Assembly (NCBI RefSeq): GCF_022539405.1
Contig: NZ_CP054394.1
Location: 560,501 to 624,500 of the forward strand
From: Natranaerofaba carboxydovora
Lineage (GTDB): Bacteria > Bacillota > Natranaerobiia > Natranaerobiales > Natranaerofabaceae
Length of the DNA: 64,000 nucleotides
Direction of reading: 5' to 3'
The translations under genes and the position numbers were made by a program. How positions within the stretch are numbered: position 1 is the first letter of the stretch; the number at the start of each line of letters is the position of its first letter. The notes below the pieces were generated by a model that saw nothing but the letters and a program-made list of their open reading frames with translations, made no database searches and was not told the origin of the DNA. This document shows positions 1-64,000 of this stretch, in pieces.

Positions 1-1
1 T

Positions 2-742
2 TTAATAGTAGAATTTTATGTGACTGTGCCTGGGGATAGTGCTGTGACACAAGCAATAACAAATCCCAGGCATCAAGAAGAAGTAGATAAGGAGTACAGA
101 GATTTTGACAATATTGAGTTAGATTTGACAGAAGTTATTGTTTTAGGAGAAGAAGAGGAAGATGATAGTGAGGTAGTTGAAAAACCAGATAAGGATGAAG
201 AAGATGAAGTAATTGAAGAGGAAGATATTGATGATAAAGATATAGTTGATATAAATAATATAGATTATGATAGATTAGATAGAAAAGTATTTGAATATAC
301 TAATGATATAAGGGAAGAGTATGGTTTAAACAGGCTTGGTAGTCATGATTTATTAGATGAAGCTGCAAAAATGCATTCAGAGGATATGATAAATGATGAA
401 TTTTATTCCCATGAGAATCCTTATGATGGTGATAAAACAAGACCAGGGGACAGAGCAGAGTATGTTGGTATAGATAATCCTTATATAGCGGAAAATGTAT
501 TAGATTATCCAATTGCAATTCATCAAGAATTTACTTATGATGAATTAGCATATAATTTTGTTGATGGCTGGTATAATTCAGATGGACACAGAAGAAATAT
601 GTTAAATGATGAAGCTAAAATATTGGGAGTAGGTTCATATGGAGGTAATGTAGGGGCGGCAGCTAATAATTTTGAGGGTGATACCTTTGTAATAAGGTCA
701 ACTCAGAAGTTTCAGGTTTATGAAGAAGTGGAAGAAAAATAG
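2..742 (+). CDS. CAP/SCP-domain protein, N-terminus outside window
   Basis: The frame is open to the left edge, so the true start and any signal peptide are probably missing. The first ~90 visible residues are very acidic (long Glu/Asp runs) and look like a flexible linker. The C-terminal ~150 residues resemble a bacterial CAP/SCP/PR-1 domain: a helix with YTNDIREEYGL, the segment AAKMHSEDM, a FYSHENP motif, and GWYNSDGHRRNMLN, which fits the family's conserved GW..S.GHR.NML. CAP proteins are usually secreted or wall-bound in Firmicutes, and their bacterial function is mostly unknown. It ends 124 bp before an IS21 element and is not obviously part of the defence island. Confidence 0.8.
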   Translation, partial: LIVEFYVTVPGDSAVTQAITNPRHQEEVDKEYRDFDNIELDLTEVIVLGEEEEDDSEVVEKPDKDEEDEVIEEEDIDDKDIVDINNIDYDRLDRKVFEYTNDIREEYGLNRLGSHDLLDEAAKMHSEDMINDEFYSHENPYDGDKTRPGDRAEYVGIDNPYIAENVLDYPIAIHQEFTYDELAYNFVDGWYNSDGHRRNMLNDEAKILGVGSYGGNVGAAANNFEGDTFVIRSTQKFQVYEEVEEK

Positions 743-1010
743 TTAATAAAAATTAAATTAATGTTTTAAAATAGGTAGTAAAAATAAGCTAAAAAGATAC
801 TAAGTTAAAGTGTAGCAAAGTTAAAACAGTTAAAAAGTCCTTATGAGGGCATAATCTCCCTGGAGTGTTTGTGGCAAAATAGAAATGGAGAAAATGGCAA
901 GATAAAAATCCCGTAAAAATTGGAAAAAAAGTCATTGCCAGCATCCCAAAAATATCATACCCTTCTAATTGTAATCTACCAAAAAACAGTTAGAAGGAGG
1001 AAAAGAAAGG

Positions 1011-2516
1011 ATGCTGACAATGACTCAACAGTATAATATCAAATACTTATCATTTCATAAAGGAAAAAAGTACAGCGAAATTAGCAGGGAAACAGGCCAT
1101 GATTTCAAAACTGTGAAAAAATACGCCGAGAAGGAAGGTTTTAATGATAGTCCTCCCCGGAGAAAGAAAAAAAGTTCAAAACTTGACCCTTTTAAACCAA
1201 CTATTGATCAGTGGTTAAATGAAGATACAAAAGCTCCAGTAAAACAGCGGCATACAGCTAAAAGAATATACGATAGATTAAAAGAGGAATTTAAGGAAAA
1301 ATTTAATGTTTCTGAAAGAGTCGTTAGATATTACGTATCAGCTAAAAAGAGAGAAATATTTGGTGATAGTGAAGCTTATCTTCCCCTTGAACATCCTTCT
1401 GGGGAAGCTCAAGTGGACTTTGGCGAGTCACTAATTTATGAAAACGGCAAAGAAATCAAAGGGCATTCTCTAGTCTTATCGTTTCCCCATAGCAATGTAG
1501 CTTACGAGCAAGTTTTCAGGGGCCAAAACCAGGAATGTTTGTTGGAAGGGCTGCAGAGGATATTCAAATATATAAACGGTGTTCCCACAAAGATTTGGTT
1601 TGATAATCTATCTGCTGCAGTGAAAGAAATTAAGAAAAAAGGTGAAAGAGAGTTAATCGAACAATTTGAAAAATTTGCCCTTCATTACGGGTTTCTCCAC
1701 AACTTTTGTAATGCCGGCAAATCAAATGAAAAAGGTCATGTGGAAAACAAAGTAGGCTTCACCAGGCTAAATCATTTTGTCCCCGTTCCTTCCGTATCTG
1801 ACATAGAAGATTTGAATGAAGAACTTTTTCAAAAAGCAGAAAACGACGCCCAAAAACTGCACTACAAAAAACAAAAGAAAGAAGCAGAGCTATTTGAAGA
1901 GGATAAAAATTGCTTACTTAAATTACCGGACAAGCCTTTTGATATTGGCCGATTGGTAAAAGTAAAAACAAATAAATATGGAAAAGTTGAATTAGATAAA
2001 AAGATCTATTCCACATCTCCCCGGCTAGTGGGAAAACAGGTCTGGCTTTATTTAACCCATGATAGGGTGGATGTGTTAGATGAAGATTATAATCAAGTGG
2101 TTTCACACCCTAGGCTCTATCAAGAAACTGAGTCAATGAAATGGTATCCCTATTTGGAGCTGATAGCAAAACGGCCTAACGCTTTAAAATACACTGGTTT
2201 TTACAAAGAATTGCCCGATCCCTGGCAGGATTATCTTGAGTATCTTGATTACCCGAAAAAGAAAAAAGCACTTCATTTATTAAAGGATATAATTGAGCAC
2301 AATGACATGGATACTGCAGCCGATGTACTTTCACAAACCCTCAAAGATGGAGTTGATGATGTGGAAAGTATCAGGCTTACTTGGACTAGAAAAACTAGCA
2401 ACATAACTCTACCATCCGAACTAGTTTCAAACAATAATATACCTTCAATGACAGGATATACTCCAAATTTCGCAGTTTACGATGAGCTATTAAACAAGGC
2501 AGGTGATAGGAAATGA
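1011..2516 (+). CDS. istA: IS21 transposase IstA
   Basis: 501-residue transposase of the IS21 family. The N-terminus has a helix-turn-helix (SEISRETGHDFKTVKKYAE). The DDE core is visible: QVDFGES around residue 140, IWFDNLSAAVKE around 200, and the Glu in NEKGHVENKVG near 245. It starts at ATG 1011 behind AGAAGGAGGAAAAG, and its stop overlaps the istB start by 4 bp, the usual coupled arrangement. Length and motifs suggest it is intact. Confidence 0.93.
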   Translation: MLTMTQQYNIKYLSFHKGKKYSEISRETGHDFKTVKKYAEKEGFNDSPPRRKKKSSKLDPFKPTIDQWLNEDTKAPVKQRHTAKRIYDRLKEEFKEKFNVSERVVRYYVSAKKREIFGDSEAYLPLEHPSGEAQVDFGESLIYENGKEIKGHSLVLSFPHSNVAYEQVFRGQNQECLLEGLQRIFKYINGVPTKIWFDNLSAAVKEIKKKGERELIEQFEKFALHYGFLHNFCNAGKSNEKGHVENKVGFTRLNHFVPVPSVSDIEDLNEELFQKAENDAQKLHYKKQKKEAELFEEDKNCLLKLPDKPFDIGRLVKVKTNKYGKVELDKKIYSTSPRLVGKQVWLYLTHDRVDVLDEDYNQVVSHPRLYQETESMKWYPYLELIAKRPNALKYTGFYKELPDPWQDYLEYLDYPKKKKALHLLKDIIEHNDMDTAADVLSQTLKDGVDDVESIRLTWTRKTSNITLPSELVSNNNIPSMTGYTPNFAVYDELLNKAGDRK

Positions 2517-3235
2517 AAGAAACTATTGAGAGCTACTGCAAAAAGCTTAAGTTAGGTACTACTATACCGGAGAATTACCCTCAAATAGAAGCAGATACCC
2601 ATGAAGAGTTTTTAGAGAAACTTTTAAGACTGGAGGTGGAACAAAGGGAGATAAATCGTAAAAACCGCCTTTTAAAACAGGCTAATTTTCCTACCTTCAA
2701 AACATTTAAGGACTACAATTTTGATAACGTAGCTTTGCCGGAAAGCATTGACGTGGAAACACTTAAGACTGCCGGTTTTGTTGAACAAAAGGAAAATCTT
2801 ATTCTTTACGGGCCTGTAGGCACTGGGAAAACTTTTATGAGTATTGCTGTGGGAATTGAAGCTTGTAACCGTGGGAAAAAGGTTATGTTTTACACTACAG
2901 CAGCTTTGGTCAATCAGCTTTTAGAAGCTCAAGCTGACGGGGAAATAAATAAATTAATGAAAAAGATTGAAAAAGCAGATGTGTTAATTTGCGATGAATG
3001 GGGGTACATCCCCCTCAACACAGAAGGAGCACAACTTCTTTTTCAAGTAATTTCAAACTGTTACGAAAAGCGTAGTGTAATCATCACTACCAATTTAGAA
3101 TTTAGCAAGTGGAACACTATATTTTATGATGAAAAGCTTACTAGTGCAATTATCGACAGGTTAGTTCACTACAGCCATTTGATCACATTTACAGGGCCTA
3201 GCTACAGGCTGCAGAACTCTTACATTAATTGCTAA
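2513..3235 (+). CDS. istB: IS21 helper ATPase IstB
   Basis: 240-residue AAA+ ATP-binding protein that helps IstA in target selection. Walker A is LYGPVGTGKTF near residue 100 and Walker B is VLICDEWGY near 160, followed by the sensor-like IITTNLEF. The ATG overlaps the istA stop (ATGA), which fits translational coupling. Length is normal for IstB. Confidence 0.93.
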   Translation: MKETIESYCKKLKLGTTIPENYPQIEADTHEEFLEKLLRLEVEQREINRKNRLLKQANFPTFKTFKDYNFDNVALPESIDVETLKTAGFVEQKENLILYGPVGTGKTFMSIAVGIEACNRGKKVMFYTTAALVNQLLEAQADGEINKLMKKIEKADVLICDEWGYIPLNTEGAQLLFQVISNCYEKRSVIITTNLEFSKWNTIFYDEKLTSAIIDRLVHYSHLITFTGPSYRLQNSYINC

Positions 3236-3305
3236 ATCTGGAATTGGGGTGCTGGATAAATTTTTTGCCGTTTTCGGGAATTTTATCTTGCCAAACACAC
3301 TGGAG

Positions 3306-3667
3306 GACTTTTTTATTTTTACGAATTTAAAAATCACAAATATAAATTTATGAACACTTGGACTATAGTACTAAATTATTAAAAAAAGAAAGGGATTTCC
3401 ATCTCGTCAGAAGATAATAAAAAGTTTTTATCAGATTGGTTGATTGTAGTCATCTAAGAATTGATATTTATGAGTTTATAAGTCGTACTTACTGCTTGAT
3501 TCGACAAAATAAGTCAATATTCGACAAAGGATAATGTTAAATAACAAAGAATAATTTAACTGTTGTTATTTTTATTAATAGCAATTACTTTTTATTTAAT
3601 ATTAGTTTTTTAAAATTGTTACAGAAGATTAAAAAATAACGATTATTTTAGAAAGGTGAAATATAAA
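3306..3667. promoter_or_regulatory. Intergenic region with two TTCGACAAA boxes ahead of the addB-like gene
   Basis: There is no credible ORF in this 360-bp AT-rich stretch. It holds two copies of TTCGACAAA, at 3500-3508 and 3520-3528, spaced 20 bp apart (about two helical turns). Read in reverse, each is TTTGTCGAA, which matches the Spo0A box (TGNCGAA core) of spore formers. A TAATGT at about 3532 could serve as a -10. Spo0A control of the nuclease operon is an inference. Confidence 0.4.
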
Positions 3668-6600
3668 TTGTCTTTAAGTTCACTAATTAATCAAAAGATT
3701 GTAATAGTACCAAGCAGACAGGGTGGAATTGAGTTTCGCAGATCTCTTGTCCATAAAGGATGGTATCTTCCAAACTTTCAAACAGAAACTTTATTTGGAT
3801 TAGCTGAGAATAAGGCTTTGGCTGAGTTATTTTATGAAGGGTATTTTTTAATTGATGAACAGGTTGGACGAGAGATTATGCTAGAAGTGTTATTATCTTT
3901 GGAAAAAGATAATAAGCTTAATTATTTTAACAAAATTTCTGCTGACCCTCAGACTGCAAAAACATTTTATAAGGCAATTTTGGAAGCAAAACTATTTTGT
4001 AAAACGAATAAGAATATAAGCTTTGAAAATTTGGATAAGATTGAAAAGATAGAGGATCAACAAAAAGAAGATGATTGTAAAGCTAACGAAGGCGCTAAAT
4101 CAGAAGATTTGGAGAGAATCTTTAATAAATACAATGATTTTCTGATAAACAAAAAGTACATAGACAGGGCAGATGCTTTGAAAATAGCCATAGAAAAAGA
4201 GCAAGAAAACCAAATAAATAATAAAGAAGTCCAATCAGGCACTGAAGATATAATTTATTTTGTTCCTGAAAACCTTAAGCTATATCCCTTAGAAGAAGAA
4301 TGGCTAGATGTTTTAACAGAAGAAAAAAACAGTTCAAAAGTAGAGTTTTCCCTTAAAGATCCTGAAGTTATTTTAAATAAATGTATATCAAGTACAAAAG
4401 AAGTTAAAGAAGACAGACGAGAACTTAACTGGAAAATTATTAATGGATACGGTGAAAACAACGAAGTCAGGCAAATGGTTAGAGAGATTAAAGATAATAA
4501 TATTAAGCTTGATGAGTGTGTCTTCTGCTGTACTGACTATAAAACGTATTCCAAGCTTCTAAATGACCTCTCCCAGGAATATAACCTCCCTATGACTTTT
4601 TCCCATGGTGTAAACATCATGAGTACTGCTCCGGGCAAGCTCACCAAAGCTGTTCTTTCCTGGTACCAAAATGGTTTTAAAACATCAGATTTTCGAGAGA
4701 TTGTTTTTGGAAACCAATTTGCTATTGGTAAGCTAAAGAAATATTTCGAACAAAAAGTTGAAGAAAAGCTTCAAGAAAAGCATGAAGAACTATACAACGA
4801 GTTAAAGCAAATTGAAAAAGAATCTGATAATAATAATGAAAATGAGAACTCTTGTGCAAATAATAAAGAAGAAAAAGATACAAGTGATAAAGAAAACCAT
4901 ATCAAAGAAAAGGACAAGGCTGGCAAAGGTGAAGTGAGTATTGTAAATAAATATCTTTCAGTCAATAAATTTTATGAGATTTCCCATGATCTACTTCCTG
5001 GACTTAACACCGAAGAGAATAAAGACAAGTTTGATAGACGAAAAGAGTTTGCCATTGAAGAATTTGAAGAAAAGAAAAAAGAATTAATTAAACTAGATGA
5101 AGATATAAAAGAAAAAGAAAGGCGAAAACAATATAAAAATCTCTGGCGAGAACTTTGTAATATTACATTGGCAGAGCTTTTTTTCTTACAACTCACTGGT
5201 GAAAATGCAGACAGGAAATCCAGTCTGTCAAAAGGATTGTTTTGGCTATTAAATGAGTTTTTGCTTCTTCGATATCCTGACAAGGAAGAAACAGACCCAA
5301 ATATAATAATGTTACAGAATAACGCTATTTCCCAGGATAACCAGGCTAAGAAAGCTTTAATAGAAATTTTGGAACGCCTTATAGAAAACAACTTTTCCAA
5401 TGATAACACGACTGCTATTTTATTAGATTTTATTGAAAATGTAAAAGTATTTCCTTCTACTACAAGGCCAGGGCATATTCATGTGACAGACATAAATAAT
5501 GGTATATGGATATGGAGAGAAAATATTTTTCTTGTCGGTATGGATGCTAACCGCTTTCCGGGTACTTCGTTGGAAGATCCTATCTTGCTAGATGAAGAAA
5601 GGGAGGTTCTATTAGAAAAGGACGTAAATGATGATAAATGGTGGCATCTATTTAAAAATAACCGCTTTAGAATCATTTATGAAAATATGAATTTATTTAA
5701 ACAGATACACTTTAAAAAAGCCGGTTCATTATATATTTCTTATTCTAACTTTAGCCATTATGATTTTAGGCCTACACTTCCTGCTTCGATTTTGTTAACA
5801 ACCTACAAAGAGCTAGCTAATAAAAAAGATGAGCTAATAACGGTTAATGACTTTGTAGATTACTTTTCAAGAAAAGACAATAGGTTGGTTAAGGCAGGCT
5901 TTAATCCTAATTCAAAAAATAGCTCGTTGGATCAAACTGAATTTTGGCTTTATCATACAGATGGTGGTAATAATAAACTCCAAAAAATCTCTACGTTCAG
6001 CGACGATTTAATTAAAGCTGATAAAGTACTACAAGAAAGACGAAGTAAAAAACAAACTATATACGATGGCAAAGTTAATTATTCAAGCAAAATAGAAGAA
6101 AATGATAATAATATTGCCTGGATAAAAGATAGAAAGTCTTTTTCACCATCTTCTCTGGAGAGCCTTGGAAAGTGTCCTTTTGAGTTTTATTTAGCCCAGA
6201 TTTTGAATTTAAGGGTTTTTGATGTACGTGAAGAAAGAAAAAATGAATGGCTAAACCCTTCAGATAGAGGAACTTTAATGCATGCTATCATTGAGAACTT
6301 CCTTAATGAAATTTATCCTGATGACAAAGAAATTGACCTTGGAACCTTTAAAGAAGAAGACTTTGAACATGAAGGCAGGTTCTATACCCGGATAATGGAA
6401 ATAGCTGAACAGCAACTAGAAAAACAGAAGAAAAGATTAAGACCAGAAAATGAACATATTTTTAAAAAAGAAAGAGAAGATATTTTAGAACGCTGCGGGA
6501 TATTTTTGGAACAGGAATGGGGCTTAATTAATAAATGTAGAGAAAAGAACTTAAACATAGAAAAAAGCTTATCCGAAGTTGAATTTAATAAGGAAATAAT

Positions 6601-7081
6601 TTTAAAAGAGGATAAAAAACTGCCTTTAAAAGGCTATATAGATCGGGTGTTACAGTTTAGTAACAAAGAAGCAGAGGTAATAGACTATAAAACAGGTTCT
6701 AGTAAACCTAGTAAGGGCAGCCCATACAAAGAAAATTCTTTAGACGGGGGCAGAAAACTACAGGCGCCTTTATATGGGCTAGCCTATGAAGGTACTAGTG
6801 AGGGGAAGATTTCGGTGACTAAAACAGGTTATATTTTTATAAACACCAAGACAGACGAAGAAAAACAAATCATAAATGACATGAATGAAACGCGCGATAA
6901 TACTACTTCAATATTAGAAGGACTTTATCAAATAATTAAAAATGGTGAATTTGTTGTAACAGACAATGAAGAAGACTGTGAATACTGTGACTTTAAATCT
7001 GCGTGCTCAAGAGAGCTGCTAGAAAATATAGATAAAAAACGTGAGGGCACTTATTCTAATGAGGTGAGAGAGTTTGAGTAA
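3668..7081 (+). CDS. AddB/RexB-like helicase-nuclease subunit
   Basis: About 1137 residues, likely the AddB-type partner of the AddA-like protein that follows. The C-terminus has a PD-(D/E)XK nuclease: RGTLMHAIIENFL, then GYIDRVLQF and VIDYKTG. Four cysteines placed like the AddB Fe-S cluster are visible, one in LGKCPFEFYL and three in CEYCDFKSAC. No Walker A motif is seen at the N-terminus (IVPSRQGGIEF instead), as in RexB-type subunits. A long charged insert occupies residues ~370-430. I chose TTG 3668 because AAAGGTG lies 10 bp upstream; a GTG at 3656 is too close to that site. It overlaps the next gene by 8 bp. It may be an island-borne variant rather than the housekeeping AddB. Confidence 0.8.
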   Translation: MSLSSLINQKIVIVPSRQGGIEFRRSLVHKGWYLPNFQTETLFGLAENKALAELFYEGYFLIDEQVGREIMLEVLLSLEKDNKLNYFNKISADPQTAKTFYKAILEAKLFCKTNKNISFENLDKIEKIEDQQKEDDCKANEGAKSEDLERIFNKYNDFLINKKYIDRADALKIAIEKEQENQINNKEVQSGTEDIIYFVPENLKLYPLEEEWLDVLTEEKNSSKVEFSLKDPEVILNKCISSTKEVKEDRRELNWKIINGYGENNEVRQMVREIKDNNIKLDECVFCCTDYKTYSKLLNDLSQEYNLPMTFSHGVNIMSTAPGKLTKAVLSWYQNGFKTSDFREIVFGNQFAIGKLKKYFEQKVEEKLQEKHEELYNELKQIEKESDNNNENENSCANNKEEKDTSDKENHIKEKDKAGKGEVSIVNKYLSVNKFYEISHDLLPGLNTEENKDKFDRRKEFAIEEFEEKKKELIKLDEDIKEKERRKQYKNLWRELCNITLAELFFLQLTGENADRKSSLSKGLFWLLNEFLLLRYPDKEETDPNIIMLQNNAISQDNQAKKALIEILERLIENNFSNDNTTAILLDFIENVKVFPSTTRPGHIHVTDINNGIWIWRENIFLVGMDANRFPGTSLEDPILLDEEREVLLEKDVNDDKWWHLFKNNRFRIIYENMNLFKQIHFKKAGSLYISYSNFSHYDFRPTLPASILLTTYKELANKKDELITVNDFVDYFSRKDNRLVKAGFNPNSKNSSLDQTEFWLYHTDGGNNKLQKISTFSDDLIKADKVLQERRSKKQTIYDGKVNYSSKIEENDNNIAWIKDRKSFSPSSLESLGKCPFEFYLAQILNLRVFDVREERKNEWLNPSDRGTLMHAIIENFLNEIYPDDKEIDLGTFKEEDFEHEGRFYTRIMEIAEQQLEKQKKRLRPENEHIFKKEREDILERCGIFLEQEWGLINKCREKNLNIEKSLSEVEFNKEIILKEDKKLPLKGYIDRVLQFSNKEAEVIDYKTGSSKPSKGSPYKENSLDGGRKLQAPLYGLAYEGTSEGKISVTKTGYIFINTKTDEEKQIINDMNETRDNTTSILEGLYQIIKNGEFVVTDNEEDCEYCDFKSACSRELLENIDKKREGTYSNEVREFE

Positions 7082-10000
7082 AGAAAAAGAATTTATAGAT
7101 CAAATTCCCGATCAGCCACAGAGAGATCAACTAAATAAAGAATTTAATGCTAACTTTTTTGTTGAAGCTAGTGCAGGTTCTGGTAAGACTAGCTGTTTGG
7201 TGGACAGAATGGTCTATCATGCTGTGCGGTTAGAAAACAAAGAAGATATTAGTAAAATTGTTGCCATTACTTTCACAAAAAAAGCTGCTCAGGAGTTTAG
7301 ATCCAGATTTCAAGAAAAACTAGAGAAACTTCTTAAAGAGGGTAATGTTGATAACATAGACGAAACAAAAATAAAAGAAATTCTTGAAGACGATGCTAAA
7401 AGAGAAGAGCGTATACATTACATTTTAGATAACTTAGATAACATATTTATGGGAACTATCCATTCCTTTTGTGCTAGAATGCTTCGTGAAAGACCGATAG
7501 AAGCGGAACTAAATATTGGTTTTAAGGAGATTGATGATAAAGAAAATGAAACTTTTATGGAAAATGCCTGGAATGAATTTTTATTAACAGAAGCAAATAA
7601 GGGGATTAGCAAGGATTTAGAAAGAACAGGTGTATATCCACCCCAGTTATATAATTTGTTTTTGCAATTGGATAATAATAAAGACGTTGATTTTAATGCT
7701 AATTTTGAAAATGAGGCAAAGGATTTGGTAAATGACTGCGAAGATTCAAAAGAATTAATAAACCTTATTAAAAACGAAGATACTCATTTAAAAATTCTAC
7801 AAAAAATATTTGGAGATTTTTATTGTCATATGTCTTTGAATGAAGAGACATTGGATAAAGAAATAGTTGAACCTGATTGTCCAGAAGAAATAAAAAGAAA
7901 AACTGGAGAAGCATTTAATAAAAATAATAGAAAGCGAATTGCAAATTTAGCTTTTTACTATGAAAAATATAGATGTAAGGAAGAAGAGTTGCTTGAAAAC
8001 TATCCTCAATTGTTGGAGATGTTAGAGAATTTTACAAAGATAAAGCTTAAGCAAAGTCCAACTGAAATAAAGGTAAAGGATAAAGATAAAAAGAAAACTC
8101 TGAAGAAAAAATTTAAAGAGCGATTGCAAGAAGAAAATGAAAAACACAATGTAAACAAAAAAATTGCAGAGTTGTTGAAACTATACTATGAACTAAAATG
8201 CTATCAAAATGCTTTAGATTTTGCCCATAGAGCGGCTCAATTTGCACAAGAGAAAAGAAAAAAAGAATCACTTGTTAGCTTTGAGGATCTATTATTTTAT
8301 TCTAGAAATTTGCTGCTCCGTAGCCAAGAAGCGAGAGATTTTTTCCAGAAAAAATACTGCTATTTTTACGTAGACGAATTCCAAGACACTGACCCATTAC
8401 AAACAGAGATACTTTTTTATTTAACGGCTAGTGAATTTAAGGAAAACTGGCAAGAAATTATTCCAAATAAAGGTTCGTTATTTATAGTAGGAGATCCAAA
8501 ACAGTCCATATATCGTTTCAAAAGGGCAGATGTAATAAATTACTCGTTAGTTAAACAAATAATAGAAAAAGCTGATGGTCGTGTTATTAACCTAACTACC
8601 AATTTTCGTTCTGTGGATGCTTTGTGTAAAGATTTTAATGAAATATTTAATAAACTATTGCCGAAAGATGATAGCGATACCCAGGTGACTTACGAAGAAG
8701 TTCAATCGGGTAGAAGTGCGTTAACTTCTGATGATAAAAGAAAAGAGATTTCGGGGATAAAAGTTTTACCACAAATAAAACTGCCGACTGAAAACCAAAA
8801 AGAACATTTACTTAAAGAAGATCCCCCTCGAGTTGCAGAGTTTATCTATAATGCAGTGGAGTCCGGGGAGTTTAATCTAGCTAGAAATAGGGGTAAGGGT
8901 AAGCCAGAAACTTTAGAGCCTGCTAATTATGGAGACTTTATGTTGTTGACTTACGATAAAAGTGACATGGATGTTTATATTAGGGAACTGCAGAAACTAA
9001 AAATTCCATATACCTTATCCGGGGAAAGTTGTTTTTCTGAATCACTAGGTATCAGAGAACTGGTTAAAATATTAGAAAGTATTGAAAACCCTTATGATGA
9101 AGTGAAAACAGTTGCTGCATTAAGGAGCATTTTTTTGGGAGTTTCAGATGAAGAACTTTTTGAATATAGGACTTGTGGCAAAAACTTTATCTTAAACAAA
9201 GATCTTTCAGATAAAAAAAATAAAGAAGAACGAAGCAATATTGAAGATAAAATGGTTACCCTAGAACATTACAATGAATGGGCAAAATTATATTCTCCAG
9301 TAGTTTTGATGGAAAAGATAATAGATGATTTAAAGGTCGTTCCTTATTCCATATATTCTTATACCTGTGCAGAGGATTATGATCACTTAAAAAGAGAAGA
9401 AAATGGTTTAAACCTGTTATACCAGTTGTTAGAGACAATGCGGGGTGAAGAAATTAATGGTAATATTTACAACATTACCTCTTTGATACGCCGAATTAAT
9501 TTTTGGATGGATGAAAATATAGATAATGAAATGCCCTTTGAAATTGAATCCGGGTTAAACGCTGTAAGTGTAATGAATCTTCATAAAGCAAAAGGCTTAC
9601 AAGCACCTGTAGTTATCCTTGCTAAACCTTGTGGAAAATCAAATATTAGTCCGAGTGTTCATGTAGAACGCACAGATGATATGAAAGTAAAAGGCTACTT
9701 GAAAATCCAAGAAAAAGTTGGAGATAAAAAATTCATTAAAAATCTTATAAGTGTTAATAAATGGGAAGATAAACTTAAACAAGAAAAGGATTTATTAGAA
9801 GAAGAACATATAAGAAAACTGTATGTTGCAGCTACAAGGGCCGAAAACCTACTAGTAATTAGCAACGCAGATAAAGATATACCAAAAAGCAATCGTCCCT
9901 GGAAAGAAATATGTGAAAAATTGAGTGAGATTGAAAAAGACGAGTCTGAAGATAAAGAACTTAAAATGAGAGAAATAAGTATTCCAGAACATTCAGCTTC

Positions 10001-11630
10001 TAAATCAAAAGAAACTGAAATAGCAGAAGAGACTAGCAGTGAAGACTTAAATTTCTTAAATGAATCTATAAAAAACAATTGGCAAAATTGCAAAGAAGTT
10101 ACCTATAGCCATAGAAGCCCCAGTGAATTAAAAACTGATTACCAAGGGTCCAATCAATCCCTATCTAAAAATAGGCTTTGGAAAGACCTACTGAATGGAT
10201 TACACAAAAAACTAGGGGAAGAAGATGTTAAAGTGCAGATGCTTGGTACAGAGGATGAAGAAGTGAATAGTTATCCTGTTAATGAGACATTAGATGACAT
10301 TGTAGAAGAGATAATAGATACTATGTTAGATGAAGATGTGAAAAATAGCAAGGATTTCAAACAGATGTTAAAGGCAAAAGGATTAAGAGATGAAAGTGAA
10401 ATTCCGGATGCACTTCTATCAGACTATAAAAAAGGTACTCACAGTGATAGACGTGGGCCACTATGGGGGACAATGGTTCACCTGCTGTTAGAAAGGCTGG
10501 TAGACAATAGGAAGGTTATTAATGAAGCTAATATTGAGAAATATATAGAAAAAGCAGTAAAGGAAACTTTGGGCGAGACTCTTTATGAAAGTAACTTTAG
10601 AGATACTAAATTTATGAATCAATATATAATTTTAGAAAAAGCTTTAGGATTTAAAAAGAAAGATAAAACAAAGCCGCTGCAAAACCTTAAAGAAGTTAGA
10701 GAAATTTTATATGAACAACTAAAAGATACAGCCAAACGGTTTATAAACGGTGTATATCCCCAGGCAGAACCTAATAGGGAAAAGCTTTGGCAAAGAATAC
10801 AGAATGCTGAGGAAGTGGTAACTGAATATGATTTCGAAATACCGTTGTATGAAACTGAAGATAAAGAATTATATGATCTTTGTATTGAGACCAAAGAAGG
10901 TAATGAAGAAGATGGTGAAAATGGTGACATGGATGAAAATAAAAACAATGGGGAGATGTTTTTGTTCTCCGGTTCCATTGACCTTATGATAAAGGAAAAT
11001 GATAGCTGGGTGATTGTAGATTATAAAACTAATAGAGTGGACAACCCTGCCTTCCTAGATGAAATGTATAGGAACCAATTGAAAGCTTACAGGATGCTCT
11101 GGGAGAAAGTCAGCGGAGAAAAGGTGAGCGAAGCTGCAGTTATCACATATCATGTGAAGGCATGGGATGAACCTAATGAGTCATTTACTGAAAGAAGCAG
11201 CAGAGAGAAAGAAAGTTATTTGGATTACCCACTTGAAGAATTTGCGGAAAAACTAAAAGATAAAAACTTTGTAGAAAAAATAAGCAATGTAACTAACCAT
11301 GGGGTGAAGCTTCAAAGACTTAATACTTTTTTATTTTTAACAGTTGTAGAAATATTTATAGAGAAAACACAGGGGGGTGAAAAAGCAAGCATACTTAAAG
11401 AATATAACGTAATAAGTGATTATACTGCTAAAAGCTTAGGCCATTTGCAGAATGGTGTAAAGAAAGCATTTGGTTATGAAGAAAGAGACAAATTTGAGAA
11501 CGCGTTATATGAGGGAAAAGACTTTGTAGAGGGAGTTAATACTGTCGAGGAATTATTAGATAAGATGATAGAAATGGAAGGGGAGGCTAAGATTGAAGAA
11601 GAGTATAAAAAAATAAAAGAATACCTTTAA
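7074..11630 (+). CDS. AddA-like (RecB-family) helicase-nuclease
   Basis: 1518-residue superfamily I helicase with a C-terminal nuclease, longer than typical AddA (~1230). Motifs in order: Q-motif QRDQL; Walker A EASAGSGKTS (~31-39); Ia AITFTKKAAQEF; Walker B FYVDEFQDTDP; III VGDPKQSIYRF; IV LTTNFRS; V NLHKAKGLQAPVV; VI LYVAATRAENLL. The nuclease shows SGSIDLMI and WVIVDYKTNR. With the upstream AddB-like protein it should form a dual-nuclease complex that processes DNA ends; in this setting it may attack phage DNA. The TTG start overlaps the addB-like stop. Much of the extra length is charged insertion sequence. Confidence 0.88.
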   Translation: MSKEKEFIDQIPDQPQRDQLNKEFNANFFVEASAGSGKTSCLVDRMVYHAVRLENKEDISKIVAITFTKKAAQEFRSRFQEKLEKLLKEGNVDNIDETKIKEILEDDAKREERIHYILDNLDNIFMGTIHSFCARMLRERPIEAELNIGFKEIDDKENETFMENAWNEFLLTEANKGISKDLERTGVYPPQLYNLFLQLDNNKDVDFNANFENEAKDLVNDCEDSKELINLIKNEDTHLKILQKIFGDFYCHMSLNEETLDKEIVEPDCPEEIKRKTGEAFNKNNRKRIANLAFYYEKYRCKEEELLENYPQLLEMLENFTKIKLKQSPTEIKVKDKDKKKTLKKKFKERLQEENEKHNVNKKIAELLKLYYELKCYQNALDFAHRAAQFAQEKRKKESLVSFEDLLFYSRNLLLRSQEARDFFQKKYCYFYVDEFQDTDPLQTEILFYLTASEFKENWQEIIPNKGSLFIVGDPKQSIYRFKRADVINYSLVKQIIEKADGRVINLTTNFRSVDALCKDFNEIFNKLLPKDDSDTQVTYEEVQSGRSALTSDDKRKEISGIKVLPQIKLPTENQKEHLLKEDPPRVAEFIYNAVESGEFNLARNRGKGKPETLEPANYGDFMLLTYDKSDMDVYIRELQKLKIPYTLSGESCFSESLGIRELVKILESIENPYDEVKTVAALRSIFLGVSDEELFEYRTCGKNFILNKDLSDKKNKEERSNIEDKMVTLEHYNEWAKLYSPVVLMEKIIDDLKVVPYSIYSYTCAEDYDHLKREENGLNLLYQLLETMRGEEINGNIYNITSLIRRINFWMDENIDNEMPFEIESGLNAVSVMNLHKAKGLQAPVVILAKPCGKSNISPSVHVERTDDMKVKGYLKIQEKVGDKKFIKNLISVNKWEDKLKQEKDLLEEEHIRKLYVAATRAENLLVISNADKDIPKSNRPWKEICEKLSEIEKDESEDKELKMREISIPEHSASKSKETEIAEETSSEDLNFLNESIKNNWQNCKEVTYSHRSPSELKTDYQGSNQSLSKNRLWKDLLNGLHKKLGEEDVKVQMLGTEDEEVNSYPVNETLDDIVEEIIDTMLDEDVKNSKDFKQMLKAKGLRDESEIPDALLSDYKKGTHSDRRGPLWGTMVHLLLERLVDNRKVINEANIEKYIEKAVKETLGETLYESNFRDTKFMNQYIILEKALGFKKKDKTKPLQNLKEVREILYEQLKDTAKRFINGVYPQAEPNREKLWQRIQNAEEVVTEYDFEIPLYETEDKELYDLCIETKEGNEEDGENGDMDENKNNGEMFLFSGSIDLMIKENDSWVIVDYKTNRVDNPAFLDEMYRNQLKAYRMLWEKVSGEKVSEAAVITYHVKAWDEPNESFTERSSREKESYLDYPLEEFAEKLKDKNFVEKISNVTNHGVKLQRLNTFLFLTVVEIFIEKTQGGEKASILKEYNVISDYTAKSLGHLQNGVKKAFGYEERDKFENALYEGKDFVEGVNTVEELLDKMIEMEGEAKIEEEYKKIKEYL

Positions 11631-11702
11631 GATTAATCTTATAACATATAATTTATAGAGATAAAAACCTAATTTTTATAAGTAAGGTAGGCAGACAGTT
11701 TA

Positions 11703-11727
11703 TTTAAGGTTTATAGGTAACCTTAAA
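11703..11727. promoter_or_regulatory. Inverted repeat upstream of mcrB
   Basis: Perfect 9-bp arms TTTAAGGTT and AACCTTAAA are separated by 7 bp, 45 bp before the mcrB start. There is no T-run, so it is not a standard terminator. It could be an operator or a leader hairpin for the McrBC operon; function is inferred from position only. Confidence 0.3.
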
Positions 11728-11771
11728 AACCTAAATATGTTTATAATTATTTATAGAGGGAGTTTTTAGTT

Positions 11772-13601
11772 ATGACTATGGAGAGTACGAATGCTGAAAA
11801 CACAATTAATTTTCTTAAAGAAAAATTCGGAGAAGAAAATGTACTTGAAGAGGAAGATGTAAGACGAGAGTTTAGTGAAGATATGAAACGAAATTTTGGT
11901 TGGGATATAGGTGGGGCTAAAGGAAACTCTGACTTCTCATTTTATAATACACGAAAGATAACAGTTCCTAGTACTGGTGAAGAGATATTTGTATATGCTC
12001 ATGATACTACTTACTATACAAGTAATTTTTTGATTAATAATTTTGAGCGAAAACACATAAATAATGCTTTGGCATATTCAATAGATAAAGGATGCAAGTT
12101 TTTTTTCTTATCAGTTATGACACCAGAAGCAATAGAAAACTTAAAAACAAAAAATCATTACTTACTAGAGAAGGTTGAACCTTCAGAACTTATTTTTTCT
12201 ATTGAAGGAGAGTGTAAACATCAAAGGTCATATACCTTTGATCCAGTAATAAATGAATGGAGAAATAAAGGCTTTCCTATACCAGGACGTGCTGAAGCAC
12301 CTACAAAAAAAGGCTTAAAAATAAAATTCATGGTACTACATAAGGAGAACCTCGATGATTATTTAGAATATTTTGATAGTCGTCCATATATGAGAGCAGA
12401 TACTAAAAACAAAAGTAATGAACAAACAAAAATTAAAGAAGTGGAAAAAATCAACAAGTCTATTCCTCCCATTAAATTTTCAAGAAATCGTCTGTTATTT
12501 GGAGCACCGGGAACGGGTAAAAGTCACAAAATCGATAATGAATTAGAAAAATGTCGTGGGGAATACTTGTATAAAGAAGAGAGCAAGATTGAAGAAATAG
12601 TAAAAAATTTAGGCTATAAAGACGAAGAAACATACAGTGAAATCAAAAAAAAGGAACTAAGAGAAATCAGAAAAATTGATGAAGATTTTCGTGTTACTTT
12701 TTTTGAAGAATACACATATCACGATTTTGTTGGTGCTTACAAGCCAGTACCTGAAGGCGATAACATTACTTATAAATTTGTTCCGGGCCCTTTTACTGAA
12801 GCCTTAGTTCAAGCTTTGAATTACCCTTATAAAAATGTGCTACTGATAATCGAAGAAATAAACAGGGCTAATGCGGCATCTGTTTTCGGTGATCTTATTC
12901 AATTACTTGATAGAACTCCAGACGGAGATAGTAAATATAGTATTGTTCCTCCAATAGAGATGAAAAAATATTTATTAGAAAATGATATGATAGGTCGTTT
13001 TAATGAGGATGAAGGACTTAAGATTCCTGAAAATTTGTATATATGGGCAACAATGAATAGTGCTGATCAAGGGGTCTTTCCAATTGATAGTGCTTTTAAA
13101 CGTCGCTGGACAGTAGAATATATGCCAATAGATGGTGAGGAAAATGATGTAGAGAGATACCATGTATGGTTAAAACTTGATAAGGAGGGGGAATTTAAAA
13201 AATATAAATGGAACTCGTTTAGGAAAGAATTAAATAAACTATTAAAAAATTATGTTGAGGAAGATAGATTAATAGGTCCCTACTTTTTAAATAATATGGA
13301 TCTAGGTGAAGATAATGAAACCTTTACAAAAGAGGCCGTAGTAAATAAACTTTTTTCATATTTGAGGCAAGATGTATTAAGGTATACCCCTGACAAAATT
13401 TTCAATAACAATTTAAGTAATATGACTGATATAAAAGAAGCTTACTACGATGATCCGAAACCGATTGATTATATTTTAAAAGACTTTGATAGTAAAGAAT
13501 TAGAACCCGCAGAAGAACATAACTCAGACGATAATAATGATGAACCAGGTAATGCTCAACAAACTAAAGACGAGGAGCTTAGTGATGGTAACGAGTCCTA
13601 A
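11772..13601 (+). CDS. mcrB: McrB-type AAA+ GTPase
   Basis: 609 residues. The AAA+ domain occupies roughly residues 235-560: Walker A LLFGAPGTGKSHK, Walker B VLLIIEEINRA, and WATMNSADQGVFPIDSAFKRRW, which carries the McrB MNxxD motif and arginine-rich end. McrB subunits form a GTP-driven ring that moves DNA and activates the McrC nuclease. The N-terminal ~230 residues probably recognise DNA, but I cannot assign the domain. It starts at ATG 11772 behind AGAGGGAG and is followed directly by its nuclease partner. No methyltransferase lies nearby, which favours a modification-dependent system. Confidence 0.88.
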   Translation: MTMESTNAENTINFLKEKFGEENVLEEEDVRREFSEDMKRNFGWDIGGAKGNSDFSFYNTRKITVPSTGEEIFVYAHDTTYYTSNFLINNFERKHINNALAYSIDKGCKFFFLSVMTPEAIENLKTKNHYLLEKVEPSELIFSIEGECKHQRSYTFDPVINEWRNKGFPIPGRAEAPTKKGLKIKFMVLHKENLDDYLEYFDSRPYMRADTKNKSNEQTKIKEVEKINKSIPPIKFSRNRLLFGAPGTGKSHKIDNELEKCRGEYLYKEESKIEEIVKNLGYKDEETYSEIKKKELREIRKIDEDFRVTFFEEYTYHDFVGAYKPVPEGDNITYKFVPGPFTEALVQALNYPYKNVLLIIEEINRANAASVFGDLIQLLDRTPDGDSKYSIVPPIEMKKYLLENDMIGRFNEDEGLKIPENLYIWATMNSADQGVFPIDSAFKRRWTVEYMPIDGEENDVERYHVWLKLDKEGEFKKYKWNSFRKELNKLLKNYVEEDRLIGPYFLNNMDLGEDNETFTKEAVVNKLFSYLRQDVLRYTPDKIFNNNLSNMTDIKEAYYDDPKPIDYILKDFDSKELEPAEEHNSDDNNDEPGNAQQTKDEELSDGNES

Positions 13602-15051
13602 CAACTATGTTTTTTTACAAGAGGAAGATGAATATAGGAAAAAAAGCAAAAAATTGAGTGATGATTTGTGTACCGAACTAGAACAAAATGGAATGACCAA
13701 TAAGGGGAAAATTTCTTTTGTGGGGTCTTTTTTTAGTGAAAGAACGAAATCTTTTGTGATTTGTTATCCTAAATATCTAGATAAAGTGAATGAAGTAGAT
13801 GGTTATAACGAAGAAAAACAATTTTCTCAAGAAGCTTTGAACTGTCTAGAACATATGAAATTAGTTTGCAAGGTGATTGAAAAATGTAGTGAAAAATCAG
13901 CAAAAGAATTAGAGGGGGATTTTTCACCGTATGATAAACAAGAAAGTGACAAATATATTAATTTACTTAGCATAGCAGAATTTATCTTACAAGACTATTT
14001 AGAACATGGTCTATATGAAATGAAGACCTATCGTCACAAAAAAAATGCAAAAGGTCCCGTTAGCTGGGAGAAAACAATTAACAAAACGATACCCTTTATT
14101 ACAGAAAAGAATAAAGTTTACTATATAGATACTATCAATAAGAAAAAGTACTTCGATAAAAATAGGTTGTTGACTCAAATACATGCTTTAGTAGTTAATG
14201 AATGTGCCAAACACAAGGAAGTATTATTAGATTCGAACGAAATAAAACTGCCAAAAGTTTCAGAATTGAATTTAAGTAGTGAGGAAGAAAGAAAAAAAAC
14301 ATCAAATGTTATTCGTTCATATATGAGACAGGTATTCACGGATAGAGAAATTAATCTGTTAAAAGCTTTAATAAGTTGGCTTGACATTTCCCCTTATTAT
14401 ATTAAAAGATTTGGAACAAATAATTTTCAAATTATATGGGAAGAAGTATGTAAAAGTGTTTTTGTACATGATGAAAGCTTTGAAGATAGGATGCCAACCC
14501 CTTTTTTTTACAACCTAAAAAATGAAAAAATATACAGGGCAACAGATTACAAATTAATTCCAGATATAGTTAGGGTAATAAATAAAGATGAACAACAAAG
14601 AAAATTTGTACTTGATGCAAAATATTATAAGCCTGAAATACCTGAAGAGAAAGGAAGAACATTGCAATATGCTCCAGCAGCAGGCCCTATTGCTACGCAA
14701 TTTTCATATATGGAACAGCTCAAAGAAAAAGGGGAAATTATGAATGGGGCTTTTCTATTTCCACACTTTTACCAACCCCTCTCTTCCGATGATTTCATTG
14801 ATAATATTGGATTTGTTATAAAACCAATAGAACAACGACAACGTGATAAAGATGTAAGAAATGAGATAGAAAATAACAAGATTAACCTTGAGGACAAAAT
14901 CTTTTATTTTCAAATTAATCCTAATAGTATTTATAAAAGATTTTTAAACACAGGGGAATTAAAGGATGAGGATATGCTTAGTTATTTTGATTTTAAAAAT
15001 GTAGACAGTGTAGATTATACAAATAGTGACAATTTTTCAAAAGCAAATTAG
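13585..15051 (+). CDS. LlaJI/McrC-like restriction endonuclease subunit
   Basis: About 488 residues. I place the start at ATG 13585, behind GAGGAG, overlapping the mcrB end. A PD-(D/E)XK core is visible in LIPDIVRVI and VLDAKYYKPE, followed by GPIATQFSYMEQL, features typical of the LlaJI-type endonucleases that pair with McrB-like GTPases. The protein would cut DNA when driven by McrB. LlaJI itself is a type II system with methyltransferases; none is present here, so type IV-like targeting of modified DNA is the simpler reading. It is convergent with the next gene, with 32 bp between stops. Confidence 0.75.
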   Translation: MVTSPNNYVFLQEEDEYRKKSKKLSDDLCTELEQNGMTNKGKISFVGSFFSERTKSFVICYPKYLDKVNEVDGYNEEKQFSQEALNCLEHMKLVCKVIEKCSEKSAKELEGDFSPYDKQESDKYINLLSIAEFILQDYLEHGLYEMKTYRHKKNAKGPVSWEKTINKTIPFITEKNKVYYIDTINKKKYFDKNRLLTQIHALVVNECAKHKEVLLDSNEIKLPKVSELNLSSEEERKKTSNVIRSYMRQVFTDREINLLKALISWLDISPYYIKRFGTNNFQIIWEEVCKSVFVHDESFEDRMPTPFFYNLKNEKIYRATDYKLIPDIVRVINKDEQQRKFVLDAKYYKPEIPEEKGRTLQYAPAAGPIATQFSYMEQLKEKGEIMNGAFLFPHFYQPLSSDDFIDNIGFVIKPIEQRQRDKDVRNEIENNKINLEDKIFYFQINPNSIYKRFLNTGELKDEDMLSYFDFKNVDSVDYTNSDNFSKAN

Positions 15052-15083
15052 AAGATTCCTTAAAGTAAATTTTACAGTAGTTC

Positions 15084-16943
15084 TTAAATTAACCCACCAT
15101 ACTTTTCCTTCATTTCATTTAATTCATCATCCACATTCTCATCATAGAATATATATAGCAGTGACTTTGCCCTGGACATGCCGGTATAATTTAACATTCT
15201 ACTTCTTAAATCTTTAAAGCCGTCAACATCAATTAAGAATACTACTGGAGATTCTAACCCTTTATAACTCTGGACAGTACAGAATTTTAAGCTGTCTTCA
15301 AGGTAGAGGTTGGGTCTCCAGTTTCTTTTTATTTCCTGAAAACTGCATAAACCTTGGAATATATTTTCGCCCTTAAGGCAAGAATTCTCCATTCTTTTCC
15401 TGGACAATAAGACTACTTCCCCAGGGTTGATATTTTCTTTTAACAGCTTTTTAACATTTTCGATTATTTTTTCTCTTTCGTCCTGATAATCCTTATATGG
15501 TATTAAAACTACGCTTTCACCTTCCAGATGAAAAAATTTCGTAGGATCTTTGAAACCGGTACATAGAGTATTGGTTTCTCCAATAGGCTTGGTATTTCGA
15601 CAGTTCCTATTAAGGTTAAGTTTAGCTGCACTATATTCTTCTTGGATTAGGTTGATAGTATAATCAAAATCATCTTTATCATTATCATTGGTATAAATAT
15701 TCTGATGAGGGTCATAACACATAAACCAGTTTCCCTTTTTAAGCCCTCCTGATACAACCTGATCAAAGCAGAACAAATATTGCCACTTGAAAAGATCCTG
15801 CCCTTCATCGACAATCAAAGTATCAAATATTTTGTTATGAGAGTAGCTTTCCATAGTATTTACAAAAACTTCAGGCAAAACGACTCCAAAAAACTCATGG
15901 TCATTGCCTGTTATAGATGTTTTCCCATTATTATCACCAATATGTTCATTATAAAAATCTACTATTTTGTCATCTTCATCTAATTCAAATTCTTTTAGTA
16001 CATCTGTAATGTAATTGTGCAGGGTATATACCACAATATTGTTTAGTGTATCATCATCTTTTTTCTCTTCTTCTAAGAGATGATAAATATGTTGACAAAG
16101 GTTACGGTTAAAGCATAGATAAAGAACACTTTTTCCTTCGAAGGCTGCTCTACGGGCATATTCAAGACAGAGTAAAGTCTTGCCGGTACCTGCCCCACCT
16201 TTTAGAAGTATCTGGTTGTTTTCGCTTGCTTGGTCAAGTATGTTTTTTTGTTCATTTGTCAAGGTGATTATGCTCTTTTCAGTTCGTTTGATAATATATC
16301 CAAGGTTTGGCACAAACCCAAAATCTCCCCGAAGATAATTCAAAGCTCTATTCATCTGCTGATGGCTTAGTCCCCCAGGCAGGTCTTTGGTTTTGTCTTG
16401 ATTTTTCTCTTTAAATTTATCTTTCCAATACTTAAAACACCTATCAATAAAACCCTGTATCTCAGCCGAAGTGTTTGTAGAGTCAAAAGTTATATCCGTA
16501 ATTATCTCCGGGTCTTTGGATGCTGTTTTTGATTTGACTTTTGTAAAAGGAATATCAATAAAAACTACTCCACAGGCGAATTGACTTCTTGGTATAGGGT
16601 CGTTTTTACCCAGCTTTTTTGCAAGGTTTATCCTTAAGGAGTGCATATTGTTTATAGCCTGTTTAAAAGGACCTTCGCTATTTTCAATAACTCTACTATC
16701 ATTTACGAAACGCCAGATGCCTTCCTCTCTATAGACTTCTCCGCCTTTTACTTCAAGACATAGGATACCTTTTGGACATATTATAACAAAATCTATCTCC
16801 CCGTAAGACTTGTCTTTGTGCTCTGCTATGCCAAGGGAATGAAGTGCAAAATATTCATCGCTCAAACTCTGCAGCATTTCAAAGAAGTTTTTTTCTGACG
16901 GGCTTGTATTTTCACTGTAATAAGGAGGGACCATCCTAGCCAT
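15084..16943 (-). CDS. NERD-domain UvrD/Rep-like helicase
   Basis: 619 residues. The N-terminal NERD (nuclease-related) domain shows GEIDFVIICPKGILCLEVKGG. A superfamily I helicase follows: Walker A LLKGGAGTGKTLL (~244-256), Walker B TLIVDEGQDLF, and C-terminal TVQSYKGLESPVVFLI and YTGMSRAKSLLYIF. NERD-helicases are common in defence islands and on plasmids; the NERD fold is related to restriction nucleases. The ATG at 16943 has a clean GGAGG site. It is divergent from the Clp operon, separated by about 270 bp. Confidence 0.85.
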   Translation of the reverse strand: MARMVPPYYSENTSPSEKNFFEMLQSLSDEYFALHSLGIAEHKDKSYGEIDFVIICPKGILCLEVKGGEVYREEGIWRFVNDSRVIENSEGPFKQAINNMHSLRINLAKKLGKNDPIPRSQFACGVVFIDIPFTKVKSKTASKDPEIITDITFDSTNTSAEIQGFIDRCFKYWKDKFKEKNQDKTKDLPGGLSHQQMNRALNYLRGDFGFVPNLGYIIKRTEKSIITLTNEQKNILDQASENNQILLKGGAGTGKTLLCLEYARRAAFEGKSVLYLCFNRNLCQHIYHLLEEEKKDDDTLNNIVVYTLHNYITDVLKEFELDEDDKIVDFYNEHIGDNNGKTSITGNDHEFFGVVLPEVFVNTMESYSHNKIFDTLIVDEGQDLFKWQYLFCFDQVVSGGLKKGNWFMCYDPHQNIYTNDNDKDDFDYTINLIQEEYSAAKLNLNRNCRNTKPIGETNTLCTGFKDPTKFFHLEGESVVLIPYKDYQDEREKIIENVKKLLKENINPGEVVLLSRKRMENSCLKGENIFQGLCSFQEIKRNWRPNLYLEDSLKFCTVQSYKGLESPVVFLIDVDGFKDLRSRMLNYTGMSRAKSLLYIFYDENVDDELNEMKEKYGGLI

Positions 16944-17151
16944 AATTATTACCTCCAGGCATTTATATATCTAAAATATTAACCTTACTAGCTTACTTAA
17001 AACAATCGTTATCTGTTTTTACCAAAGAAGATATTTCCATTATTGGGTTATTTACATTTTAACACAGCAAAAATGATTAGAAAAGAAGCAAATTAACCCT
17101 GCTAAAAGCCGGTATTCTAGGGGATGAAAAATTTTTAAAAAAAATTCTTAT

Positions 17152-17186
17152 TTGGAAAGAATATTTCCAAGTTTGGATGATAATAT
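17152..17186 (+). promoter_or_regulatory. Dyad promoter 1 (Clp operon)
   Basis: TTGGAAA (17152-17158), 5-bp spacer, TTTCCAA (17164-17170), then 7 bp and an extended -10, TGATAATAT (17178-17186). The same dyad, spacing and extended -10 occur at three other promoters in this window. The dyad centre falls near -32, where a -35 box would be, so a bound protein could act as repressor or activator. Confidence 0.75.
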
Positions 17187-17217
17187 AAGCACAAATCATA
17201 ATAGGGGGTGGAAAAAG

Positions 17218-19545
17218 ATGGGCAAAGATTTTAGCGATGACGCTAAAAAGGCCATCTCTGACTCCAAAAAGATAGCCATGGAACTCAACTTTGAAGAGGT
17301 TAAAGCTGAGCACCTTTTGCTGGCACTATTAAGGGATAGAGATAACTCTGCATCAAAAGCTTTAGAAAATCTGAACCTGGATTTTGATGAGATAATAGAA
17401 AACTTGGAGCTAGATGAAAGCATAGACGCAAATAACAGCAAAAAGAAAATTCATGATTCTTATGATGTCAAGAAGGTAAAAGAATTTGCACTACATGAAG
17501 CAGAAATAGCTAAGGAAGAAAAAGTAAGGTCATATCACCTTTTGATAGGACTAATAACCGAAGACCATTTGATAGAGGAAGAACTTGAGGCAAATGGAGC
17601 AACGTATGAGAAGATAATGGATGGAATGAAGAAAACAAACAATATAAATAAAAGCTTAAACGGAAATTTAAAAGTTCCTAAAAATTTTGACTGGGGAAGT
17701 AATCACGAGTTTTCAGATAGTCTATCGGCAAAACCGGCTAGTTTGGTAAGTAAAGATAGCATTCTTGAGACATACGGTAGAGATCTTACTGAATTGGCAG
17801 AAAAAGACGAACTAAATCCTTATATTGGCAACCATCAAAAAATAGAACAAGTATCAAAAATATTAAACCGTATGGAGAAAAATAACGCATGTATCATAGG
17901 AGAACCGGGGGTAGGTAAGACAGCACTAGTTAAAGGTCTTGCACAAAAAGTTGCAGCAGATGATAAATTATCTCAGCTGGAAAATAAAAGAATTATTCAA
18001 ATCCAGATTTCTGAATTACTGGCGGGTACAAAGTATAGAGGGGAATTTGAAGAGAGATTAGAAAAACTTGTCAAAGAGATTAGGCAAAGAGATGATGTTA
18101 TTCTATTCATCGATGAACTTCATACTATTGTTGGTGCAGGAACCGCCTCTAATCAAAGCATGGATGCTTCAAATATTTTAAAGCCTGCGTTAAATGAAGG
18201 ATTACAGTGTATAGGAGCAACGACCACTGAGGAATATAGAAAGCATATAGAAAAGGACAAGGCTTTGAAAAGACGCTTTGACACTGTTGAACTTGATATA
18301 CCAGACAAAGATGAATGTTTAGAGATACTAAAAGGGCTAAGGGAAAAATATGAAAATCATCATGAGATTGAAATTAGCGACGAAGCTCTAAAAACGGCAG
18401 TAGAGTTATCTTCTAAGTATATCACAGACAGCAACTTGCCGGATAAAGCAATTGATATAATAGATTATGCTTCATCAAGCTTGAGACTAGACTCAACAAA
18501 AAGTCAAAATAAGCTTTTATCTAAAGAAGATGTGGCCAAAACAGTTTCTCATAAAACAGGGATACCCCTTGAAGAACTAACTGAAGAAGAAAGTGAAAAG
18601 CTGCTGAACCTTGAAGAAATATTAAACAAGAAAGTTATTGGTCAAGATGAAGCGGTTAAGAAAGTTTCAGATACAATAAGAAGATACTATGCCAAACTAA
18701 ATGCTTCAAACAGGCCTATAGGCTCCTTTATGTTCTTTGGTCCAACGGGAGTTGGTAAAACAGAACTGGCAAAAACTTTGGCTAGTGTTCTATTTAATAA
18801 TGACAAAGCATTTATTAGATTTGACATGTCCGAGTATTCTGATAAAGATTCTGTGAGCAGTTTGATAGGAACCTCCCCTGGATATATAGGCTATGAAGAA
18901 GGAGGAGAACTTATAAACAAAGTAAATCAAGCCCCTTTTTCTGTAGTTCTATTTGATGAAATAGAAAAAGCACACCACCAGGTATACGATTTGCTGCTTC
19001 AGATTCTTGATGAGGGTCACCTGACTGGTAAAAACGGCAAAATGGTTGACTTTAAGAACACGATTATAATTATGACGTCAAACGTAGGCGCTGGTTGTTT
19101 TTACGAAAAAAAGTCAGATGTAGGTTTTGTCAAACAGGACGAAAATCAAGCCAGTGAAAAAGTAAGAGAAAAGGTTATACAAGAATTAGAGCAAAAATTC
19201 AGGTTGGAGCTATTGAATCGGATAGATGATATTGTATTATTCAAACCAATATACGGGGAGAGCCTAAAAGAAATTGCAGAATTAATGCTGCAGGAGGTTA
19301 AAGAAAAAATAGAGCAAGAGTATCCTCAATTTAAATTGAAAGTTAGCAAGAAAGCTAAAGAAGTTCTAGCTAACAAAGGATTTAATCGTAAATATGGTGT
19401 AAGGCCTCTAAAAAGAATTATCCAGGGTGATATAGTAAATAAATTATCAAAAATGTTATTAGATAAAGATTCTATTAATGAAAAGAAGATAATAAAAGTT
19501 GATGTTGATAAGGATGAAGAATTTGTAATTAGTGAAAAAACATGA
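17218..19545 (+). CDS. ClpA/ClpC-type AAA+ unfoldase
   Basis: 775 residues from ATG 17218 behind AGGGGGTG. Two Clp-N repeats (~1-140) precede two AAA+ modules: Walker A GEPGVGKTA (~228) with Walker B VILFIDELHT, and Walker A GPTGVGKTE (~506) with VVLFDEIEKAH. No coiled-coil middle domain separates the two rings, so the layout is ClpA-like. A VGF tripeptide (~633) sits where ClpC carries its ClpP-docking loop, so it could feed a protease. The substrate is unknown. The first gene after a dyad promoter, it is followed by a helical protein and an LRR protein; it is probably an island-specific Clp rather than housekeeping ClpC. Confidence 0.85.
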   Translation: MGKDFSDDAKKAISDSKKIAMELNFEEVKAEHLLLALLRDRDNSASKALENLNLDFDEIIENLELDESIDANNSKKKIHDSYDVKKVKEFALHEAEIAKEEKVRSYHLLIGLITEDHLIEEELEANGATYEKIMDGMKKTNNINKSLNGNLKVPKNFDWGSNHEFSDSLSAKPASLVSKDSILETYGRDLTELAEKDELNPYIGNHQKIEQVSKILNRMEKNNACIIGEPGVGKTALVKGLAQKVAADDKLSQLENKRIIQIQISELLAGTKYRGEFEERLEKLVKEIRQRDDVILFIDELHTIVGAGTASNQSMDASNILKPALNEGLQCIGATTTEEYRKHIEKDKALKRRFDTVELDIPDKDECLEILKGLREKYENHHEIEISDEALKTAVELSSKYITDSNLPDKAIDIIDYASSSLRLDSTKSQNKLLSKEDVAKTVSHKTGIPLEELTEEESEKLLNLEEILNKKVIGQDEAVKKVSDTIRRYYAKLNASNRPIGSFMFFGPTGVGKTELAKTLASVLFNNDKAFIRFDMSEYSDKDSVSSLIGTSPGYIGYEEGGELINKVNQAPFSVVLFDEIEKAHHQVYDLLLQILDEGHLTGKNGKMVDFKNTIIIMTSNVGAGCFYEKKSDVGFVKQDENQASEKVREKVIQELEQKFRLELLNRIDDIVLFKPIYGESLKEIAELMLQEVKEKIEQEYPQFKLKVSKKAKEVLANKGFNRKYGVRPLKRIIQGDIVNKLSKMLLDKDSINEKKIIKVDVDKDEEFVISEKT
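19527..19543 (+). repeat. 17-bp direct repeat, copy 1 (end of clp gene)
   Basis: AATTAGTGAAAAAACAT covers the last codons and near-stop region of the Clp gene. An identical copy lies at 20757-20773 and a 16-bp near-copy at 20774-20789. The copies bracket the gene at 19759-20685. Confidence 0.7.
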
Positions 19546-19758
19546 TCAATACTGCTAGATTGGTAGAAGATTGTAAGGATTACGGACGACACAACGATTG
19601 TTTGGCAGCTTGTTGCTATGCCACGTTGGCTGATATCTTGGCTATGTAGCCGAATGATTTTACAATACTTAGTTATTTGATGAATCTACCTGAACTAATT
19701 TACACTGCTTTGCAGCACACAACATGAATTAATTATAGGAATAATGAGGGGGGTAAAT

Positions 19759-20685
19759 ATGGCTGATGAGTCTGTAAGTGAGTTTTTAAAGGAAGAGCAT
19801 ACAGATTTATTAAAAGCTTTGGATTGTTTGTTAGAAGAAGATGTAGATGGTGTAGAGATATTAGATAAAGAGAAGTTAAAAGAAGTTTTAAATAATCAAG
19901 AACATGTAGAGATGTTAATGGACTTAATTAACTTCAAAGAAAATTTAAAGATTGTTTATGAGTGTTATTATACTGGCTTACCTAATAATAGAGGTAATTG
20001 GCCATGGGCAAATCCTTTTTATAATGAATTTAAAAGTGTATTAGATATATCAAAAGATGATGTATCTAACTTTGGAGTCATAAGTGATAAGAAGAAAAAA
20101 TTATGCGATGTAGTAGAAGAACATGGGCAGTATGTATACAATGATTTGTTAGGGTGTTATTATGCAAAAAAAGGAAAAATACATGAGAGTAATTTAATTT
20201 TAATGGATTATATAAAGTCTTTTAAAAACAAAGGGGTAATAGATGTAAAAAATGTAAAAGAGTTAACAAAGTATATATTAGACGATCATAAACTTGCATG
20301 GATAATAAATGTAGTGATTCTAGGACGTAATAATGAAAATTCTTTTGGTTGTGCTGTAGAATTTTTACACGAAAACGAAAACTTTAAAGATTATTTAAAA
20401 CAAAACGGTATTACCAAAGACCTTATATTGAATGGCTTTGTTAATATGATAAATTTTGAAGGAATTGGGTTTGTAACTGAGGGTATAAGACTTGTAGATA
20501 GAATTATGGAAGGAGAAGCAGCTGGTATAGATTATTGTAATCATAATCCAGAGGATTTAGACAAAAAGGAAGTTGAGGATTTTGTGACGATGGTGGTAGA
20601 CGTAGGTATGAATAAGTCATTAAAACCACAGTTTCTCAAAAAATTAGAGAAGTTTATAGAAAAGTATTACAGTGAATTAAATTGA
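19759..20685 (+). CDS. Hypothetical helical protein
   Basis: 308 residues; function not recognised. ATG 19759 is preferred because GAGGGGGG lies just upstream; an earlier in-frame ATG at 19744 precedes that site. The sequence is charged and predominantly helical, with no signal peptide, membrane segment or catalytic motif I can identify. A short aromatic and glycine-rich patch (LPNNRGNWPWANPFYNEF) lies around residue 75-90. It lies between copies of a 17-bp repeat and is followed by a hairpin, so it may be a separate cassette inside the Clp operon. Confidence 0.6.
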   Translation: MADESVSEFLKEEHTDLLKALDCLLEEDVDGVEILDKEKLKEVLNNQEHVEMLMDLINFKENLKIVYECYYTGLPNNRGNWPWANPFYNEFKSVLDISKDDVSNFGVISDKKKKLCDVVEEHGQYVYNDLLGCYYAKKGKIHESNLILMDYIKSFKNKGVIDVKNVKELTKYILDDHKLAWIINVVILGRNNENSFGCAVEFLHENENFKDYLKQNGITKDLILNGFVNMINFEGIGFVTEGIRLVDRIMEGEAAGIDYCNHNPEDLDKKEVEDFVTMVVDVGMNKSLKPQFLKKLEKFIEKYYSELN

Positions 20686-20756
20686 TTTAAACTTGAATTC
20701 GGCAAGTAAAAATTAAAAATCCCTTAATATCAGTCTTTAACTTCATTAAAAATTGC

Positions 20757-20789
20757 AATTAGTGAAAAAACATAATTAGTGAAAAACAT
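20757..20789 (+). repeat. 17-bp direct repeat, copies 2 and 3
   Basis: 20757-20773 is identical to the end of the clp gene (AATTAGTGAAAAAACAT) and is followed at once by a 16-bp version lacking one A (20774-20789). TGTTAGACTGG downstream also resembles the TGCTAGATTGG that follows copy 1, so the homology extends beyond 17 bp. Confidence 0.7.
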
Positions 20790-20815
20790 AATAAATAGTG
20801 TTAGACTGGTGTTTG

Positions 20816-20861
20816 CCATGCACGGCTATAGTGGTCGTGCATGGACTTAAAAAGTTTTTTT
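20816..20861 (+). terminator. Hairpin CCATGCACG...CGTGCATGG with T-run
   Basis: 9-bp arms (20816-20824 and 20836-20844), then a run of seven T after a 10-bp gap. It may end transcription after the helical protein. A closely related hairpin lies at 23289-23314, so it also belongs to a small repeat family. Confidence 0.5.
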
Positions 20862-20927
20862 GAATAAGGTAAAATTTATCAAACTTTTTTTAGTTGGTAG
20901 CAAAATTATTTAAGGAGTGTAATTTTT

Positions 20928-21515
20928 ATGAAGTGTAGTTTTGAGGAAGTATTAATTAGGCACTTAGGAGATGGAAAAAGTTTATCAGAAGTGAATGATG
21001 GTAATGTTTTCATGATAACTAATGAAACAGTAGCGGTACTAAATCAATACATAACAAATCTAAAAGGGATTGAAAAGTTTCATAAAGTAAAAACCTTAAA
21101 TTTTAGTGAAAATAAAATAGAAGATATTAACTGGTTTTATATGATGCCAGATCCGGATTTTATTGAAGAGGTTATACTTTCTTCTAATTATATAGAAAAT
21201 ATATCACCTATTAAAACTTTTACAAATATAGACGAATTAAATTTAAGCAACAATAAACTAGTTGATATAACACCCTTAAAGAACTTAAACAATTTGAAAT
21301 TACTTAATTTAAGTTATAATTCAATATCAGATATTAGTTTATTAAGTGACTTAGAAAGTTTAAGAAACCTGTCTTTAAAAAGTAATCAAATATCAGATAT
21401 TTCACCATTGAAAGAATTAAAAGGTTTATTTCGGATTGATTTAAGAGACAATCCAGTAAACAAACAAGATATTTTAGATTTAGAAGTTGAGCTGGGGACA
21501 GATATTAATTATTAA
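20928..21515 (+). CDS. Leucine-rich repeat protein
   Basis: 195 residues, starting at ATG 20928 behind AAGGAG. From about residue 60 it carries at least five ~22-residue leucine-rich repeats of the internalin/SDS22 pattern, e.g. IDELNLSNNKLVDITPLKNL and LRNLSLKSNQISDISPLKEL. There is no signal peptide or wall anchor, so it should act in the cytoplasm, probably in protein binding. In an operon headed by a Clp unfoldase it might serve as a recognition or adaptor subunit, but that is inference. Confidence 0.75.
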   Translation: MKCSFEEVLIRHLGDGKSLSEVNDGNVFMITNETVAVLNQYITNLKGIEKFHKVKTLNFSENKIEDINWFYMMPDPDFIEEVILSSNYIENISPIKTFTNIDELNLSNNKLVDITPLKNLNNLKLLNLSYNSISDISLLSDLESLRNLSLKSNQISDISPLKELKGLFRIDLRDNPVNKQDILDLEVELGTDINY

Positions 21516-21698
21516 GAGGGGTTTATTAAGATACAATTCTAAAAATGCTAAAGATCCTTCTGTAAGAAAAGATATAAATTAAGGGGGTTATGAGATTAGA
21601 ATTACTGCTGGGCTGCTTCGTATATATTTAAGGGATTAATAGGTGGTGCTATAAGTAAGTAGACAGAAAAAGCAGTGCATGAAAGAAGGTGCTCATTT

Positions 21699-22808
21699 AT
21701 GACCGAATATTATTTAATGCTTTTTGATACTCCGGTGGTAAAATTTAAAGTGATTAGAGAGTGTGTTTTTAAGCAACCTAGATTTGAAAATATTGCTATT
21801 CTTCGACAAAACTTAGTCCCCCATGATCTAAAAGACAATAACATCCAAGACTGGCTTGAATATAGAAAAGCGCCGGAAAATAGAGAGAATATCAGAAAAG
21901 TATTCCATGCATGCGGGATAAAAGATGTAACTGATTATATAGAAGTATCTAAAGGGCTAACTTTAAAGGATTCTTATTGGATAAAGCCCGTAGGAAGTAA
22001 TTTTATTTATGATGATATAAATTTATACGAGAATAACTTTAATGAATCTATAGCAGAGCTGGCCTTTAAGGGTTACCTAGAAGGCGACCCACCTAAAAGC
22101 ACATCACCGGAATTTAGCACTGACGGAGCATTGGCCAAATGTTGGCACAGGAAAAACGGTAGAATTTATTTATACAAAAAAGGAACATCCGGAGCAAAAA
22201 ATGCGGGAAATGAACCATATAGTGAATTTTATGCTTGTCAAGTGTTAGAAGCAATGGGGATTAAAGATTATGTGAAATATGACTTAAGAAAATTTAAAGG
22301 GGAGTTGGTATCTGAATGTGAGATATTCACTGATAAAGAGATAGGATATATTTCTGCAGCTGAATATGGTCTGAACTTATATCCTGGAGATCTGTTAAAG
22401 GCTTATGAAAAGATAGGGCAAAGTGATTTTTTTAGACAGATGATAATTTTTGATGGTATTGTTCTTAACAGAGACAGGCATCTTGGGAACTTTGGTTTTT
22501 TAATTGATAATGCGACTAATAAAGTCATCAAAAATGCTCCCATATTTGATAATGGTTATAGTCTATTACCTTTCATGTCGGATGACAAATACCATCAGGT
22601 AGAAAAATATCTTAACAGAATACCTCGTATAGGAGACGACTTTATAAATATTGCAAAGAAAATGTTAACAGAAAAAGAAAAACCCATGATAAAAAGATTG
22701 AAGGGTTTTAAGTTCAAAAAGCATCCTAAATATAATCTGCCTGATAAAAGGTTAGAAGTTTTAGAAGAGGTAGTCAGAGGTCAAGCAAGTAAGATATTAA
22801 AACTCTAA
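21699..22808 (+). CDS. HipA-like Ser/Thr kinase, full length
   Basis: 369 residues. ATG 21699 is chosen because GAAGGTG lies 9 bp upstream. Kinase signatures of the HipA C-terminal domain are present: LNRDRHLGNFGFLID (~254-268; HipA-type catalytic Asp and metal-binding Asn) and PIFDNGYSLL (metal-binding Asp). The N-terminal part ends in SKGLTLKDSYWIKP. Classical HipA phosphorylates GltX and is held by HipB; no HipB-like repressor is adjacent, so a toxin-antitoxin role is uncertain. Its N- and C-terminal halves match the two separate proteins at 33200-33595 and 32431-33225. Confidence 0.75.
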   Translation: MTEYYLMLFDTPVVKFKVIRECVFKQPRFENIAILRQNLVPHDLKDNNIQDWLEYRKAPENRENIRKVFHACGIKDVTDYIEVSKGLTLKDSYWIKPVGSNFIYDDINLYENNFNESIAELAFKGYLEGDPPKSTSPEFSTDGALAKCWHRKNGRIYLYKKGTSGAKNAGNEPYSEFYACQVLEAMGIKDYVKYDLRKFKGELVSECEIFTDKEIGYISAAEYGLNLYPGDLLKAYEKIGQSDFFRQMIIFDGIVLNRDRHLGNFGFLIDNATNKVIKNAPIFDNGYSLLPFMSDDKYHQVEKYLNRIPRIGDDFINIAKKMLTEKEKPMIKRLKGFKFKKHPKYNLPDKRLEVLEEVVRGQASKILKL

Positions 22809-22897
22809 CTGACCAGGAATGGATGTCAACAGCTATTAACCTGTTTCAATTGAAGAGGTTCTAACTTCCCTGAAGAAAAATTTAAAAAACACCTTGT

Positions 22898-22932
22898 TTG
22901 GAAATAAAATTTCCAAGTATAACTGATATATT
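22898..22932 (+). promoter_or_regulatory. Dyad promoter 2 (small-gene/CMP kinase operon)
   Basis: TTGGAAA (22898-22904), 5 bp, TTTCCAA (22910-22916), 7 bp, then TGATATATT as an extended -10 (22924-22932). The layout is identical to the promoters at 17152, 25881 and 33632. Confidence 0.75.
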
Positions 22933-22970
22933 ATAACTGTAAAAAGATTCTAAAGGGAGGTGGGACAAGT

Positions 22971-23111
22971 TTGAGTAAAGACTTAGCGGGTATTAACCCT
23001 ATTACCACCAATGAAGCCAGCGAGATACTCATGTATTTATCTTGTAAACCCAAACAAAAGTGGAAAATGATACCAGAGAACTTATTAAAGGTGCTAAAAG
23101 TTCGAGATTAG
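22971..23111 (+). CDS. Small hypothetical ORF (46 aa), possible frameshift partner of the next ORF
   Basis: TTG at 22971 follows a strong AAAGGGAGGTGGG site and begins MSKDLAGINPITTNEASEIL. The frame stops at 23109-23111, while a second frame overlapping it from about 23060 continues for 70 codons without a good ribosome site. Either these are two coupled small genes, or one ~95-residue gene carries a frameshift near 23045-23065. The product is unknown. Confidence 0.5.
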   Translation: MSKDLAGINPITTNEASEILMYLSCKPKQKWKMIPENLLKVLKVRD

Positions 23112-23272
23112 TAAAATCGATACAAGATTATTATGCTTCTGATAAAGGTGAAATTTGGCAGAGACTTATGAAACGGGACAATTACAAAAACATAATTGAT
23201 AAGCGAAGAATAGATGACATAGACCAATTAATCGCAAGAGCAGCGGACTATGCTGAAAGATATGGTGAATGA
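23060..23272 (+). CDS. Small hypothetical ORF (70 aa)
   Basis: An open frame of 70 codons starting at a GTG without a clear ribosome site. It is charged and helical (KSIQDYYASDKGEIWQRLM...). It overlaps the preceding 46-codon ORF in another frame and may be its frameshifted continuation. A perfect hairpin begins 17 bp after its stop. Function unknown. Confidence 0.45.
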   Translation: MENDTRELIKGAKSSRLVKSIQDYYASDKGEIWQRLMKRDNYKNIIDKRRIDDIDQLIARAADYAERYGE

Positions 23273-23288
23273 TGCTATACTAGGTTTA

Positions 23289-23314
23289 CCATGCACGGCT
23301 TTAGCCGTGCATGG
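23289..23314. repeat. Hairpin CCATGCACGGC-TTTA-GCCGTGCATGG
   Basis: Perfect 11-bp arms with a 4-nt loop, without a T-run. It shares CCATGCACGG and CGTGCATGG with the hairpin at 20816-20844. Sitting between two genes of the same direction, it could be an RNA processing or stability element, or a small mobile repeat. Confidence 0.6.
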
Positions 23315-23431
23315 TTTATCAAAAAGGGGAGATGAGAGTTTAGTAATCAAATAGAAATAGAAAAGGTCCAAAAAGAAATAATAGAAAAAGTAAAAATAAT
23401 CGAAGAGCTAAGACAGCAGGAAGAAAATATT

Positions 23432-23896
23432 ATGAGAATTGTGGTTATAGATAAAAGAGAAAACAAATTTAATAAAGAATTTATTGAAATAAAGGAAAGT
23501 GACTATCTAAATTCAGGGATTAGTGAATATGTAGAGTCTAGAGAGGCTGTAGAAGAAGTATTAAAAAAATCTGAGAAAATTATAAAAATAGTTTTTTATA
23601 GTGTATTCTTATTAACATTGATCTTTTTACCTTTTGTTGTGGTGGCTGGAGGAATTTTAACCGGGTTTCTTTATGTACTAATTGCTCTGGCTAAGTTTGT
23701 TTTTGTAGCTTTGCTAGTAGTAATTATATTTATAGTAATTTTCTATTTTCAGTTCGGAAGAAATTTATTATGTATTGAAGAAAGTGTAAAAGGTTTTTTG
23801 AATAGCTATGCCCCTGGATACGAAATAAAAAATACAGAATGGGTAGAGGTAAAGCTTGATAGGCGACAAAATGTAAAGTTGGTAATTAATGATTAG
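23432..23896 (+). CDS. Two-helix membrane protein
   Basis: 154 residues from ATG 23432. Two adjacent hydrophobic segments occupy about residues 53-75 and 82-105, flanked by charged soluble parts. Function is not recognised. The same frame is open ~85 bp further upstream (coding for IEIEKVQKEIIEKVKIIEEL) to just behind GGGGAGATGAGAG, where a TTTAGT stands in place of the TTGAGT start used by several neighbours. A mutated start or an unusual one is possible. Confidence 0.6.
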   Translation: MRIVVIDKRENKFNKEFIEIKESDYLNSGISEYVESREAVEEVLKKSEKIIKIVFYSVFLLTLIFLPFVVVAGGILTGFLYVLIALAKFVFVALLVVIIFIVIFYFQFGRNLLCIEESVKGFLNSYAPGYEIKNTEWVEVKLDRRQNVKLVIND

Positions 23897-23924
23897 TCAA
23901 AACCAATAATTCAGGAGGCAAATA

Positions 23925-24482
23925 ATGGGTAAAATAACTTTGACAGGTGATATAGGCAGTGGTAAATCAACAGTAGGGAAAAAAGTTAGCAAAATTCTTG
24001 TATTTAGATTTATCTCCGGTGGGAAGATATTTCGTGAAATAGCAGAGAGAAAAGGCCTTAGCGTATTAGAACTAAATGACTTAGTTGCAGAACAATCCAA
24101 CATAGATTACGAACTAGACGAATACCTTAAATCTTTGAATAAAGAAGATAATATTGTTGTGGATTCAAGGCTTGCCTGGTTTTTTATTAATTACTCTTTT
24201 AAGATTTACTTGGAGGTTAGTTTAGACGAGTCTGTAAGAAGGATATCTAATGATATCAGAAAAGCAGAAAAATATAAAAACAATAAAGAATTAAAAAAAG
24301 CTATTATGAACAGAAAAGGCAATGAACTAAATAGGTACAAAAAATTGTATGGTGTTGATATATACGACAAAAGTAATTATGACCTAGTTATTGACACTAC
24401 TGAAATGGATGTTGATGAAACATCTAAATTAGTAATTGATAAATACTTCGAATGGAGAAAATCAGAAAAAAAATATATGTAA
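23925..24482 (+). CDS. Cytidylate kinase-like P-loop protein
   Basis: 185 residues with a good AGGAGG site. P-loop LTGDIGSGKSTV starts at residue 5. Further segments, FISGGKIFREIAERKGLS and IVVDSRLAWFF, resemble the archaeal-type CMP kinase family (SGG.LFRE...GLS; GRLA). It should phosphorylate a nucleotide or related small molecule. It is last in the operon led by dyad promoter 2, so a role in the island's stress or defence response rather than housekeeping is plausible but unproven. Confidence 0.65.
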   Translation: MGKITLTGDIGSGKSTVGKKVSKILVFRFISGGKIFREIAERKGLSVLELNDLVAEQSNIDYELDEYLKSLNKEDNIVVDSRLAWFFINYSFKIYLEVSLDESVRRISNDIRKAEKYKNNKELKKAIMNRKGNELNRYKKLYGVDIYDKSNYDLVIDTTEMDVDETSKLVIDKYFEWRKSEKKYM

Positions 24483-24578
24483 GAAAAAGGACTGCTTCTT
24501 CGAAATAACTAACGCTAAGAGAAAACAGTCCACAATACCTTTTTGGTAGAAGGATATATATTTTTTGGCTATTGCTAC

Positions 24579-25731
24579 TTATTCGTGAGAGTTATTAACT
24601 TTACAATCCAAACCATACTTACCTGCATTTTTAATTATAATATCTCTTATCTCTTCACGTAAATCTTTTGGTTTTAATAGCTCACAGTGCTCAAAGAACT
24701 GCATCACCCAGGTTATGACACCTAGTCTGCTTACATTGCGAATAGAAAACTCAACATTATCGTTATCTACTAGCTTTATATTTTTAAAATTATGTTCTCC
24801 AAAAGTATCTACGGCATTATTTATCTTACTCCTTTTAAGGCGTATCCTTACGTCAACAATTTCGCTAGAAAACATGTTTATATACTTAAATTTATGGTCT
24901 ATCTGGTGAACATCTTGATGGTGAACTATCTCTTCATCTAGTATCTCGACTTCAGAGATTTTGTCCAGTCGAAAGTTAATAATCTTTCCTTCGTTTTCAT
25001 TTTTGCTGTGGTAGCAAACCAAGTAATAATTTCCCCCATACCACATCAAAGAATAAGGCTCTACTCTATAAGTACTCTCTCTTTTTGGAACAACTTTAAG
25101 TTGTTTATTTATTACATCATACATGTGATATCTAAAAGATATAACATTCTCTTTATCTATAGCTTTTAGTATTTTTTGAATATTATCCGGAGTTTTAACG
25201 AGATATTGTTCTAGGTCCCATTTTTCATGAGTAATATCTTTATACTCGTTTTCAGCTTGAAAATTTATGTAGTTATTAATTTTTTTAATCAGTTTTTCCT
25301 TACCATCTTTATCAAGCAAATTTGATACATAGATAACATCTTGAAAAAGACGTGACTCAGCCCTTGTGATTTCTTTTTCTTCATCTAAAGCCCAACAGTA
25401 AAAAAGCTTTGATTTTTCATTAATTGACTTGTCTGTCTTATCATGTCTTTTATCGTCAAGTTCATAATGTTCAACTTCCATATATTTATCATCTTTATTC
25501 ATATCTTTATTCAAATAAAAGATTCTTACACATGGAGGGTTACTATTAAGCAATTTTTCAATATGGTGCTGTATAGTTCTTTGTTTGGGGCCGTTTACCA
25601 GCAGGATCAAATTCGGAGATCTTATTTTGTAATCCTTCTATAGAATAAGGTTTCTCTGGGCTAGTACATTTTTTTAAGCATTCAATTACTTTATTCCCCC
25701 AGTAACCTTTCTGACGTTTGTTATTATCCAT
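24579..25731 (-). pseudogene. WYL-domain transcription regulator interrupted by a frameshift
   Basis: The long open frame (24579-25610) encodes a WYL domain: SFRYHMYD, then PYSLMWYGGNYYLVCYH, then an arginine-rich NFRLDKISEVEIL. Upstream in another frame, ATG 25731 behind GGAGGGA starts MDNNKRQKGYWGNKVIECL and continues into helix-turn-helix-like sequence (YSIEGLQNKISEFDP). Removing one base from the G4/C4 run at 25587-25590 joins the frames and gives ...RPKQRTIQHHIEKLL, completing a winged-helix. So this is a one-base insertion in a ~384-codon regulator, a slippage site, or a sequencing error. It is divergent from the helical-family operon and is the natural candidate regulator of the dyad promoters. 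Confidence 0.7.
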
Positions 25732-25771
25732 AAAATCCCTCCATGTTTTTAAAGTATTTGTCCTTTCTTAC

Positions 25772-25790
25772 ATGGAAAATTATTACCAAA
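25772..25790 (-). promoter_or_regulatory. Degenerate dyad upstream of the WYL gene
   Basis: On the minus strand this reads TTTGGTAATAATTTTCCAT, resembling the TTGGAAA-N5-TTTCCAA dyad but one base shorter and less symmetric. It could be an autoregulatory site; weak. Confidence 0.3.
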
Positions 25791-25880
25791 CATTACTGAC
25801 ATAATTTTAGCACGATCTGGTTATTAAAGGAAGTGGTGATTTTTAAATTTTTTAATAAAAAAATTAATTTTTTTTCTTGT

Positions 25881-25915
25881 TTGGAAAAAAGATTTCCAAG
25901 TAATTATGATATTTT
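25881..25915 (+). promoter_or_regulatory. Dyad promoter 3 (helical-family/AAA+ operon)
   Basis: TTGGAAA (25881-25887), 5 bp, TTTCCAA (25893-25899), 7 bp, then the extended -10 TGATATTTT (25907-25915). It lies ~150 bp from the divergent WYL regulator start. Confidence 0.75.
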
Positions 25916-25946
25916 ATAGTCAACCAGGACAAAGGAGGTAAGAATA

Positions 25947-26801
25947 ATGTCGATTTTAGATTCTATTGAGTATACCCCTGACGGGCGAAAAAAGCCGAAA
26001 ACATGGGAGCAGTTTATTATAAGAGAGATTCAAAATGACATGGAGTCGGGTGAGTTTAGAGAGGCATTCTCTACCCTAATATTTTATGTCTATTTCAAAT
26101 CAGAATTACTGGGAGTTGAAAATGACAATATTGTCGCAAGCCTAAAAGAGCTAAAAACTACTATGGAAAAGATAGCAGCTAATGGAAGAGTAATATCAGA
26201 TGCTTTAGCCAGCCAAGTGATTAAAAAGGATAAAATGACAGAAAGAACTATGAAGCGGATGAACAATTTAAACAAAATAATTGAGATAGCAGATAAGTTA
26301 GAAGATGACCTTGGAGAATTTGAGCCTCTTGATATTAGCGAACCATGTAATGGTAGTAAGGAAATAAAAGAGCATTTAGAAAATTGCAGAATGTTTTTTT
26401 ACAATTTGTGGGAGTTTTATGGATGTTTGCTTAGGGCAGGGATAGAAGTAGCTGCTTTTAATGAAAGTGTTAAAGACATTTGCTGTGAACTGGATAATTT
26501 AGAGTCAAAAATATATAGAGCGTTAGAAGATTCGAGCAGCAACAAGCTTGTTAAAGATTATGGGCTTACCCAGCTGTATCCGGCAGCACTTTTTGTCAGG
26601 CTTTGTGAGGTGGCGAAGAACGGGTTGAATGGAGTGATTAGTGACAACTGGACAGATGACCTTGAGAAAACTTATAACCAGATATTATCTATTGATATTG
26701 AGAAGGATCTGTTTTTTTCAGAACAACTGATTTGGATAATGGAAGAGAAAAACATTTTTGCGAGTGATTGTGAAGATTATGGAGAAGATGTACCGTTTTA
26801 G
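25947..26801 (+). CDS. Helical-family paralogue 1 (unknown function)
   Basis: 284 residues starting at ATG 25947 behind AAAGGAGG. Not a family I recognise. It is helical and charged, without membrane or signal segments. It shares an outline with four other proteins here: an N-terminal (K)TWEQF-type motif, a Lys/Glu-rich helix pair, and a central helix F..L.EF...LLRAGIEVAAFNE, which parallels LKQFRNGLVKAGIDTCYF in paralogue 3. First of five genes read with a SpoVK-type AAA+ ATPase. Confidence 0.65.
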   Translation: MSILDSIEYTPDGRKKPKTWEQFIIREIQNDMESGEFREAFSTLIFYVYFKSELLGVENDNIVASLKELKTTMEKIAANGRVISDALASQVIKKDKMTERTMKRMNNLNKIIEIADKLEDDLGEFEPLDISEPCNGSKEIKEHLENCRMFFYNLWEFYGCLLRAGIEVAAFNESVKDICCELDNLESKIYRALEDSSSNKLVKDYGLTQLYPAALFVRLCEVAKNGLNGVISDNWTDDLEKTYNQILSIDIEKDLFFSEQLIWIMEEKNIFASDCEDYGEDVPF

Positions 26802-26847
26802 TTGATTGCCTGCAAAGAAGATAACTTGGAGGGAGGTATATGTTGAA

Positions 26848-27564
26848 ATGTTGAAACTTAATACAAAAAATAAAATCAAAAAAAGTGATGAACATGAGCT
26901 TATTATCTTTGGAAAATTGTTCTTTTTTCTTATAAGAAATCAGTTGAAAGAGCTTGAAGATGAAAATATTAAGCTGCCTGATATAACGGGAATTAAGCCC
27001 CTGGTAGAAAGAATAGCGAAGAAAAATGCAGATAAGAAAAAAGAACTCTGCGATAGGATTAACGACCTTAACTCAAGAGAATGTAAAGAATTAACAGATG
27101 TCGTCAAAAACGAAGACAGGTACGAGGAGATCAAGCAAAGTTTTGAAGCTTATAACAATGTTGTCGAAAAAAGAGTTTTTAATAACAATGACTTTATTAA
27201 CCTAAAAAGTTTTTTCTACAATCTTGATGAGTTTATAAATGCTAGGTTTGTAATGACTGATGAATTAAAAGAAGAGTTGGCTGTTTATTATTCAAATTTG
27301 GCAGAAGATATGGACAGCATTAAACAATCTTATGAAAAGATGCTGCTTACTGAAAAAGAGTGGGAAGATCACCCGCTGTACAGTGACAAGACAACAGGCG
27401 AATACTATAAAGATACACCATTTGAAGTTCACTATGAAAAACTGTTCTTTTTAAGAAAGTTAAGACTTATGGAGAAGTTTAGCAGATGTTTTGAGTGGCT
27501 ATCAACTGAAAATGTTAGATTTTTAAAAGATAAGGAGATAAGATACTTTGAAGATTTGTTTTAA
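26848..27564 (+). CDS. Helical-family paralogue 2 (unknown function)
   Basis: About 238 residues. ATG 26848 is preferred since GGAGGGAGG ends about 12 bp upstream; the open frame extends back to 26806. It resembles paralogue 4: LNSRECKELTDVV against LTVSECEVLTKIV, and LFFLRKLRLMEKFSRCF against IICRRIQLLEKMQKII. Helical and charged, no catalytic motif seen. Tightly packed between paralogues 1 and 3. Confidence 0.6.
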   Translation: MLKLNTKNKIKKSDEHELIIFGKLFFFLIRNQLKELEDENIKLPDITGIKPLVERIAKKNADKKKELCDRINDLNSRECKELTDVVKNEDRYEEIKQSFEAYNNVVEKRVFNNNDFINLKSFFYNLDEFINARFVMTDELKEELAVYYSNLAEDMDSIKQSYEKMLLTEKEWEDHPLYSDKTTGEYYKDTPFEVHYEKLFFLRKLRLMEKFSRCFEWLSTENVRFLKDKEIRYFEDLF

Positions 27565-27604
27565 TCCTAACGAGCCCAACTTTTGGGGAGGTGGCAAAAA
27601 ATCA

Positions 27605-28456
27605 ATGAAAGATAAAAGGCGAAATCTCCAGGTGAAAACATTTAAAGAAGTTTTGGCAGAAGTTTTGGCTCCTAATGACAATTTTGGAGAGGAAAATAGC
27701 TTTAGGCTGCTAGGAAAAGATTCTAGAAAATCTCTCTTGTTTGAGCACTGGGTCAATCATTTAAGTGACAAAGGATTTTTAAGCAATGATTTTGGAGAGA
27801 TAGTGTATGAGTTAGAAGAATATATGGAAAACACGGTGAAGAAGTTGGATGAAATAAGTCTGTCCATTGCTGTTAAAGGAAAGATTAAAAAGGATGACCT
27901 AGTAAGACTTGAAGGTGTTATAGAGGCAAAAGAGTCTTCAGAATATGTCCTTGAAGGGATTAACTTTACTACCAGTTGGAGGTTAGAAAATAAGATATCA
28001 GGCGAAAAGCAGATAGAGAACACTAGAAAAGAATTGAGGGATATTTCAAGATTTTTTGCTATGCTTAAACAATTTAGAAACGGTTTAGTGAAGGCTGGGA
28101 TTGATACCTGTTACTTTGATGTCATTATAGAAAAAGTAGTGATGGAAGTAGAAAACGCGAAGCAAAATCTTGAAACATATATTGAAAGTTTATTCCCAAG
28201 GTTTATCGGAAAAGGCCATTTTGCGATGATTACTAAGGTAGTTATATTTCATGATTTGGCAAACTATTTTAGCAGATCTCTTCAAATGCTTTCTAAAGGT
28301 CAAGAAGATAAAGAGGATAGAGAGGTTACAAAATTTCTTGAAAAAATAAATGTGCTTGAAGATTTGGACCTTGATGATGTACCTAGTTATCTACCAGAAG
28401 GGCCTGATGATGAAGACTGCAGCCTGGATGACTACTATAAAACTTATGGAGTGTAA
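27605..28456 (+). CDS. Helical-family paralogue 3 (unknown function)
   Basis: 283 residues from ATG 27605, behind GGGGAGGTGG. It is the clearest relative of paralogue 5 (34026): KIKKDDLVRLEGV against KITEKDLERLEGI, LKQFRNGLVKAGID against LIQYKSGLLKVGVD, and an acidic C-terminal DLDLDDVPSYLP against VDLDLREIPAYE. The shared acidic aromatic tail may be a partner-binding segment. No known domain recognised. Confidence 0.65.
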   Translation: MKDKRRNLQVKTFKEVLAEVLAPNDNFGEENSFRLLGKDSRKSLLFEHWVNHLSDKGFLSNDFGEIVYELEEYMENTVKKLDEISLSIAVKGKIKKDDLVRLEGVIEAKESSEYVLEGINFTTSWRLENKISGEKQIENTRKELRDISRFFAMLKQFRNGLVKAGIDTCYFDVIIEKVVMEVENAKQNLETYIESLFPRFIGKGHFAMITKVVIFHDLANYFSRSLQMLSKGQEDKEDREVTKFLEKINVLEDLDLDDVPSYLPEGPDDEDCSLDDYYKTYGV

Positions 28457-28481
28457 AGTTTGATATTGGGGGTGTTCAATT

Positions 28482-29177
28482 ATGACAAGTGCATCATTTG
28501 ATGTGCGGGAAGGAAGGCTTAAAGAGAATTTGCGGATTTTTGGAAGATATTTTTTCAGTAGTCTTGCTGGTATGGATATACAAGACGAAAAAAGAGAAGA
28601 AAAATTCAAATTAAATCAAGCTAATACAAAAGAAAATTGCAACAAACTAGAAGAAATTTTGAATGAAGCAAAAGAGCAGATAACAGAGGATGTTCCTGAC
28701 CTAACGGTTTCAGAGTGTGAAGTCCTAACTAAGATCGTAACTACCTCAGAGCGTTTAGCTAAGTTTAAAAGCATTGTTGAAATTACTGGTGAAGAAAACT
28801 TGAATAAAGAAAGTATAGATAAAATCAAGGACTATTTTGTTTTGATATACGAGATTGGTGAACTTATGGATCAACTTGAAGCTGAACTTCCATTAGATGA
28901 AGAAGTGCTTTTTTTCCAGGAATGTTTAAGTGAAATTTCTGATGAACTAAAAGAATTTATTTATAGTTACAAAAAAGATGTAAAACCATTTTTACATGAA
29001 CTTTTTAAGGAAGATAAGCTTTTTGAAATTATGATCATATGTCGGCGGATTCAATTGCTTGAAAAGATGCAGAAAATTATTGATGACAACAAAGAGCAAA
29101 TGGCTGTTCCGTATGAACTTGACTTTTACCTTGGTAGGCTAGAACCCTATAGGGAAGCAGTTAAATTAAAGGTGTAA
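28482..29177 (+). CDS. Helical-family paralogue 4 (unknown function)
   Basis: 231 residues, ATG 28482 behind GGGGGTG. Predominantly charged helix; related in pattern to paralogue 2. It lies 25 bp upstream of the AAA+ gene and is therefore likely co-translated with it. No catalytic or membrane motif seen. Confidence 0.6.
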   Translation: MTSASFDVREGRLKENLRIFGRYFFSSLAGMDIQDEKREEKFKLNQANTKENCNKLEEILNEAKEQITEDVPDLTVSECEVLTKIVTTSERLAKFKSIVEITGEENLNKESIDKIKDYFVLIYEIGELMDQLEAELPLDEEVLFFQECLSEISDELKEFIYSYKKDVKPFLHELFKEDKLFEIMIICRRIQLLEKMQKIIDDNKEQMAVPYELDFYLGRLEPYREAVKLKV

Positions 29178-29202
29178 TCAAATATGAGGAGGTAGATGCT
29201 TT

Positions 29203-31074
29203 ATGCTTAACCTGGTTTCTGTAGACAAAAAGTCAAAAAGACTTAATTCGGGTGAAGTGATGACTTACCTTCCTGTACCTGAGTTAAATTATGATGAGCT
29301 AAAAAAAGATTATAAATATGCTTCACACCTTAAAGAAGTTGATCAGATAGACTTTTCTGTAGCTTCTGATGGACTTTACCTAACAGGTAAAAACATATAT
29401 GATAGCTTTAAAGCAGTAATTTACGCTATTAAAAAGATCGAAAAAGATTTTGACAAAAGAAATTCACCCATAATGATTCCTAGCAATTTGCTAGAAGAAG
29501 ATGATGAAGACGAGGACGAGGATGAATTGGAATTTGAAGAGGAAGACGAAGATGAAGAAGATGAAGATAATGAAGTGCTATCCCTTTTGTACGATAATGA
29601 TAGCTTAAAGAAAGTTCCAATTATAAATATATCAGATTTTTCATCGGCTACAAATGTTATGGGTCCACGTCCTAACGTAATAGGCAACCATGGTATGGCT
29701 TACGAAGAAAGTAAAGATAACAAAAAGCCTTACTGGTACAATGGGGAATTTCCCTTGATAATTCTTAGCAACAGCCCACCTCCCATGAGTATAATTGAGA
29801 TATTAAGAGCTGAAAATCGTTATCTTTTCTTTATTAATCCTGGTAATGTGCGGGCGCCATATTTTTGGAACAAACCTATGTTTAATAATGATATGATGTC
29901 ACAGTTTGAAAAACGACTTTACTTTGAACTTGACTTTGAGGCATGTAAACTTACAGAGCCTTCTAACAAATATTATTTGCAAGTATTAAAAGATAGTGTC
30001 AAAAAGAAAGGATATAAGCTAAGCCGTAATATTGGCCAAAACGAGCTTATTGATAATCTTAAAAACTACCGGGCCCATGAATTCAAAAGTTCTTTGGATA
30101 TCGAAAGGATGGTTTCAAAAGCAATAAAAAAGAAAACAGATACAACAAAAACCCTTAAAAAGTCAGATTTCGAAAAAGTGCTTTTAATCCATAAGGAAAT
30201 AGAAATAGAAGAAAAAGAAAAGAGAGATGTTTCAAAAGAATTGGACAACCTGGTTGGTCTAACTGAGGTTAAAGCCCAACTTGAACGCCTCGTTAAAAGG
30301 ATTAAGCATCATAAATTAAGAATGAGAAAAGGCTATACGACAGAAGATGTTCATATGTCAGCGGTATTTATGGGTAATCCTGGCACAGCAAAAACAACTG
30401 TAGCTCGCTATTTAGGTGAAAGATTGTGTGAGGAAAAGCTATTGGATAATCCAAACTTTGCTGAGTTAGGTCGAAAAGATTTGATAGGATTATATGTAGG
30501 TTGGACAGCGCCAACTGTGGCAAAGATATTTGAAGAAAATAAAGGCGGTACTATCTTTATAGATGAGGCTTACAGTTTAGTTGATGATTTAGGTGGTAAA
30601 AGTTTTGCCCAGGAAGCAATATCCGAAATAATAAGGCAGATGGAAAATAACCCTGATACATTAGTAATTTTTGCAGGTTATACTGAAAAGATGAAGGATT
30701 TTATCAAGAATGCTAATCCCGGACTTCGCTCTAGACTTACAAATGTCATTGAGTTTCCGGATTACTCCAATGAAGAGATGTTTGAGATATTTTGCTCTTT
30801 TGTAACACATGAAGATTATGTCTTAGAGGACAAAGAGAAAACAAAAGAAATTATTTTAAAGTTTTTGGATAAGATTAACAAATTAGGTTCTGAAAATCTA
30901 GGTAATGGCAGACTTATGAGAAAAACCTTCAAATCTGCTGTTGGCTTTATGTCAGAGCGAGAGGATAATGACTTGCAAACTATCAATGTATGGGACGTTC
31001 AAAATGCTGTAAAAGAAATTGAAAGAACAGAAAAGATGGTATCAGGTGAAAAAGAAGGCAAGATAGGGTTTTAA
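29203..31074 (+). CDS. SpoVK/CbbX-type AAA+ ATPase
   Basis: 623 residues behind GAGGAGG. The C-terminal ~280 residues are an AAA+ module of the CbbX/SpoVK/EccA group: LDNLVGLTEVKAQLERLV, Walker A FMGNPGTAKTTVA (~388-400), Walker B GGTIFIDEAYSLVDD, sensor 1 VIFAGYTEKM, arginine finger PGLRSRL. The N-terminal ~300 residues are of unknown fold and include an almost purely acidic stretch (~residues 97-122). This ATPase group remodels protein complexes; its likely clients are the four helical proteins encoded upstream in the same operon. It is the last gene of that operon. Confidence 0.85.
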   Translation: MLNLVSVDKKSKRLNSGEVMTYLPVPELNYDELKKDYKYASHLKEVDQIDFSVASDGLYLTGKNIYDSFKAVIYAIKKIEKDFDKRNSPIMIPSNLLEEDDEDEDEDELEFEEEDEDEEDEDNEVLSLLYDNDSLKKVPIINISDFSSATNVMGPRPNVIGNHGMAYEESKDNKKPYWYNGEFPLIILSNSPPPMSIIEILRAENRYLFFINPGNVRAPYFWNKPMFNNDMMSQFEKRLYFELDFEACKLTEPSNKYYLQVLKDSVKKKGYKLSRNIGQNELIDNLKNYRAHEFKSSLDIERMVSKAIKKKTDTTKTLKKSDFEKVLLIHKEIEIEEKEKRDVSKELDNLVGLTEVKAQLERLVKRIKHHKLRMRKGYTTEDVHMSAVFMGNPGTAKTTVARYLGERLCEEKLLDNPNFAELGRKDLIGLYVGWTAPTVAKIFEENKGGTIFIDEAYSLVDDLGGKSFAQEAISEIIRQMENNPDTLVIFAGYTEKMKDFIKNANPGLRSRLTNVIEFPDYSNEEMFEIFCSFVTHEDYVLEDKEKTKEIILKFLDKINKLGSENLGNGRLMRKTFKSAVGFMSEREDNDLQTINVWDVQNAVKEIERTEKMVSGEKEGKIGF

Positions 31075-31082
31075 GACCTACA

Positions 31083-31121
31083 GCTTACAGGCAGTTAAAG
31101 ATAATATAGCTGCCTGTAAGC
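31083..31121. repeat. 12-bp perfect inverted repeat between AAA+ and HisRS-like genes
   Basis: GCTTACAGGCAG (31083-31094) and CTGCCTGTAAGC (31110-31121) with a 15-nt loop. An A-run, not a T-run, follows on the + strand, so it does not look like a normal terminator. It may still stop or protect the operon transcript. Confidence 0.5.
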
Positions 31122-31198
31122 AAAAAAACTGATAAAGTTGTTTAGAGTGTGTTAATCCGATTAATTCATTCTTAGGAGATAAATAAAGGGGTGAAAGC

Positions 31199-32434
31199 AT
31201 GAAAATAAAAGGGGTCAGGGATTATCTAAAAGATGAGGGAGACATAAGAGATTATTTAAAAGAAGTAATTATCTCAAATTATAAAAAGTATGGTTTTAAA
31301 CCAGTGGAAACCTCGATTTTAAACAGCATGGAAGTTTTAACGAGTAAATACGGTGGAGGAGATGAAATAGCAAAGGAGATCTACAGTGTAAAAGAGCAGG
31401 GAGAAAGAGATCTGGGACTTAGGTTTGATTTGACTGTTCCCCTGATGAAGTTACTAAACCAAAACAAACAGCTCGGGAAACCATTTAAAAGATGTGAAAT
31501 TGGCAAAGTTTTTAGAAACGGTGATGTCAAGAAAGGTAGACTTAGAGAGTTTACTCAGTGTGATGCGGATATAGTAGGTACTACGGATATAACTGCTGAA
31601 GTAGAACTTATTGTTATGGTTTTGAATATTTTTAACAAGCTAGGCCTAGAGGATGTAGAATTATATTATAACAATAGGAAAGTACTAGAAGGAATCATCT
31701 TAGAAAATGGAATAGATATAGAAAAAGCAGAAGATGTGATTTTGACAATAGATAAGCTTGAGAAAATGGAAGAAGACAGTGTTCTAAAAGAGTTGCAGGG
31801 GAAAGGTGTAGAGTTAGAAACAGGGGAAAAACTTATTAAAGATCTCAAAAAGCTTAATAAAGAAGAATTAAAAGAAAAGTATAGATCTCAATTAGTACAA
31901 GAAGGTTTTGACGAAATAGAAAAAATTAAAAACTTGTTAGAAGCGCTTGGGAAAATAGGCAAGTGTAAATTTTCGGCTTCTTTAGCCAGGGGGCTAAATT
32001 TTTATGATGGCTTAATCTATGAAGCTTTTGTAAAAAATTCTCAAATCAAAAGTAGTATAGCTGCCGGAGGTAGATACAGTATTATTGGCGAATCAAAAGA
32101 AACTGCTGTTGGGATATCCATAGGCCTGGATGTTTTGGCTGAAGTATATAAAGAAAAACTCTTTAAGAAAGAAAAAAGAAACGGATATTATATAATTCCT
32201 GTGGGTGGTTATGTGGCTGAAAGCTTTAAACTAGCAGAAAGATTAAGGTATGATGGAGAAGTTGTAGAACTTGAAATGGTAAAAAGAAGTATAGGAAAAA
32301 GTTTTAAAGCTTGCGACAACAAAAAATATAGATATGCAGTTGTAATAGGCGAAGATGAAGTAAAAAACAACTATTATACCTGCAAGGATTTAGAAACCGG
32401 CGAAGAAACTAAGGAAAAGTTTGATTATTATTAA
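31199..32434 (+). CDS. Histidyl-tRNA synthetase paralogue
   Basis: 411 residues, near full length for HisRS. The class II core is visible: LRFDLTVPLMKLL, the motif 2 region CEIGKVFRNGDVKKGRLREFTQCD, the histidine-binding loop SLARGLNFYDGLIYE, and motif 3-like GISIGLDVL. The C-terminal anticodon-binding domain is present (IIPVGGYVAESFKLAERLR). The sequence type resembles the second HisRS found beside the housekeeping copy in some Firmicutes. It may make a resistant or regulatory HisRS. It is convergent with the split HipA-like genes, whose stop overlaps its stop. Confidence 0.8.
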   Translation: MKIKGVRDYLKDEGDIRDYLKEVIISNYKKYGFKPVETSILNSMEVLTSKYGGGDEIAKEIYSVKEQGERDLGLRFDLTVPLMKLLNQNKQLGKPFKRCEIGKVFRNGDVKKGRLREFTQCDADIVGTTDITAEVELIVMVLNIFNKLGLEDVELYYNNRKVLEGIILENGIDIEKAEDVILTIDKLEKMEEDSVLKELQGKGVELETGEKLIKDLKKLNKEELKEKYRSQLVQEGFDEIEKIKNLLEALGKIGKCKFSASLARGLNFYDGLIYEAFVKNSQIKSSIAAGGRYSIIGESKETAVGISIGLDVLAEVYKEKLFKKEKRNGYYIIPVGGYVAESFKLAERLRYDGEVVELEMVKRSIGKSFKACDNKKYRYAVVIGEDEVKNNYYTCKDLETGEETKEKFDYY

Positions 32435-33225
32435 ACTACTAGAGTTTCGTACTTTCTTAATTGAAACTTTAATACATTTAAAGCTCTGCATAGAGGGAAT
32501 TGACTGAGTAACTCTTCAATTAGGTCTTTATTAAACTTTAAGCCGCAATTTGATACAGCTTTAAACTGTTTTTTGAATGATGTGGAGAAAGGCTTTGATT
32601 TTACTTTATTTAATAGATGCCTGGTAGTGTAATCTATAGGGAAGCCTTTAGTATCTGATAGCAAAGACAACCCGTTATCAAAAATTGGAGCAAGGTGATA
32701 TGTTTCTAGTTCTGTATTATAGATAACGCTCAAATTATTAAAATGCCTGTCTTCGTTCAAAATAACAGCATCAAGAGCTAAAATATACTTTATGTAGGTG
32801 TCTATATCTTTTAAGCCAGTTACATCGAATATTATTTCAGATACTATCTCTATCTGTTCTTTAACGCTTTTTCTAGTTAGCAGACTATCTATATCGATTA
32901 AGTTCTCCTCAAATAACTTATAGAATGTTTTGTGTTCTTCATTTTTTCCTAAAAAATTTTCTGAGGAGCAGCCTGTGTATTTGGTTTTGTTATCTTCAAT
33001 AATATCGACAAAATTGTATCTTACGTAGTTGAAGTTACTTTTGTCAATATTAGAACAATCAAGTAATTTGGAAGCTAGTACTTCTGCAGTGTCTTCATAA
33101 CCAAAAGTATTGGCCTTTATCCAGTTATTATCTTTAAACCATTTGATTTGGTTACCTTGACACAAAACACTGCTATTTAGCCTGACTGTCCTATCTACTT
33201 TAATCTCGGATCTTGATATCATCAT
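32431..33225 (-). CDS. HipA-like kinase, catalytic half of a split pair
   Basis: 264 residues. ILNEDRHFNNLSVIYN and HLAPIFDNGLSLLS match the catalytic and metal-binding segments of HipA-like kinases. It lacks the N-terminal subdomain, which is encoded by the overlapping upstream gene at 33200-33595. This resembles the HipS/HipT split of HipBST systems, but the homology to HipT is only inferred. Its stop overlaps the HisRS-like stop by 4 bp. Confidence 0.7.
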   Translation of the reverse strand: MMISRSEIKVDRTVRLNSSVLCQGNQIKWFKDNNWIKANTFGYEDTAEVLASKLLDCSNIDKSNFNYVRYNFVDIIEDNKTKYTGCSSENFLGKNEEHKTFYKLFEENLIDIDSLLTRKSVKEQIEIVSEIIFDVTGLKDIDTYIKYILALDAVILNEDRHFNNLSVIYNTELETYHLAPIFDNGLSLLSDTKGFPIDYTTRHLLNKVKSKPFSTSFKKQFKAVSNCGLKFNKDLIEELLSQFPLCRALNVLKFQLRKYETLVV

Positions 33226-33595
33226 ACTTCAAATCCTCTCCATTGAATCGTATCCATAAATAATCATCGAATTGCAGACCGTGGGTTTTCTCTACAATTG
33301 CAAGGGGGGAATAAGTCTTTAACCCTAGATCTTCTAAAAGCTGGTGACAATTAAACCTTTCTTTTGGAAAGCATCTTGATTTTAAGAAATTATTTACCAC
33401 TTTTAACCCTCTTCTGGGATTATTAAAAGGGGTAGTCTTGGTATCTATTGAAACCGGGAAGGGCCTTTTTTCAGGTTTTGTAGTCTGATCTATATAAATA
33501 TACTTTTTGTCAGCTGACACAAAAACTTCTGCTACCACTTTGTCTTTATGCAAAACTTCAAACTTTAAATCATTATATATATCTTTTAAAGACAT
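33200..33595 (-). CDS. HipA-like N-terminal subdomain protein (HipS-like)
   Basis: 131 residues from ATG 33595, behind GAGGTGTG; a GTG at 33601 is too close to that site. Its end (EKTHGLQFDDYLWIRFNGEDLKYDDI) aligns with SKGLTLKDSYWIKPVGSNFIYDDI in the unsplit HipA-like protein at 21699, so the two are halves of the same ancestral protein. It overlaps the catalytic-half gene by 26 bp, implying coupled synthesis and likely complex formation. Divergent from dyad promoter 4. Confidence 0.65.
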   Translation of the reverse strand: MSLKDIYNDLKFEVLHKDKVVAEVFVSADKKYIYIDQTTKPEKRPFPVSIDTKTTPFNNPRRGLKVVNNFLKSRCFPKERFNCHQLLEDLGLKTYSPLAIVEKTHGLQFDDYLWIRFNGEDLKYDDIKIRD

Positions 33596-33631
33596 CTTCA
33601 CACCTCAAGTTTATATAAAAAGTATTGTAAT

Positions 33632-33666
33632 TTGGAAAAGTATTTTCCAAATAGTTATGCTATTAT
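33632..33666 (+). promoter_or_regulatory. Dyad promoter 4 (second helical-family locus)
   Basis: TTGGAAA (33632-33638), 5 bp, TTTCCAA (33644-33650), 7 bp, then TGCTATTAT (33658-33666), a close match to the extended -10 consensus. It lies between the divergent HipA-like pair and the downstream operon and could affect both. Confidence 0.75.
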
Positions 33667-33721
33667 TTTAGCAATAAAGGTAGATTTAGACAAATCCTTT
33701 TAATTTTTGGAGGTGAGATAA

Positions 33722-34036
33722 TTGGAAAAGAATATGTTCAAATTTAAAATAAATGAAAACAGTGATATATCTCCTGAGTTTGAGCCAGAAAGGCTAATCG
33801 ATTCAATCTCTAAAAGTAAAAAATCCTTTTTAGAGATCTATGGGAAAAATGATAGTTCGCTAATTGCTGTCACAGCTGTAGCGGACTATGTTTGGGCGGA
33901 CTTTTACAGGCTTTGTGGTGAAGTGCAATTTGAATGGTCTTTTTATAAAGATGACACTATCCCTGATAATCAACTACATGCTAAGCTGTCCTATCCGTTT
34001 AAGGTCTATAGGGGAGGTAGATTGGATGATAGTTAA
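33722..34036 (+). CDS. Small hypothetical protein (104 aa)
   Basis: TTG start 33722 behind TTGGAGGTGAG. Function is not recognised; no membrane or signal segment. First gene after dyad promoter 4 and overlapping the ribosome site and start of paralogue 5, so it is probably coupled to it. Confidence 0.6.
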   Translation: MEKNMFKFKINENSDISPEFEPERLIDSISKSKKSFLEIYGKNDSSLIAVTAVADYVWADFYRLCGEVQFEWSFYKDDTIPDNQLHAKLSYPFKVYRGGRLDDS

Positions 34037-34850
34037 GACAGGTGAAGTCAATAAAACATATCGTCAGGTACTTGTTGATATGTTGTCAGAAGAGTCTAAT
34101 ACTTATGCTTTTAGTACAAATGAAAAAATGTCACTTTTATTTGGCTATTTTATAGGTCAAGCAACTGAGAAAAATCTGGACTCCACTGGTAGTATGTTGT
34201 CTAATCTGGTTCGCTACATGAAAAACAATGTAAAACTGCTTGATAGCTTAAAAATATTTATTGCAAAAAAGAATAAAATTACAGAAAAGGATTTAGAAAG
34301 ACTCGAAGGCATTGAAAAATCAAAGAAAGCTGTAGAAACAATGGATAATAACTTTTGTTTGGGTGTGTTTTGTGATCTGGATAAAGAGATAAAAGACCAA
34401 GAGGAGCTTGAAAGAGCTAAGGAAAAATTAACAAACTACGCTCTAATTGTAGACAACTTGATTCAATATAAATCAGGACTATTGAAAGTTGGAGTAGATT
34501 CTATGTTTTATTATGAAATTTCAGAAGAAGAGCTGATTGAATGTTTGCTTGAAGGTATTGTAAACACAGTAGAAAACATAAAAGCTTATATAGACGAAAT
34601 TACTTCTGATTATATTAGCAAAGGATACTTTAGGGAAGTGAAAAACTTACTAATATTGTACCAATTGTCAATATTATTTGCCCGGTTTTTTGCTAGATTA
34701 ACAAAAAACCAGGATGAGGTATTTTCAATAAACCCTGATGAATGGAAAAATTTTTTGAAAATCCTTGATTTTGAAGTAGATCTTGATCTTAGAGAGATAC
34801 CGGCATATGAAGATATAGACCTGTATCATCCTGATTATTATAATTTGTAA
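34026..34850 (+). CDS. Helical-family paralogue 5 (unknown function)
   Basis: 274 residues from ATG 34026, behind GGGGAGGTAG; the open frame extends further upstream only through the overlapping gene. It is closely patterned on paralogue 3: KTYRQVLVDML at the N-terminus, KITEKDLERLEGIEKS, LIQYKSGLLKVGVD, SKGYFREVKNLLILYQL, and an acidic aromatic tail (DLREIPAYEDIDLYHPDYY). Its own operon has the same dyad promoter but no AAA+ gene, which suggests it works with the ATPase at 29203 in trans. Confidence 0.65.
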   Translation: MIVKTGEVNKTYRQVLVDMLSEESNTYAFSTNEKMSLLFGYFIGQATEKNLDSTGSMLSNLVRYMKNNVKLLDSLKIFIAKKNKITEKDLERLEGIEKSKKAVETMDNNFCLGVFCDLDKEIKDQEELERAKEKLTNYALIVDNLIQYKSGLLKVGVDSMFYYEISEEELIECLLEGIVNTVENIKAYIDEITSDYISKGYFREVKNLLILYQLSILFARFFARLTKNQDEVFSINPDEWKNFLKILDFEVDLDLREIPAYEDIDLYHPDYYNL

Positions 34851-34906
34851 AGCTGAACTTAATAGTGATTTTAAGGAAAAAAGTTTTGCGTTTAGGGGGA
34901 TGGGTT

Positions 34907-35473
34907 ATGGGAAAAAACTTGTTATGCGAGGAATGTGGGCTTGAAAAAGCGACTGATATTTCCTCTGAAGACAATAGAAGATTATGCAGCTATTGTAACA
35001 AAAGAGAACAAGTAGCAAGAAAGAGTTTTGTTAACATGAGATATCACCTACGCTTATCACTTGTTAGAGAATATCCTTTTATTAATCATTTTTATATTGA
35101 AGATGATGATAGGGAAAAATTGGTCATTCCTATCAGATGTGGAGATGGTTGGTATGAACTGATAAAAGATATGTGCGATGAAATTAAAGCCTACTTACAA
35201 GATAACCCTGAAAAAACTGAAAAATTTAAAATTGAAAACATAAGTGAAAAGTACGGGGAGTTAAGAGTGTGCTTTAGAGGCGTGGATATTGAAACAGAAA
35301 AAGAGATAGATAAAATTGTTTTATATTATGATAAACTTTCAAAAAAAATCTGTGAAGAATGTGGATGTCCAGGAGTTTTAAGAGAAAAAGAATCTGGTTG
35401 GCTTAAAACGTTGTGCAATGACTGTGTAAAAAAGAATAAGTTTAAAAAGTATATCTACATTGCTAAGGAGTGA
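34907..35473 (+). CDS. Hypothetical protein with two Cys-rich zinc-binding ends
   Basis: 188 residues, ATG 34907 behind TTAGGGGGATG. The N-terminus has LLCEECGLEKA ... RLCSYCNKRE and the C-terminus has KICEECGCPGVL ... LCNDCVKK, each pair able to bind one zinc. The middle (~40-140) is unassigned and includes CGDGWYELIKDM. Probably nucleic-acid or protein binding; function unknown. Its context is the operon of paralogue 5. Confidence 0.6.
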   Translation: MGKNLLCEECGLEKATDISSEDNRRLCSYCNKREQVARKSFVNMRYHLRLSLVREYPFINHFYIEDDDREKLVIPIRCGDGWYELIKDMCDEIKAYLQDNPEKTEKFKIENISEKYGELRVCFRGVDIETEKEIDKIVLYYDKLSKKICEECGCPGVLREKESGWLKTLCNDCVKKNKFKKYIYIAKE

Positions 35474-35480
35474 GTCTACG

Positions 35481-36149
35481 ATGTGTGGGAGTGATAAAAA
35501 GAGTATCAATAATTTTTTATATGATTTTTTAAACTTGCCGCTGGTTTTGAGCACTACATTAGAAGAATTTAGCGAAAATGATTCAAAAAAGAAAGTATAC
35601 TTTGAAAGAAACTGGAGTTATGGCTATAACAGGTCAGGTGAAAAATTAAATTTGACGTTTTATTACACTGATAAGAAAAGAATAAAGCTGCTGGAAATAC
35701 CACTTGAAAAAATATCAAATATAGAGAAGATAAAAAGCAAAAATGAGGCAAACGGGTTTAAAATAATACTAAAAGATAAAGAAAAATATTATGCAAAAAC
35801 AGCTGATAACTGCTATGTCTGCAGCGAAGTTAGATTTTATGAGCATAGATTATATAATTCTAGAGTTATTAGAGAGATTGATGAAAAACTGAATGAGCTA
35901 AAAGGATTTGAAATAGTTCTTAAAATTAAAGACAAGGTATTTGAAACTATTGATGCTAACAAATACGGAGAAGAGTGGTTTTATCTATGGGGGATTGATT
36001 ATGATTTTGGAGTGAACTTTAGTATATTTCATCCTAAAACCGATGATCATGAACATATTGAATTAGAAAATTTACAAAAGCATGAAATATTAGATGATGG
36101 GGTTAAGCTGAGCTTTAAAGATAGGGAAGTTATTATAAAATCTTATTAA
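35481..36149 (+). CDS. Hypothetical protein (222 aa)
   Basis: ATG 35481 behind TAAGGAGTG, starting just after the zinc protein ends. The composition is charged with alternating hydrophobics, suggesting mixed beta structure in the C-terminal half (repeating IVLKIKDKVFETI-like strands). No recognisable domain. Likely part of the same operon. Confidence 0.55.
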   Translation: MCGSDKKSINNFLYDFLNLPLVLSTTLEEFSENDSKKKVYFERNWSYGYNRSGEKLNLTFYYTDKKRIKLLEIPLEKISNIEKIKSKNEANGFKIILKDKEKYYAKTADNCYVCSEVRFYEHRLYNSRVIREIDEKLNELKGFEIVLKIKDKVFETIDANKYGEEWFYLWGIDYDFGVNFSIFHPKTDDHEHIELENLQKHEILDDGVKLSFKDREVIIKSY

Positions 36150-36168
36150 TGAAGGGAATTCAAATTAT

Positions 36169-36393
36169 ATGAGCAACAATAATGATGCTGTAGAAAAAGA
36201 TAGTTTAAGAATATACGAATATAATATTAATGTTATATCTGAAAAATTAAACAACTGGTACGACAATTATGTTAGGAGGTATAAAGACATAAAAGGAAGC
36301 GATGTTTTGTTTGAATTGGTGTTTAATAGCGTTTATCATGCAGGTTTAAAAGTTAATGTAGACATAGATGAGATTGTAGATGATGTTTTTTAA
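36169..36393 (+). CDS. Small hypothetical protein (74 aa)
   Basis: Short charged helical protein that starts at ATG 36169 after GAAGGG. No motif recognised. Last gene of the group that begins at 33722; a hairpin repeat follows. Confidence 0.5.
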   Translation: MSNNNDAVEKDSLRIYEYNINVISEKLNNWYDNYVRRYKDIKGSDVLFELVFNSVYHAGLKVNVDIDEIVDDVF

Positions 36394-36472
36394 TGGTAGC
36401 TATTTTTTACCATTTCAGTTGAATACATATATTTTAAGTTTTCACGGGAGAAGGGTGTTCAAAGTATGGCCA

Positions 36473-36532
36473 AAAACTGCTCAGTTTGTGATCAAAAACT
36501 GAGCAGTTTTCATGGCCGAAACTGCTCAATTT
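36473..36532. repeat. Hairpin and third partial copy of AAAACTGCTCAGTTT
   Basis: AAAACTGCTCAGTTT (36473-36487) and its reverse complement (36496-36510) form a 15-bp hairpin with an 8-nt loop. A third related copy, GAAACTGCTCAATTT, lies at 36518-36532, and TGGCC precedes the first and third copies. It could be a weak bidirectional terminator or an insertion-element remnant. Confidence 0.55.
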
Positions 36533-36666
36533 ATTTTACCACTCACAGTTTATCAATGTAATTACTTTCTTACTCTTTTAGAAATTAAGAAGGAAAATAA
36601 AAATAATATATAGAAAAATTTTGCAAATTTAACATAAAAATTATAATTCTAAAGGAGGTTTGGTTA

Positions 36667-37494
36667 ATGAAGTATTTTTTACTAGGAGTAATTGCACTAA
36701 TAAATTGGTTTATAGTGTCGCTGGTTTTTTCACCTTTTACACAGTACTCTTTTATACTTTCTATTTTAGTAATGGCTGCGGTAGTAGGTGCTGCTTTATC
36801 TCCAGTAGGGGAAAGTATAGTTAGGGTTCTATACAGAGCCGAGGAATTACCTCAACATCAAAAGAACAGGATCGATTCTTTATGGAATGAGGTAAAAAAA
36901 GAATCAGAAATTAATCTAGAAGAGTTTAATGTTAAACCAGAATTTTTTATGTTAAATGACAACTTTGTTAATGCCTTTGCCCTAGGAAGTAATACTGTCA
37001 TTTTTACACGAGGTTTTTTGAGTGTCTCTACGGATGAAGAGTTCAAAGGAATTTTAGCTCATGAGTTAGGTCATTTAGTAAATCATGACACAAAAGTACT
37101 TCTTGCAGCTTTATTAATGAATATAATGGGACAGATTGGAACAACCATAATTGTATTTTTTACAAGTGCTATGGCCTTTGTTTCAAGTTTGTTTGGAGAA
37201 GAAGCAGGATGTTTTATTTCCATACCACTTGCTATTTTTAGTATATTATTGAATGTTCTATCATGGATAATTTATAATATTCTGGAATTATCTCTAAGAG
37301 CTGTTGGTAGACAAAACGAATTTTATGCGGATGAGTTTGCTAAAAAATGTGGACAGGGAAGAGGGCTTGCTAAATTTTTGCATCGAGTTAGCTCTATAGA
37401 AAGCGAAGCTGTTGAAAACAAAGAAACTTTAGCTTCAAGGTTATTAAATACACATCCGCCAATAGATGAAAGGTTAAATAAGCTTGGAGAATAG
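36667..37494 (+). CDS. M48-family membrane metalloprotease (HtpX-like)
   Basis: 275 residues, strong AAAGGAGG site. Two N-terminal membrane segments (~1-45) precede the zinc site AHELGHLVNHD (~131-141); two further hydrophobic segments (~150-205) follow; NEFYADEFA supplies the third ligand. The layout matches HtpX-type proteases that degrade damaged membrane proteins. No regulatory partner lies beside it. Whether it belongs to the defence island or is resident is unclear. Confidence 0.82.
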   Translation: MKYFLLGVIALINWFIVSLVFSPFTQYSFILSILVMAAVVGAALSPVGESIVRVLYRAEELPQHQKNRIDSLWNEVKKESEINLEEFNVKPEFFMLNDNFVNAFALGSNTVIFTRGFLSVSTDEEFKGILAHELGHLVNHDTKVLLAALLMNIMGQIGTTIIVFFTSAMAFVSSLFGEEAGCFISIPLAIFSILLNVLSWIIYNILELSLRAVGRQNEFYADEFAKKCGQGRGLAKFLHRVSSIESEAVENKETLASRLLNTHPPIDERLNKLGE

Positions 37495-37991
37495 TGAAGG
37501 CACAAAAAAAGTAAAATGTATTTTAATTCTTACATTAAAATAGGAAGTTTGTTTAAATATTTAAGCAGTAATAATAGAGGCTAACTTTTTGAGAAAAATT
37601 AGATCGGAAAAGGTAATTGATAGCGAACATAACATTAATGAAAGGGTGAGGTTAAACATTAGAAGGATAAGTTACAGAATTTATCAAAGTCTAGCTTATT
37701 ATTATTCCAGATGTTTAGCATTGTATATTTAAAATAATTTAATTCGACAATTTATGACAAAAATATAATCTATAATTTGGTAAAATAAATGTGTACTTTT
37801 CTATTATTACTCTATAATAAAATAGGATAATTAATGTGCAAAATTAATTTTATTGCTTTATTAGGAGGCAGTAGAATAGGTAAATGTGCAGCAAAAATAT
37901 AGGGATTATTAATCAAATAAATTGACTTTAAGATATTGAACAATATGATGAGTATGAAATAAGGTATAAATTTAGTGGCAGGAGGGGTGTT
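37495..37991. other. Intergenic region before the NERD-kinase operon
   Basis: AT-rich, 497 bp. It holds one TTCGACAA (37743-37750), a possible Spo0A-type box, and one small open frame described separately. The promoter of the four-gene operon should lie here, but I see no clear -35/-10 pair. Confidence 0.35.
37589..37732 (+). CDS. Possible small basic protein (47 aa)
   Basis: TTG start 37589 with AGAGG eight bases upstream; the product is rich in Arg, Ile and Tyr (NIRRISYRIYQSLAYYY). There are no homologues I recognise. It could be a chance frame. Confidence 0.25.
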   Translation: MRKIRSEKVIDSEHNINERVRLNIRRISYRIYQSLAYYYSRCLALYI

Positions 37992-39455
37992 ATGAGGTCG
38001 AAAATTCTTTATCACAGTGATGTCGAAGACCATGAAAAAGAGGGGATCAAAGCCCTTGAAAAAGAGCTTCCCCCTGAAAATTTCATACTCCTTGTGGGGA
38101 CTTATGTTAATGTCCGTGACTCTGATGACAGGGAAATAGACGCAACGTTAATATGCCCAAGAGGAGTTTTTGTAATAGAATTAAAACACTGGGTAGGCCG
38201 GATAAAAGAAAATATTACCACAAACAACTATCAGCTAACTCAGATAAGGCCAGATAATAGCAAAGAAGTACACCCAAACCCATTTAAAAAAGCTTCAGAG
38301 CAAAGAAAAACCGTTGCAGGAGACATAAAAAAAAGACTTAGAGAATCAAAACTCAACTCACAAAAAGCAAAAACAATCTCTAAAAAGCTAAACTGGAACG
38401 GCGGGGTTAAAGGTGCTGTTTTCTTTACCAACAAAAACTTCAGCTTCAATATTGAAAATCCCCGGGAAATTGCCCCCATCCTTTATCTACGCCCGGGAAA
38501 TACAAGTTTTCTCTGGGAGAAAAAGTTTACCCAGGACGTCTTTAACGAAGAAGAAATCCAGGCTATTATCGATCTCTACCCCGGGGGCGAAGAAGCCGGG
38601 GAAGATGTTAGAGAACACTTCGAACTGGGAGAAATGGTTGGCGACTATAAAATTGAAGAGATCATTTACGGTAAGGAAGAAGACGAAGACCCCAAATACC
38701 AGAAAAACAGCTACTTTATCTACAAGGCTTACAATGAGCTTTTAAACAAACACTACTTCTTAAAAGCCGTAAGAATAGACCCCGGTGCAAAAGAAGATGC
38801 TCAAAAGACAATTGAAGAGATAGGAAAAAGAGACTTAAGAGCAAAAGGTGTCCTTAAAGATAACCCTTATGTTCTTATGTCAAGTGTACCACCTGACAGG
38901 TACGGACTTCATATCATAAGCGTAACAGACTGGGTAGACCACATATCGTTAGACGAGAAAATGAAGCTGGGCATTAGTTTTGAAGAAAAAAAAGAAATTA
39001 TCAAAACATTAATTAATGCCTTAGAAAGTATCCACGAAAAAAATGTCTACCATAGGGACTTAAACCCAAAAAACATAATCATCACAACTGAAGGCGAGCT
39101 AAAAATCCTAAACTTTGACTTTGCCAAGTTAATCGGCTACGGCACAGTCTGGGACGGAATCGTAGAAAAAGCTACCAGGTACAGGGCTAACGAAGTTATA
39201 ATGCCCCAGGACAAATCCAAAGTAGATTATAGAACCGACTATTATTCTTTGGGTGCAATTGTTTATGAACTAATAACTGAGAAAAAAATCTTTGAAAAAT
39301 ACAGCGAAAAGGTAACCAACTATTACGACAAAGAAACCCTAAATGCCAAATGCGATTCCAAAAAGCTCTACAACGCCGTTAACCTACTTCTTCATGGAGA
39401 ACCCGAGAAAAGAATAGACGGCCTTTCCAAGCTAAAGAGGTGGGCAGGTTGTTAG
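37992..39455 (+). CDS. NERD-domain Ser/Thr protein kinase
   Basis: 487 residues, ATG 37992 behind GGAGGGGTG. The N-terminal NERD nuclease-related domain shows REIDATLICPRGVFVIELKHW (~38-58). The kinase domain (~205-480) has YFLKAVRI (ATP lysine), HRDLNPKNIII (~353, catalytic loop) and LNFDFAK in place of DFG. NERD-kinase fusions resemble PglW of the Pgl/BREX-2 defence group. The other Pgl genes are absent. It overlaps the next kinase gene. Base composition is more GC-rich than its neighbours. Confidence 0.8.
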   Translation: MRSKILYHSDVEDHEKEGIKALEKELPPENFILLVGTYVNVRDSDDREIDATLICPRGVFVIELKHWVGRIKENITTNNYQLTQIRPDNSKEVHPNPFKKASEQRKTVAGDIKKRLRESKLNSQKAKTISKKLNWNGGVKGAVFFTNKNFSFNIENPREIAPILYLRPGNTSFLWEKKFTQDVFNEEEIQAIIDLYPGGEEAGEDVREHFELGEMVGDYKIEEIIYGKEEDEDPKYQKNSYFIYKAYNELLNKHYFLKAVRIDPGAKEDAQKTIEEIGKRDLRAKGVLKDNPYVLMSSVPPDRYGLHIISVTDWVDHISLDEKMKLGISFEEKKEIIKTLINALESIHEKNVYHRDLNPKNIIITTEGELKILNFDFAKLIGYGTVWDGIVEKATRYRANEVIMPQDKSKVDYRTDYYSLGAIVYELITEKKIFEKYSEKVTNYYDKETLNAKCDSKKLYNAVNLLLHGEPEKRIDGLSKLKRWAGC

Positions 39456-40330
39456 AAGAAAAATATAACCTCCACGATACTATCCTTGAAAAAGATATCG
39501 AAGCCAATTTTTACACCAGGGTCTACAACGCAACTTCAAAAGACTCAAGGAAAGAGGTCATCATAAAATATAACAAAGTCTTTCCCACAGGGGACAAAGA
39601 AAGAGACAACGACAAGCTAACGGGCCTTACCACCATAACAAACCAGCTAAGACAAGAGCCCCTAATACTAAAGGTCCTAAAAGAAAGTAACTACATCGTC
39701 GACCTTATAGAAAGCCATGAAGACTTTCTAAAAAATAACGAGATGTGGATGGTGCTAGAAAAAGCCCCCGGAAATAGCATAGGGGAAATAATAAAAGAAG
39801 AAAGCACCTTCTCAAGGACAACTTTTTATTCTCTCCTCTATCACTTAGTAGAGGCTCTGTCCTATATCCATAGAATGGGTGTCATACACAGGGACCTGTC
39901 CCCTAACAATATATTTGTCACTATTAATCATAAAGCTGTAGTCACAAACCTAAAAATTATAGACTTTGGCCTTTCTTATTATAGCAAGAAAAGAAACTTC
40001 GGCATCAGGCACAGAAACGCGCTAACCTATTACTTCGCCCCACCGGAAGCAGCAAAGCTAATCCATAAAAAAATCACTCCAGCCTATGACCTGTTTTCAG
40101 TAGGAGCGGTGCTGTATTTCGTCCTTACAAGCAGCTACCCCTACCCCTCGCCTATTTTTACAAACAAAGATCTTGAACACAGCCTAAAACCAATAGAAAG
40201 AGAAGACATATCCCCAAAGATAAAAGCTTTTATCTATAAATGCCTTAAATACGAGCCAAAAGAAAGGCCTGGCTCAATAGTAGATATTAAAGGCGAAGTC
40301 TTTAAAAGAACGGGGTGGTTAAATGTCTGA
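39449..40330 (+). CDS. Ser/Thr protein kinase
   Basis: About 293 residues. TTG 39449 fits AGAGG eight bases upstream; a GTG at 39440 is the alternative. Kinase motifs: EVIIKYNK (lysine), VIHRDLSPNNIFV (~149), KIIDFGLSYY, and APPEAAK resembling the APE motif. No transmembrane or sensor domain. With the preceding NERD-kinase it could form a phosphorylation relay. It overlaps both neighbours. Confidence 0.8.
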   Translation: MLEEKYNLHDTILEKDIEANFYTRVYNATSKDSRKEVIIKYNKVFPTGDKERDNDKLTGLTTITNQLRQEPLILKVLKESNYIVDLIESHEDFLKNNEMWMVLEKAPGNSIGEIIKEESTFSRTTFYSLLYHLVEALSYIHRMGVIHRDLSPNNIFVTINHKAVVTNLKIIDFGLSYYSKKRNFGIRHRNALTYYFAPPEAAKLIHKKITPAYDLFSVGAVLYFVLTSSYPYPSPIFTNKDLEHSLKPIEREDISPKIKAFIYKCLKYEPKERPGSIVDIKGEVFKRTGWLNV

Positions 40331-43300
40331 AGCTGGATCAAAAACAAAAACTAATGTGGAAAATATTCAGGGCGATCTCTTTGATGAGAGAACCCTGCTT
40401 GTAAAACGTCCTATTACCTTCTATGTCATCTCAAGAATTGAAAAAGATGAAAGGGAAGATATAATCGCCTTCTTTAAAGAGGCCCAGAGGGCAAACTGGG
40501 TCTGGGTAGATATTAATTACAAGCAGGACAAAGACGAGTACAGATACTATTTTCACACAGAAACTAAAAAAGTCACAGCCGTCCACGTGGACTCAAAAGA
40601 ACACGGTAACTCATACTTTAAAGTAATCGGCCTTAACGAAAAAACAGCAGATGACAGGTTAAACTCTGTTAAATTCGGGGTTAAGCTTCACCTCCAAAAT
40701 AATTTTAAAATAGTAACGGGCGAGCACTGGAAGATACCTAAAAACAGAAACAGCCTCATAATCGCCGAAGAAACCAAAAAGATCACAGCTACCATCAAGG
40801 GTGAAATCTACACCGAATTTAAAAAAGAACAGCAGCATGAACGAGAAGAGATGCAAAAAAGACTTACCTGGGGAGAAAAGCTAAAAGATATTATAAACTT
40901 CCAAAAAGATTTTGAAGCCCAAAATGTAAAGACTAAATATTTTACCTACAAAGGCTTTGAACCTGTCTCTAAAGCCAAGATCAAAGGTGTAGAGTACAGG
41001 TTCAATATAGACAAAGAAAACAGCACCAACATGGGCGATGACCTAAAAGATGTAGAGCTAATAGTCTCTGATACAGCCGAGTTTGAAGCAGAAGCTAAAC
41101 CCGTTGGCCTTGTTACAGACTTCTGTGATAAAGAAGGCTATATCAACTTAAGCTTTCAGTCCACCGTAGATTATGGAAAGTTCCCTAAAGCAGGTATCTT
41201 AAAGTTCGTCCACAAAGACGTCACCTACGAAATCCAGGAACAGGCAGTGGACGATCTCATAACCCAGAAGGCAAAAAACAAAAACCTTTTGGATATTTTG
41301 ATAAACGGAAATTTCAGGCCCGTTCCAGATACCCCCTACGAGGAAATAGAGGGCCTTGTAGACTCTCAAGAGAAGGCCATAAACTACGCCCTAAACTGTG
41401 AAGACTTTTTCCTTGTCCAGGGTCCGCCCGGTACAGGAAAGACAAGTATTATCGTAAAGATGATTGAAAGGTTTATAAATAGAGGCGAAAAAGTCCTCGT
41501 AAGCTCCAAAAATAACCTCGCGGTGGATAATGTCCTTGAAAAATGCAGTAAGAAGAACTACCTGGCTGTTCGCCTTGGAAGGGAAGAAAGGGTAAAGCTA
41601 GAATCCGTAAAACCCCTCTTAATAGATAATGCGGCAATAGAGCTCCAAAATAAAATCTTGAAAAACTGCAGCCAAAATGAAATGGAGCTTCTTAACGACT
41701 TAGAAAAACAAGAAAAATATATTGCTACCTTAAACGAACTAGAAAACGACCTAAAAGATTACTTTGAGAAAAAAGATGAAAAAGGTATGCTAGACAAAAT
41801 TCTTAATAAAAGAATAAGATGGGCAAAATTAAAAAACTACCATCACTACATTTCTCTATGGTTTACAAGGCTTATAACAAAGATAACTAAAAACAAAGAG
41901 GCCCTAGAAGAAAAAGAAGAAAGCTACAACAAAAGAATCGAATCAGCCTTAGATAAAGATGATAAATACAATGAAACAAAAAGCGGCTGGGACGAGATAA
42001 AAGGACAGATAAGCTTTTATGAACTCTCCTTTGATGAAAAGCTCTCCCCATTCGAGGGATTTAAAGAGCTTGACTACAAAAATATAACCGAAGAAGAATT
42101 TTATGAGCTCTTACAAAAAGAAAAAGAGCTAAAAGAAAACTATCAAAACAAAGAAAACATCCTAAAGGACTGGATAGACAGCTTACAAAAAAGACAGGAA
42201 TCCCTTTACCCCTTACTTCTAAGCTCTGTAAAGATAGTCGGGGCAACCTGTATCGGGATTGAAACAAGAAGGGATTTCAAAGACGTAGACTTTGACGTTG
42301 CCATCATAGACGAAGCAGGCCAGATAACTATCTTTGATATCCTTGTCCCCATGGCAAGGGCAAAGAAAGTCATTTTAATAGGCGATCATATGCAGCTTCC
42401 CCCTGTACCAGATAATGACCTGATAAAAGAACTAAAAAGGATAAAGAGTTTGGAAGAGTTCGACGAAGAAGATTTTTATGATGATGACGAGGATGGAGAG
42501 CTTGAAGAGGAATCCGAAGGAAAAAAAGAAGCAGCTGCCACCACAGAGGATAATAATTTACAATCTCTAGTAGATGACTATGAAAAGATGTTTAAAACAA
42601 GTTTATTCGAGCTCTTATATTACCAGGCCCCGGAAAACAACAAAGAAATGCTTGATAACCAGTTCAGGATGCACCCGAAAATTGCAGAGTTTATTTCAAA
42701 TGAGTTTTACGAAGGAAAATACCAGACCGGCTTAAAAGCAGAAGAAAGGGAGCTAGAAGTTTCTGTTTTTAATTGTCCCTTGTATTTCTTTGACACTGTA
42801 AACATGCGTGGCAAGCATGAAAAAACAGAGATACATAAAGAAGGCCATGAAGTCCGCTACAACCCAAAAGAAGGAGAGATAGTAGCAAAAATCTTGCTAG
42901 AGCTCCTTGTAGAAGGAGAAAAGATAAACCCCTATATACTGCAAGAAGGAGACGAAGATAACGAAGAAATAAAAGAAAAGCTCGTTGTCCCGGAAAATAT
43001 CGGTATAATAACACCCTACAAACGCCAGAAAGAAACTATCATACATATCGTTAAGAAAAAGCTAAATGAATGCTACCAGGACAGGCACCAGGTGGAGCAA
43101 ATCATGGAAGAGCTTGAAATTGATAGCGTGGATTCTTTCCAGGGTAGAGATAAGACCATTATCCTTTACAGCTTTACAAGGAGTAACAAAAAAGGAATCA
43201 TAGGATTTCTTAAAGAACTAAGAAGGCTTAATGTGGCCATGACAAGGGCTAAATATATGCTGATGTTAATAGGTGACTCTTCAACCCTTTGTAACACACC

Positions 43301-43472
43301 TTTAGAAAGACCGAGAAGATGCTTTCAAAACCTGATTGATTATGTCAAAAAAGAAGGAATATACAGCCCCTTTGAAGAGTTTGAGACAAAGCTTATGACC
43401 GGCGGTGGAACAAGCGATGAAACCAGCTGTAGAACCGGTAGTGGAACCGGCAGTGGAGGTGAAAGGGCTTGA
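40323..43472 (+). CDS. Upf1/DNA2-like superfamily 1 helicase
   Basis: 1049 residues. Helicase motifs: LVQGPPGTGKTSII (~364), SSKNNLAVDNVL (Ia), VAIIDEAGQI (II), LIGDHMQLPP (III), LDNQFRMHP (IV), DSVDSFQGRDKTII (V), LNVAMTRAKYML (VI). The N-terminal ~330 residues may bind nucleic acid; a coiled region separates motifs Ia and II. Helicases of this COG1112-like type occur with kinases in the Mokosh defence system, but no phospholipase-D nuclease motif is seen here. It is coupled by overlap to both neighbours. The C-terminus ends in a low-complexity Gly/Thr/Ser tail. Confidence 0.83.
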   Translation: MSEAGSKTKTNVENIQGDLFDERTLLVKRPITFYVISRIEKDEREDIIAFFKEAQRANWVWVDINYKQDKDEYRYYFHTETKKVTAVHVDSKEHGNSYFKVIGLNEKTADDRLNSVKFGVKLHLQNNFKIVTGEHWKIPKNRNSLIIAEETKKITATIKGEIYTEFKKEQQHEREEMQKRLTWGEKLKDIINFQKDFEAQNVKTKYFTYKGFEPVSKAKIKGVEYRFNIDKENSTNMGDDLKDVELIVSDTAEFEAEAKPVGLVTDFCDKEGYINLSFQSTVDYGKFPKAGILKFVHKDVTYEIQEQAVDDLITQKAKNKNLLDILINGNFRPVPDTPYEEIEGLVDSQEKAINYALNCEDFFLVQGPPGTGKTSIIVKMIERFINRGEKVLVSSKNNLAVDNVLEKCSKKNYLAVRLGREERVKLESVKPLLIDNAAIELQNKILKNCSQNEMELLNDLEKQEKYIATLNELENDLKDYFEKKDEKGMLDKILNKRIRWAKLKNYHHYISLWFTRLITKITKNKEALEEKEESYNKRIESALDKDDKYNETKSGWDEIKGQISFYELSFDEKLSPFEGFKELDYKNITEEEFYELLQKEKELKENYQNKENILKDWIDSLQKRQESLYPLLLSSVKIVGATCIGIETRRDFKDVDFDVAIIDEAGQITIFDILVPMARAKKVILIGDHMQLPPVPDNDLIKELKRIKSLEEFDEEDFYDDDEDGELEEESEGKKEAAATTEDNNLQSLVDDYEKMFKTSLFELLYYQAPENNKEMLDNQFRMHPKIAEFISNEFYEGKYQTGLKAEERELEVSVFNCPLYFFDTVNMRGKHEKTEIHKEGHEVRYNPKEGEIVAKILLELLVEGEKINPYILQEGDEDNEEIKEKLVVPENIGIITPYKRQKETIIHIVKKKLNECYQDRHQVEQIMEELEIDSVDSFQGRDKTIILYSFTRSNKKGIIGFLKELRRLNVAMTRAKYMLMLIGDSSTLCNTPLERPRRCFQNLIDYVKKEGIYSPFEEFETKLMTGGGTSDETSCRTGSGTGSGGERA

Positions 43473-44749
43473 AACTTCGACCCCATATATTTTTAAACAG
43501 CAGAATAGACGTTAATAAAGAAGATATAAGAAGGTTTTTGCAGGTCTATTATCCCATTTACAGCCTGCCAATAGCCTTTACAGAAAGAAGCTCCGAACCC
43601 TATGAAGAACTAGAAAAAAACATCTCAAGGCTCCTTGAAAAAACCGAGTTAAAAAAAAGAGAAGAGGTCTATGAAATACTAGGCATCTCCCATGCAAAAG
43701 AGATCGGAGACAAAGTAGTAGATTATCTTATCTCCATAAGCCATATAGAAGAGACAGAAGACGGCCTTTATCTAAAAGATTTAGGCCGCTCTTCCCTTGA
43801 AGAAAATTACAAGATAAAAGAAGAGCACAGCGAAAGGCTTATGTACTTTGATGCCCTTTCACTAAAACCTTTGCCAAGTAAGTACTACAAATCAAAAAAT
43901 ATAGAATTACTCTCCTCGGGCAAAGTCCAGAGTCTAAAAAAGGCCAATATCATAGACAGCTGGAGAGACTTCAGCCAAAAAGAGCTGCAAAAAATACTTG
44001 ATTACAAAAAAGAAGAAAGAAGAGACCATAATATTCCAGGCGAAACTGTAAACTTAAGGCTAAGTGAAAAGCTCTTTGAAAAAGCCCTTGATAAAACATC
44101 TATCCCAAAAGGGGTTATCTATTACCTACCCCTCTATCTAGTCGCAGCAGAAGATAAAGAAACCTTTAAACTTAATTTTAGAGCAAAAGATTACGCTTCC
44201 CTAAATATATATGCTTACAACGGCACTTCTGGCAAAAAGTGTGAGTTTTTTACAAGTTGTATCCGGGAAAACTCACAGCAGCTTGAGTATATCCTAAAAC
44301 CCCTTTTAGAAAATTTTGACCCACTTGTAGATGAAAATCTTAAAATTTGGGGAAAGCAGCTTGCAGAATTTTATGACGAAGAACTTCTAAACCAGGAGGA
44401 CTGGCTTAAAGAAAAAAAGATAGGTGTAAATAACTTCGACAACAACCCGGAGCTAAATATAGACGAAGATGATGTAGCAAAGTTGATAGAAACAAATAAC
44501 GACAGGGCCATAAAAGACATCGCCCACCAAAACATCATCCCCTTGAAGGATAGAAATTACCACGGGCTTTTTGTAAAGCTAAAAGAGACAGATAAAGCTA
44601 AGGAAAGAGCTATAAACCATGTACTTAGAGAAAAAGAAAACTCCCTTGTAGCCAAAAGTTACAGTCAGCAAAAGATAGATGATGAAGTGGAAAAACTTGA
44701 AAAAAGGTTATACAATATTCAGGAAAACAAAAGCGAAGCAAAAAGTTAA
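43469..44749 (+). CDS. Unknown protein of the kinase-helicase operon
   Basis: 426 residues from TTG 43469 with GGAGGTGAAAGG upstream, overlapping the helicase stop by 4 bp. Function is not recognised. Residues ~60-110 look like a winged-helix-type fold (VVDYLISISHIEETEDGLYLKDLG); the C-terminus is a charged coiled coil. The tight overlap says it is a subunit of the same system. Confidence 0.6.
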   Translation: MKLRPHIFLNSRIDVNKEDIRRFLQVYYPIYSLPIAFTERSSEPYEELEKNISRLLEKTELKKREEVYEILGISHAKEIGDKVVDYLISISHIEETEDGLYLKDLGRSSLEENYKIKEEHSERLMYFDALSLKPLPSKYYKSKNIELLSSGKVQSLKKANIIDSWRDFSQKELQKILDYKKEERRDHNIPGETVNLRLSEKLFEKALDKTSIPKGVIYYLPLYLVAAEDKETFKLNFRAKDYASLNIYAYNGTSGKKCEFFTSCIRENSQQLEYILKPLLENFDPLVDENLKIWGKQLAEFYDEELLNQEDWLKEKKIGVNNFDNNPELNIDEDDVAKLIETNNDRAIKDIAHQNIIPLKDRNYHGLFVKLKETDKAKERAINHVLREKENSLVAKSYSQQKIDDEVEKLEKRLYNIQENKSEAKS

Positions 44750-45998
44750 TTTGAAGATTTTGTATTGTCATAGACCCTTCAAGACCAAATAAGCTTTGGA
44801 AAGAAAAATCAAAATTAAAAGAAACAGCAAAAAAATAAAAAAAGGTTAAATACTTAAAACCCCCTTCCGAAAGCAAAGCTTGTCTAGTCTATAAAATGTT
44901 TTTGAATAAATATAATGAGAGTAATAATGGTCCCCCAAAAAAATTTGCATTTAGCGAAACTACAACAACCATAGAATAAAGTTTGAATTTATGAACGTAC
45001 ACGTTATATTTTAGGATGTATACCGTAAATGTTCATATAATTCAATCAGAAGTGTATTTGCATTGACTTCTAGATTAACACAAATTATAACGCCTGATAA
45101 GGTTTTTCATTTACATTTTATGATTACTGCGACCTGAGCGGTATCTATTCTTTAAGACTGTTACCGCTTAAATAATTTAACTCAAATCAACAACGAACTA
45201 TTATTACAGGCGTTTTATTTCTTTAGATTTTTTTTACTTCATCCTCTAGGTTCCAGTAATAAGTCTTTTTTTAATTAATTGATAACACAAGAAGTCTCTA
45301 ATATCTTTAATTGTCAGATATGTTGCAGGTTTATTAAAGTATTTTGAAAGCTAGTGGTCATAAATATAGTAACTCTTTTGTGTTTTTGCTAAGACCTCTA
45401 AGACTTGCTTCAAATTGAAGCTTTTGTAGTACTTATTCTTTGGTCATTTTATAAATCAGCTCCTTAGTTTATTTTGTGCAATAAAGCACTCTATGCACAT
45501 TATATAAGAGCGCTGGCTTAAAAAAGGCATTATTTAACAGCAAAAGCTAGACTAAATAAAATGGAAAAATTACAGGTGATTGTTTACCACTGCGAAGCAG
45601 TTTCGTACTATCTGATTTATGTTTCTTAAAAAATAGCAGTTCTCTTATTTTCATTTGATAAAGAGAATTGCTATTTTTTCAAACAATTAACCATGTGATT
45701 ATTTTGTGATTCAGCTTGTAATTTTTAAATTTCAACTTCAAAATCAAACTTCTTATACTTTATATGCAGGGGTGTATTTTAAATTCTTAAAAGTTTCTAC
45801 AAGACCATTGACCCCCATCCAAGCAAGAGTGAAATGAGATATAGATTATATATGATTTGATAAAGATAAATACTTATAATCTATTTATATTCTTAAAGCC
45901 TCTTAAAAGCTGAGCTTTTAGTTCGACAAAAAATTACATGTTTCATCAAAGGACAAACTCGTTTCCTGGGAGAAGTAAGGAATAGGGGGGGTGAGGAT
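44750..45998. other. 1.25-kb non-coding stretch
   Basis: I see no credible gene. It contains the hairpin-plus-tail repeat (45628-45766), one TTCGACAAA box (45922-45930) and several AT-rich inverted repeats. Its low coding potential at the right end of the island suggests decayed mobile DNA. Confidence 0.5.
45628..45766 (+). repeat. Dispersed hairpin-plus-tail repeat, copy A
   Basis: A 19-bp near-perfect hairpin (45628-45646 / 45661-45679, ending in six T) is followed by a tail containing CCATGTGATT, GTGATTCAGCTTGTAATTT and TTCAACTTCAAAATCAAAC. The same order of hairpin and tail appears reversed at 49719-49856; the tail alone appears at 51515-51596 and 55983-56064. The hairpin could also act as a terminator. 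Confidence 0.65.
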
Positions 45999-46223
45999 TT
46001 GAAATTTGATTTCCATTTTTATTGTGATGCTGGGCCTTATAATATATTTAAGCCTGAGAAAACTAAATCTTGTAGTCATAGTTTAGCATTAACTTTAATA
46101 GAAGCTGAAAAGATACAGTTGCCTTCTAGTGATACTAGTCCTGGAGGAACTTTTAAAGTTAAGGGAATAAAAGAAATAAATTTTACTCATAATGTAATAA
46201 TATTTAATATTGAAAAAGTATAA
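45999..46223 (+). CDS. Small hypothetical protein (74 aa)
   Basis: TTG 45999 behind GGGGGGGTGAGG. No motif recognised. A TTCGACAAA box lies 69 bp upstream. It probably belongs to the remnant mobile element at the island's right end. Confidence 0.5.
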   Translation: MKFDFHFYCDAGPYNIFKPEKTKSCSHSLALTLIEAEKIQLPSSDTSPGGTFKVKGIKEINFTHNVIIFNIEKV

Positions 46224-46307
46224 TCTAAGCTATTGATTATTTGACGATAAATTCTTTATCTGACCGAACAAGGGGTAAAGGATGAGCCTTTTTCCTGGAA
46301 AAGAGGG

Positions 46308-47060
46308 GTGAGAGTAATTAGACTATCAGAAAGAGAAGAATTTAGCTCAGATCAGTTAGTTATTTTGGCTAAGTTTGGAGAAAAAAAGCACTTAGAGGAA
46401 TTACAAAAAGGCAAATTATTCATGAAAAACTTTCAATTTCATATAAACAAAGAAAAAGAGGAAAAAAACAAAGGTTTAGGAGATAAAAATGAAGCAACAA
46501 AAATTTTTTATAATCCAATTATTCAGATAACTGACCCAACTACAAAAGAGACTAGAAATATTGAAACTCAAAAAGCTGAAATAAGATTAGACAAACATGT
46601 AAAAAAACCAGTATTTTGCTTAACAAGATTAGATGCAAAAGACTTTATTATTAAGGAAATAAATGAAGATTATATGGAGGCTCAACTGTCAGTTGATAAG
46701 GGTAGAAAAAAAGTTCTAAAACAATTTGGTCCTTATTCGCTTTTGATTAGCAATAATCAATTTGTAGAGCGTTTAAAGCAGAAATTGGACAACTTTATTT
46801 TTAAAAGAGCAATATATGAAGATAAAGCAGACAATAAGAATTTTATAGAACTATTCAAAGAAGATGATCCTGATTTATTTTTTTACAAAGATACATATTT
46901 CATGAACCAAAATGAGAAAAGGTTAGTTTTATTTGGAGAAAATGTAGAAGATTATAAGGTTTTAGACATAGGTGATTTATCTGACATGTCATATTTAACA
47001 GAAACTAATAAGTTATTAAGTGGTGAACTTGTTGTTAGATATCCTGCAAAAGAGGTTTAA
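46308..47060 (+). CDS. Hypothetical mobile-element-type protein (250 aa)
   Basis: Soluble, charged protein of unknown function. The N-terminal segment (LQKGKLFMKNFQFHINKEKEE...GLGDKNE) has the pattern of a hypothetical family often found in phage and integrative elements. The start is uncertain: GTG 46308 overlaps the AGAGGGGTGAG ribosome site and no better downstream codon is obvious. Confidence 0.5.
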   Translation: MRVIRLSEREEFSSDQLVILAKFGEKKHLEELQKGKLFMKNFQFHINKEKEEKNKGLGDKNEATKIFYNPIIQITDPTTKETRNIETQKAEIRLDKHVKKPVFCLTRLDAKDFIIKEINEDYMEAQLSVDKGRKKVLKQFGPYSLLISNNQFVERLKQKLDNFIFKRAIYEDKADNKNFIELFKEDDPDLFFYKDTYFMNQNEKRLVLFGENVEDYKVLDIGDLSDMSYLTETNKLLSGELVVRYPAKEV

Positions 47061-47211
47061 TTGCATAAAAAAACTCACAGGTCTTTTTAAAAGGGCGCTG
47101 GAGATTGCGGGTGATAGCGAGCTCAAATAACGTTCGACAAAACAAGACAAGTTACATAAAAGGAGAGCCCTATCCCTGAAGAATCAAAAGGTAGGGAAGG
47201 GGGTGAAAAGT

Positions 47212-47451
47212 TTGAAAAATAGAAGTATCAAGGAAAGATATTCTAATGAAATCACTAAAATAGAAAATAAATTAAATGAATTGATTAATGGGAGAATATA
47301 CGAGCTAACAAAAGCACAAATGGATGGTTATCTGTCTACTAATGTAAGTGATTTAAGAGAAAATATTTATGATTTATTAGATAAAATAGAAAACAATAAA
47401 AAATCAATTAATGAACAAATAGGAGAAGCAATAATTGATAAAAATAATTGA
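47212..47451 (+). CDS. Small coiled-coil protein (79 aa)
   Basis: TTG 47212 preceded by AAGGGGGTG. The protein is charged, with heptad-like spacing (IENKLNELI, LLDKIENNKKSI). Function unknown. A terminator overlaps its stop, and TTCGACAAAA lies about 70 bp upstream. Confidence 0.5.
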   Translation: MKNRSIKERYSNEITKIENKLNELINGRIYELTKAQMDGYLSTNVSDLRENIYDLLDKIENNKKSINEQIGEAIIDKNN

Positions 47452-47472
47452 GCCTTAACGGGCTCTTTTTTT
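47450..47472 (+). terminator. Rho-independent terminator
   Basis: GAGCC-TTAACG-GGCTC followed by seven T, directly at the stop of the small coiled-coil gene. Confidence 0.8.
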
Positions 47473-47495
47473 ATATGCTTTTAGGCCATGGCGAT

Positions 47496-47783
47496 AGAAA
47501 TATTTTGCCACTTAAGAAAAAAAGAAATCTGGGGTTACTTCAGAAAATGGGTTTTCATACAAATCTACATCTTATACGTCATAGTCATGCTTCTATTTTA
47601 GTTAGAGAGAAAGAACATCCAGCAGAAGTAGCGAGAAGGTTAGGTCATGATATAAAAACTCTTCTAGATAACTATGTTCATAAAAATGATGAAAATGCTA
47701 AAAGAATAGCAAAAGACTTTGAGGATAAAATAATGAGGATTATGGAGAATAAAAATGTCACACGAAAACCCCACATGGACTAA
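47496..47783 (+). pseudogene. Tyrosine recombinase (integrase) C-terminal remnant
   Basis: Only the C-terminal catalytic part is present: LHLIRHSHASILV (box II His/Arg), EVARRLGHDI, and LLDNYVHKND with the active tyrosine. The box I arginine and the whole N-terminal and core-binding parts are missing, and no start or ribosome site fits. This is a truncated integrase that probably once moved an element into the adjacent tRNA-Sec region. Confidence 0.75.
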
Positions 47784-47848
47784 AAATCACACGAAAGTCA
47801 CACGAGAAAGAGCAAAAAATATAATTTTGTCACACGAGAATCACACGA
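47758..47848 (+). repeat. Five TCACACGA direct repeats (putative integrase arm sites)
   Basis: TCACACGA occurs at 47758, 47787, 47798, 47830 and 47841; three copies extend to TCACACGAG. They begin inside the integrase 3' end and run to about 100 bp before tRNA-Sec, the place where arm-type integrase-binding repeats are found in integrative elements. Confidence 0.65.
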
Positions 47849-47945
47849 GCGATAAAATTTATTAGTACTAAGAAATATCTTAAAACCTTGCTACTTCTAA
47901 AGATTACTGTTATAATGGCTTTTGGCGGGAGTAAAAATACCCTTA

Positions 47946-48042
47946 GGGAGTAGTTGGCGAGCTGGTGCTCCCCGCGGACTTCAAATCCGTCTGGCGGGCG
48001 AGTTCCGTCCGCGGTGGGTTCGATTCCCACATACTCCCGCCA
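47946..48042 (+). tRNA. selC: tRNA-Sec (anticodon TCA)
   Basis: A 97-nt tRNA with the anticodon TCA at 47981-47983 inside GGACTTCAAATCC, a long variable arm, a T-arm GTGGGTTCGATTCCCAC, an extended acceptor (GGGAGTA with TACTCCC), discriminator G and an encoded CCA. The long D-stem and extra arm are typical of selenocysteine tRNA. It implies the organism inserts selenocysteine. The integrase remnant ends 163 bp upstream. Confidence 0.9.
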
Positions 48043-48072
48043 TATTAAAATGCTTATATAGCGACTGTACAC

Positions 48073-48118
48073 AAAGCATAAGTTAGGCATTTTGGCCAAC
48101 TTATGCTTTGTTTATTTT
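48073..48118 (+). terminator. Terminator after tRNA-Sec
   Basis: AAAGCATAAGTT (48073-48084) pairs with AACTTATGCTTT (48098-48109), followed by a T-rich tract GTTTATTTTT. Confidence 0.75.
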
Positions 48119-48246
48119 TGAAAGAGTCACGTTGTAACTATAACTAGATTTCTAGATATCCAAGTGATACCACAAGGAGAATTTTATGATATTATAGAAT
48201 ATATAGAATTACTATATTACATTCTTACTTTGAAGGGAGAACATTA

Positions 48247-49665
48247 ATGAACTCTAAATCTAACGAATCAAACTCAACTGGTATAAATGAAAAAGAACTA
48301 GCAAAGCTTTCTTTTAGTGATGCTCCAAAAATAGTTTCTGATAGTGTTCCGGGACCTATCTCACAGGAGTATATAGAAGATTCGACTAAATATGAATCAA
48401 TGGCAAGAGGTGCTGGCAAATTTCCTATGGTCTATAAAGAGGGTAGGGGAGCTACCGTCAAAGATCCAGACGGAAATATTTATATTGATATGACGGCAGG
48501 AATTGCTGTTAATTCTGTAGGTAGGCGCCACCCACGAGTTTTAAAAGCGATTGAAGATCAGGCCGGAGATCTTCTGCATGGTATCGAGATGTCAAGTGTA
48601 AAGCGAACAGAACTGGCAAAGAAAGTGTCTGAAGTTTCCCCTCCCGGCTTAAAGGATAACTGTATAACATATTTTACACAATCAGGTAGTGGGGCCATTG
48701 AAACTGCGATAAAATTTGTTAGACAGATAACGGGGAAATCTCAAATAGCTGCTTTTCACGGTGCTTATCATGGTGTCTGGTTAGGTGCGAACTCGCTCAC
48801 AACTGGGGATCATTATCGAAAGGGGTTTGGTCCTTTCATGCCGGGGGTTGTACATTTGCCTTATCCTTACTGTTATAGATGTTTTTTTGGTCTTACATAT
48901 CCTGAATGTAAGCTCCAGTGTGCCAAATATGTTGATTATGTACTAAACACGCCTTATACGGGTGCGGATGAAGTGGGTGCTGTTGTAATCGAGGCAGAAC
49001 AAGGAGAAGGTGGATATGTGCCTGTGCCACCCGGGTATATGGAAGTAGTGAAAGAAGCATGCCAAAAACATGGTGCTTTGTTGATAGCTGATGAAGTTCA
49101 AGCTGGAGCCGGAAGAACGGGACAAATGTGGGCTATTGAGCATTACAATGTAGAGCCTGATATAATTACGTGGGGTAAAGGCATGGGCGGTGATTTGCCG
49201 ATAGCAGGTATCACTATAAGAAGGGATTTAGCAGAGAAAGTTCCTGAAAGATCTCAGCCTAACACATGGGCTGCTAATTCAATGAGTTGTGCAGTAAGTA
49301 TCACTAATATAGAAATTTTGACTGAAAATAATAAAGCGCTTATAAAGCGAGCAGGTGAGCTTGGTGAAAAGATTAAACAACAGTTAAATGAAGGGGCAAA
49401 AAACATAGAAACAATAGGCGAAGTCCGAGGTATGGGCCTTATGGTGGGCATAGAAATGGTAGAAGATAAAGAGTCTAAAAAACCATTGGGTGAAGATCAA
49501 ATGAATAAACTTATTTTTGAAATGCTAAACCGGGGAGTAATAATGGTACCGTGTGGGCGAAACGAAAATGTATTTCGCATTATGCCTTCGCTAACTATTA
49601 CCGAAGATCTTGTTTTTAAGGCTACAGATATTTTCTTGGATTGCGCTAAAAAGTTAGAGAAATAA
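48247..49665 (+). CDS. Class III aminotransferase (4-aminobutyrate aminotransferase-like)
   Basis: 472 residues, PLP-dependent. DEVQAGAGRTG and WGKGMGGDLPIAG (Schiff-base Lys ~310) are the family signature. A cysteine-bearing segment PYPYCYRCFFGLTYPEC (~215-231) is typical of the clostridial/archaeal 4-aminobutyrate or ornithine aminotransferase branch. It probably moves an amino group from an omega-amino acid to 2-oxoglutarate; the exact substrate is not certain. ATG 48247 has GAAGGGAG upstream. The gene stands alone between tRNA-Sec and repeat copy B. Confidence 0.85.
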   Translation: MNSKSNESNSTGINEKELAKLSFSDAPKIVSDSVPGPISQEYIEDSTKYESMARGAGKFPMVYKEGRGATVKDPDGNIYIDMTAGIAVNSVGRRHPRVLKAIEDQAGDLLHGIEMSSVKRTELAKKVSEVSPPGLKDNCITYFTQSGSGAIETAIKFVRQITGKSQIAAFHGAYHGVWLGANSLTTGDHYRKGFGPFMPGVVHLPYPYCYRCFFGLTYPECKLQCAKYVDYVLNTPYTGADEVGAVVIEAEQGEGGYVPVPPGYMEVVKEACQKHGALLIADEVQAGAGRTGQMWAIEHYNVEPDIITWGKGMGGDLPIAGITIRRDLAEKVPERSQPNTWAANSMSCAVSITNIEILTENNKALIKRAGELGEKIKQQLNEGAKNIETIGEVRGMGLMVGIEMVEDKESKKPLGEDQMNKLIFEMLNRGVIMVPCGRNENVFRIMPSLTITEDLVFKATDIFLDCAKKLEK

Positions 49666-49718
49666 TTAATCATCTAGAATTTTATACAATGTAAATTGAT
49701 CTTTTAAAACAAGTGTGA

Positions 49719-49856
49719 TTATAGCTAAGGGGTTCGATTTTGAAGTTGAAATTTGAAAATCACAAGCTAAATCAAAAAAAGTCACATGGTGAGTAACAAA
49801 TTTTTCACACTAAAATAATTGCAGTTCTCTCATTTTTGATAGAGAGAACTGCAATT
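49719..49856 (-). repeat. Dispersed hairpin-plus-tail repeat, copy B (inverted)
   Basis: Read on the minus strand: hairpin AATTGCAGTTCTCT...AGAGAACTGCAATT (49817-49856), then CACCATGTGACTTTTTTTG and a tail with TTCAACTTCAAAATCGAACC. It matches copy A in order and spacing. It lies between the aminotransferase and lipoprotein genes. Confidence 0.65.
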
Positions 49857-49985
49857 AATCTAAGGAAATTATGACTCCCATTAACATAATTAAGAAGTTA
49901 ATCTTGAAAATCGTTATATAGACAGTGAGCAGCTAGCTATCCTACATAAAATATCTTGTAAAAACAACTGAAAGCTGAGTTATAT

Positions 49986-50438
49986 TTATTCCAGTGGTTG
50001 AGAATCAGTTATTTCTGTTTCGTAAATTTTCCACTGTCCATCTTCTATGCGAACCTCATGAACACCAGTTGCGGTATTATCCTCAAAATCTTCTCCATTT
50101 TCGGCTCTAGTTTCCTGTTCAAATTCTACTGTTGCGGTTTCTTCATCTGCTAAACTTACATCTAGGATTTCTAGTTCATATTCTAAGTCAAATTGTTCAA
50201 ACAATTGTTTGGTTTCCTCTACGGCAATTTCAAAATCAGGATGATTTTGATACATTGTTTCCGAAAAAGCATCAATATCTTCGTCTTCAGTAGCTTCTAA
50301 ATTTCTCTCAATAACTGCAACAATCTCGTTTTTCTCTTCTTGGCTAATATCAAGCTCTTCTTCCTGTTCCCCGCAGCCAACTGTAACCAGCATAAAAATT
50401 GCAAGTACTACTGTCAAAAATGTTAGACGTGTACGCAA
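49986..50438 (-). CDS. Small lipoprotein
   Basis: 150 residues from TTG 50438, which has a perfect AAAGGAGG site. A signal peptide with a hydrophobic core (LTFLTVVLAIFMLVTVGC) ends in a lipobox cysteine. The mature part is very acidic and ends with EVRIEDGQWKIYETE, a pattern of NTF2/SnoaL-like or DUF4878-like domains. Function unknown. It follows the membrane protein gene and may be co-transcribed with it. Confidence 0.75.
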   Translation of the reverse strand: MRTRLTFLTVVLAIFMLVTVGCGEQEEELDISQEEKNEIVAVIERNLEATEDEDIDAFSETMYQNHPDFEIAVEETKQLFEQFDLEYELEILDVSLADEETATVEFEQETRAENGEDFEDNTATGVHEVRIEDGQWKIYETEITDSQPLE

Positions 50439-50482
50439 GGTTCCTGCACCTCCTTTCTTAAAGATATGTTCCAAATTTATAT

Positions 50483-51010
50483 TCAAACTTTCTGCTCTTC
50501 TAAAAACGATATTATATTGTTTACATTTTCTAAATTTTTTCCGTAATCAACAACCTGAAAGAAAACAGGTCTGCTAGAAATCACGATGTGGGTACAATCT
50601 TTTGTTTCTGTTAATTTGAAAGATACTGTATCTCCAAAAGTATCCCATGTTATACCTGTTTTTGCAGTAATCGTTCCCCCCGAGTAATTTTTCTCTTTTA
50701 TTTTAGGTTTTTTTAATTGGTTTACGGATTCAATACATAATTCAAACGCTTTATCATAGGGTACAGGCAAATTAATTTCTTTTGTTTGTTTAACATCATA
50801 ATCATTTGTGGAATCAGCTGATGATTTTCTTTTTACTGATTTTTTATTCCAATATCCAAGTATTCCTGTCATAAAAATGCCAAATCCTATTCCAGATATT
50901 AAATTAGACACTATGTTAATATCCCCGTAAACTACAAAATCGAAAATCATCATCAATAATCCAAAGCCGATACTTGTTTGCAAAAATATTCTTATTAGCT
51001 TTCTCTGCAT
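50483..51010 (-). CDS. Membrane protein with cytoplasmic C-terminal domain
   Basis: 175 residues. Two hydrophobic helices lie near the N-terminus (~8-27 and ~33-52), then a soluble domain (~75-175) with PVPYDKAFELCIESV and GGTITAKTGITWDTFG that may be SRPBCC/START-like, but this is not certain. It starts at ATG 51010 behind AAAGGAGG. Confidence 0.6.
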   Translation of the reverse strand: MQRKLIRIFLQTSIGFGLLMMIFDFVVYGDINIVSNLISGIGFGIFMTGILGYWNKKSVKRKSSADSTNDYDVKQTKEINLPVPYDKAFELCIESVNQLKKPKIKEKNYSGGTITAKTGITWDTFGDTVSFKLTETKDCTHIVISSRPVFFQVVDYGKNLENVNNIISFLEEQKV

Positions 51011-51059
51011 ACTTCGCCTCCTTTAAAATTTTATAAGGTTTAGAAGTTTAATAAAACTT

Positions 51060-51366
51060 AACCACCAATTCCAGGGCCACCAGGGCCACCAGGGCCACCA
51101 GGGCCAGGATTAGGTGCTCTTCCCGTCTTCTTTTAATTCATATAACACACCTCTAGCAGAGGGTGGATTCCATTTAATATAGATATTGCAACTAAAAAAT
51201 CATTTGGAAATGTAATTGAATATGTTTTTATTATTTCATCATTTTTATAGTCTATATAACCACTAGACCTAGATAAAAAACTTTGAATTTCTTCATATTC
51301 CTTTGGTTCGATATAGGTATTTGTTAAAAGTAATAGTTGTTCTTTTAGGCAAAAAAACACCTCCAT
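51060..51366 (-). pseudogene. Small protein with Gly-Pro repeat tail split by a stop codon
   Basis: From ATG 51366 (GGAGG partly visible) the frame encodes 77 residues ending CYMN and a TAA at 51133-51135. The same frame then continues KKTGRAPNPG followed by (GPG) repeats, GIGG and a stop near 51060. The tail is coded by a 9-bp tandem repeat (GGCCACCAG on the + strand, four copies). A premature stop or readthrough may be involved; the product is unknown. Confidence 0.45.
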
Positions 51367-51514
51367 AAAACACTATGAAAACCTTAAACAAATGATTTCT
51401 CTCAAATTTTTGATTCAATTATACATTAGATGAAAAAATCTTAAAAGTCACAATTAATCTAATTTTTTGAATAATTTTCACATCTAAAATCACAACATTT
51501 TAACACAAGAAATA

Positions 51515-51596
51515 TTTATTTCTATTGTATATTATCTTGTGAAAAGTTTGTGATTTTAAATTTTCAACTTCAAAATCGAACCTCTTATGATTATAG
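51515..51596 (+). repeat. 82-bp direct repeat, left copy (flush with IS66 left end)
   Basis: It runs from TTTATTTCTATTG to CTTATGATTATAG and is identical, base for base, to 55983-56064. It includes the tail of the dispersed repeat (TTCAACTTCAAAATCGAACC). The left copy ends exactly at the first base of the IS66 left inverted repeat. Confidence 0.9.
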
Positions 51597-51631
51597 GTGA
51601 GCGTCAAATAGCGCCCACCTTGAAATAAAGA

Positions 51632-53188
51632 TTACTTTTGGATTTTACACTCTGAAGGGATAGCATCAGACCATGGTAGTAACTCATCAATAGCTTCTTG
51701 GTCTTGAAGATCAATATTAGGAAGGTTTTCAAACAGGAATTTGAGGTATTCAAATGGTTTCAAACCGTTTTCTTTGGCTGTTTCTACAATACTGTAAATT
51801 GTAGCACTGGCCTTAGCACCCTTAGGAGTATTGGCAAACAACCAGTTTTTTCGACCCACTACAAAAGGCTTGATGGAACGCTCAGCTCTGTTGTTATCTA
51901 ACTCTAAGCGACCATCTTCTAAAAACTTCACAAGTTTAGGCCACTGATTTAAACAGTAGTTGATAGCCTTACCAAAGGCACTTTTAGGAAGAACTTTAGG
52001 TTTTTGTTCTTTAAGCCATGCGTAGAACTCTTCTAATACCGGCAAACTACGCTCGTGCCGAATTTTGTGACGCTCTTCGGGCGTTTTATCCCGAAGGTCA
52101 TGTTCTATGGCAAAGAGTTGGTTGCAAAACTCCAGTCCTTTCTTAGCACTTACTTGAGCATTTTGTTGGTCTTTTGGGAGCGCTTTTAATGCTTCATCAA
52201 ATTTACGCCTAGCGTGAGCTAAACACCCAACAAGGCTGATATCAGATAAATCATTGTACCCTGAGTAGCCATCAACCTGTAAGAATCCTTCAAAATCAGC
52301 CAAGAACTTTCGGGGGTGCTTACTTGCCCTGGTGGTTCTGTAGTCATAAAGTATTATTGGTTCATCTTCTCGTCCGGTACGGTAAAGCCAAAGAAATGAT
52401 TTATTCTTTGCAGACCTACCATCTTCACGAAGTACCTGAAGATTGCTCTCATCAGCATGCAAAATGTCTTTTTCAACTAATAGTTCATGTAATCTATTGT
52501 ATAAAGGAGTGAGCCAGCGATTTGAGCATTCTATCATCCAGTTAGCCATAGTCTGTCTTGACAGTTTTATACCCAAACGAGATAACTGTTGTTCCTGACG
52601 ATAAAGGGGCAGAGCATCTACGTATTTTTGGTTCATGATATGAGCTACGGCAGAAGAGGATGCTACACTGCCGGGTAAAACCGGGTTAGGCATGGAAGCT
52701 GTAATTATGGAGTTCTCAGTGCCTTCCTTATCACAGCGGCGACAAGCATAAACATAGCGTACATGTTTAACTACGCTTGCCTTAGCAGGAATGATCTTTA
52801 GTTCTTTTCTCTCTTCTGTACTCATTTCATGAAGCTCGTCACCACAGCAGGAACACACCTGCTCCTCGGGGGAAAGGCGGTGCTCGATAGTCTCTTCAGG
52901 CAAACCGTCAAGCTGGTCTTCACGGTGCCCTTTACTTTTACGGCGCTTGTATGTAATTTCCTCCAGTTCGGGTTCTTTAGAATTAGAATCAGATTCTTTT
53001 TCAGCTTCGTTAAAGAACTGCAGCTGATCTGGAGGGGTGGCTTCACTAGAACTTCCAAACTGCTTTTTTTGCTTAAGACGAAACTGTTCCTTTAGCCAGT
53101 CGTTTTGTTCTTTTAAATCAGCATTTTGGCGTTCCAGTTGGTCACATCTATTTTTTAATTGGTTAATGGTTTCTGATTTATTTTCCAT
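51632..53188 (-). CDS. tnpC: IS66 transposase TnpC
   Basis: 518 residues. A leucine-zipper-like N-terminus (QLKNRCDQLERQNADLKEQN) precedes a zinc finger (CSCCGDELHE ... CRRCDKEG) and a DDE domain: LHADESNL, VDGYSGYNDL, GCLAHARRKFDEA, and LDNNRAERSIKPFVVGRKNW carrying the last Glu. Complete by length and motifs. Confidence 0.93.
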   Translation of the reverse strand: MENKSETINQLKNRCDQLERQNADLKEQNDWLKEQFRLKQKKQFGSSSEATPPDQLQFFNEAEKESDSNSKEPELEEITYKRRKSKGHREDQLDGLPEETIEHRLSPEEQVCSCCGDELHEMSTEERKELKIIPAKASVVKHVRYVYACRRCDKEGTENSIITASMPNPVLPGSVASSSAVAHIMNQKYVDALPLYRQEQQLSRLGIKLSRQTMANWMIECSNRWLTPLYNRLHELLVEKDILHADESNLQVLREDGRSAKNKSFLWLYRTGREDEPIILYDYRTTRASKHPRKFLADFEGFLQVDGYSGYNDLSDISLVGCLAHARRKFDEALKALPKDQQNAQVSAKKGLEFCNQLFAIEHDLRDKTPEERHKIRHERSLPVLEEFYAWLKEQKPKVLPKSAFGKAINYCLNQWPKLVKFLEDGRLELDNNRAERSIKPFVVGRKNWLFANTPKGAKASATIYSIVETAKENGLKPFEYLKFLFENLPNIDLQDQEAIDELLPWSDAIPSECKIQK

Positions 53189-53253
53189 ATTTAATTAATT
53201 CTACTTAAATGGTAAAAAGCCCTTTAATATCAGGGCTTTTTGGAGAAAAAAAT

Positions 53254-53610
53254 TTATAATATTGTTCTTGCCTTTACTTCTTTATGGGCATCACCCTGAT
53301 CAAGGGAGAGGCCATCCAACAGCCAGCGTAGCTGGCGGTAGGTTATTTTCATAGGAACAGGAGAACCTTCATCTGGCCATTTAAACTTGCCTTCTTCTAA
53401 ACGCTTATAATATAGCCAAAAACCGTTGTTTGACCAGTGGAGTATTTTTAATTTATCTTTTTTCCTGTTGCAAAAGACAAAAAGGCAGGGAGAGAAGGGA
53501 TCTAAATCAAAGGATTCTTTTACAATTACTGCTAAGCCATCAATTGATTTTCTAAGATCCGTTTTGCCCCTTGCCAGGTAAACTCGTTCTATGGCAGCTT
53601 CATTTAACAT
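53254..53610 (-). CDS. tnpB: IS66 accessory protein TnpB
   Basis: 118 residues with the classical IS66 Orf2 pattern: VYLARGKTDLRKSIDGLAV, LFVFCNRKKDKLKILHW, GFWLYYKRLEEGKF. It overlaps tnpA by 7 bp. Confidence 0.92.
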   Translation of the reverse strand: MLNEAAIERVYLARGKTDLRKSIDGLAVIVKESFDLDPFSPCLFVFCNRKKDKLKILHWSNNGFWLYYKRLEEGKFKWPDEGSPVPMKITYRQLRWLLDGLSLDQGDAHKEVKARTIL

Positions 53611-53912
53611 AGTCCAGACAATGTATTAACTAAGTCTTTTAAAAGACTTTTATCATAGCCAGGTTTTACTTCTATTGAGGCTTTACCTACTTTTACTGTA
53701 ATATTACTTTCATCTGAATAGTCTACTTCTACTGGTGACCATTTAGTTTCTTTGGAAGGAGCATCTTCTTTGTATTTTCTACACCAGTAGCGTAATCGAT
53801 TGAGTTTAACACCATTAGCCTTGGCCCAATCTTTTGCTGTTTGGCCGCTGGCCCGAAATGCTGAGACTCTCTCTTTCCACTCAGCTCTTAACTGTTCATT
53901 TGTTTTTGCCAT
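53604..53912 (-). CDS. tnpA: IS66 accessory protein TnpA
   Basis: 102 residues; helix-turn-helix-like N-terminus (WKERVSAFRASGQTAKDWAKANGVKLNRLRYW), typical of IS66 Orf1. The ATG 53912 has AAGGGGATG upstream. Confidence 0.85.
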   Translation of the reverse strand: MAKTNEQLRAEWKERVSAFRASGQTAKDWAKANGVKLNRLRYWCRKYKEDAPSKETKWSPVEVDYSDESNITVKVGKASIEVKPGYDKSLLKDLVNTLSGLC

Positions 53913-53997
53913 AAAAAATCATCCCCTTCGTGGTTATTTGGGGAAGATTATGGCATATTGTATGAAGAAAATCTAGGTGGGTACTGTTTGACGCTTA

Positions 53998-55981
53998 GTG
54001 CGGCCGGGCTAGGCCGTGAATATATAGTGGGTGTGAACCCCATCTGGTAATGCCTAACCAGCAACCAGTAGCAAGTCCTTGGAGCTTAACTGGTAACAGC
54101 TAAGCTTAAGCGTAGGATAGCGAGACAACGGGCCAAAAGCGAAAGCTGAAGGGATTGAGCCCTGAAATAAACAATGAGAAGGCCGATGCTGTTAAGCGGG
54201 CAGAAGGCAATACCAAAGTGGACGAAATGGTGAGACCGCTTTGGCTTCTCCGGGGTCGGAGACCTTGGCACGTTGGACATTAATATAACACGGCAACCCG
54301 GGAGGCCCTGCTAGTTCTCCGAAAGGAGTATGGTGTACAAGCGATAACAAAGTGAGAAAGCCAAATGACTGGCAGGGAATCGGATTACTGCGTAGTACCG
54401 ATGAAGCAGGGTAACTCTTGCAGGAGGAAAGGCAGTAACATAACATTCCCTAAAAAGGGACACATTCGACACACGCAGAGGTGGTAAAGAATGAAAACGA
54501 AACTGGATAGGATAGCGGAAATTGCCAAGAAAGAACCCAAAGAAAAGTTTACATCGCTGGCACATCTGATCAATGAAGAAATGTTAATCCAATGCCACAA
54601 TGAAATAAGTGGAAATAAAGCAACTGGAATTGACAAAGTGACTAAAGCTAAGTATGGAGAAGAACTTAAAAGCAATGTTAAAGCGTTAGTAACAAAACTC
54701 AAAAGCAAATCATACCGTCCACAGCCGGCTAAAAGAGTCAACATACCTAAACCCGGGACTAATAAAACACGACCACTGGGTGTACTTGCCTATGAAGACA
54801 AACTACTACAACGAGGGATTGCAAAGATATTAAATTCAATCTATGAACAAGACTTTCTTGACTTTTCCTATGGTTTTAGACCTAACAGAAACTGTCATGG
54901 TGCGTTAAAACACCTAAACATCATCCTCGAACATAGGAAAACCAACTATGTAGTAGATGCAGATATTGAAGGATTTTTCGACAATGTAGGCCATGAGTGG
55001 ATAATGGAGTTTATAGCCCATCGAATATCTGACCCTAGTTTAAAACAGTTGATAAAAAGGACCCTCAAAGCCGGGTATATGGAACATGAAATTATGCACA
55101 AAACAGAGGAAGGAACTACTCAGGGGGGACTAATATCACCAATACTAGCTAACTTATATCTACATTACGCTTTAGATGTCTGGTTTGAAAAAGCAGTAAA
55201 ACCGAAATGTAAAGGGCAAGCCTACATGGTTCGGTATGCCGATGATTTTGTGTGCTGCTTTCAGTACAAAAATGATGCTAACAAATTCTACGGAGCTTTG
55301 CAAAAAAGACTTAATAAATTCAATCTAAGTGTATCTACTGAAAAAACCAAGATAATAACTTTTGGTAGATTTGCAGAAGAAAAATGTGGCAGGGAAGGTA
55401 GAAAGAAACCAGAAACATTCGACTTTTTAGGTTTTACTCACTATTGCAGCAAAAGCCAGCGAGGGAAATTCCGAGTAAAAAGAAGGACAAGCCGTAAGAA
55501 GTACAAAACAGCCCTATTAAACATGAAGGAATGGATCAGAAACAACAGGACGACACCAACGCCCAAGCTGATGAAAGAACTAAATGCCAAACTACGTGGA
55601 CATTACCAGTTTTATGGTATTACAGACAACTCAAGGATAAGCAATTTCAACAATGATACTAAACTTCTTTTGTTTAAGTGGCTGAATAGAAGAAGCCAAA
55701 AATCAAGTTTTGACTGGGATAAATTTAACTTATTCTTGACGAAGCACGAAGTTCTTAAACCTAAAGTATATGTAAATATATATGATACGGAAGATATAAT
55801 TGGCAATGTAACGTGAATGATGTTATGAGGAGCCGTGTGCGTTAATAGCGCAAGCACGGTTCTAAGAGGGTTGTGCGCTCAATCCACTAAGGAACAAATA
55901 TTGTGACACTCTCAAAGGAGACAGAGAGCAACGGGGAAAACAAACCTGTTCCTAAGGTAGAGAGGCGCACTTCTACTCGAC
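53998..55981 (+). mobile_element. Group II intron with reverse transcriptase
   Basis: The 5' end is GTGCGGCCGGGC (GUGCG consensus). Domain V is readable at 55830-55862 (GAGCCGTGTGCG ... GCAAGCACGGTTC), then a domain VI-like arm (GTGCGCTC ... GAGGCGCAC) and the 3' end CTACTCGAC. The length is 1984 nt. It sits between the last two bases of the IS66 right inverted repeat, so precise splicing would restore GACGCTTAC. Confidence 0.88.
54491..55816 (+). CDS. ltrA: Group II intron reverse transcriptase/maturase
   Basis: 441 residues, ATG 54491 behind GAGGTGG. RT motifs: KTRPLGVLAYEDKLLQRGI, YGFRPNRNCHGAL, TQGGLISPILANLYLHYALD and the catalytic YADD in VRYADDFVCCF (~249). A maturase (X) domain follows (FDFLGFTHYC...). 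No HNH endonuclease domain is seen at the end, so mobility would rely on nicked or single-stranded targets, as in shorter intron proteins. Confidence 0.92.
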   Translation: MKTKLDRIAEIAKKEPKEKFTSLAHLINEEMLIQCHNEISGNKATGIDKVTKAKYGEELKSNVKALVTKLKSKSYRPQPAKRVNIPKPGTNKTRPLGVLAYEDKLLQRGIAKILNSIYEQDFLDFSYGFRPNRNCHGALKHLNIILEHRKTNYVVDADIEGFFDNVGHEWIMEFIAHRISDPSLKQLIKRTLKAGYMEHEIMHKTEEGTTQGGLISPILANLYLHYALDVWFEKAVKPKCKGQAYMVRYADDFVCCFQYKNDANKFYGALQKRLNKFNLSVSTEKTKIITFGRFAEEKCGREGRKKPETFDFLGFTHYCSKSQRGKFRVKRRTSRKKYKTALLNMKEWIRNNRTTPTPKLMKELNAKLRGHYQFYGITDNSRISNFNNDTKLLLFKWLNRRSQKSSFDWDKFNLFLTKHEVLKPKVYVNIYDTEDIIGNVT

Positions 55982-55982
55982 C

Positions 55983-56064
55983 TTTATTTCTATTGTATAT
56001 TATCTTGTGAAAAGTTTGTGATTTTAAATTTTCAACTTCAAAATCGAACCTCTTATGATTATAG
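55983..56064 (+). repeat. 82-bp direct repeat, right copy
   Basis: Identical to 51515-51596 and begins at the first base after the IS66 right end. It continues into CACTTGTTTTTTTATT, the presumed original flank. Confidence 0.9.
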
Positions 56065-56226
56065 CACTTGTTTTTTTATTATTACTGTCATGCATTACTA
56101 TCATCGGGCTATTCCTGGGGAAGCTTTGAATTAATGTGGATAGTTGCTTATACTGCAAATAAGAAGTATAATATAACTATATGAACAAATGAACAAAACA
56201 TTCACACGCTCGCAGGAGGGTTATAT

Positions 56227-56856
56227 ATGGTGCCGAAAGGTTTTGAACCAGAGGAGAAAAAAAGGATTAAGGAGGAACTAAAAGAATCAGCCAGGCAGCA
56301 ATTTTGTGATAAAGGCATAAAAGGAACAACTATAAGTGAACTTACAAAGCAGGTGGGAATCGCTGGGGGATCTTTTTACAGTTTATATGACTGTAAAGAG
56401 GAACTTTTCTTTGAAATCATTGAGGATGAAGAAGACAAGATTAAAAAAGAGTTAATATCTAGTGAAGTATTAGAAGGGAAAATAACTCAGGAGAAGTTAA
56501 AGAAATTTCTTTTTAAAGCTTATGAGATCGTGGAAACAAACCCTATTATTAAAAGGCTGTTTTTCCATGATGAATATCAGTTACTTCTTAGAAAACTCCC
56601 CCAAGAGAAAGTAAATGAGCATATTAGAGATGATATGACAGCATTCTTACCATTAATTAATACATGGAGAGAAGAAGGAGCATTGAGAGATGAGCCTACA
56701 GAGGTGATTGGTGGCCTTTTAAGAGCTTTATTCTTAATTAGCCTTCACAAAAAAGAAATAGGCGAAGATATATATGATGATGTTATTAGGCTTCTTATTG
56801 AACTCATTTCGGAGGGGCTGATTGTGACTAGGGGGGATGAAGGTGATAAAGGTTAG
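56227..56856 (+). CDS. TetR-family regulator
   Basis: 209 residues; CGCAGGAGGG precedes ATG 56227. The N-terminal helix-turn-helix is GIKGTTISELTKQVGIAGGSFYSLYDCKEELF (~31-62), the TetR signature. The C-terminal part should bind a ligand. It is first of four overlapping genes and probably represses the ABC exporter that follows. ATGAACAAATGAACAAAACATTCA (56181-56204) upstream contains a direct repeat ATGAACAAA that may belong to the operator. Confidence 0.88.
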   Translation: MVPKGFEPEEKKRIKEELKESARQQFCDKGIKGTTISELTKQVGIAGGSFYSLYDCKEELFFEIIEDEEDKIKKELISSEVLEGKITQEKLKKFLFKAYEIVETNPIIKRLFFHDEYQLLLRKLPQEKVNEHIRDDMTAFLPLINTWREEGALRDEPTEVIGGLLRALFLISLHKKEIGEDIYDDVIRLLIELISEGLIVTRGDEGDKG

Positions 56857-57703
56857 TAATCTTAGCTTTACCTATCCTACAGGCGATAAAAAGACCATCA
56901 AAGATATAAGTTTTAATATCCCCAAGGGTGAGGTGTTTGGCTTTCTTGGTCCTTCCGGAGCAGGAAAGAGTACAGTACAAAAGATCCTTATAGGAATTTT
57001 AAAGGGTTATGAGGGTTCAGTTAATGTTATGGGGGAGGAGATTAAGGTAGTTGGATCAGATTTTTATGAGGAGGTTGGGATATCTTTTGAGCATCCAAAC
57101 CTTTATCCTAAGTTAACTGCAAAGGAAAATTTGGATTTTTTTGGCTCCTTGTATAAGGACAGTACGAGCAATGTGGAGGAGTTACTTGAAATGGTGGGGC
57201 TAGAAAATTTTGCCGATAAAAGAACAGGAGACTTTTCAAAAGGGATGAAAAACAGGCTTAGTTTTTGTAGGGCTTTTTTGAATAAACCAAAGCTTTTGTT
57301 CTTGGATGAGCCGACTTCTGGTCTTGATCCCGAGAACGCCCGCAAAATTAAAAATATTATACTATCCTGTAAGGCTGAAGGTAAGACTGTTTTTTTGACC
57401 ACCCATGATATGAAGGTTGCAGAAGATATTTGCGATATGGTGGGTTTTATTGTTGATGGGGAGATTGTATTGATAGATTCTCCAAGGAGGCTGAAACTAG
57501 CCAGAGGCAAAAAGATTGTAAGGGTAGAATATAGAGAGGAATGTGGTGAAGGCATTAAGGTCAAAGACTTTTCCCTTAAGGAGATTGCTAATAGTCAAGA
57601 GTTTTATGAGCTAAATAAAAAAAAGGATGTAGAAACCATCCATACCCTTGAACCAAGCTTAGATGATATATTTATTGAGGTTACTGGAAGGAGTCTAAAA
57701 TGA
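56837..57703 (+). CDS. ABC transporter ATPase
   Basis: 288 residues. Walker A FLGPSGAGKSTV (~35-46), signature FSKGMKNRLS, Walker B LLFLDEPTSGLDP, H-loop LTTHDMKVAED. It overlaps the TetR gene and the first permease gene, showing a tight operon. It powers an efflux-type transporter, substrate unknown. Confidence 0.92.
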   Translation: MKVIKVSNLSFTYPTGDKKTIKDISFNIPKGEVFGFLGPSGAGKSTVQKILIGILKGYEGSVNVMGEEIKVVGSDFYEEVGISFEHPNLYPKLTAKENLDFFGSLYKDSTSNVEELLEMVGLENFADKRTGDFSKGMKNRLSFCRAFLNKPKLLFLDEPTSGLDPENARKIKNIILSCKAEGKTVFLTTHDMKVAEDICDMVGFIVDGEIVLIDSPRRLKLARGKKIVRVEYREECGEGIKVKDFSLKEIANSQEFYELNKKKDVETIHTLEPSLDDIFIEVTGRSLK

Positions 57704-58404
57704 TACAACTTAACCTACTGAAAAATGACATTAGATTTCAGTTTAGACATGGGTTTTATTATGCTTATCTGGTGATTACTATTTTTTATATTGGGATACT
57801 AAGGTTTATTCCTTTAGACTTTAAAGAGTATATAGCTACCCTGATTATATTCTCTGATCCTAGCGCTTTAGGCGGTTTTTTTATCGGGGGGATTATACTC
57901 CTTGAGAAAAACCAGAGGATATTTGACGGCCTTTTTAGTGCTCCAGTAAGGATACAAGATTATTTATTTGCTAAAGTATTTTCTCTAGCTATAATTTCCC
58001 TTTTAACCAGCTTTATTGTAGTATTTGCATCTGGATTAAAAGTAAATATATTACTACTTTTTATTGGGGTTATTATGAGTGCAGTTTTCTTTACTTTAAT
58101 TGGGCTCAGCCTTGCAGTTATTGTAAAGAATTTAAATCAATATATTCTACTTTCACCTCTTTATACATTCTTTTTTGTACTTCCAATTTTGGATTATCTT
58201 GAAATATACTACCACCCTGTATTTATGTTATTACCTGCGAATGCATCTCTTATCTTGATTGAAGGTGCTTTTTGGGGCATTAGCCTTGGGTCATTTATAT
58301 ACAGTGTTGTCAATTTAGGTGTCTGGATTATGGTGGCCTATGTACTATCGAGAGTGTGGTTTTATAAATATATAATATTAAATCTCGGGGGTGGGGGAAG
58401 GTGA
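57700..58404 (+). CDS. ABC transporter permease 1
   Basis: 234 residues, about six hydrophobic segments typical of the ABC-2 exporter type. It overlaps the ATPase gene by 4 bp (ATGA) and the second permease by 4 bp. Substrate unknown. Confidence 0.85.
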   Translation: MIQLNLLKNDIRFQFRHGFYYAYLVITIFYIGILRFIPLDFKEYIATLIIFSDPSALGGFFIGGIILLEKNQRIFDGLFSAPVRIQDYLFAKVFSLAIISLLTSFIVVFASGLKVNILLLFIGVIMSAVFFTLIGLSLAVIVKNLNQYILLSPLYTFFFVLPILDYLEIYYHPVFMLLPANASLILIEGAFWGISLGSFIYSVVNLGVWIMVAYVLSRVWFYKYIILNLGGGGR

Positions 58405-59129
58405 AGTCTAGCATTGGTATATTAATTGCTAATGATATTAAAAATATCACCCGAGACGCCATATTGATAATGTCTATTTTGGCTCCAATACTTTTTGCTA
58501 GTGCTATTAGGTTTGTTGTCCCTATAATAGGAGAACTGCTCAGGGAGCAGTATGGGTTTAATCTATTAGAGCACTATACTTTTATTATAGGCTTTATGAT
58601 TGTGCTAACCCCTTTAATGATAGGGACATTAATTGGTTTTTTGATTCTTGATGAGCGAGATGAGGATATTATTACTTTTTATTCTGTGACCCCTCTTTTA
58701 AAATCCGGGTATATTTATTACAGAACTTTTATTCCAGCGGTGTTTAATTTGGTATTTACAATTATTTTAGTGTATTATACTGGAGTGTTAGAGGTTAGTT
58801 TTTTGACATTAGTTCCTGTTGTATTGATGGCTTCCCTGGCAGTTCCCATGATGGCTCTTTTTTTGGGGGCGTTTGCTGGTAACAAAGTAGAGGGCCTTGC
58901 TCTGTCAAAAGGGGTAGGTATAATGTTCTTCGGGCCTGTTATAGGATATTTAGTTGGCTCGTGGTGGAATATATTAGCCGGGATATTACCACCTTACTGG
59001 GTATCTATGGCCTTTTTGAGTCAGGTGGATAAAGTAGGTGTAGCTTACTTGTTTTATATTGTTGTGGGTATTGGTATTCATACTTTTATAATCGGTTTAC
59101 TTTATAAAAAATTCAAAATTCGGATTTAA
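58401..59129 (+). CDS. ABC transporter permease 2
   Basis: 242 residues, six hydrophobic segments, with LIGFLILDERDEDIITFYSVTPL in the first cytoplasmic loop, a pattern of ABC-2 exporters. GTG start 58401 behind GGGGGTGGGGG. Pairs with permease 1. Confidence 0.85.
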   Translation: MKSSIGILIANDIKNITRDAILIMSILAPILFASAIRFVVPIIGELLREQYGFNLLEHYTFIIGFMIVLTPLMIGTLIGFLILDERDEDIITFYSVTPLLKSGYIYYRTFIPAVFNLVFTIILVYYTGVLEVSFLTLVPVVLMASLAVPMMALFLGAFAGNKVEGLALSKGVGIMFFGPVIGYLVGSWWNILAGILPPYWVSMAFLSQVDKVGVAYLFYIVVGIGIHTFIIGLLYKKFKIRI

Positions 59130-59213
59130 GAATAAACTTTTTGCTCATTTAAAGGGTATATATAAGTGAAAGGATCATCGCGATGGTAATTTCTAGAGAG
59201 GAGATAATATAAG

Positions 59214-59756
59214 ATGGACAAATTAACAAAACAAAAGATAACTGCAGGTGATAAACAAGCTTTTCAAAACTTGTATGAAAAACATATAGATAGTGCATTG
59301 CGGACAGCTATGGCAATTACTAGAAACGAAAACATAGCAAAAGATGCCGTGCAAGAAACTTTTATCCGGGTGTACAAAAATCTAGATAGTTTTGATACAG
59401 ATAAAAAATTTACTCCCTGGTTTTTTAAGATTTTGACAAATGAATGTAACCGCCTTTTGAAAAAAGAGTCAAAAATACTTAAATTAAATACCCCATTAGA
59501 TGGAAAAGAGTTCAAAACTGCTTCAGCTGCAGAAGAAGACTATGATGAATTGTACGAAGCAATTCAGTCTCTAAAAGACAGCTGCCGACTCCCAATAATA
59601 CTGAAATACTTACAGGGGTTTAGTGAGAAAGAGATTGCCCAGATACTGTCGTTAAACCAAAACACCGTTAAATCCAGACTATTAAAAGGAAGACAGGTTT
59701 TGAAAGAAAAGTTAAATGAGAATGAACTTGAGGGAGGGCCACAGTATGGATGTTAA
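59214..59756 (+). CDS. ECF-type sigma factor
   Basis: 180 residues. Region 2 (ALRTAMAITRNENIAKDAVQETFIRVYKNLDSF) and region 4 (LPIILKYLQGFSEKEIAQILSLNQNTVKSRLLKGRQ) fit the sigma-70 ECF family. It overlaps the next gene, probably its anti-sigma factor. The genes it controls are unknown; autoregulation from the 84-bp upstream gap is likely. Confidence 0.9.
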   Translation: MDKLTKQKITAGDKQAFQNLYEKHIDSALRTAMAITRNENIAKDAVQETFIRVYKNLDSFDTDKKFTPWFFKILTNECNRLLKKESKILKLNTPLDGKEFKTASAAEEDYDELYEAIQSLKDSCRLPIILKYLQGFSEKEIAQILSLNQNTVKSRLLKGRQVLKEKLNENELEGGPQYGC

Positions 59757-60522
59757 AAAAATAAATGAAAAACAAATAAAGGATGCTTTGTTAACTAATA
59801 CAGACGCTTCTCCAAAGTTAAAGGAGGAAATTTGGAGCGAAATCGATAAAGAAATTTTTTCAGGCCCCACAAAAGATAAGAAAAATTATAATAGAGAAGA
59901 GGTTATTAAAATGAAAAAAAGAAATGGATTTTTAAAGTATGTAGTTACAGCTGCGGTGCTTGCGGTATTGTTTATAGGCTTACAAACACAACCGGGTCAT
60001 GCTTTGATATCTCAGATAAGAGAGATGTTTGCCCCTGAGCAGGATGTGACTCAAATTATAGAAGGGATAGAAGAAGAAACCAAATTAGAGCTAACAGAAG
60101 GAAAAGAAACTTCCTATGTAATCTATGTTGATGAAGAAAGATACAAGATGACAAGAGAAGATGATAGTGACGTTATCGTGCCCAAAGAACCTTTAGGAGA
60201 TGCTTATCCTGAAGTATCTATGGAGATAAAACATATACAAGGCGAAAAACCTGAAGCAATAATCGGCGACTTAGAATCAAGCTTTAAAGAAGAATTTGAT
60301 TATGTTACAAACCCCCAAAAAGTTAATGATCCAATTAATAGCCACATGATATATGGTGAATCAGGCAGTGAGTGGGATAGTCCAGTGAAGAGGGTATATG
60401 TCATAGACAGTGGTGACGGTGGCAGCTTTGTAGTAACACAACGCTTCTTTTTAGAAGCTTATGAAGGTCACGGGGCAAGATTTAATGAGATGTTAAAAGA
60501 ATTTCATATTATTGATGAGTAG
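59746..60522 (+). CDS. Probable anti-sigma factor, single-pass membrane protein
   Basis: 258 residues from ATG 59746, behind GAGGGAGGG; the open frame extends to 59716. An N-terminal cytoplasmic part of ~70 residues is followed by one membrane helix (YVVTAAVLAVLFIGLQ), then an extracellular domain with no known assignment. Layout and position after the ECF sigma gene suggest it holds that sigma at the membrane. Confidence 0.75.
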   Translation: MDVKKINEKQIKDALLTNTDASPKLKEEIWSEIDKEIFSGPTKDKKNYNREEVIKMKKRNGFLKYVVTAAVLAVLFIGLQTQPGHALISQIREMFAPEQDVTQIIEGIEEETKLELTEGKETSYVIYVDEERYKMTREDDSDVIVPKEPLGDAYPEVSMEIKHIQGEKPEAIIGDLESSFKEEFDYVTNPQKVNDPINSHMIYGESGSEWDSPVKRVYVIDSGDGGSFVVTQRFFLEAYEGHGARFNEMLKEFHIIDE

Positions 60523-60732
60523 GATTTTTGAAATCTGTTTAAAATAGTATAAAATTTTATGCCTAGTCATTATTCTTTAGTATTAATGACTAGTTTTTTT
60601 TGAAAATTATATTTTTGACTTATCTTACCTTAACTTAGAAATAATTATAATAATTAGTTAATTATTATTGAAATGTAATAAGTTTTACTATATACTTAGA
60701 GATAATAAAAGTATTTTTAGGTAATATAAAAA

Positions 60733-60812
60733 AATATAGGCAAACCTGTTGAAAATCAGGGACGCAAAGCTACGGGTCTAAGGTAGTAAGCTATGATCGC
60801 CGGGCTGCACTA
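60733..60812 (+). promoter_or_regulatory. Cyclic di-GMP-I (GEMM) riboswitch
   Basis: Conserved segments appear in order: GGCAAACC, GGGACGCAAAGCTACGGGTCTAAGG, TATGATCGCCGGGCTGC. These match the GEMM-I consensus with its GACGCAAAG core and GCCGGG closing element. A terminator follows before cheA, so c-di-GMP should set read-through into the chemotaxis operon. Confidence 0.87.
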
Positions 60813-60841
60813 AGTTATATGTTTCTATATGACACTAAATC

Positions 60842-60872
60842 ACTCCCCTAATTTCACCGGGGAGTTTTTTAT
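60842..60872 (+). terminator. Terminator of the c-di-GMP riboswitch
   Basis: ACTCCCC (60842-60848) pairs with GGGGAGT (60859-60865), followed by a T-run TTTTTTATT. It lies 66 bp before cheA. Confidence 0.85.
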
Positions 60873-60937
60873 TGGATGAAAGTAGTAATAGTAGCTAATA
60901 TCAAAACAAATAAAAAAGAAAGGGGGCTCAACAGTGG

Positions 60938-63001
60938 ATGTCAGATAACTTCAATTCTCCAATGTTAGAGATGTATACTTTCGAAGCTGACCAAATGGTA
61001 GAAAAGATGGAAAAAGTTATCATGGATAGCGAGAGAGAAGAAAACTATTCTAGAGAGGCAATAGACGAAATTTTTCGGGCAATGCACACTATAAAAGGTT
61101 CATCAGCTACTATGTTTTTTAATGATTTAGCTACACTTGCTCATTCAATGGAAGATCTTTTTTACTTTCTGCGTGAAGGGGAAGTACAATCTTTGGATTG
61201 TTCTGCTTTGACTGATCTAGTACTAGAAGGTGTAGATTTTATTAAAGTAGAGTTACAAAAAATCAAAAATGGTGATGAACCAGATGGAGATGCAAGTGCA
61301 ATTATTGATAGTAACCAAGAATTTTTAACACAACTCAAAGTTGATAACTCTATTGGTGAAGAGATTAAAAAGCCTGAAACAGAAGAGAAAGTTCAATACT
61401 ATATTCCACCTGAAAAAACTGCAGATAGTAAATTAGAAAAAAGTCTTTTTAAATCTACAATATTTCTTCAAGATGATTGCGATATGGAAAATGTTCGTTG
61501 CTTCACAATAGTAAGAGATTTGACAGAGTTAGCTGAAGAAATATTCCATACACCAGAAGACTTAGTAGAAGATACGGAATGTGTACGATATATACGAGAT
61601 AATGGTTTTACAATCTTACTAAAAACTGCTGAAAGCTATGAAACAATAGATAGCTTTTTTGAAAATGAGTCATATATTAAAAACTATGAATTGATTGAAC
61701 TAAAAAACGAAGAAGAGTTTGATTTGTTTAGGCAGCCACGGCAAGTAGAATTAAAAGATAATGCGATAAAAACCCCACAGAGTAGAGCTACTACTGCTGA
61801 GAAGTGTGTTGAGGTCGAAAAAACTAATACTACGCAGAGCATTATTAGTGTAAATGTTGATAAGTTAGACATGCTAATGGATACTGTTGGAGAGCTTGTT
61901 ATAGCTGAAGCCATGGTTACACAAAATCCAGAAATTGTGAACTTAGAACTGGAAAATTTCCAAAAAGCATCAAGGCAGCTTCACAAAATTACGACTGAAC
62001 TTCAAGATATGGTTATGTCTATTAGAATGGTGCCCTTGTCTACTACTTTTCATAAAATGCATCGGATTGTGAGAGACATAACGAAAAAGCAAAACAAAGA
62101 AGTAGAGCTAAAAATTAGAGGTGAAGAAACTGAAGTAGATAAAAACATTATCGAACATATATCCGACCCCTTGATGCATTTGGTTAGAAATTCTATTGAT
62201 CATGGAATCGAGTCAAGTGAGGAAAGAGAGAAAAAAAACAAGGAAAAAGTAGGAAACATTACTATTGAAGCAAAAAACTCAGGTAGTGATGTTTTGATCA
62301 TAATCAAAGATGATGGGAAAGGACTAGACAAAGAAAAAATCCTGCAAAAAGCATTTGAAAAGGGCCTAATAGAGAATCGAGACAAGGAAATGACAGATAA
62401 AGAGATCTACAACATGATACTAATACCTGGATTTTCCACAAAAGATGATATTTCTGAATTTTCCGGCAGAGGTGTGGGGATGGATGTTGTGAACAAAAAT
62501 CTAGAGGTTGTGGGTGGCTCTGTAGGAGTAGACAGCGAAGTAGATGTCGGTACAAGTATAACCCTCAAGATTCCATTGACTCTTGCTATTATTGATGGTA
62601 TGAACCTAAAGGTAGGCAACTCAAGGTTTACTATACCATTGGTTAATATTAAAGAATCCTTTAGGCCAAAAGAAAAAGATTGTTTAAAAGATCCAGATGA
62701 TAACGAAATGGTCATGGTACGGGGAGAATGTTATCCAATTCTAAGACTTCATGAGTATTTTAATAGCGATCCAGAGACGGAAGATTTTGCAAGTGGGATA
62801 CTGGTTATGGTAGAGCATGACGAAAAGAAGCTTTGCTTATTTGCGGACGGGCTATTAGGGCAGCAGCAGGTTGTAGTTAAGGCTTTGCCGACTTACATCA
62901 AAAATATTAAAAACATCAAAGGTTTGGCCGGATGTACACTACTTGGTGACGGGAGCATTAGTTTGATTTTGGATGTAGGGGGATTAAGTAAAGTTAACTA
63001 A
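60938..63001 (+). CDS. cheA: Chemotaxis histidine kinase CheA
   Basis: 687 residues. The Hpt domain has FRAMHTIKGSS with phospho-His at residue 50; a CheY/CheB-binding P2-like region (~165-260) follows; then dimerisation helices, the ATPase domain (LVRNSIDHGIESSEERE, DDGKGLD, GRGVGMDVV) and a C-terminal CheW-like domain. It phosphorylates CheY and CheB according to receptor state at the cell pole. ATG 60938 after AAAGGGGGC; no earlier in-frame start. Confidence 0.94.
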   Translation: MSDNFNSPMLEMYTFEADQMVEKMEKVIMDSEREENYSREAIDEIFRAMHTIKGSSATMFFNDLATLAHSMEDLFYFLREGEVQSLDCSALTDLVLEGVDFIKVELQKIKNGDEPDGDASAIIDSNQEFLTQLKVDNSIGEEIKKPETEEKVQYYIPPEKTADSKLEKSLFKSTIFLQDDCDMENVRCFTIVRDLTELAEEIFHTPEDLVEDTECVRYIRDNGFTILLKTAESYETIDSFFENESYIKNYELIELKNEEEFDLFRQPRQVELKDNAIKTPQSRATTAEKCVEVEKTNTTQSIISVNVDKLDMLMDTVGELVIAEAMVTQNPEIVNLELENFQKASRQLHKITTELQDMVMSIRMVPLSTTFHKMHRIVRDITKKQNKEVELKIRGEETEVDKNIIEHISDPLMHLVRNSIDHGIESSEEREKKNKEKVGNITIEAKNSGSDVLIIIKDDGKGLDKEKILQKAFEKGLIENRDKEMTDKEIYNMILIPGFSTKDDISEFSGRGVGMDVVNKNLEVVGGSVGVDSEVDVGTSITLKIPLTLAIIDGMNLKVGNSRFTIPLVNIKESFRPKEKDCLKDPDDNEMVMVRGECYPILRLHEYFNSDPETEDFASGILVMVEHDEKKLCLFADGLLGQQQVVVKALPTYIKNIKNIKGLAGCTLLGDGSISLILDVGGLSKVN

Positions 63002-63023
63002 TAACTAAGAGAGGAGAATAGTT

Positions 63024-63530
63024 ATGGCAAAGACTACAGAAGAAAAAACGCAAGAAAAGTTTGAACTAGAAGAAGATACGCAAAAAGGAAAATACTTAAC
63101 TTTTGTCTTAGGCAAAGAAACTTACGGTATTGGGATAGAGTTTGTAACAGAGATAATTCGGCTGCAACCGATTACCGAAGTGCCTGAGCTGCCAGGTTAT
63201 ATAATGGGGATCATAAATCTAAGGGGAAAGATAATTCCTGTGATGGACGTAAGGTTGAGATTTAATAAAGAGTTTAGAGAATACAATGAAAGAACATGTG
63301 TCGTTGTTATAGATGTTAGTGATACTTCAATTGGTTTGATCGTAGATGGAGTATCAGAAGTTCTCTCGATACCAGATTCAGAAATAGTTGATCCACCAGA
63401 AGTTAAAAAGTATGGGAATAAGTTTATAAAGTCTATTGGAAAAGTAAAAGACGAAGTTAAGCTTTTACTAGATTGTAACAGACTAATATCAGAAGATGTA
63501 ATGGAGGAGCTTGAAGCTTTGACAACATGA
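63024..63530 (+). CDS. cheW: Chemotaxis adaptor CheW
   Basis: 168 residues. CheW fold: YLTFVLGKETYGIGIEFVTEIIR, LPGYIMGIINLRGKIIPVMDVR, IGLIVDGVSEVLSI. It couples receptors to CheA. An acidic N-terminal tail of ~25 residues precedes the domain. 22 bp after cheA. Confidence 0.94.
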   Translation: MAKTTEEKTQEKFELEEDTQKGKYLTFVLGKETYGIGIEFVTEIIRLQPITEVPELPGYIMGIINLRGKIIPVMDVRLRFNKEFREYNERTCVVVIDVSDTSIGLIVDGVSEVLSIPDSEIVDPPEVKKYGNKFIKSIGKVKDEVKLLLDCNRLISEDVMEELEALTT

Positions 63531-63609
63531 AAATACTATTAAAGTAATTTGTAATGTATCAAAGTATAACAAAAGTTTAATAAAAAATTGACTAGAAGGA
63601 GGATGAAAA

Positions 63610-64000
63610 ATGAATATGAATACTAATTTATTGTTTGGTTTTATATTATCAGGGGTACTAATTATTGTAGTAGGAGTTTTGGGAGCGTCTAATGTTATAG
63701 CTTCGACACTTATGTATATTATAGTTGCTGCAGCGGCAATTAGTGTGGTAAGTATTGGATTATTTTTAACTTCAAGTATGAATAAATCTTTGAGAAGTAT
63801 TAATTCTAATGTAGCAGAATTAGCTGATGGAAACGTTAATGTAAGTTTCCAATATAATGATGATGAAATAGGCTACCTAAATAAATCTCTTAGTAAAATT
63901 GCCCAAAACATGAGAGAAGAGGTGGAGGTAGCCAAAAAAATAGCAGATGGAGATCTTGCAGTAAAGGTGAATGCTAAGTCCGAGAATGATATTTTGGGTA
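63610..64000 (+). CDS. Methyl-accepting chemotaxis protein, cut by the window edge
   Basis: ATG 63610 behind AGAAGGAGG. The visible 130 residues contain two closely spaced membrane helices (LLFGFILSGVLIIVVGVLG and YIIVAAAAISVVSIGLFL) and then a HAMP domain (SLRSINSNVAELADGNVNV). There is no large periplasmic sensor between the helices. The signalling domain lies beyond the window. Likely in the cheA-cheW operon. Confidence 0.85.
   Translation, partial: MNMNTNLLFGFILSGVLIIVVGVLGASNVIASTLMYIIVAAAAISVVSIGLFLTSSMNKSLRSINSNVAELADGNVNVSFQYNDDEIGYLNKSLSKIAQNMREEVEVAKKIADGDLAVKVNAKSENDILG

Follow-up and report, generated by a model that had tools for sequence, protein, structure and literature searches.

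Two orphan protein families and a divergent SpoVK/CbbX/EccA-type AAA+ ATPase under a shared promoter element in a predicted defence island

Introduction

What does an AAA+ ATPase act on when the other genes of its operon encode only orphan proteins? We address this question for five genes, P1–P5, within a 64,000-nucleotide stretch of Natranaerofaba carboxydovora DNA (hereafter the window; positions 560501–624500 of a genome that consists of one contig of 3.26 Mb). P5 resembles the ATPases SpoVK, CbbX and EccA, a clade of dedicated chaperones whose varied N-terminal domains may recruit their substrates (PMC10659427). An earlier note on this DNA had proposed an operon of four helical paralogues that form a large complex, assembled or triggered by an AAA+ remodeller. 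Here we establish the operon, its division into two families, the class of P5, a common promoter element and the WYL genes around the closest relatives of P5. What stands out as new is a regulon of four promoters and the link of P5-like ATPases to WYL genes.

Results

Five plus-strand ORFs follow one another with short gaps between 25947 and 31074, in agreement with the operon described earlier: P1 (25947–26801, 284 aa), P2 (26806–27564, 252 aa), P3 (27605–28456, 283 aa), P4 (28482–29177, 231 aa) and the AAA+ ATPase P5 (29203–31074, 623 aa). The length of P3 is counted from the ATG at 27605, which is preceded by GGGGAGG and is more likely to be the start than the TTG at 27548. P1–P4 are orphan proteins, and their description as charged and helical holds for all four with respect to charge, while helicity was modelled for P3 alone: its AF2 model, predicted with two paralogues, was all helical at a low mean pLDDT of 57, and a search of PDB folds with this model returned nothing at E ≤ 0.001 (TM about 0.2). 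Modelled by itself, P5 reached a mean pLDDT of 38 and was unusable; because confidence was too weak, neither model was used further. A fifth relative had also been claimed in an operon of its own under the same type of promoter, and P6 (34026–34850, plus strand, 274 aa) is indeed such a protein, encoded behind a 104-aa orphan ORF (33722–34036, plus strand) that opens the separate operon.

Are the helical proteins one family? Pairwise local alignment of P1–P4 and P6, scored against 1000 shuffles, revealed two groupings: P3–P6 (z = 38), P1–P6 (12.6) and P1–P3 (7.4) in the first, and P2–P4 (6.8) in the second; the remaining pairs had z from -0.6 to 4.7, the last being that of P1–P2. A profile of P1, P3 and P6 met P2 at E 0.16, the same as decoys, the corresponding P2–P4 profile met P1 at E 0.11, close to decoys, and hhalign gave a probability of 1% for one group against the other. 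Because the profiles and hhalign miss each other, we assign these proteins to two families by sequence, A (P1, P3 and P6) and B (P2 and P4). The four paralogues of the earlier note therefore stand as the pairs P1–P3 and P2–P4 and fall as a single set; likewise, the motifs said to be shared by all, RLEG and G-(L/I)-(V/L)-K-(A/V)-G-(I/V)-D, are features of family A, seen most plainly in P3 and P6. A remote link between A and B is possible, hinted at by the P1–P2 score and by an N-terminal stretch that looks alike in P1, P2, P3 and P6 and that yielded no significant A–B match.

The gene order of the operon is thus A-B-A-B-ATPase, which suggests a duplicated A–B pair whose members work together. 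The earlier idea of a tandem expansion of subunits served by their own ATPase retains its duplicated subunits, a likely dedicated AAA+ protein and an additional copy behind a promoter of the same type, but what expanded is an A–B pair, with one A more, and not a single family of four members.

Family A, family B and the N-half of P5 had no credible match in Pfam, NCBIfam, PADLOC or PHROGs. This upholds the statement that P1–P4 fit no known family, and on these comparisons the helical proteins of the operon are undescribed in the libraries searched. Nor did these proteins match a gas-vesicle or sporulation family, or any described operon, which the earlier note had named as evidence to the contrary; the spoVK match of this genome is a separate gene. 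In PADLOC, no system model matched P1–P4 or P6, a result that we count against a defence reading, and P5 gave only weak TRIP13/IetA matches (22–26 bits). Across 399 genomes of the phylum, a collection with only two further genomes from the order of the source, the P5 N-half and a mixed A/B profile matched only their own genome, and a pure A profile produced two matches at E about 0.005, which is the chance expectation. A plasmid search with P1 and P3 found none, and neither did exact 8-mer scans of larger genome and viral contig collections, which are weak negatives because generic AAA+ relatives were missed too.

The inverted repeat TTGGAA-N7-TTCCAA occurs in the window at 17152, 22898, 25881 and 33632, four copies in 16.5 kb, and is absent from all 100 Markov-shuffled windows; behind every copy, at the same distance, stands an extended -10 element (TGN-TANNNT). 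The putative promoter/operator of P1–P5 (25881–25915, plus strand) consists of the palindrome TTGGAAAAAAGATTTCCAA at 25881–25899 and the extended -10 TGATATTTT at 25907–25915. The other copies, all on the plus strand, lie upstream of a ClpC-like AAA+ gene (palindrome 17152–17170; gene at about 17218–19545) whose product has a Clp_N domain, upstream of ORFs at 23060–24482 that encode a 70-aa product, a membrane protein and a cytidylate-kinase-like NTPase (palindrome 22898–22916), and upstream of the P6 operon, between it and a divergent HipA-like gene (palindrome 33632–33650). Genome-wide, the five best-scoring matches beyond these four, all stronger than the two-mismatch ones, lie inside genes, and an Rfam search of 15000–37500 found no element. 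Since the repeat overlaps the -35 region, it fits a repressor site, and an activator site is also possible. We are highly confident of the local regulon and of the two-family structure.

A candidate regulator adjoins the operon. Divergent from P1, a WYL-WCX gene on the minus strand (24579–25731) comprises an HTH-like ORF (about 25558–25731) and a WYL ORF (24579–25610), with PF13280 at 44.6 bits and PF25583 at 28 bits, each above its cut-off. The HTH-like N-terminus and the WYL part sit in different frames, owing either to mutation or to a sequence error, so this gene may be inactive. Moreover, because the genome holds one further WYL gene elsewhere, our assignment of the four operons to the adjacent gene is an inference. 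The frame split also bears on whether the locus is cargo of a mobile element, decaying or selfish, that does nothing for the cell at present, as do the orphan families themselves and the presence in the window of an IS21-type pair (1011–3235), transposase-like ORFs (51632–53610) and a group II intron-type reverse transcriptase (54491–55816). However, the five ORFs and the AAA+ motifs of P5 are intact, the four promoters match, and A, B and the P5 N-half have no notable PHROG match; we regard cargo of this kind as a decidedly improbable account.

In its C-half, P5 carries an AAA+ domain (PF00004, E 1.7e-12), whose Walker A motif is at 391 and Walker B at 451. Its 345-aa N-half has no detectable homologue and holds an acidic stretch with 24 Asp or Glu among the 30 residues that follow from residue 95. 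These domain scores and this composition confirm the earlier assignment to a SpoVK/CbbX type with an acidic N-terminal segment. P5 scored 191.2 bits against SpoVK (TIGR02881), 155.1 bits against CbbX (TIGR02880) and 155.9 bits against EccA, under the curated cut-offs of 422.95, 459.25 and 466.65, respectively, and the genome's separate spoVK match, at 1136307, outscores it. P5 carries the three signatures of the SpoVK-CbbX-EccA clade (Delerue et al., PMC10659427): firstly, the sensor-1 GY, in FAGYTE at 490; secondly, an Asn four residues ahead of the arginine finger, in NPGLRSR at 505; thirdly, the sensor-2 Arg, in GNGRLMRK at 567. By its sequence, P5 is a divergent member within this known clade, and it is likely to be a dedicated AAA+ remodeller. 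By eye, the order of strands and helices in the P5 N-half resembles that of a degenerate AAA domain of the kind in the related ATPase L067 (see below), but profile tests fail, and we do not claim this assignment.

The nearest solved chains to P5 are CbbX and EccA1, the latter among the closest three. Together with the EccA score of 156 bits, this raises the question of whether P5 is an EccA-like part of secretion machinery resembling type VII, which would export the A–B helical pairs as WXG100-like substrates. Small helical pairs are typical substrates of type VII systems. Against this, P5 falls far short of the EccA cut-off, no WXG100 protein was found in the genome, and the A and B proteins, at 231–284 aa, match no family, which leaves the secretion reading very improbable.

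We then looked at the relatives of P5. A search of the 399 genomes with P5 returned mostly short SpoVK proteins; the best matches were ATPases about 690–730 aa long, all from a single family within the phylum, and related long ATPases were found on Lachnospira and Selenomonas plasmids. We defined a core set of eight P5-like loci (L067–L072 and the plasmid loci L033 and L034). WYL genes lie near six of these eight and near none of 20 short SpoVK loci (Fisher p 7e-5), as detected with a WYL profile that was itself built from five of the seven WYL loci counted, several core loci being close kin; across long-form loci of all kinds, the same profile found WYL genes near 7 of 22. In a tree of the AAA+ domain, P5 clusters with all but one of the eight core proteins (support 98/86), a position that is unsure because the P5 branch, in this midpoint-rooted tree, is long. 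The P5 N-half matched a profile of the core N-halves no better than its own shuffles did (hhalign probability 0.4%), and no A or B relatives occur among the partner genes of the core loci. Locus L071 carries one palindrome, GTCAAATTTGAC, at two promoters, with a copy ahead of the L069 ATPase and none in 398 kb of control loci, and the Lachnospira ATPase locus carries a PDC-S02 defence-candidate gene (296 bits).

The window also holds McrBC-like genes (11772–15051), a NERD-UvrD helicase (15084–16943), a Mokosh-like set (37992–44749; MkoA model, 408 bits) and two HipA-like kinase genes, and by this content it is a defence-type island. Such neighbours bear on a further explanation, in which the operon serves lineage-specific stress relief or protein quality control: A and B would be adaptors that bring damaged proteins to P5, with the ClpC-like unfoldase alongside, in response to a general stress signal and not to phage. 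The ClpC-like protein with its Clp_N domain stands under the same promoter element, those members of the P5 clade that are known act as chaperones, not as nucleases or toxins (PMC10659427), and the WYL regulators of Mycobacterium in the literature consulted work in DNA-damage responses. The operon lies, however, among McrBC-, NERD-helicase-, HipA- and Mokosh-like genes, and A and B occur in no other sampled genome, which is unusual for so general a role. We consider quality control unlikely, though the strongest of the competing explanations.

Discussion

Together, these results favour a module for the response to stress or phage, placed under WYL control, whose A–B complexes are remodelled by P5, a reading to which we give a probability of about one half. 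The adjacent WYL factor would bind the inverted repeat over the -35 region at all four promoters, and infection or DNA damage would alter this control. The partners would then be made as two A–B pairs, with P6 as a spare A from another promoter of the regulon. The N-half of P5 may recruit these helical partners, and its AAA+ ring may remodel them, most likely so as to assemble or switch A–B hetero-complexes; these would in turn act in an anti-phage or stress response, or present prey for it. The large complex put together or triggered by the ATPase, as the earlier note had envisaged, is plausible in these terms.

The operon may be a new phage-defence module because it shares its switch with three sets of genes nearby in an anti-virus island. 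A more specific version of this proposal is an inducible module in which A–B hetero-complexes are switched on by a clade chaperone after WYL-controlled induction, and which is part of a broader, so far undescribed set of long SpoVK-type ATPases that are linked to WYL genes and have interchangeable partners. This we put forward tentatively, with the odds somewhat against it. Four matched promoters within 16.5 kb delimit the regulon unusually clearly, so that the co-regulated gene set is directly testable, including A and B as clients of P5.

How does this locus compare with known systems? Where members of the SpoVK/CbbX/EccA clade have been characterised, they are activating chaperones with a single purpose (PMC10659427). 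P5 shares their AAA+ core signatures and their layout, a variable N-terminal region ahead of a conserved AAA+ domain; it differs in falling far under the equivalog cut-offs, in its unique 345-aa N-half and in an operon with two orphan families.

Defence is regulated by the WYL proteins BrxR, whose binding sites are inverted repeats spaced by 5 bp, and CapW (PMC9122601, PMC9122588). As in their BREX and CBASS loci, a WYL protein here adjoins defence-type genes, and inverted repeats with a 5-bp spacer overlap promoters at more than one site per island. Here, by contrast, there are four matched sites, the WYL gene is split across frames, and binding to the sites is predicted only.

CoCoNuT Type III-A loci contain a SpoVK-family tandem ATPase of which the C-terminal ATPase alone is active (PMC11090510). 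Both are cases of a SpoVK-family ATPase in a predicted defence locus, P5 likewise being near McrBC-type genes. The CoCoNuT proteins have C-terminal LRR and beta-barrel fusions and VWA neighbours, whereas P5 has neither, and profile tests did not support an AAA fold for its N-half.

The closest comparison is with the long WYL-linked ATPases. Their N-halves lack detectable homology to that of P5, and their partners are different ones (NERD helicase, DUF2779, PDC-S02, VWA or MoxR-type); for these two reasons we speak of a shared arrangement, common descent of the whole module being unproven. That arrangement consists of an AAA+ domain with, in the best ones, about 40–45% identity to that of P5, a long N-half and, at six of eight loci, WYL neighbours. 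Long ATPases of this clade beside WYL genes, with varying partners, point to a little-studied use of these chaperones in bacterial conflict or stress.

Neighbouring genes and related loci

Flanked by the gene for P5, the SpoVK/CbbX-type AAA+ ATPase of the operon, and by a HipA-like kinase locus lies a third histidyl-tRNA-synthetase-like gene of the genome (window 31199–32434, plus strand; the other two are at genome positions 812796 and 832427). tRNA synthetases are known targets of HipA kinases. This kinase locus (32431–33601, minus strand) is divided into two ORFs that overlap, one corresponding to the N-terminal and the other to the C-terminal part of a HipA-like kinase encoded by a single ORF at 21675–22808 (plus strand); the division is either natural or the product of a frameshift. 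A leucine-rich-repeat protein gene (20928–21515, plus strand), located downstream of the ClpC-like AAA+ gene and a 313-aa orphan, possibly belongs with the ClpC-like gene to the set controlled by the TTGGAA-N7-TTCCAA operator.

A palindrome, GTCAAATTTGAC, is common to promoters of two related loci that encode long WYL-linked SpoVK-type ATPases (L071, positions 1550 and 11516; L069, position 11070) and was not found in 398 kb of control loci; it is a possible WYL operator in this group.

The window also carries a Mokosh-like defence set (37992–44749, plus strand) comprising a NERD-kinase, a second kinase, a large SF1 helicase that scores 408 bits against the MkoA model, and a weak match to MkoB, with the kinases encoded as separate genes; a tRNA-Sec predicted by ARAGORN (anticodon tca; 47946–48042, plus strand); and an IS21-type pair (1011–3235, plus strand), whose ATPase-like gene is found at five genome sites with an identical AAA score.

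An insert in spoVK

The genome's own spoVK (locus L113, 886–5482 with the insert; genome 1132385–1136981) is split at its Walker A codons by an insert of ~3.7 kb. The insert encodes a radical-SAM protein and a serine recombinase with Resolvase and Recombinase domains, and a short direct repeat, AAAGGTAATCCT, occurs at L113 1118–1134 and 4818–4834. The literature searched reported no gene-intervening element in spoVK. Known hosts of such elements, excised at sporulation, are sigK, spsM and gerE, and the spoVK insert resembles the elements of these three genes.
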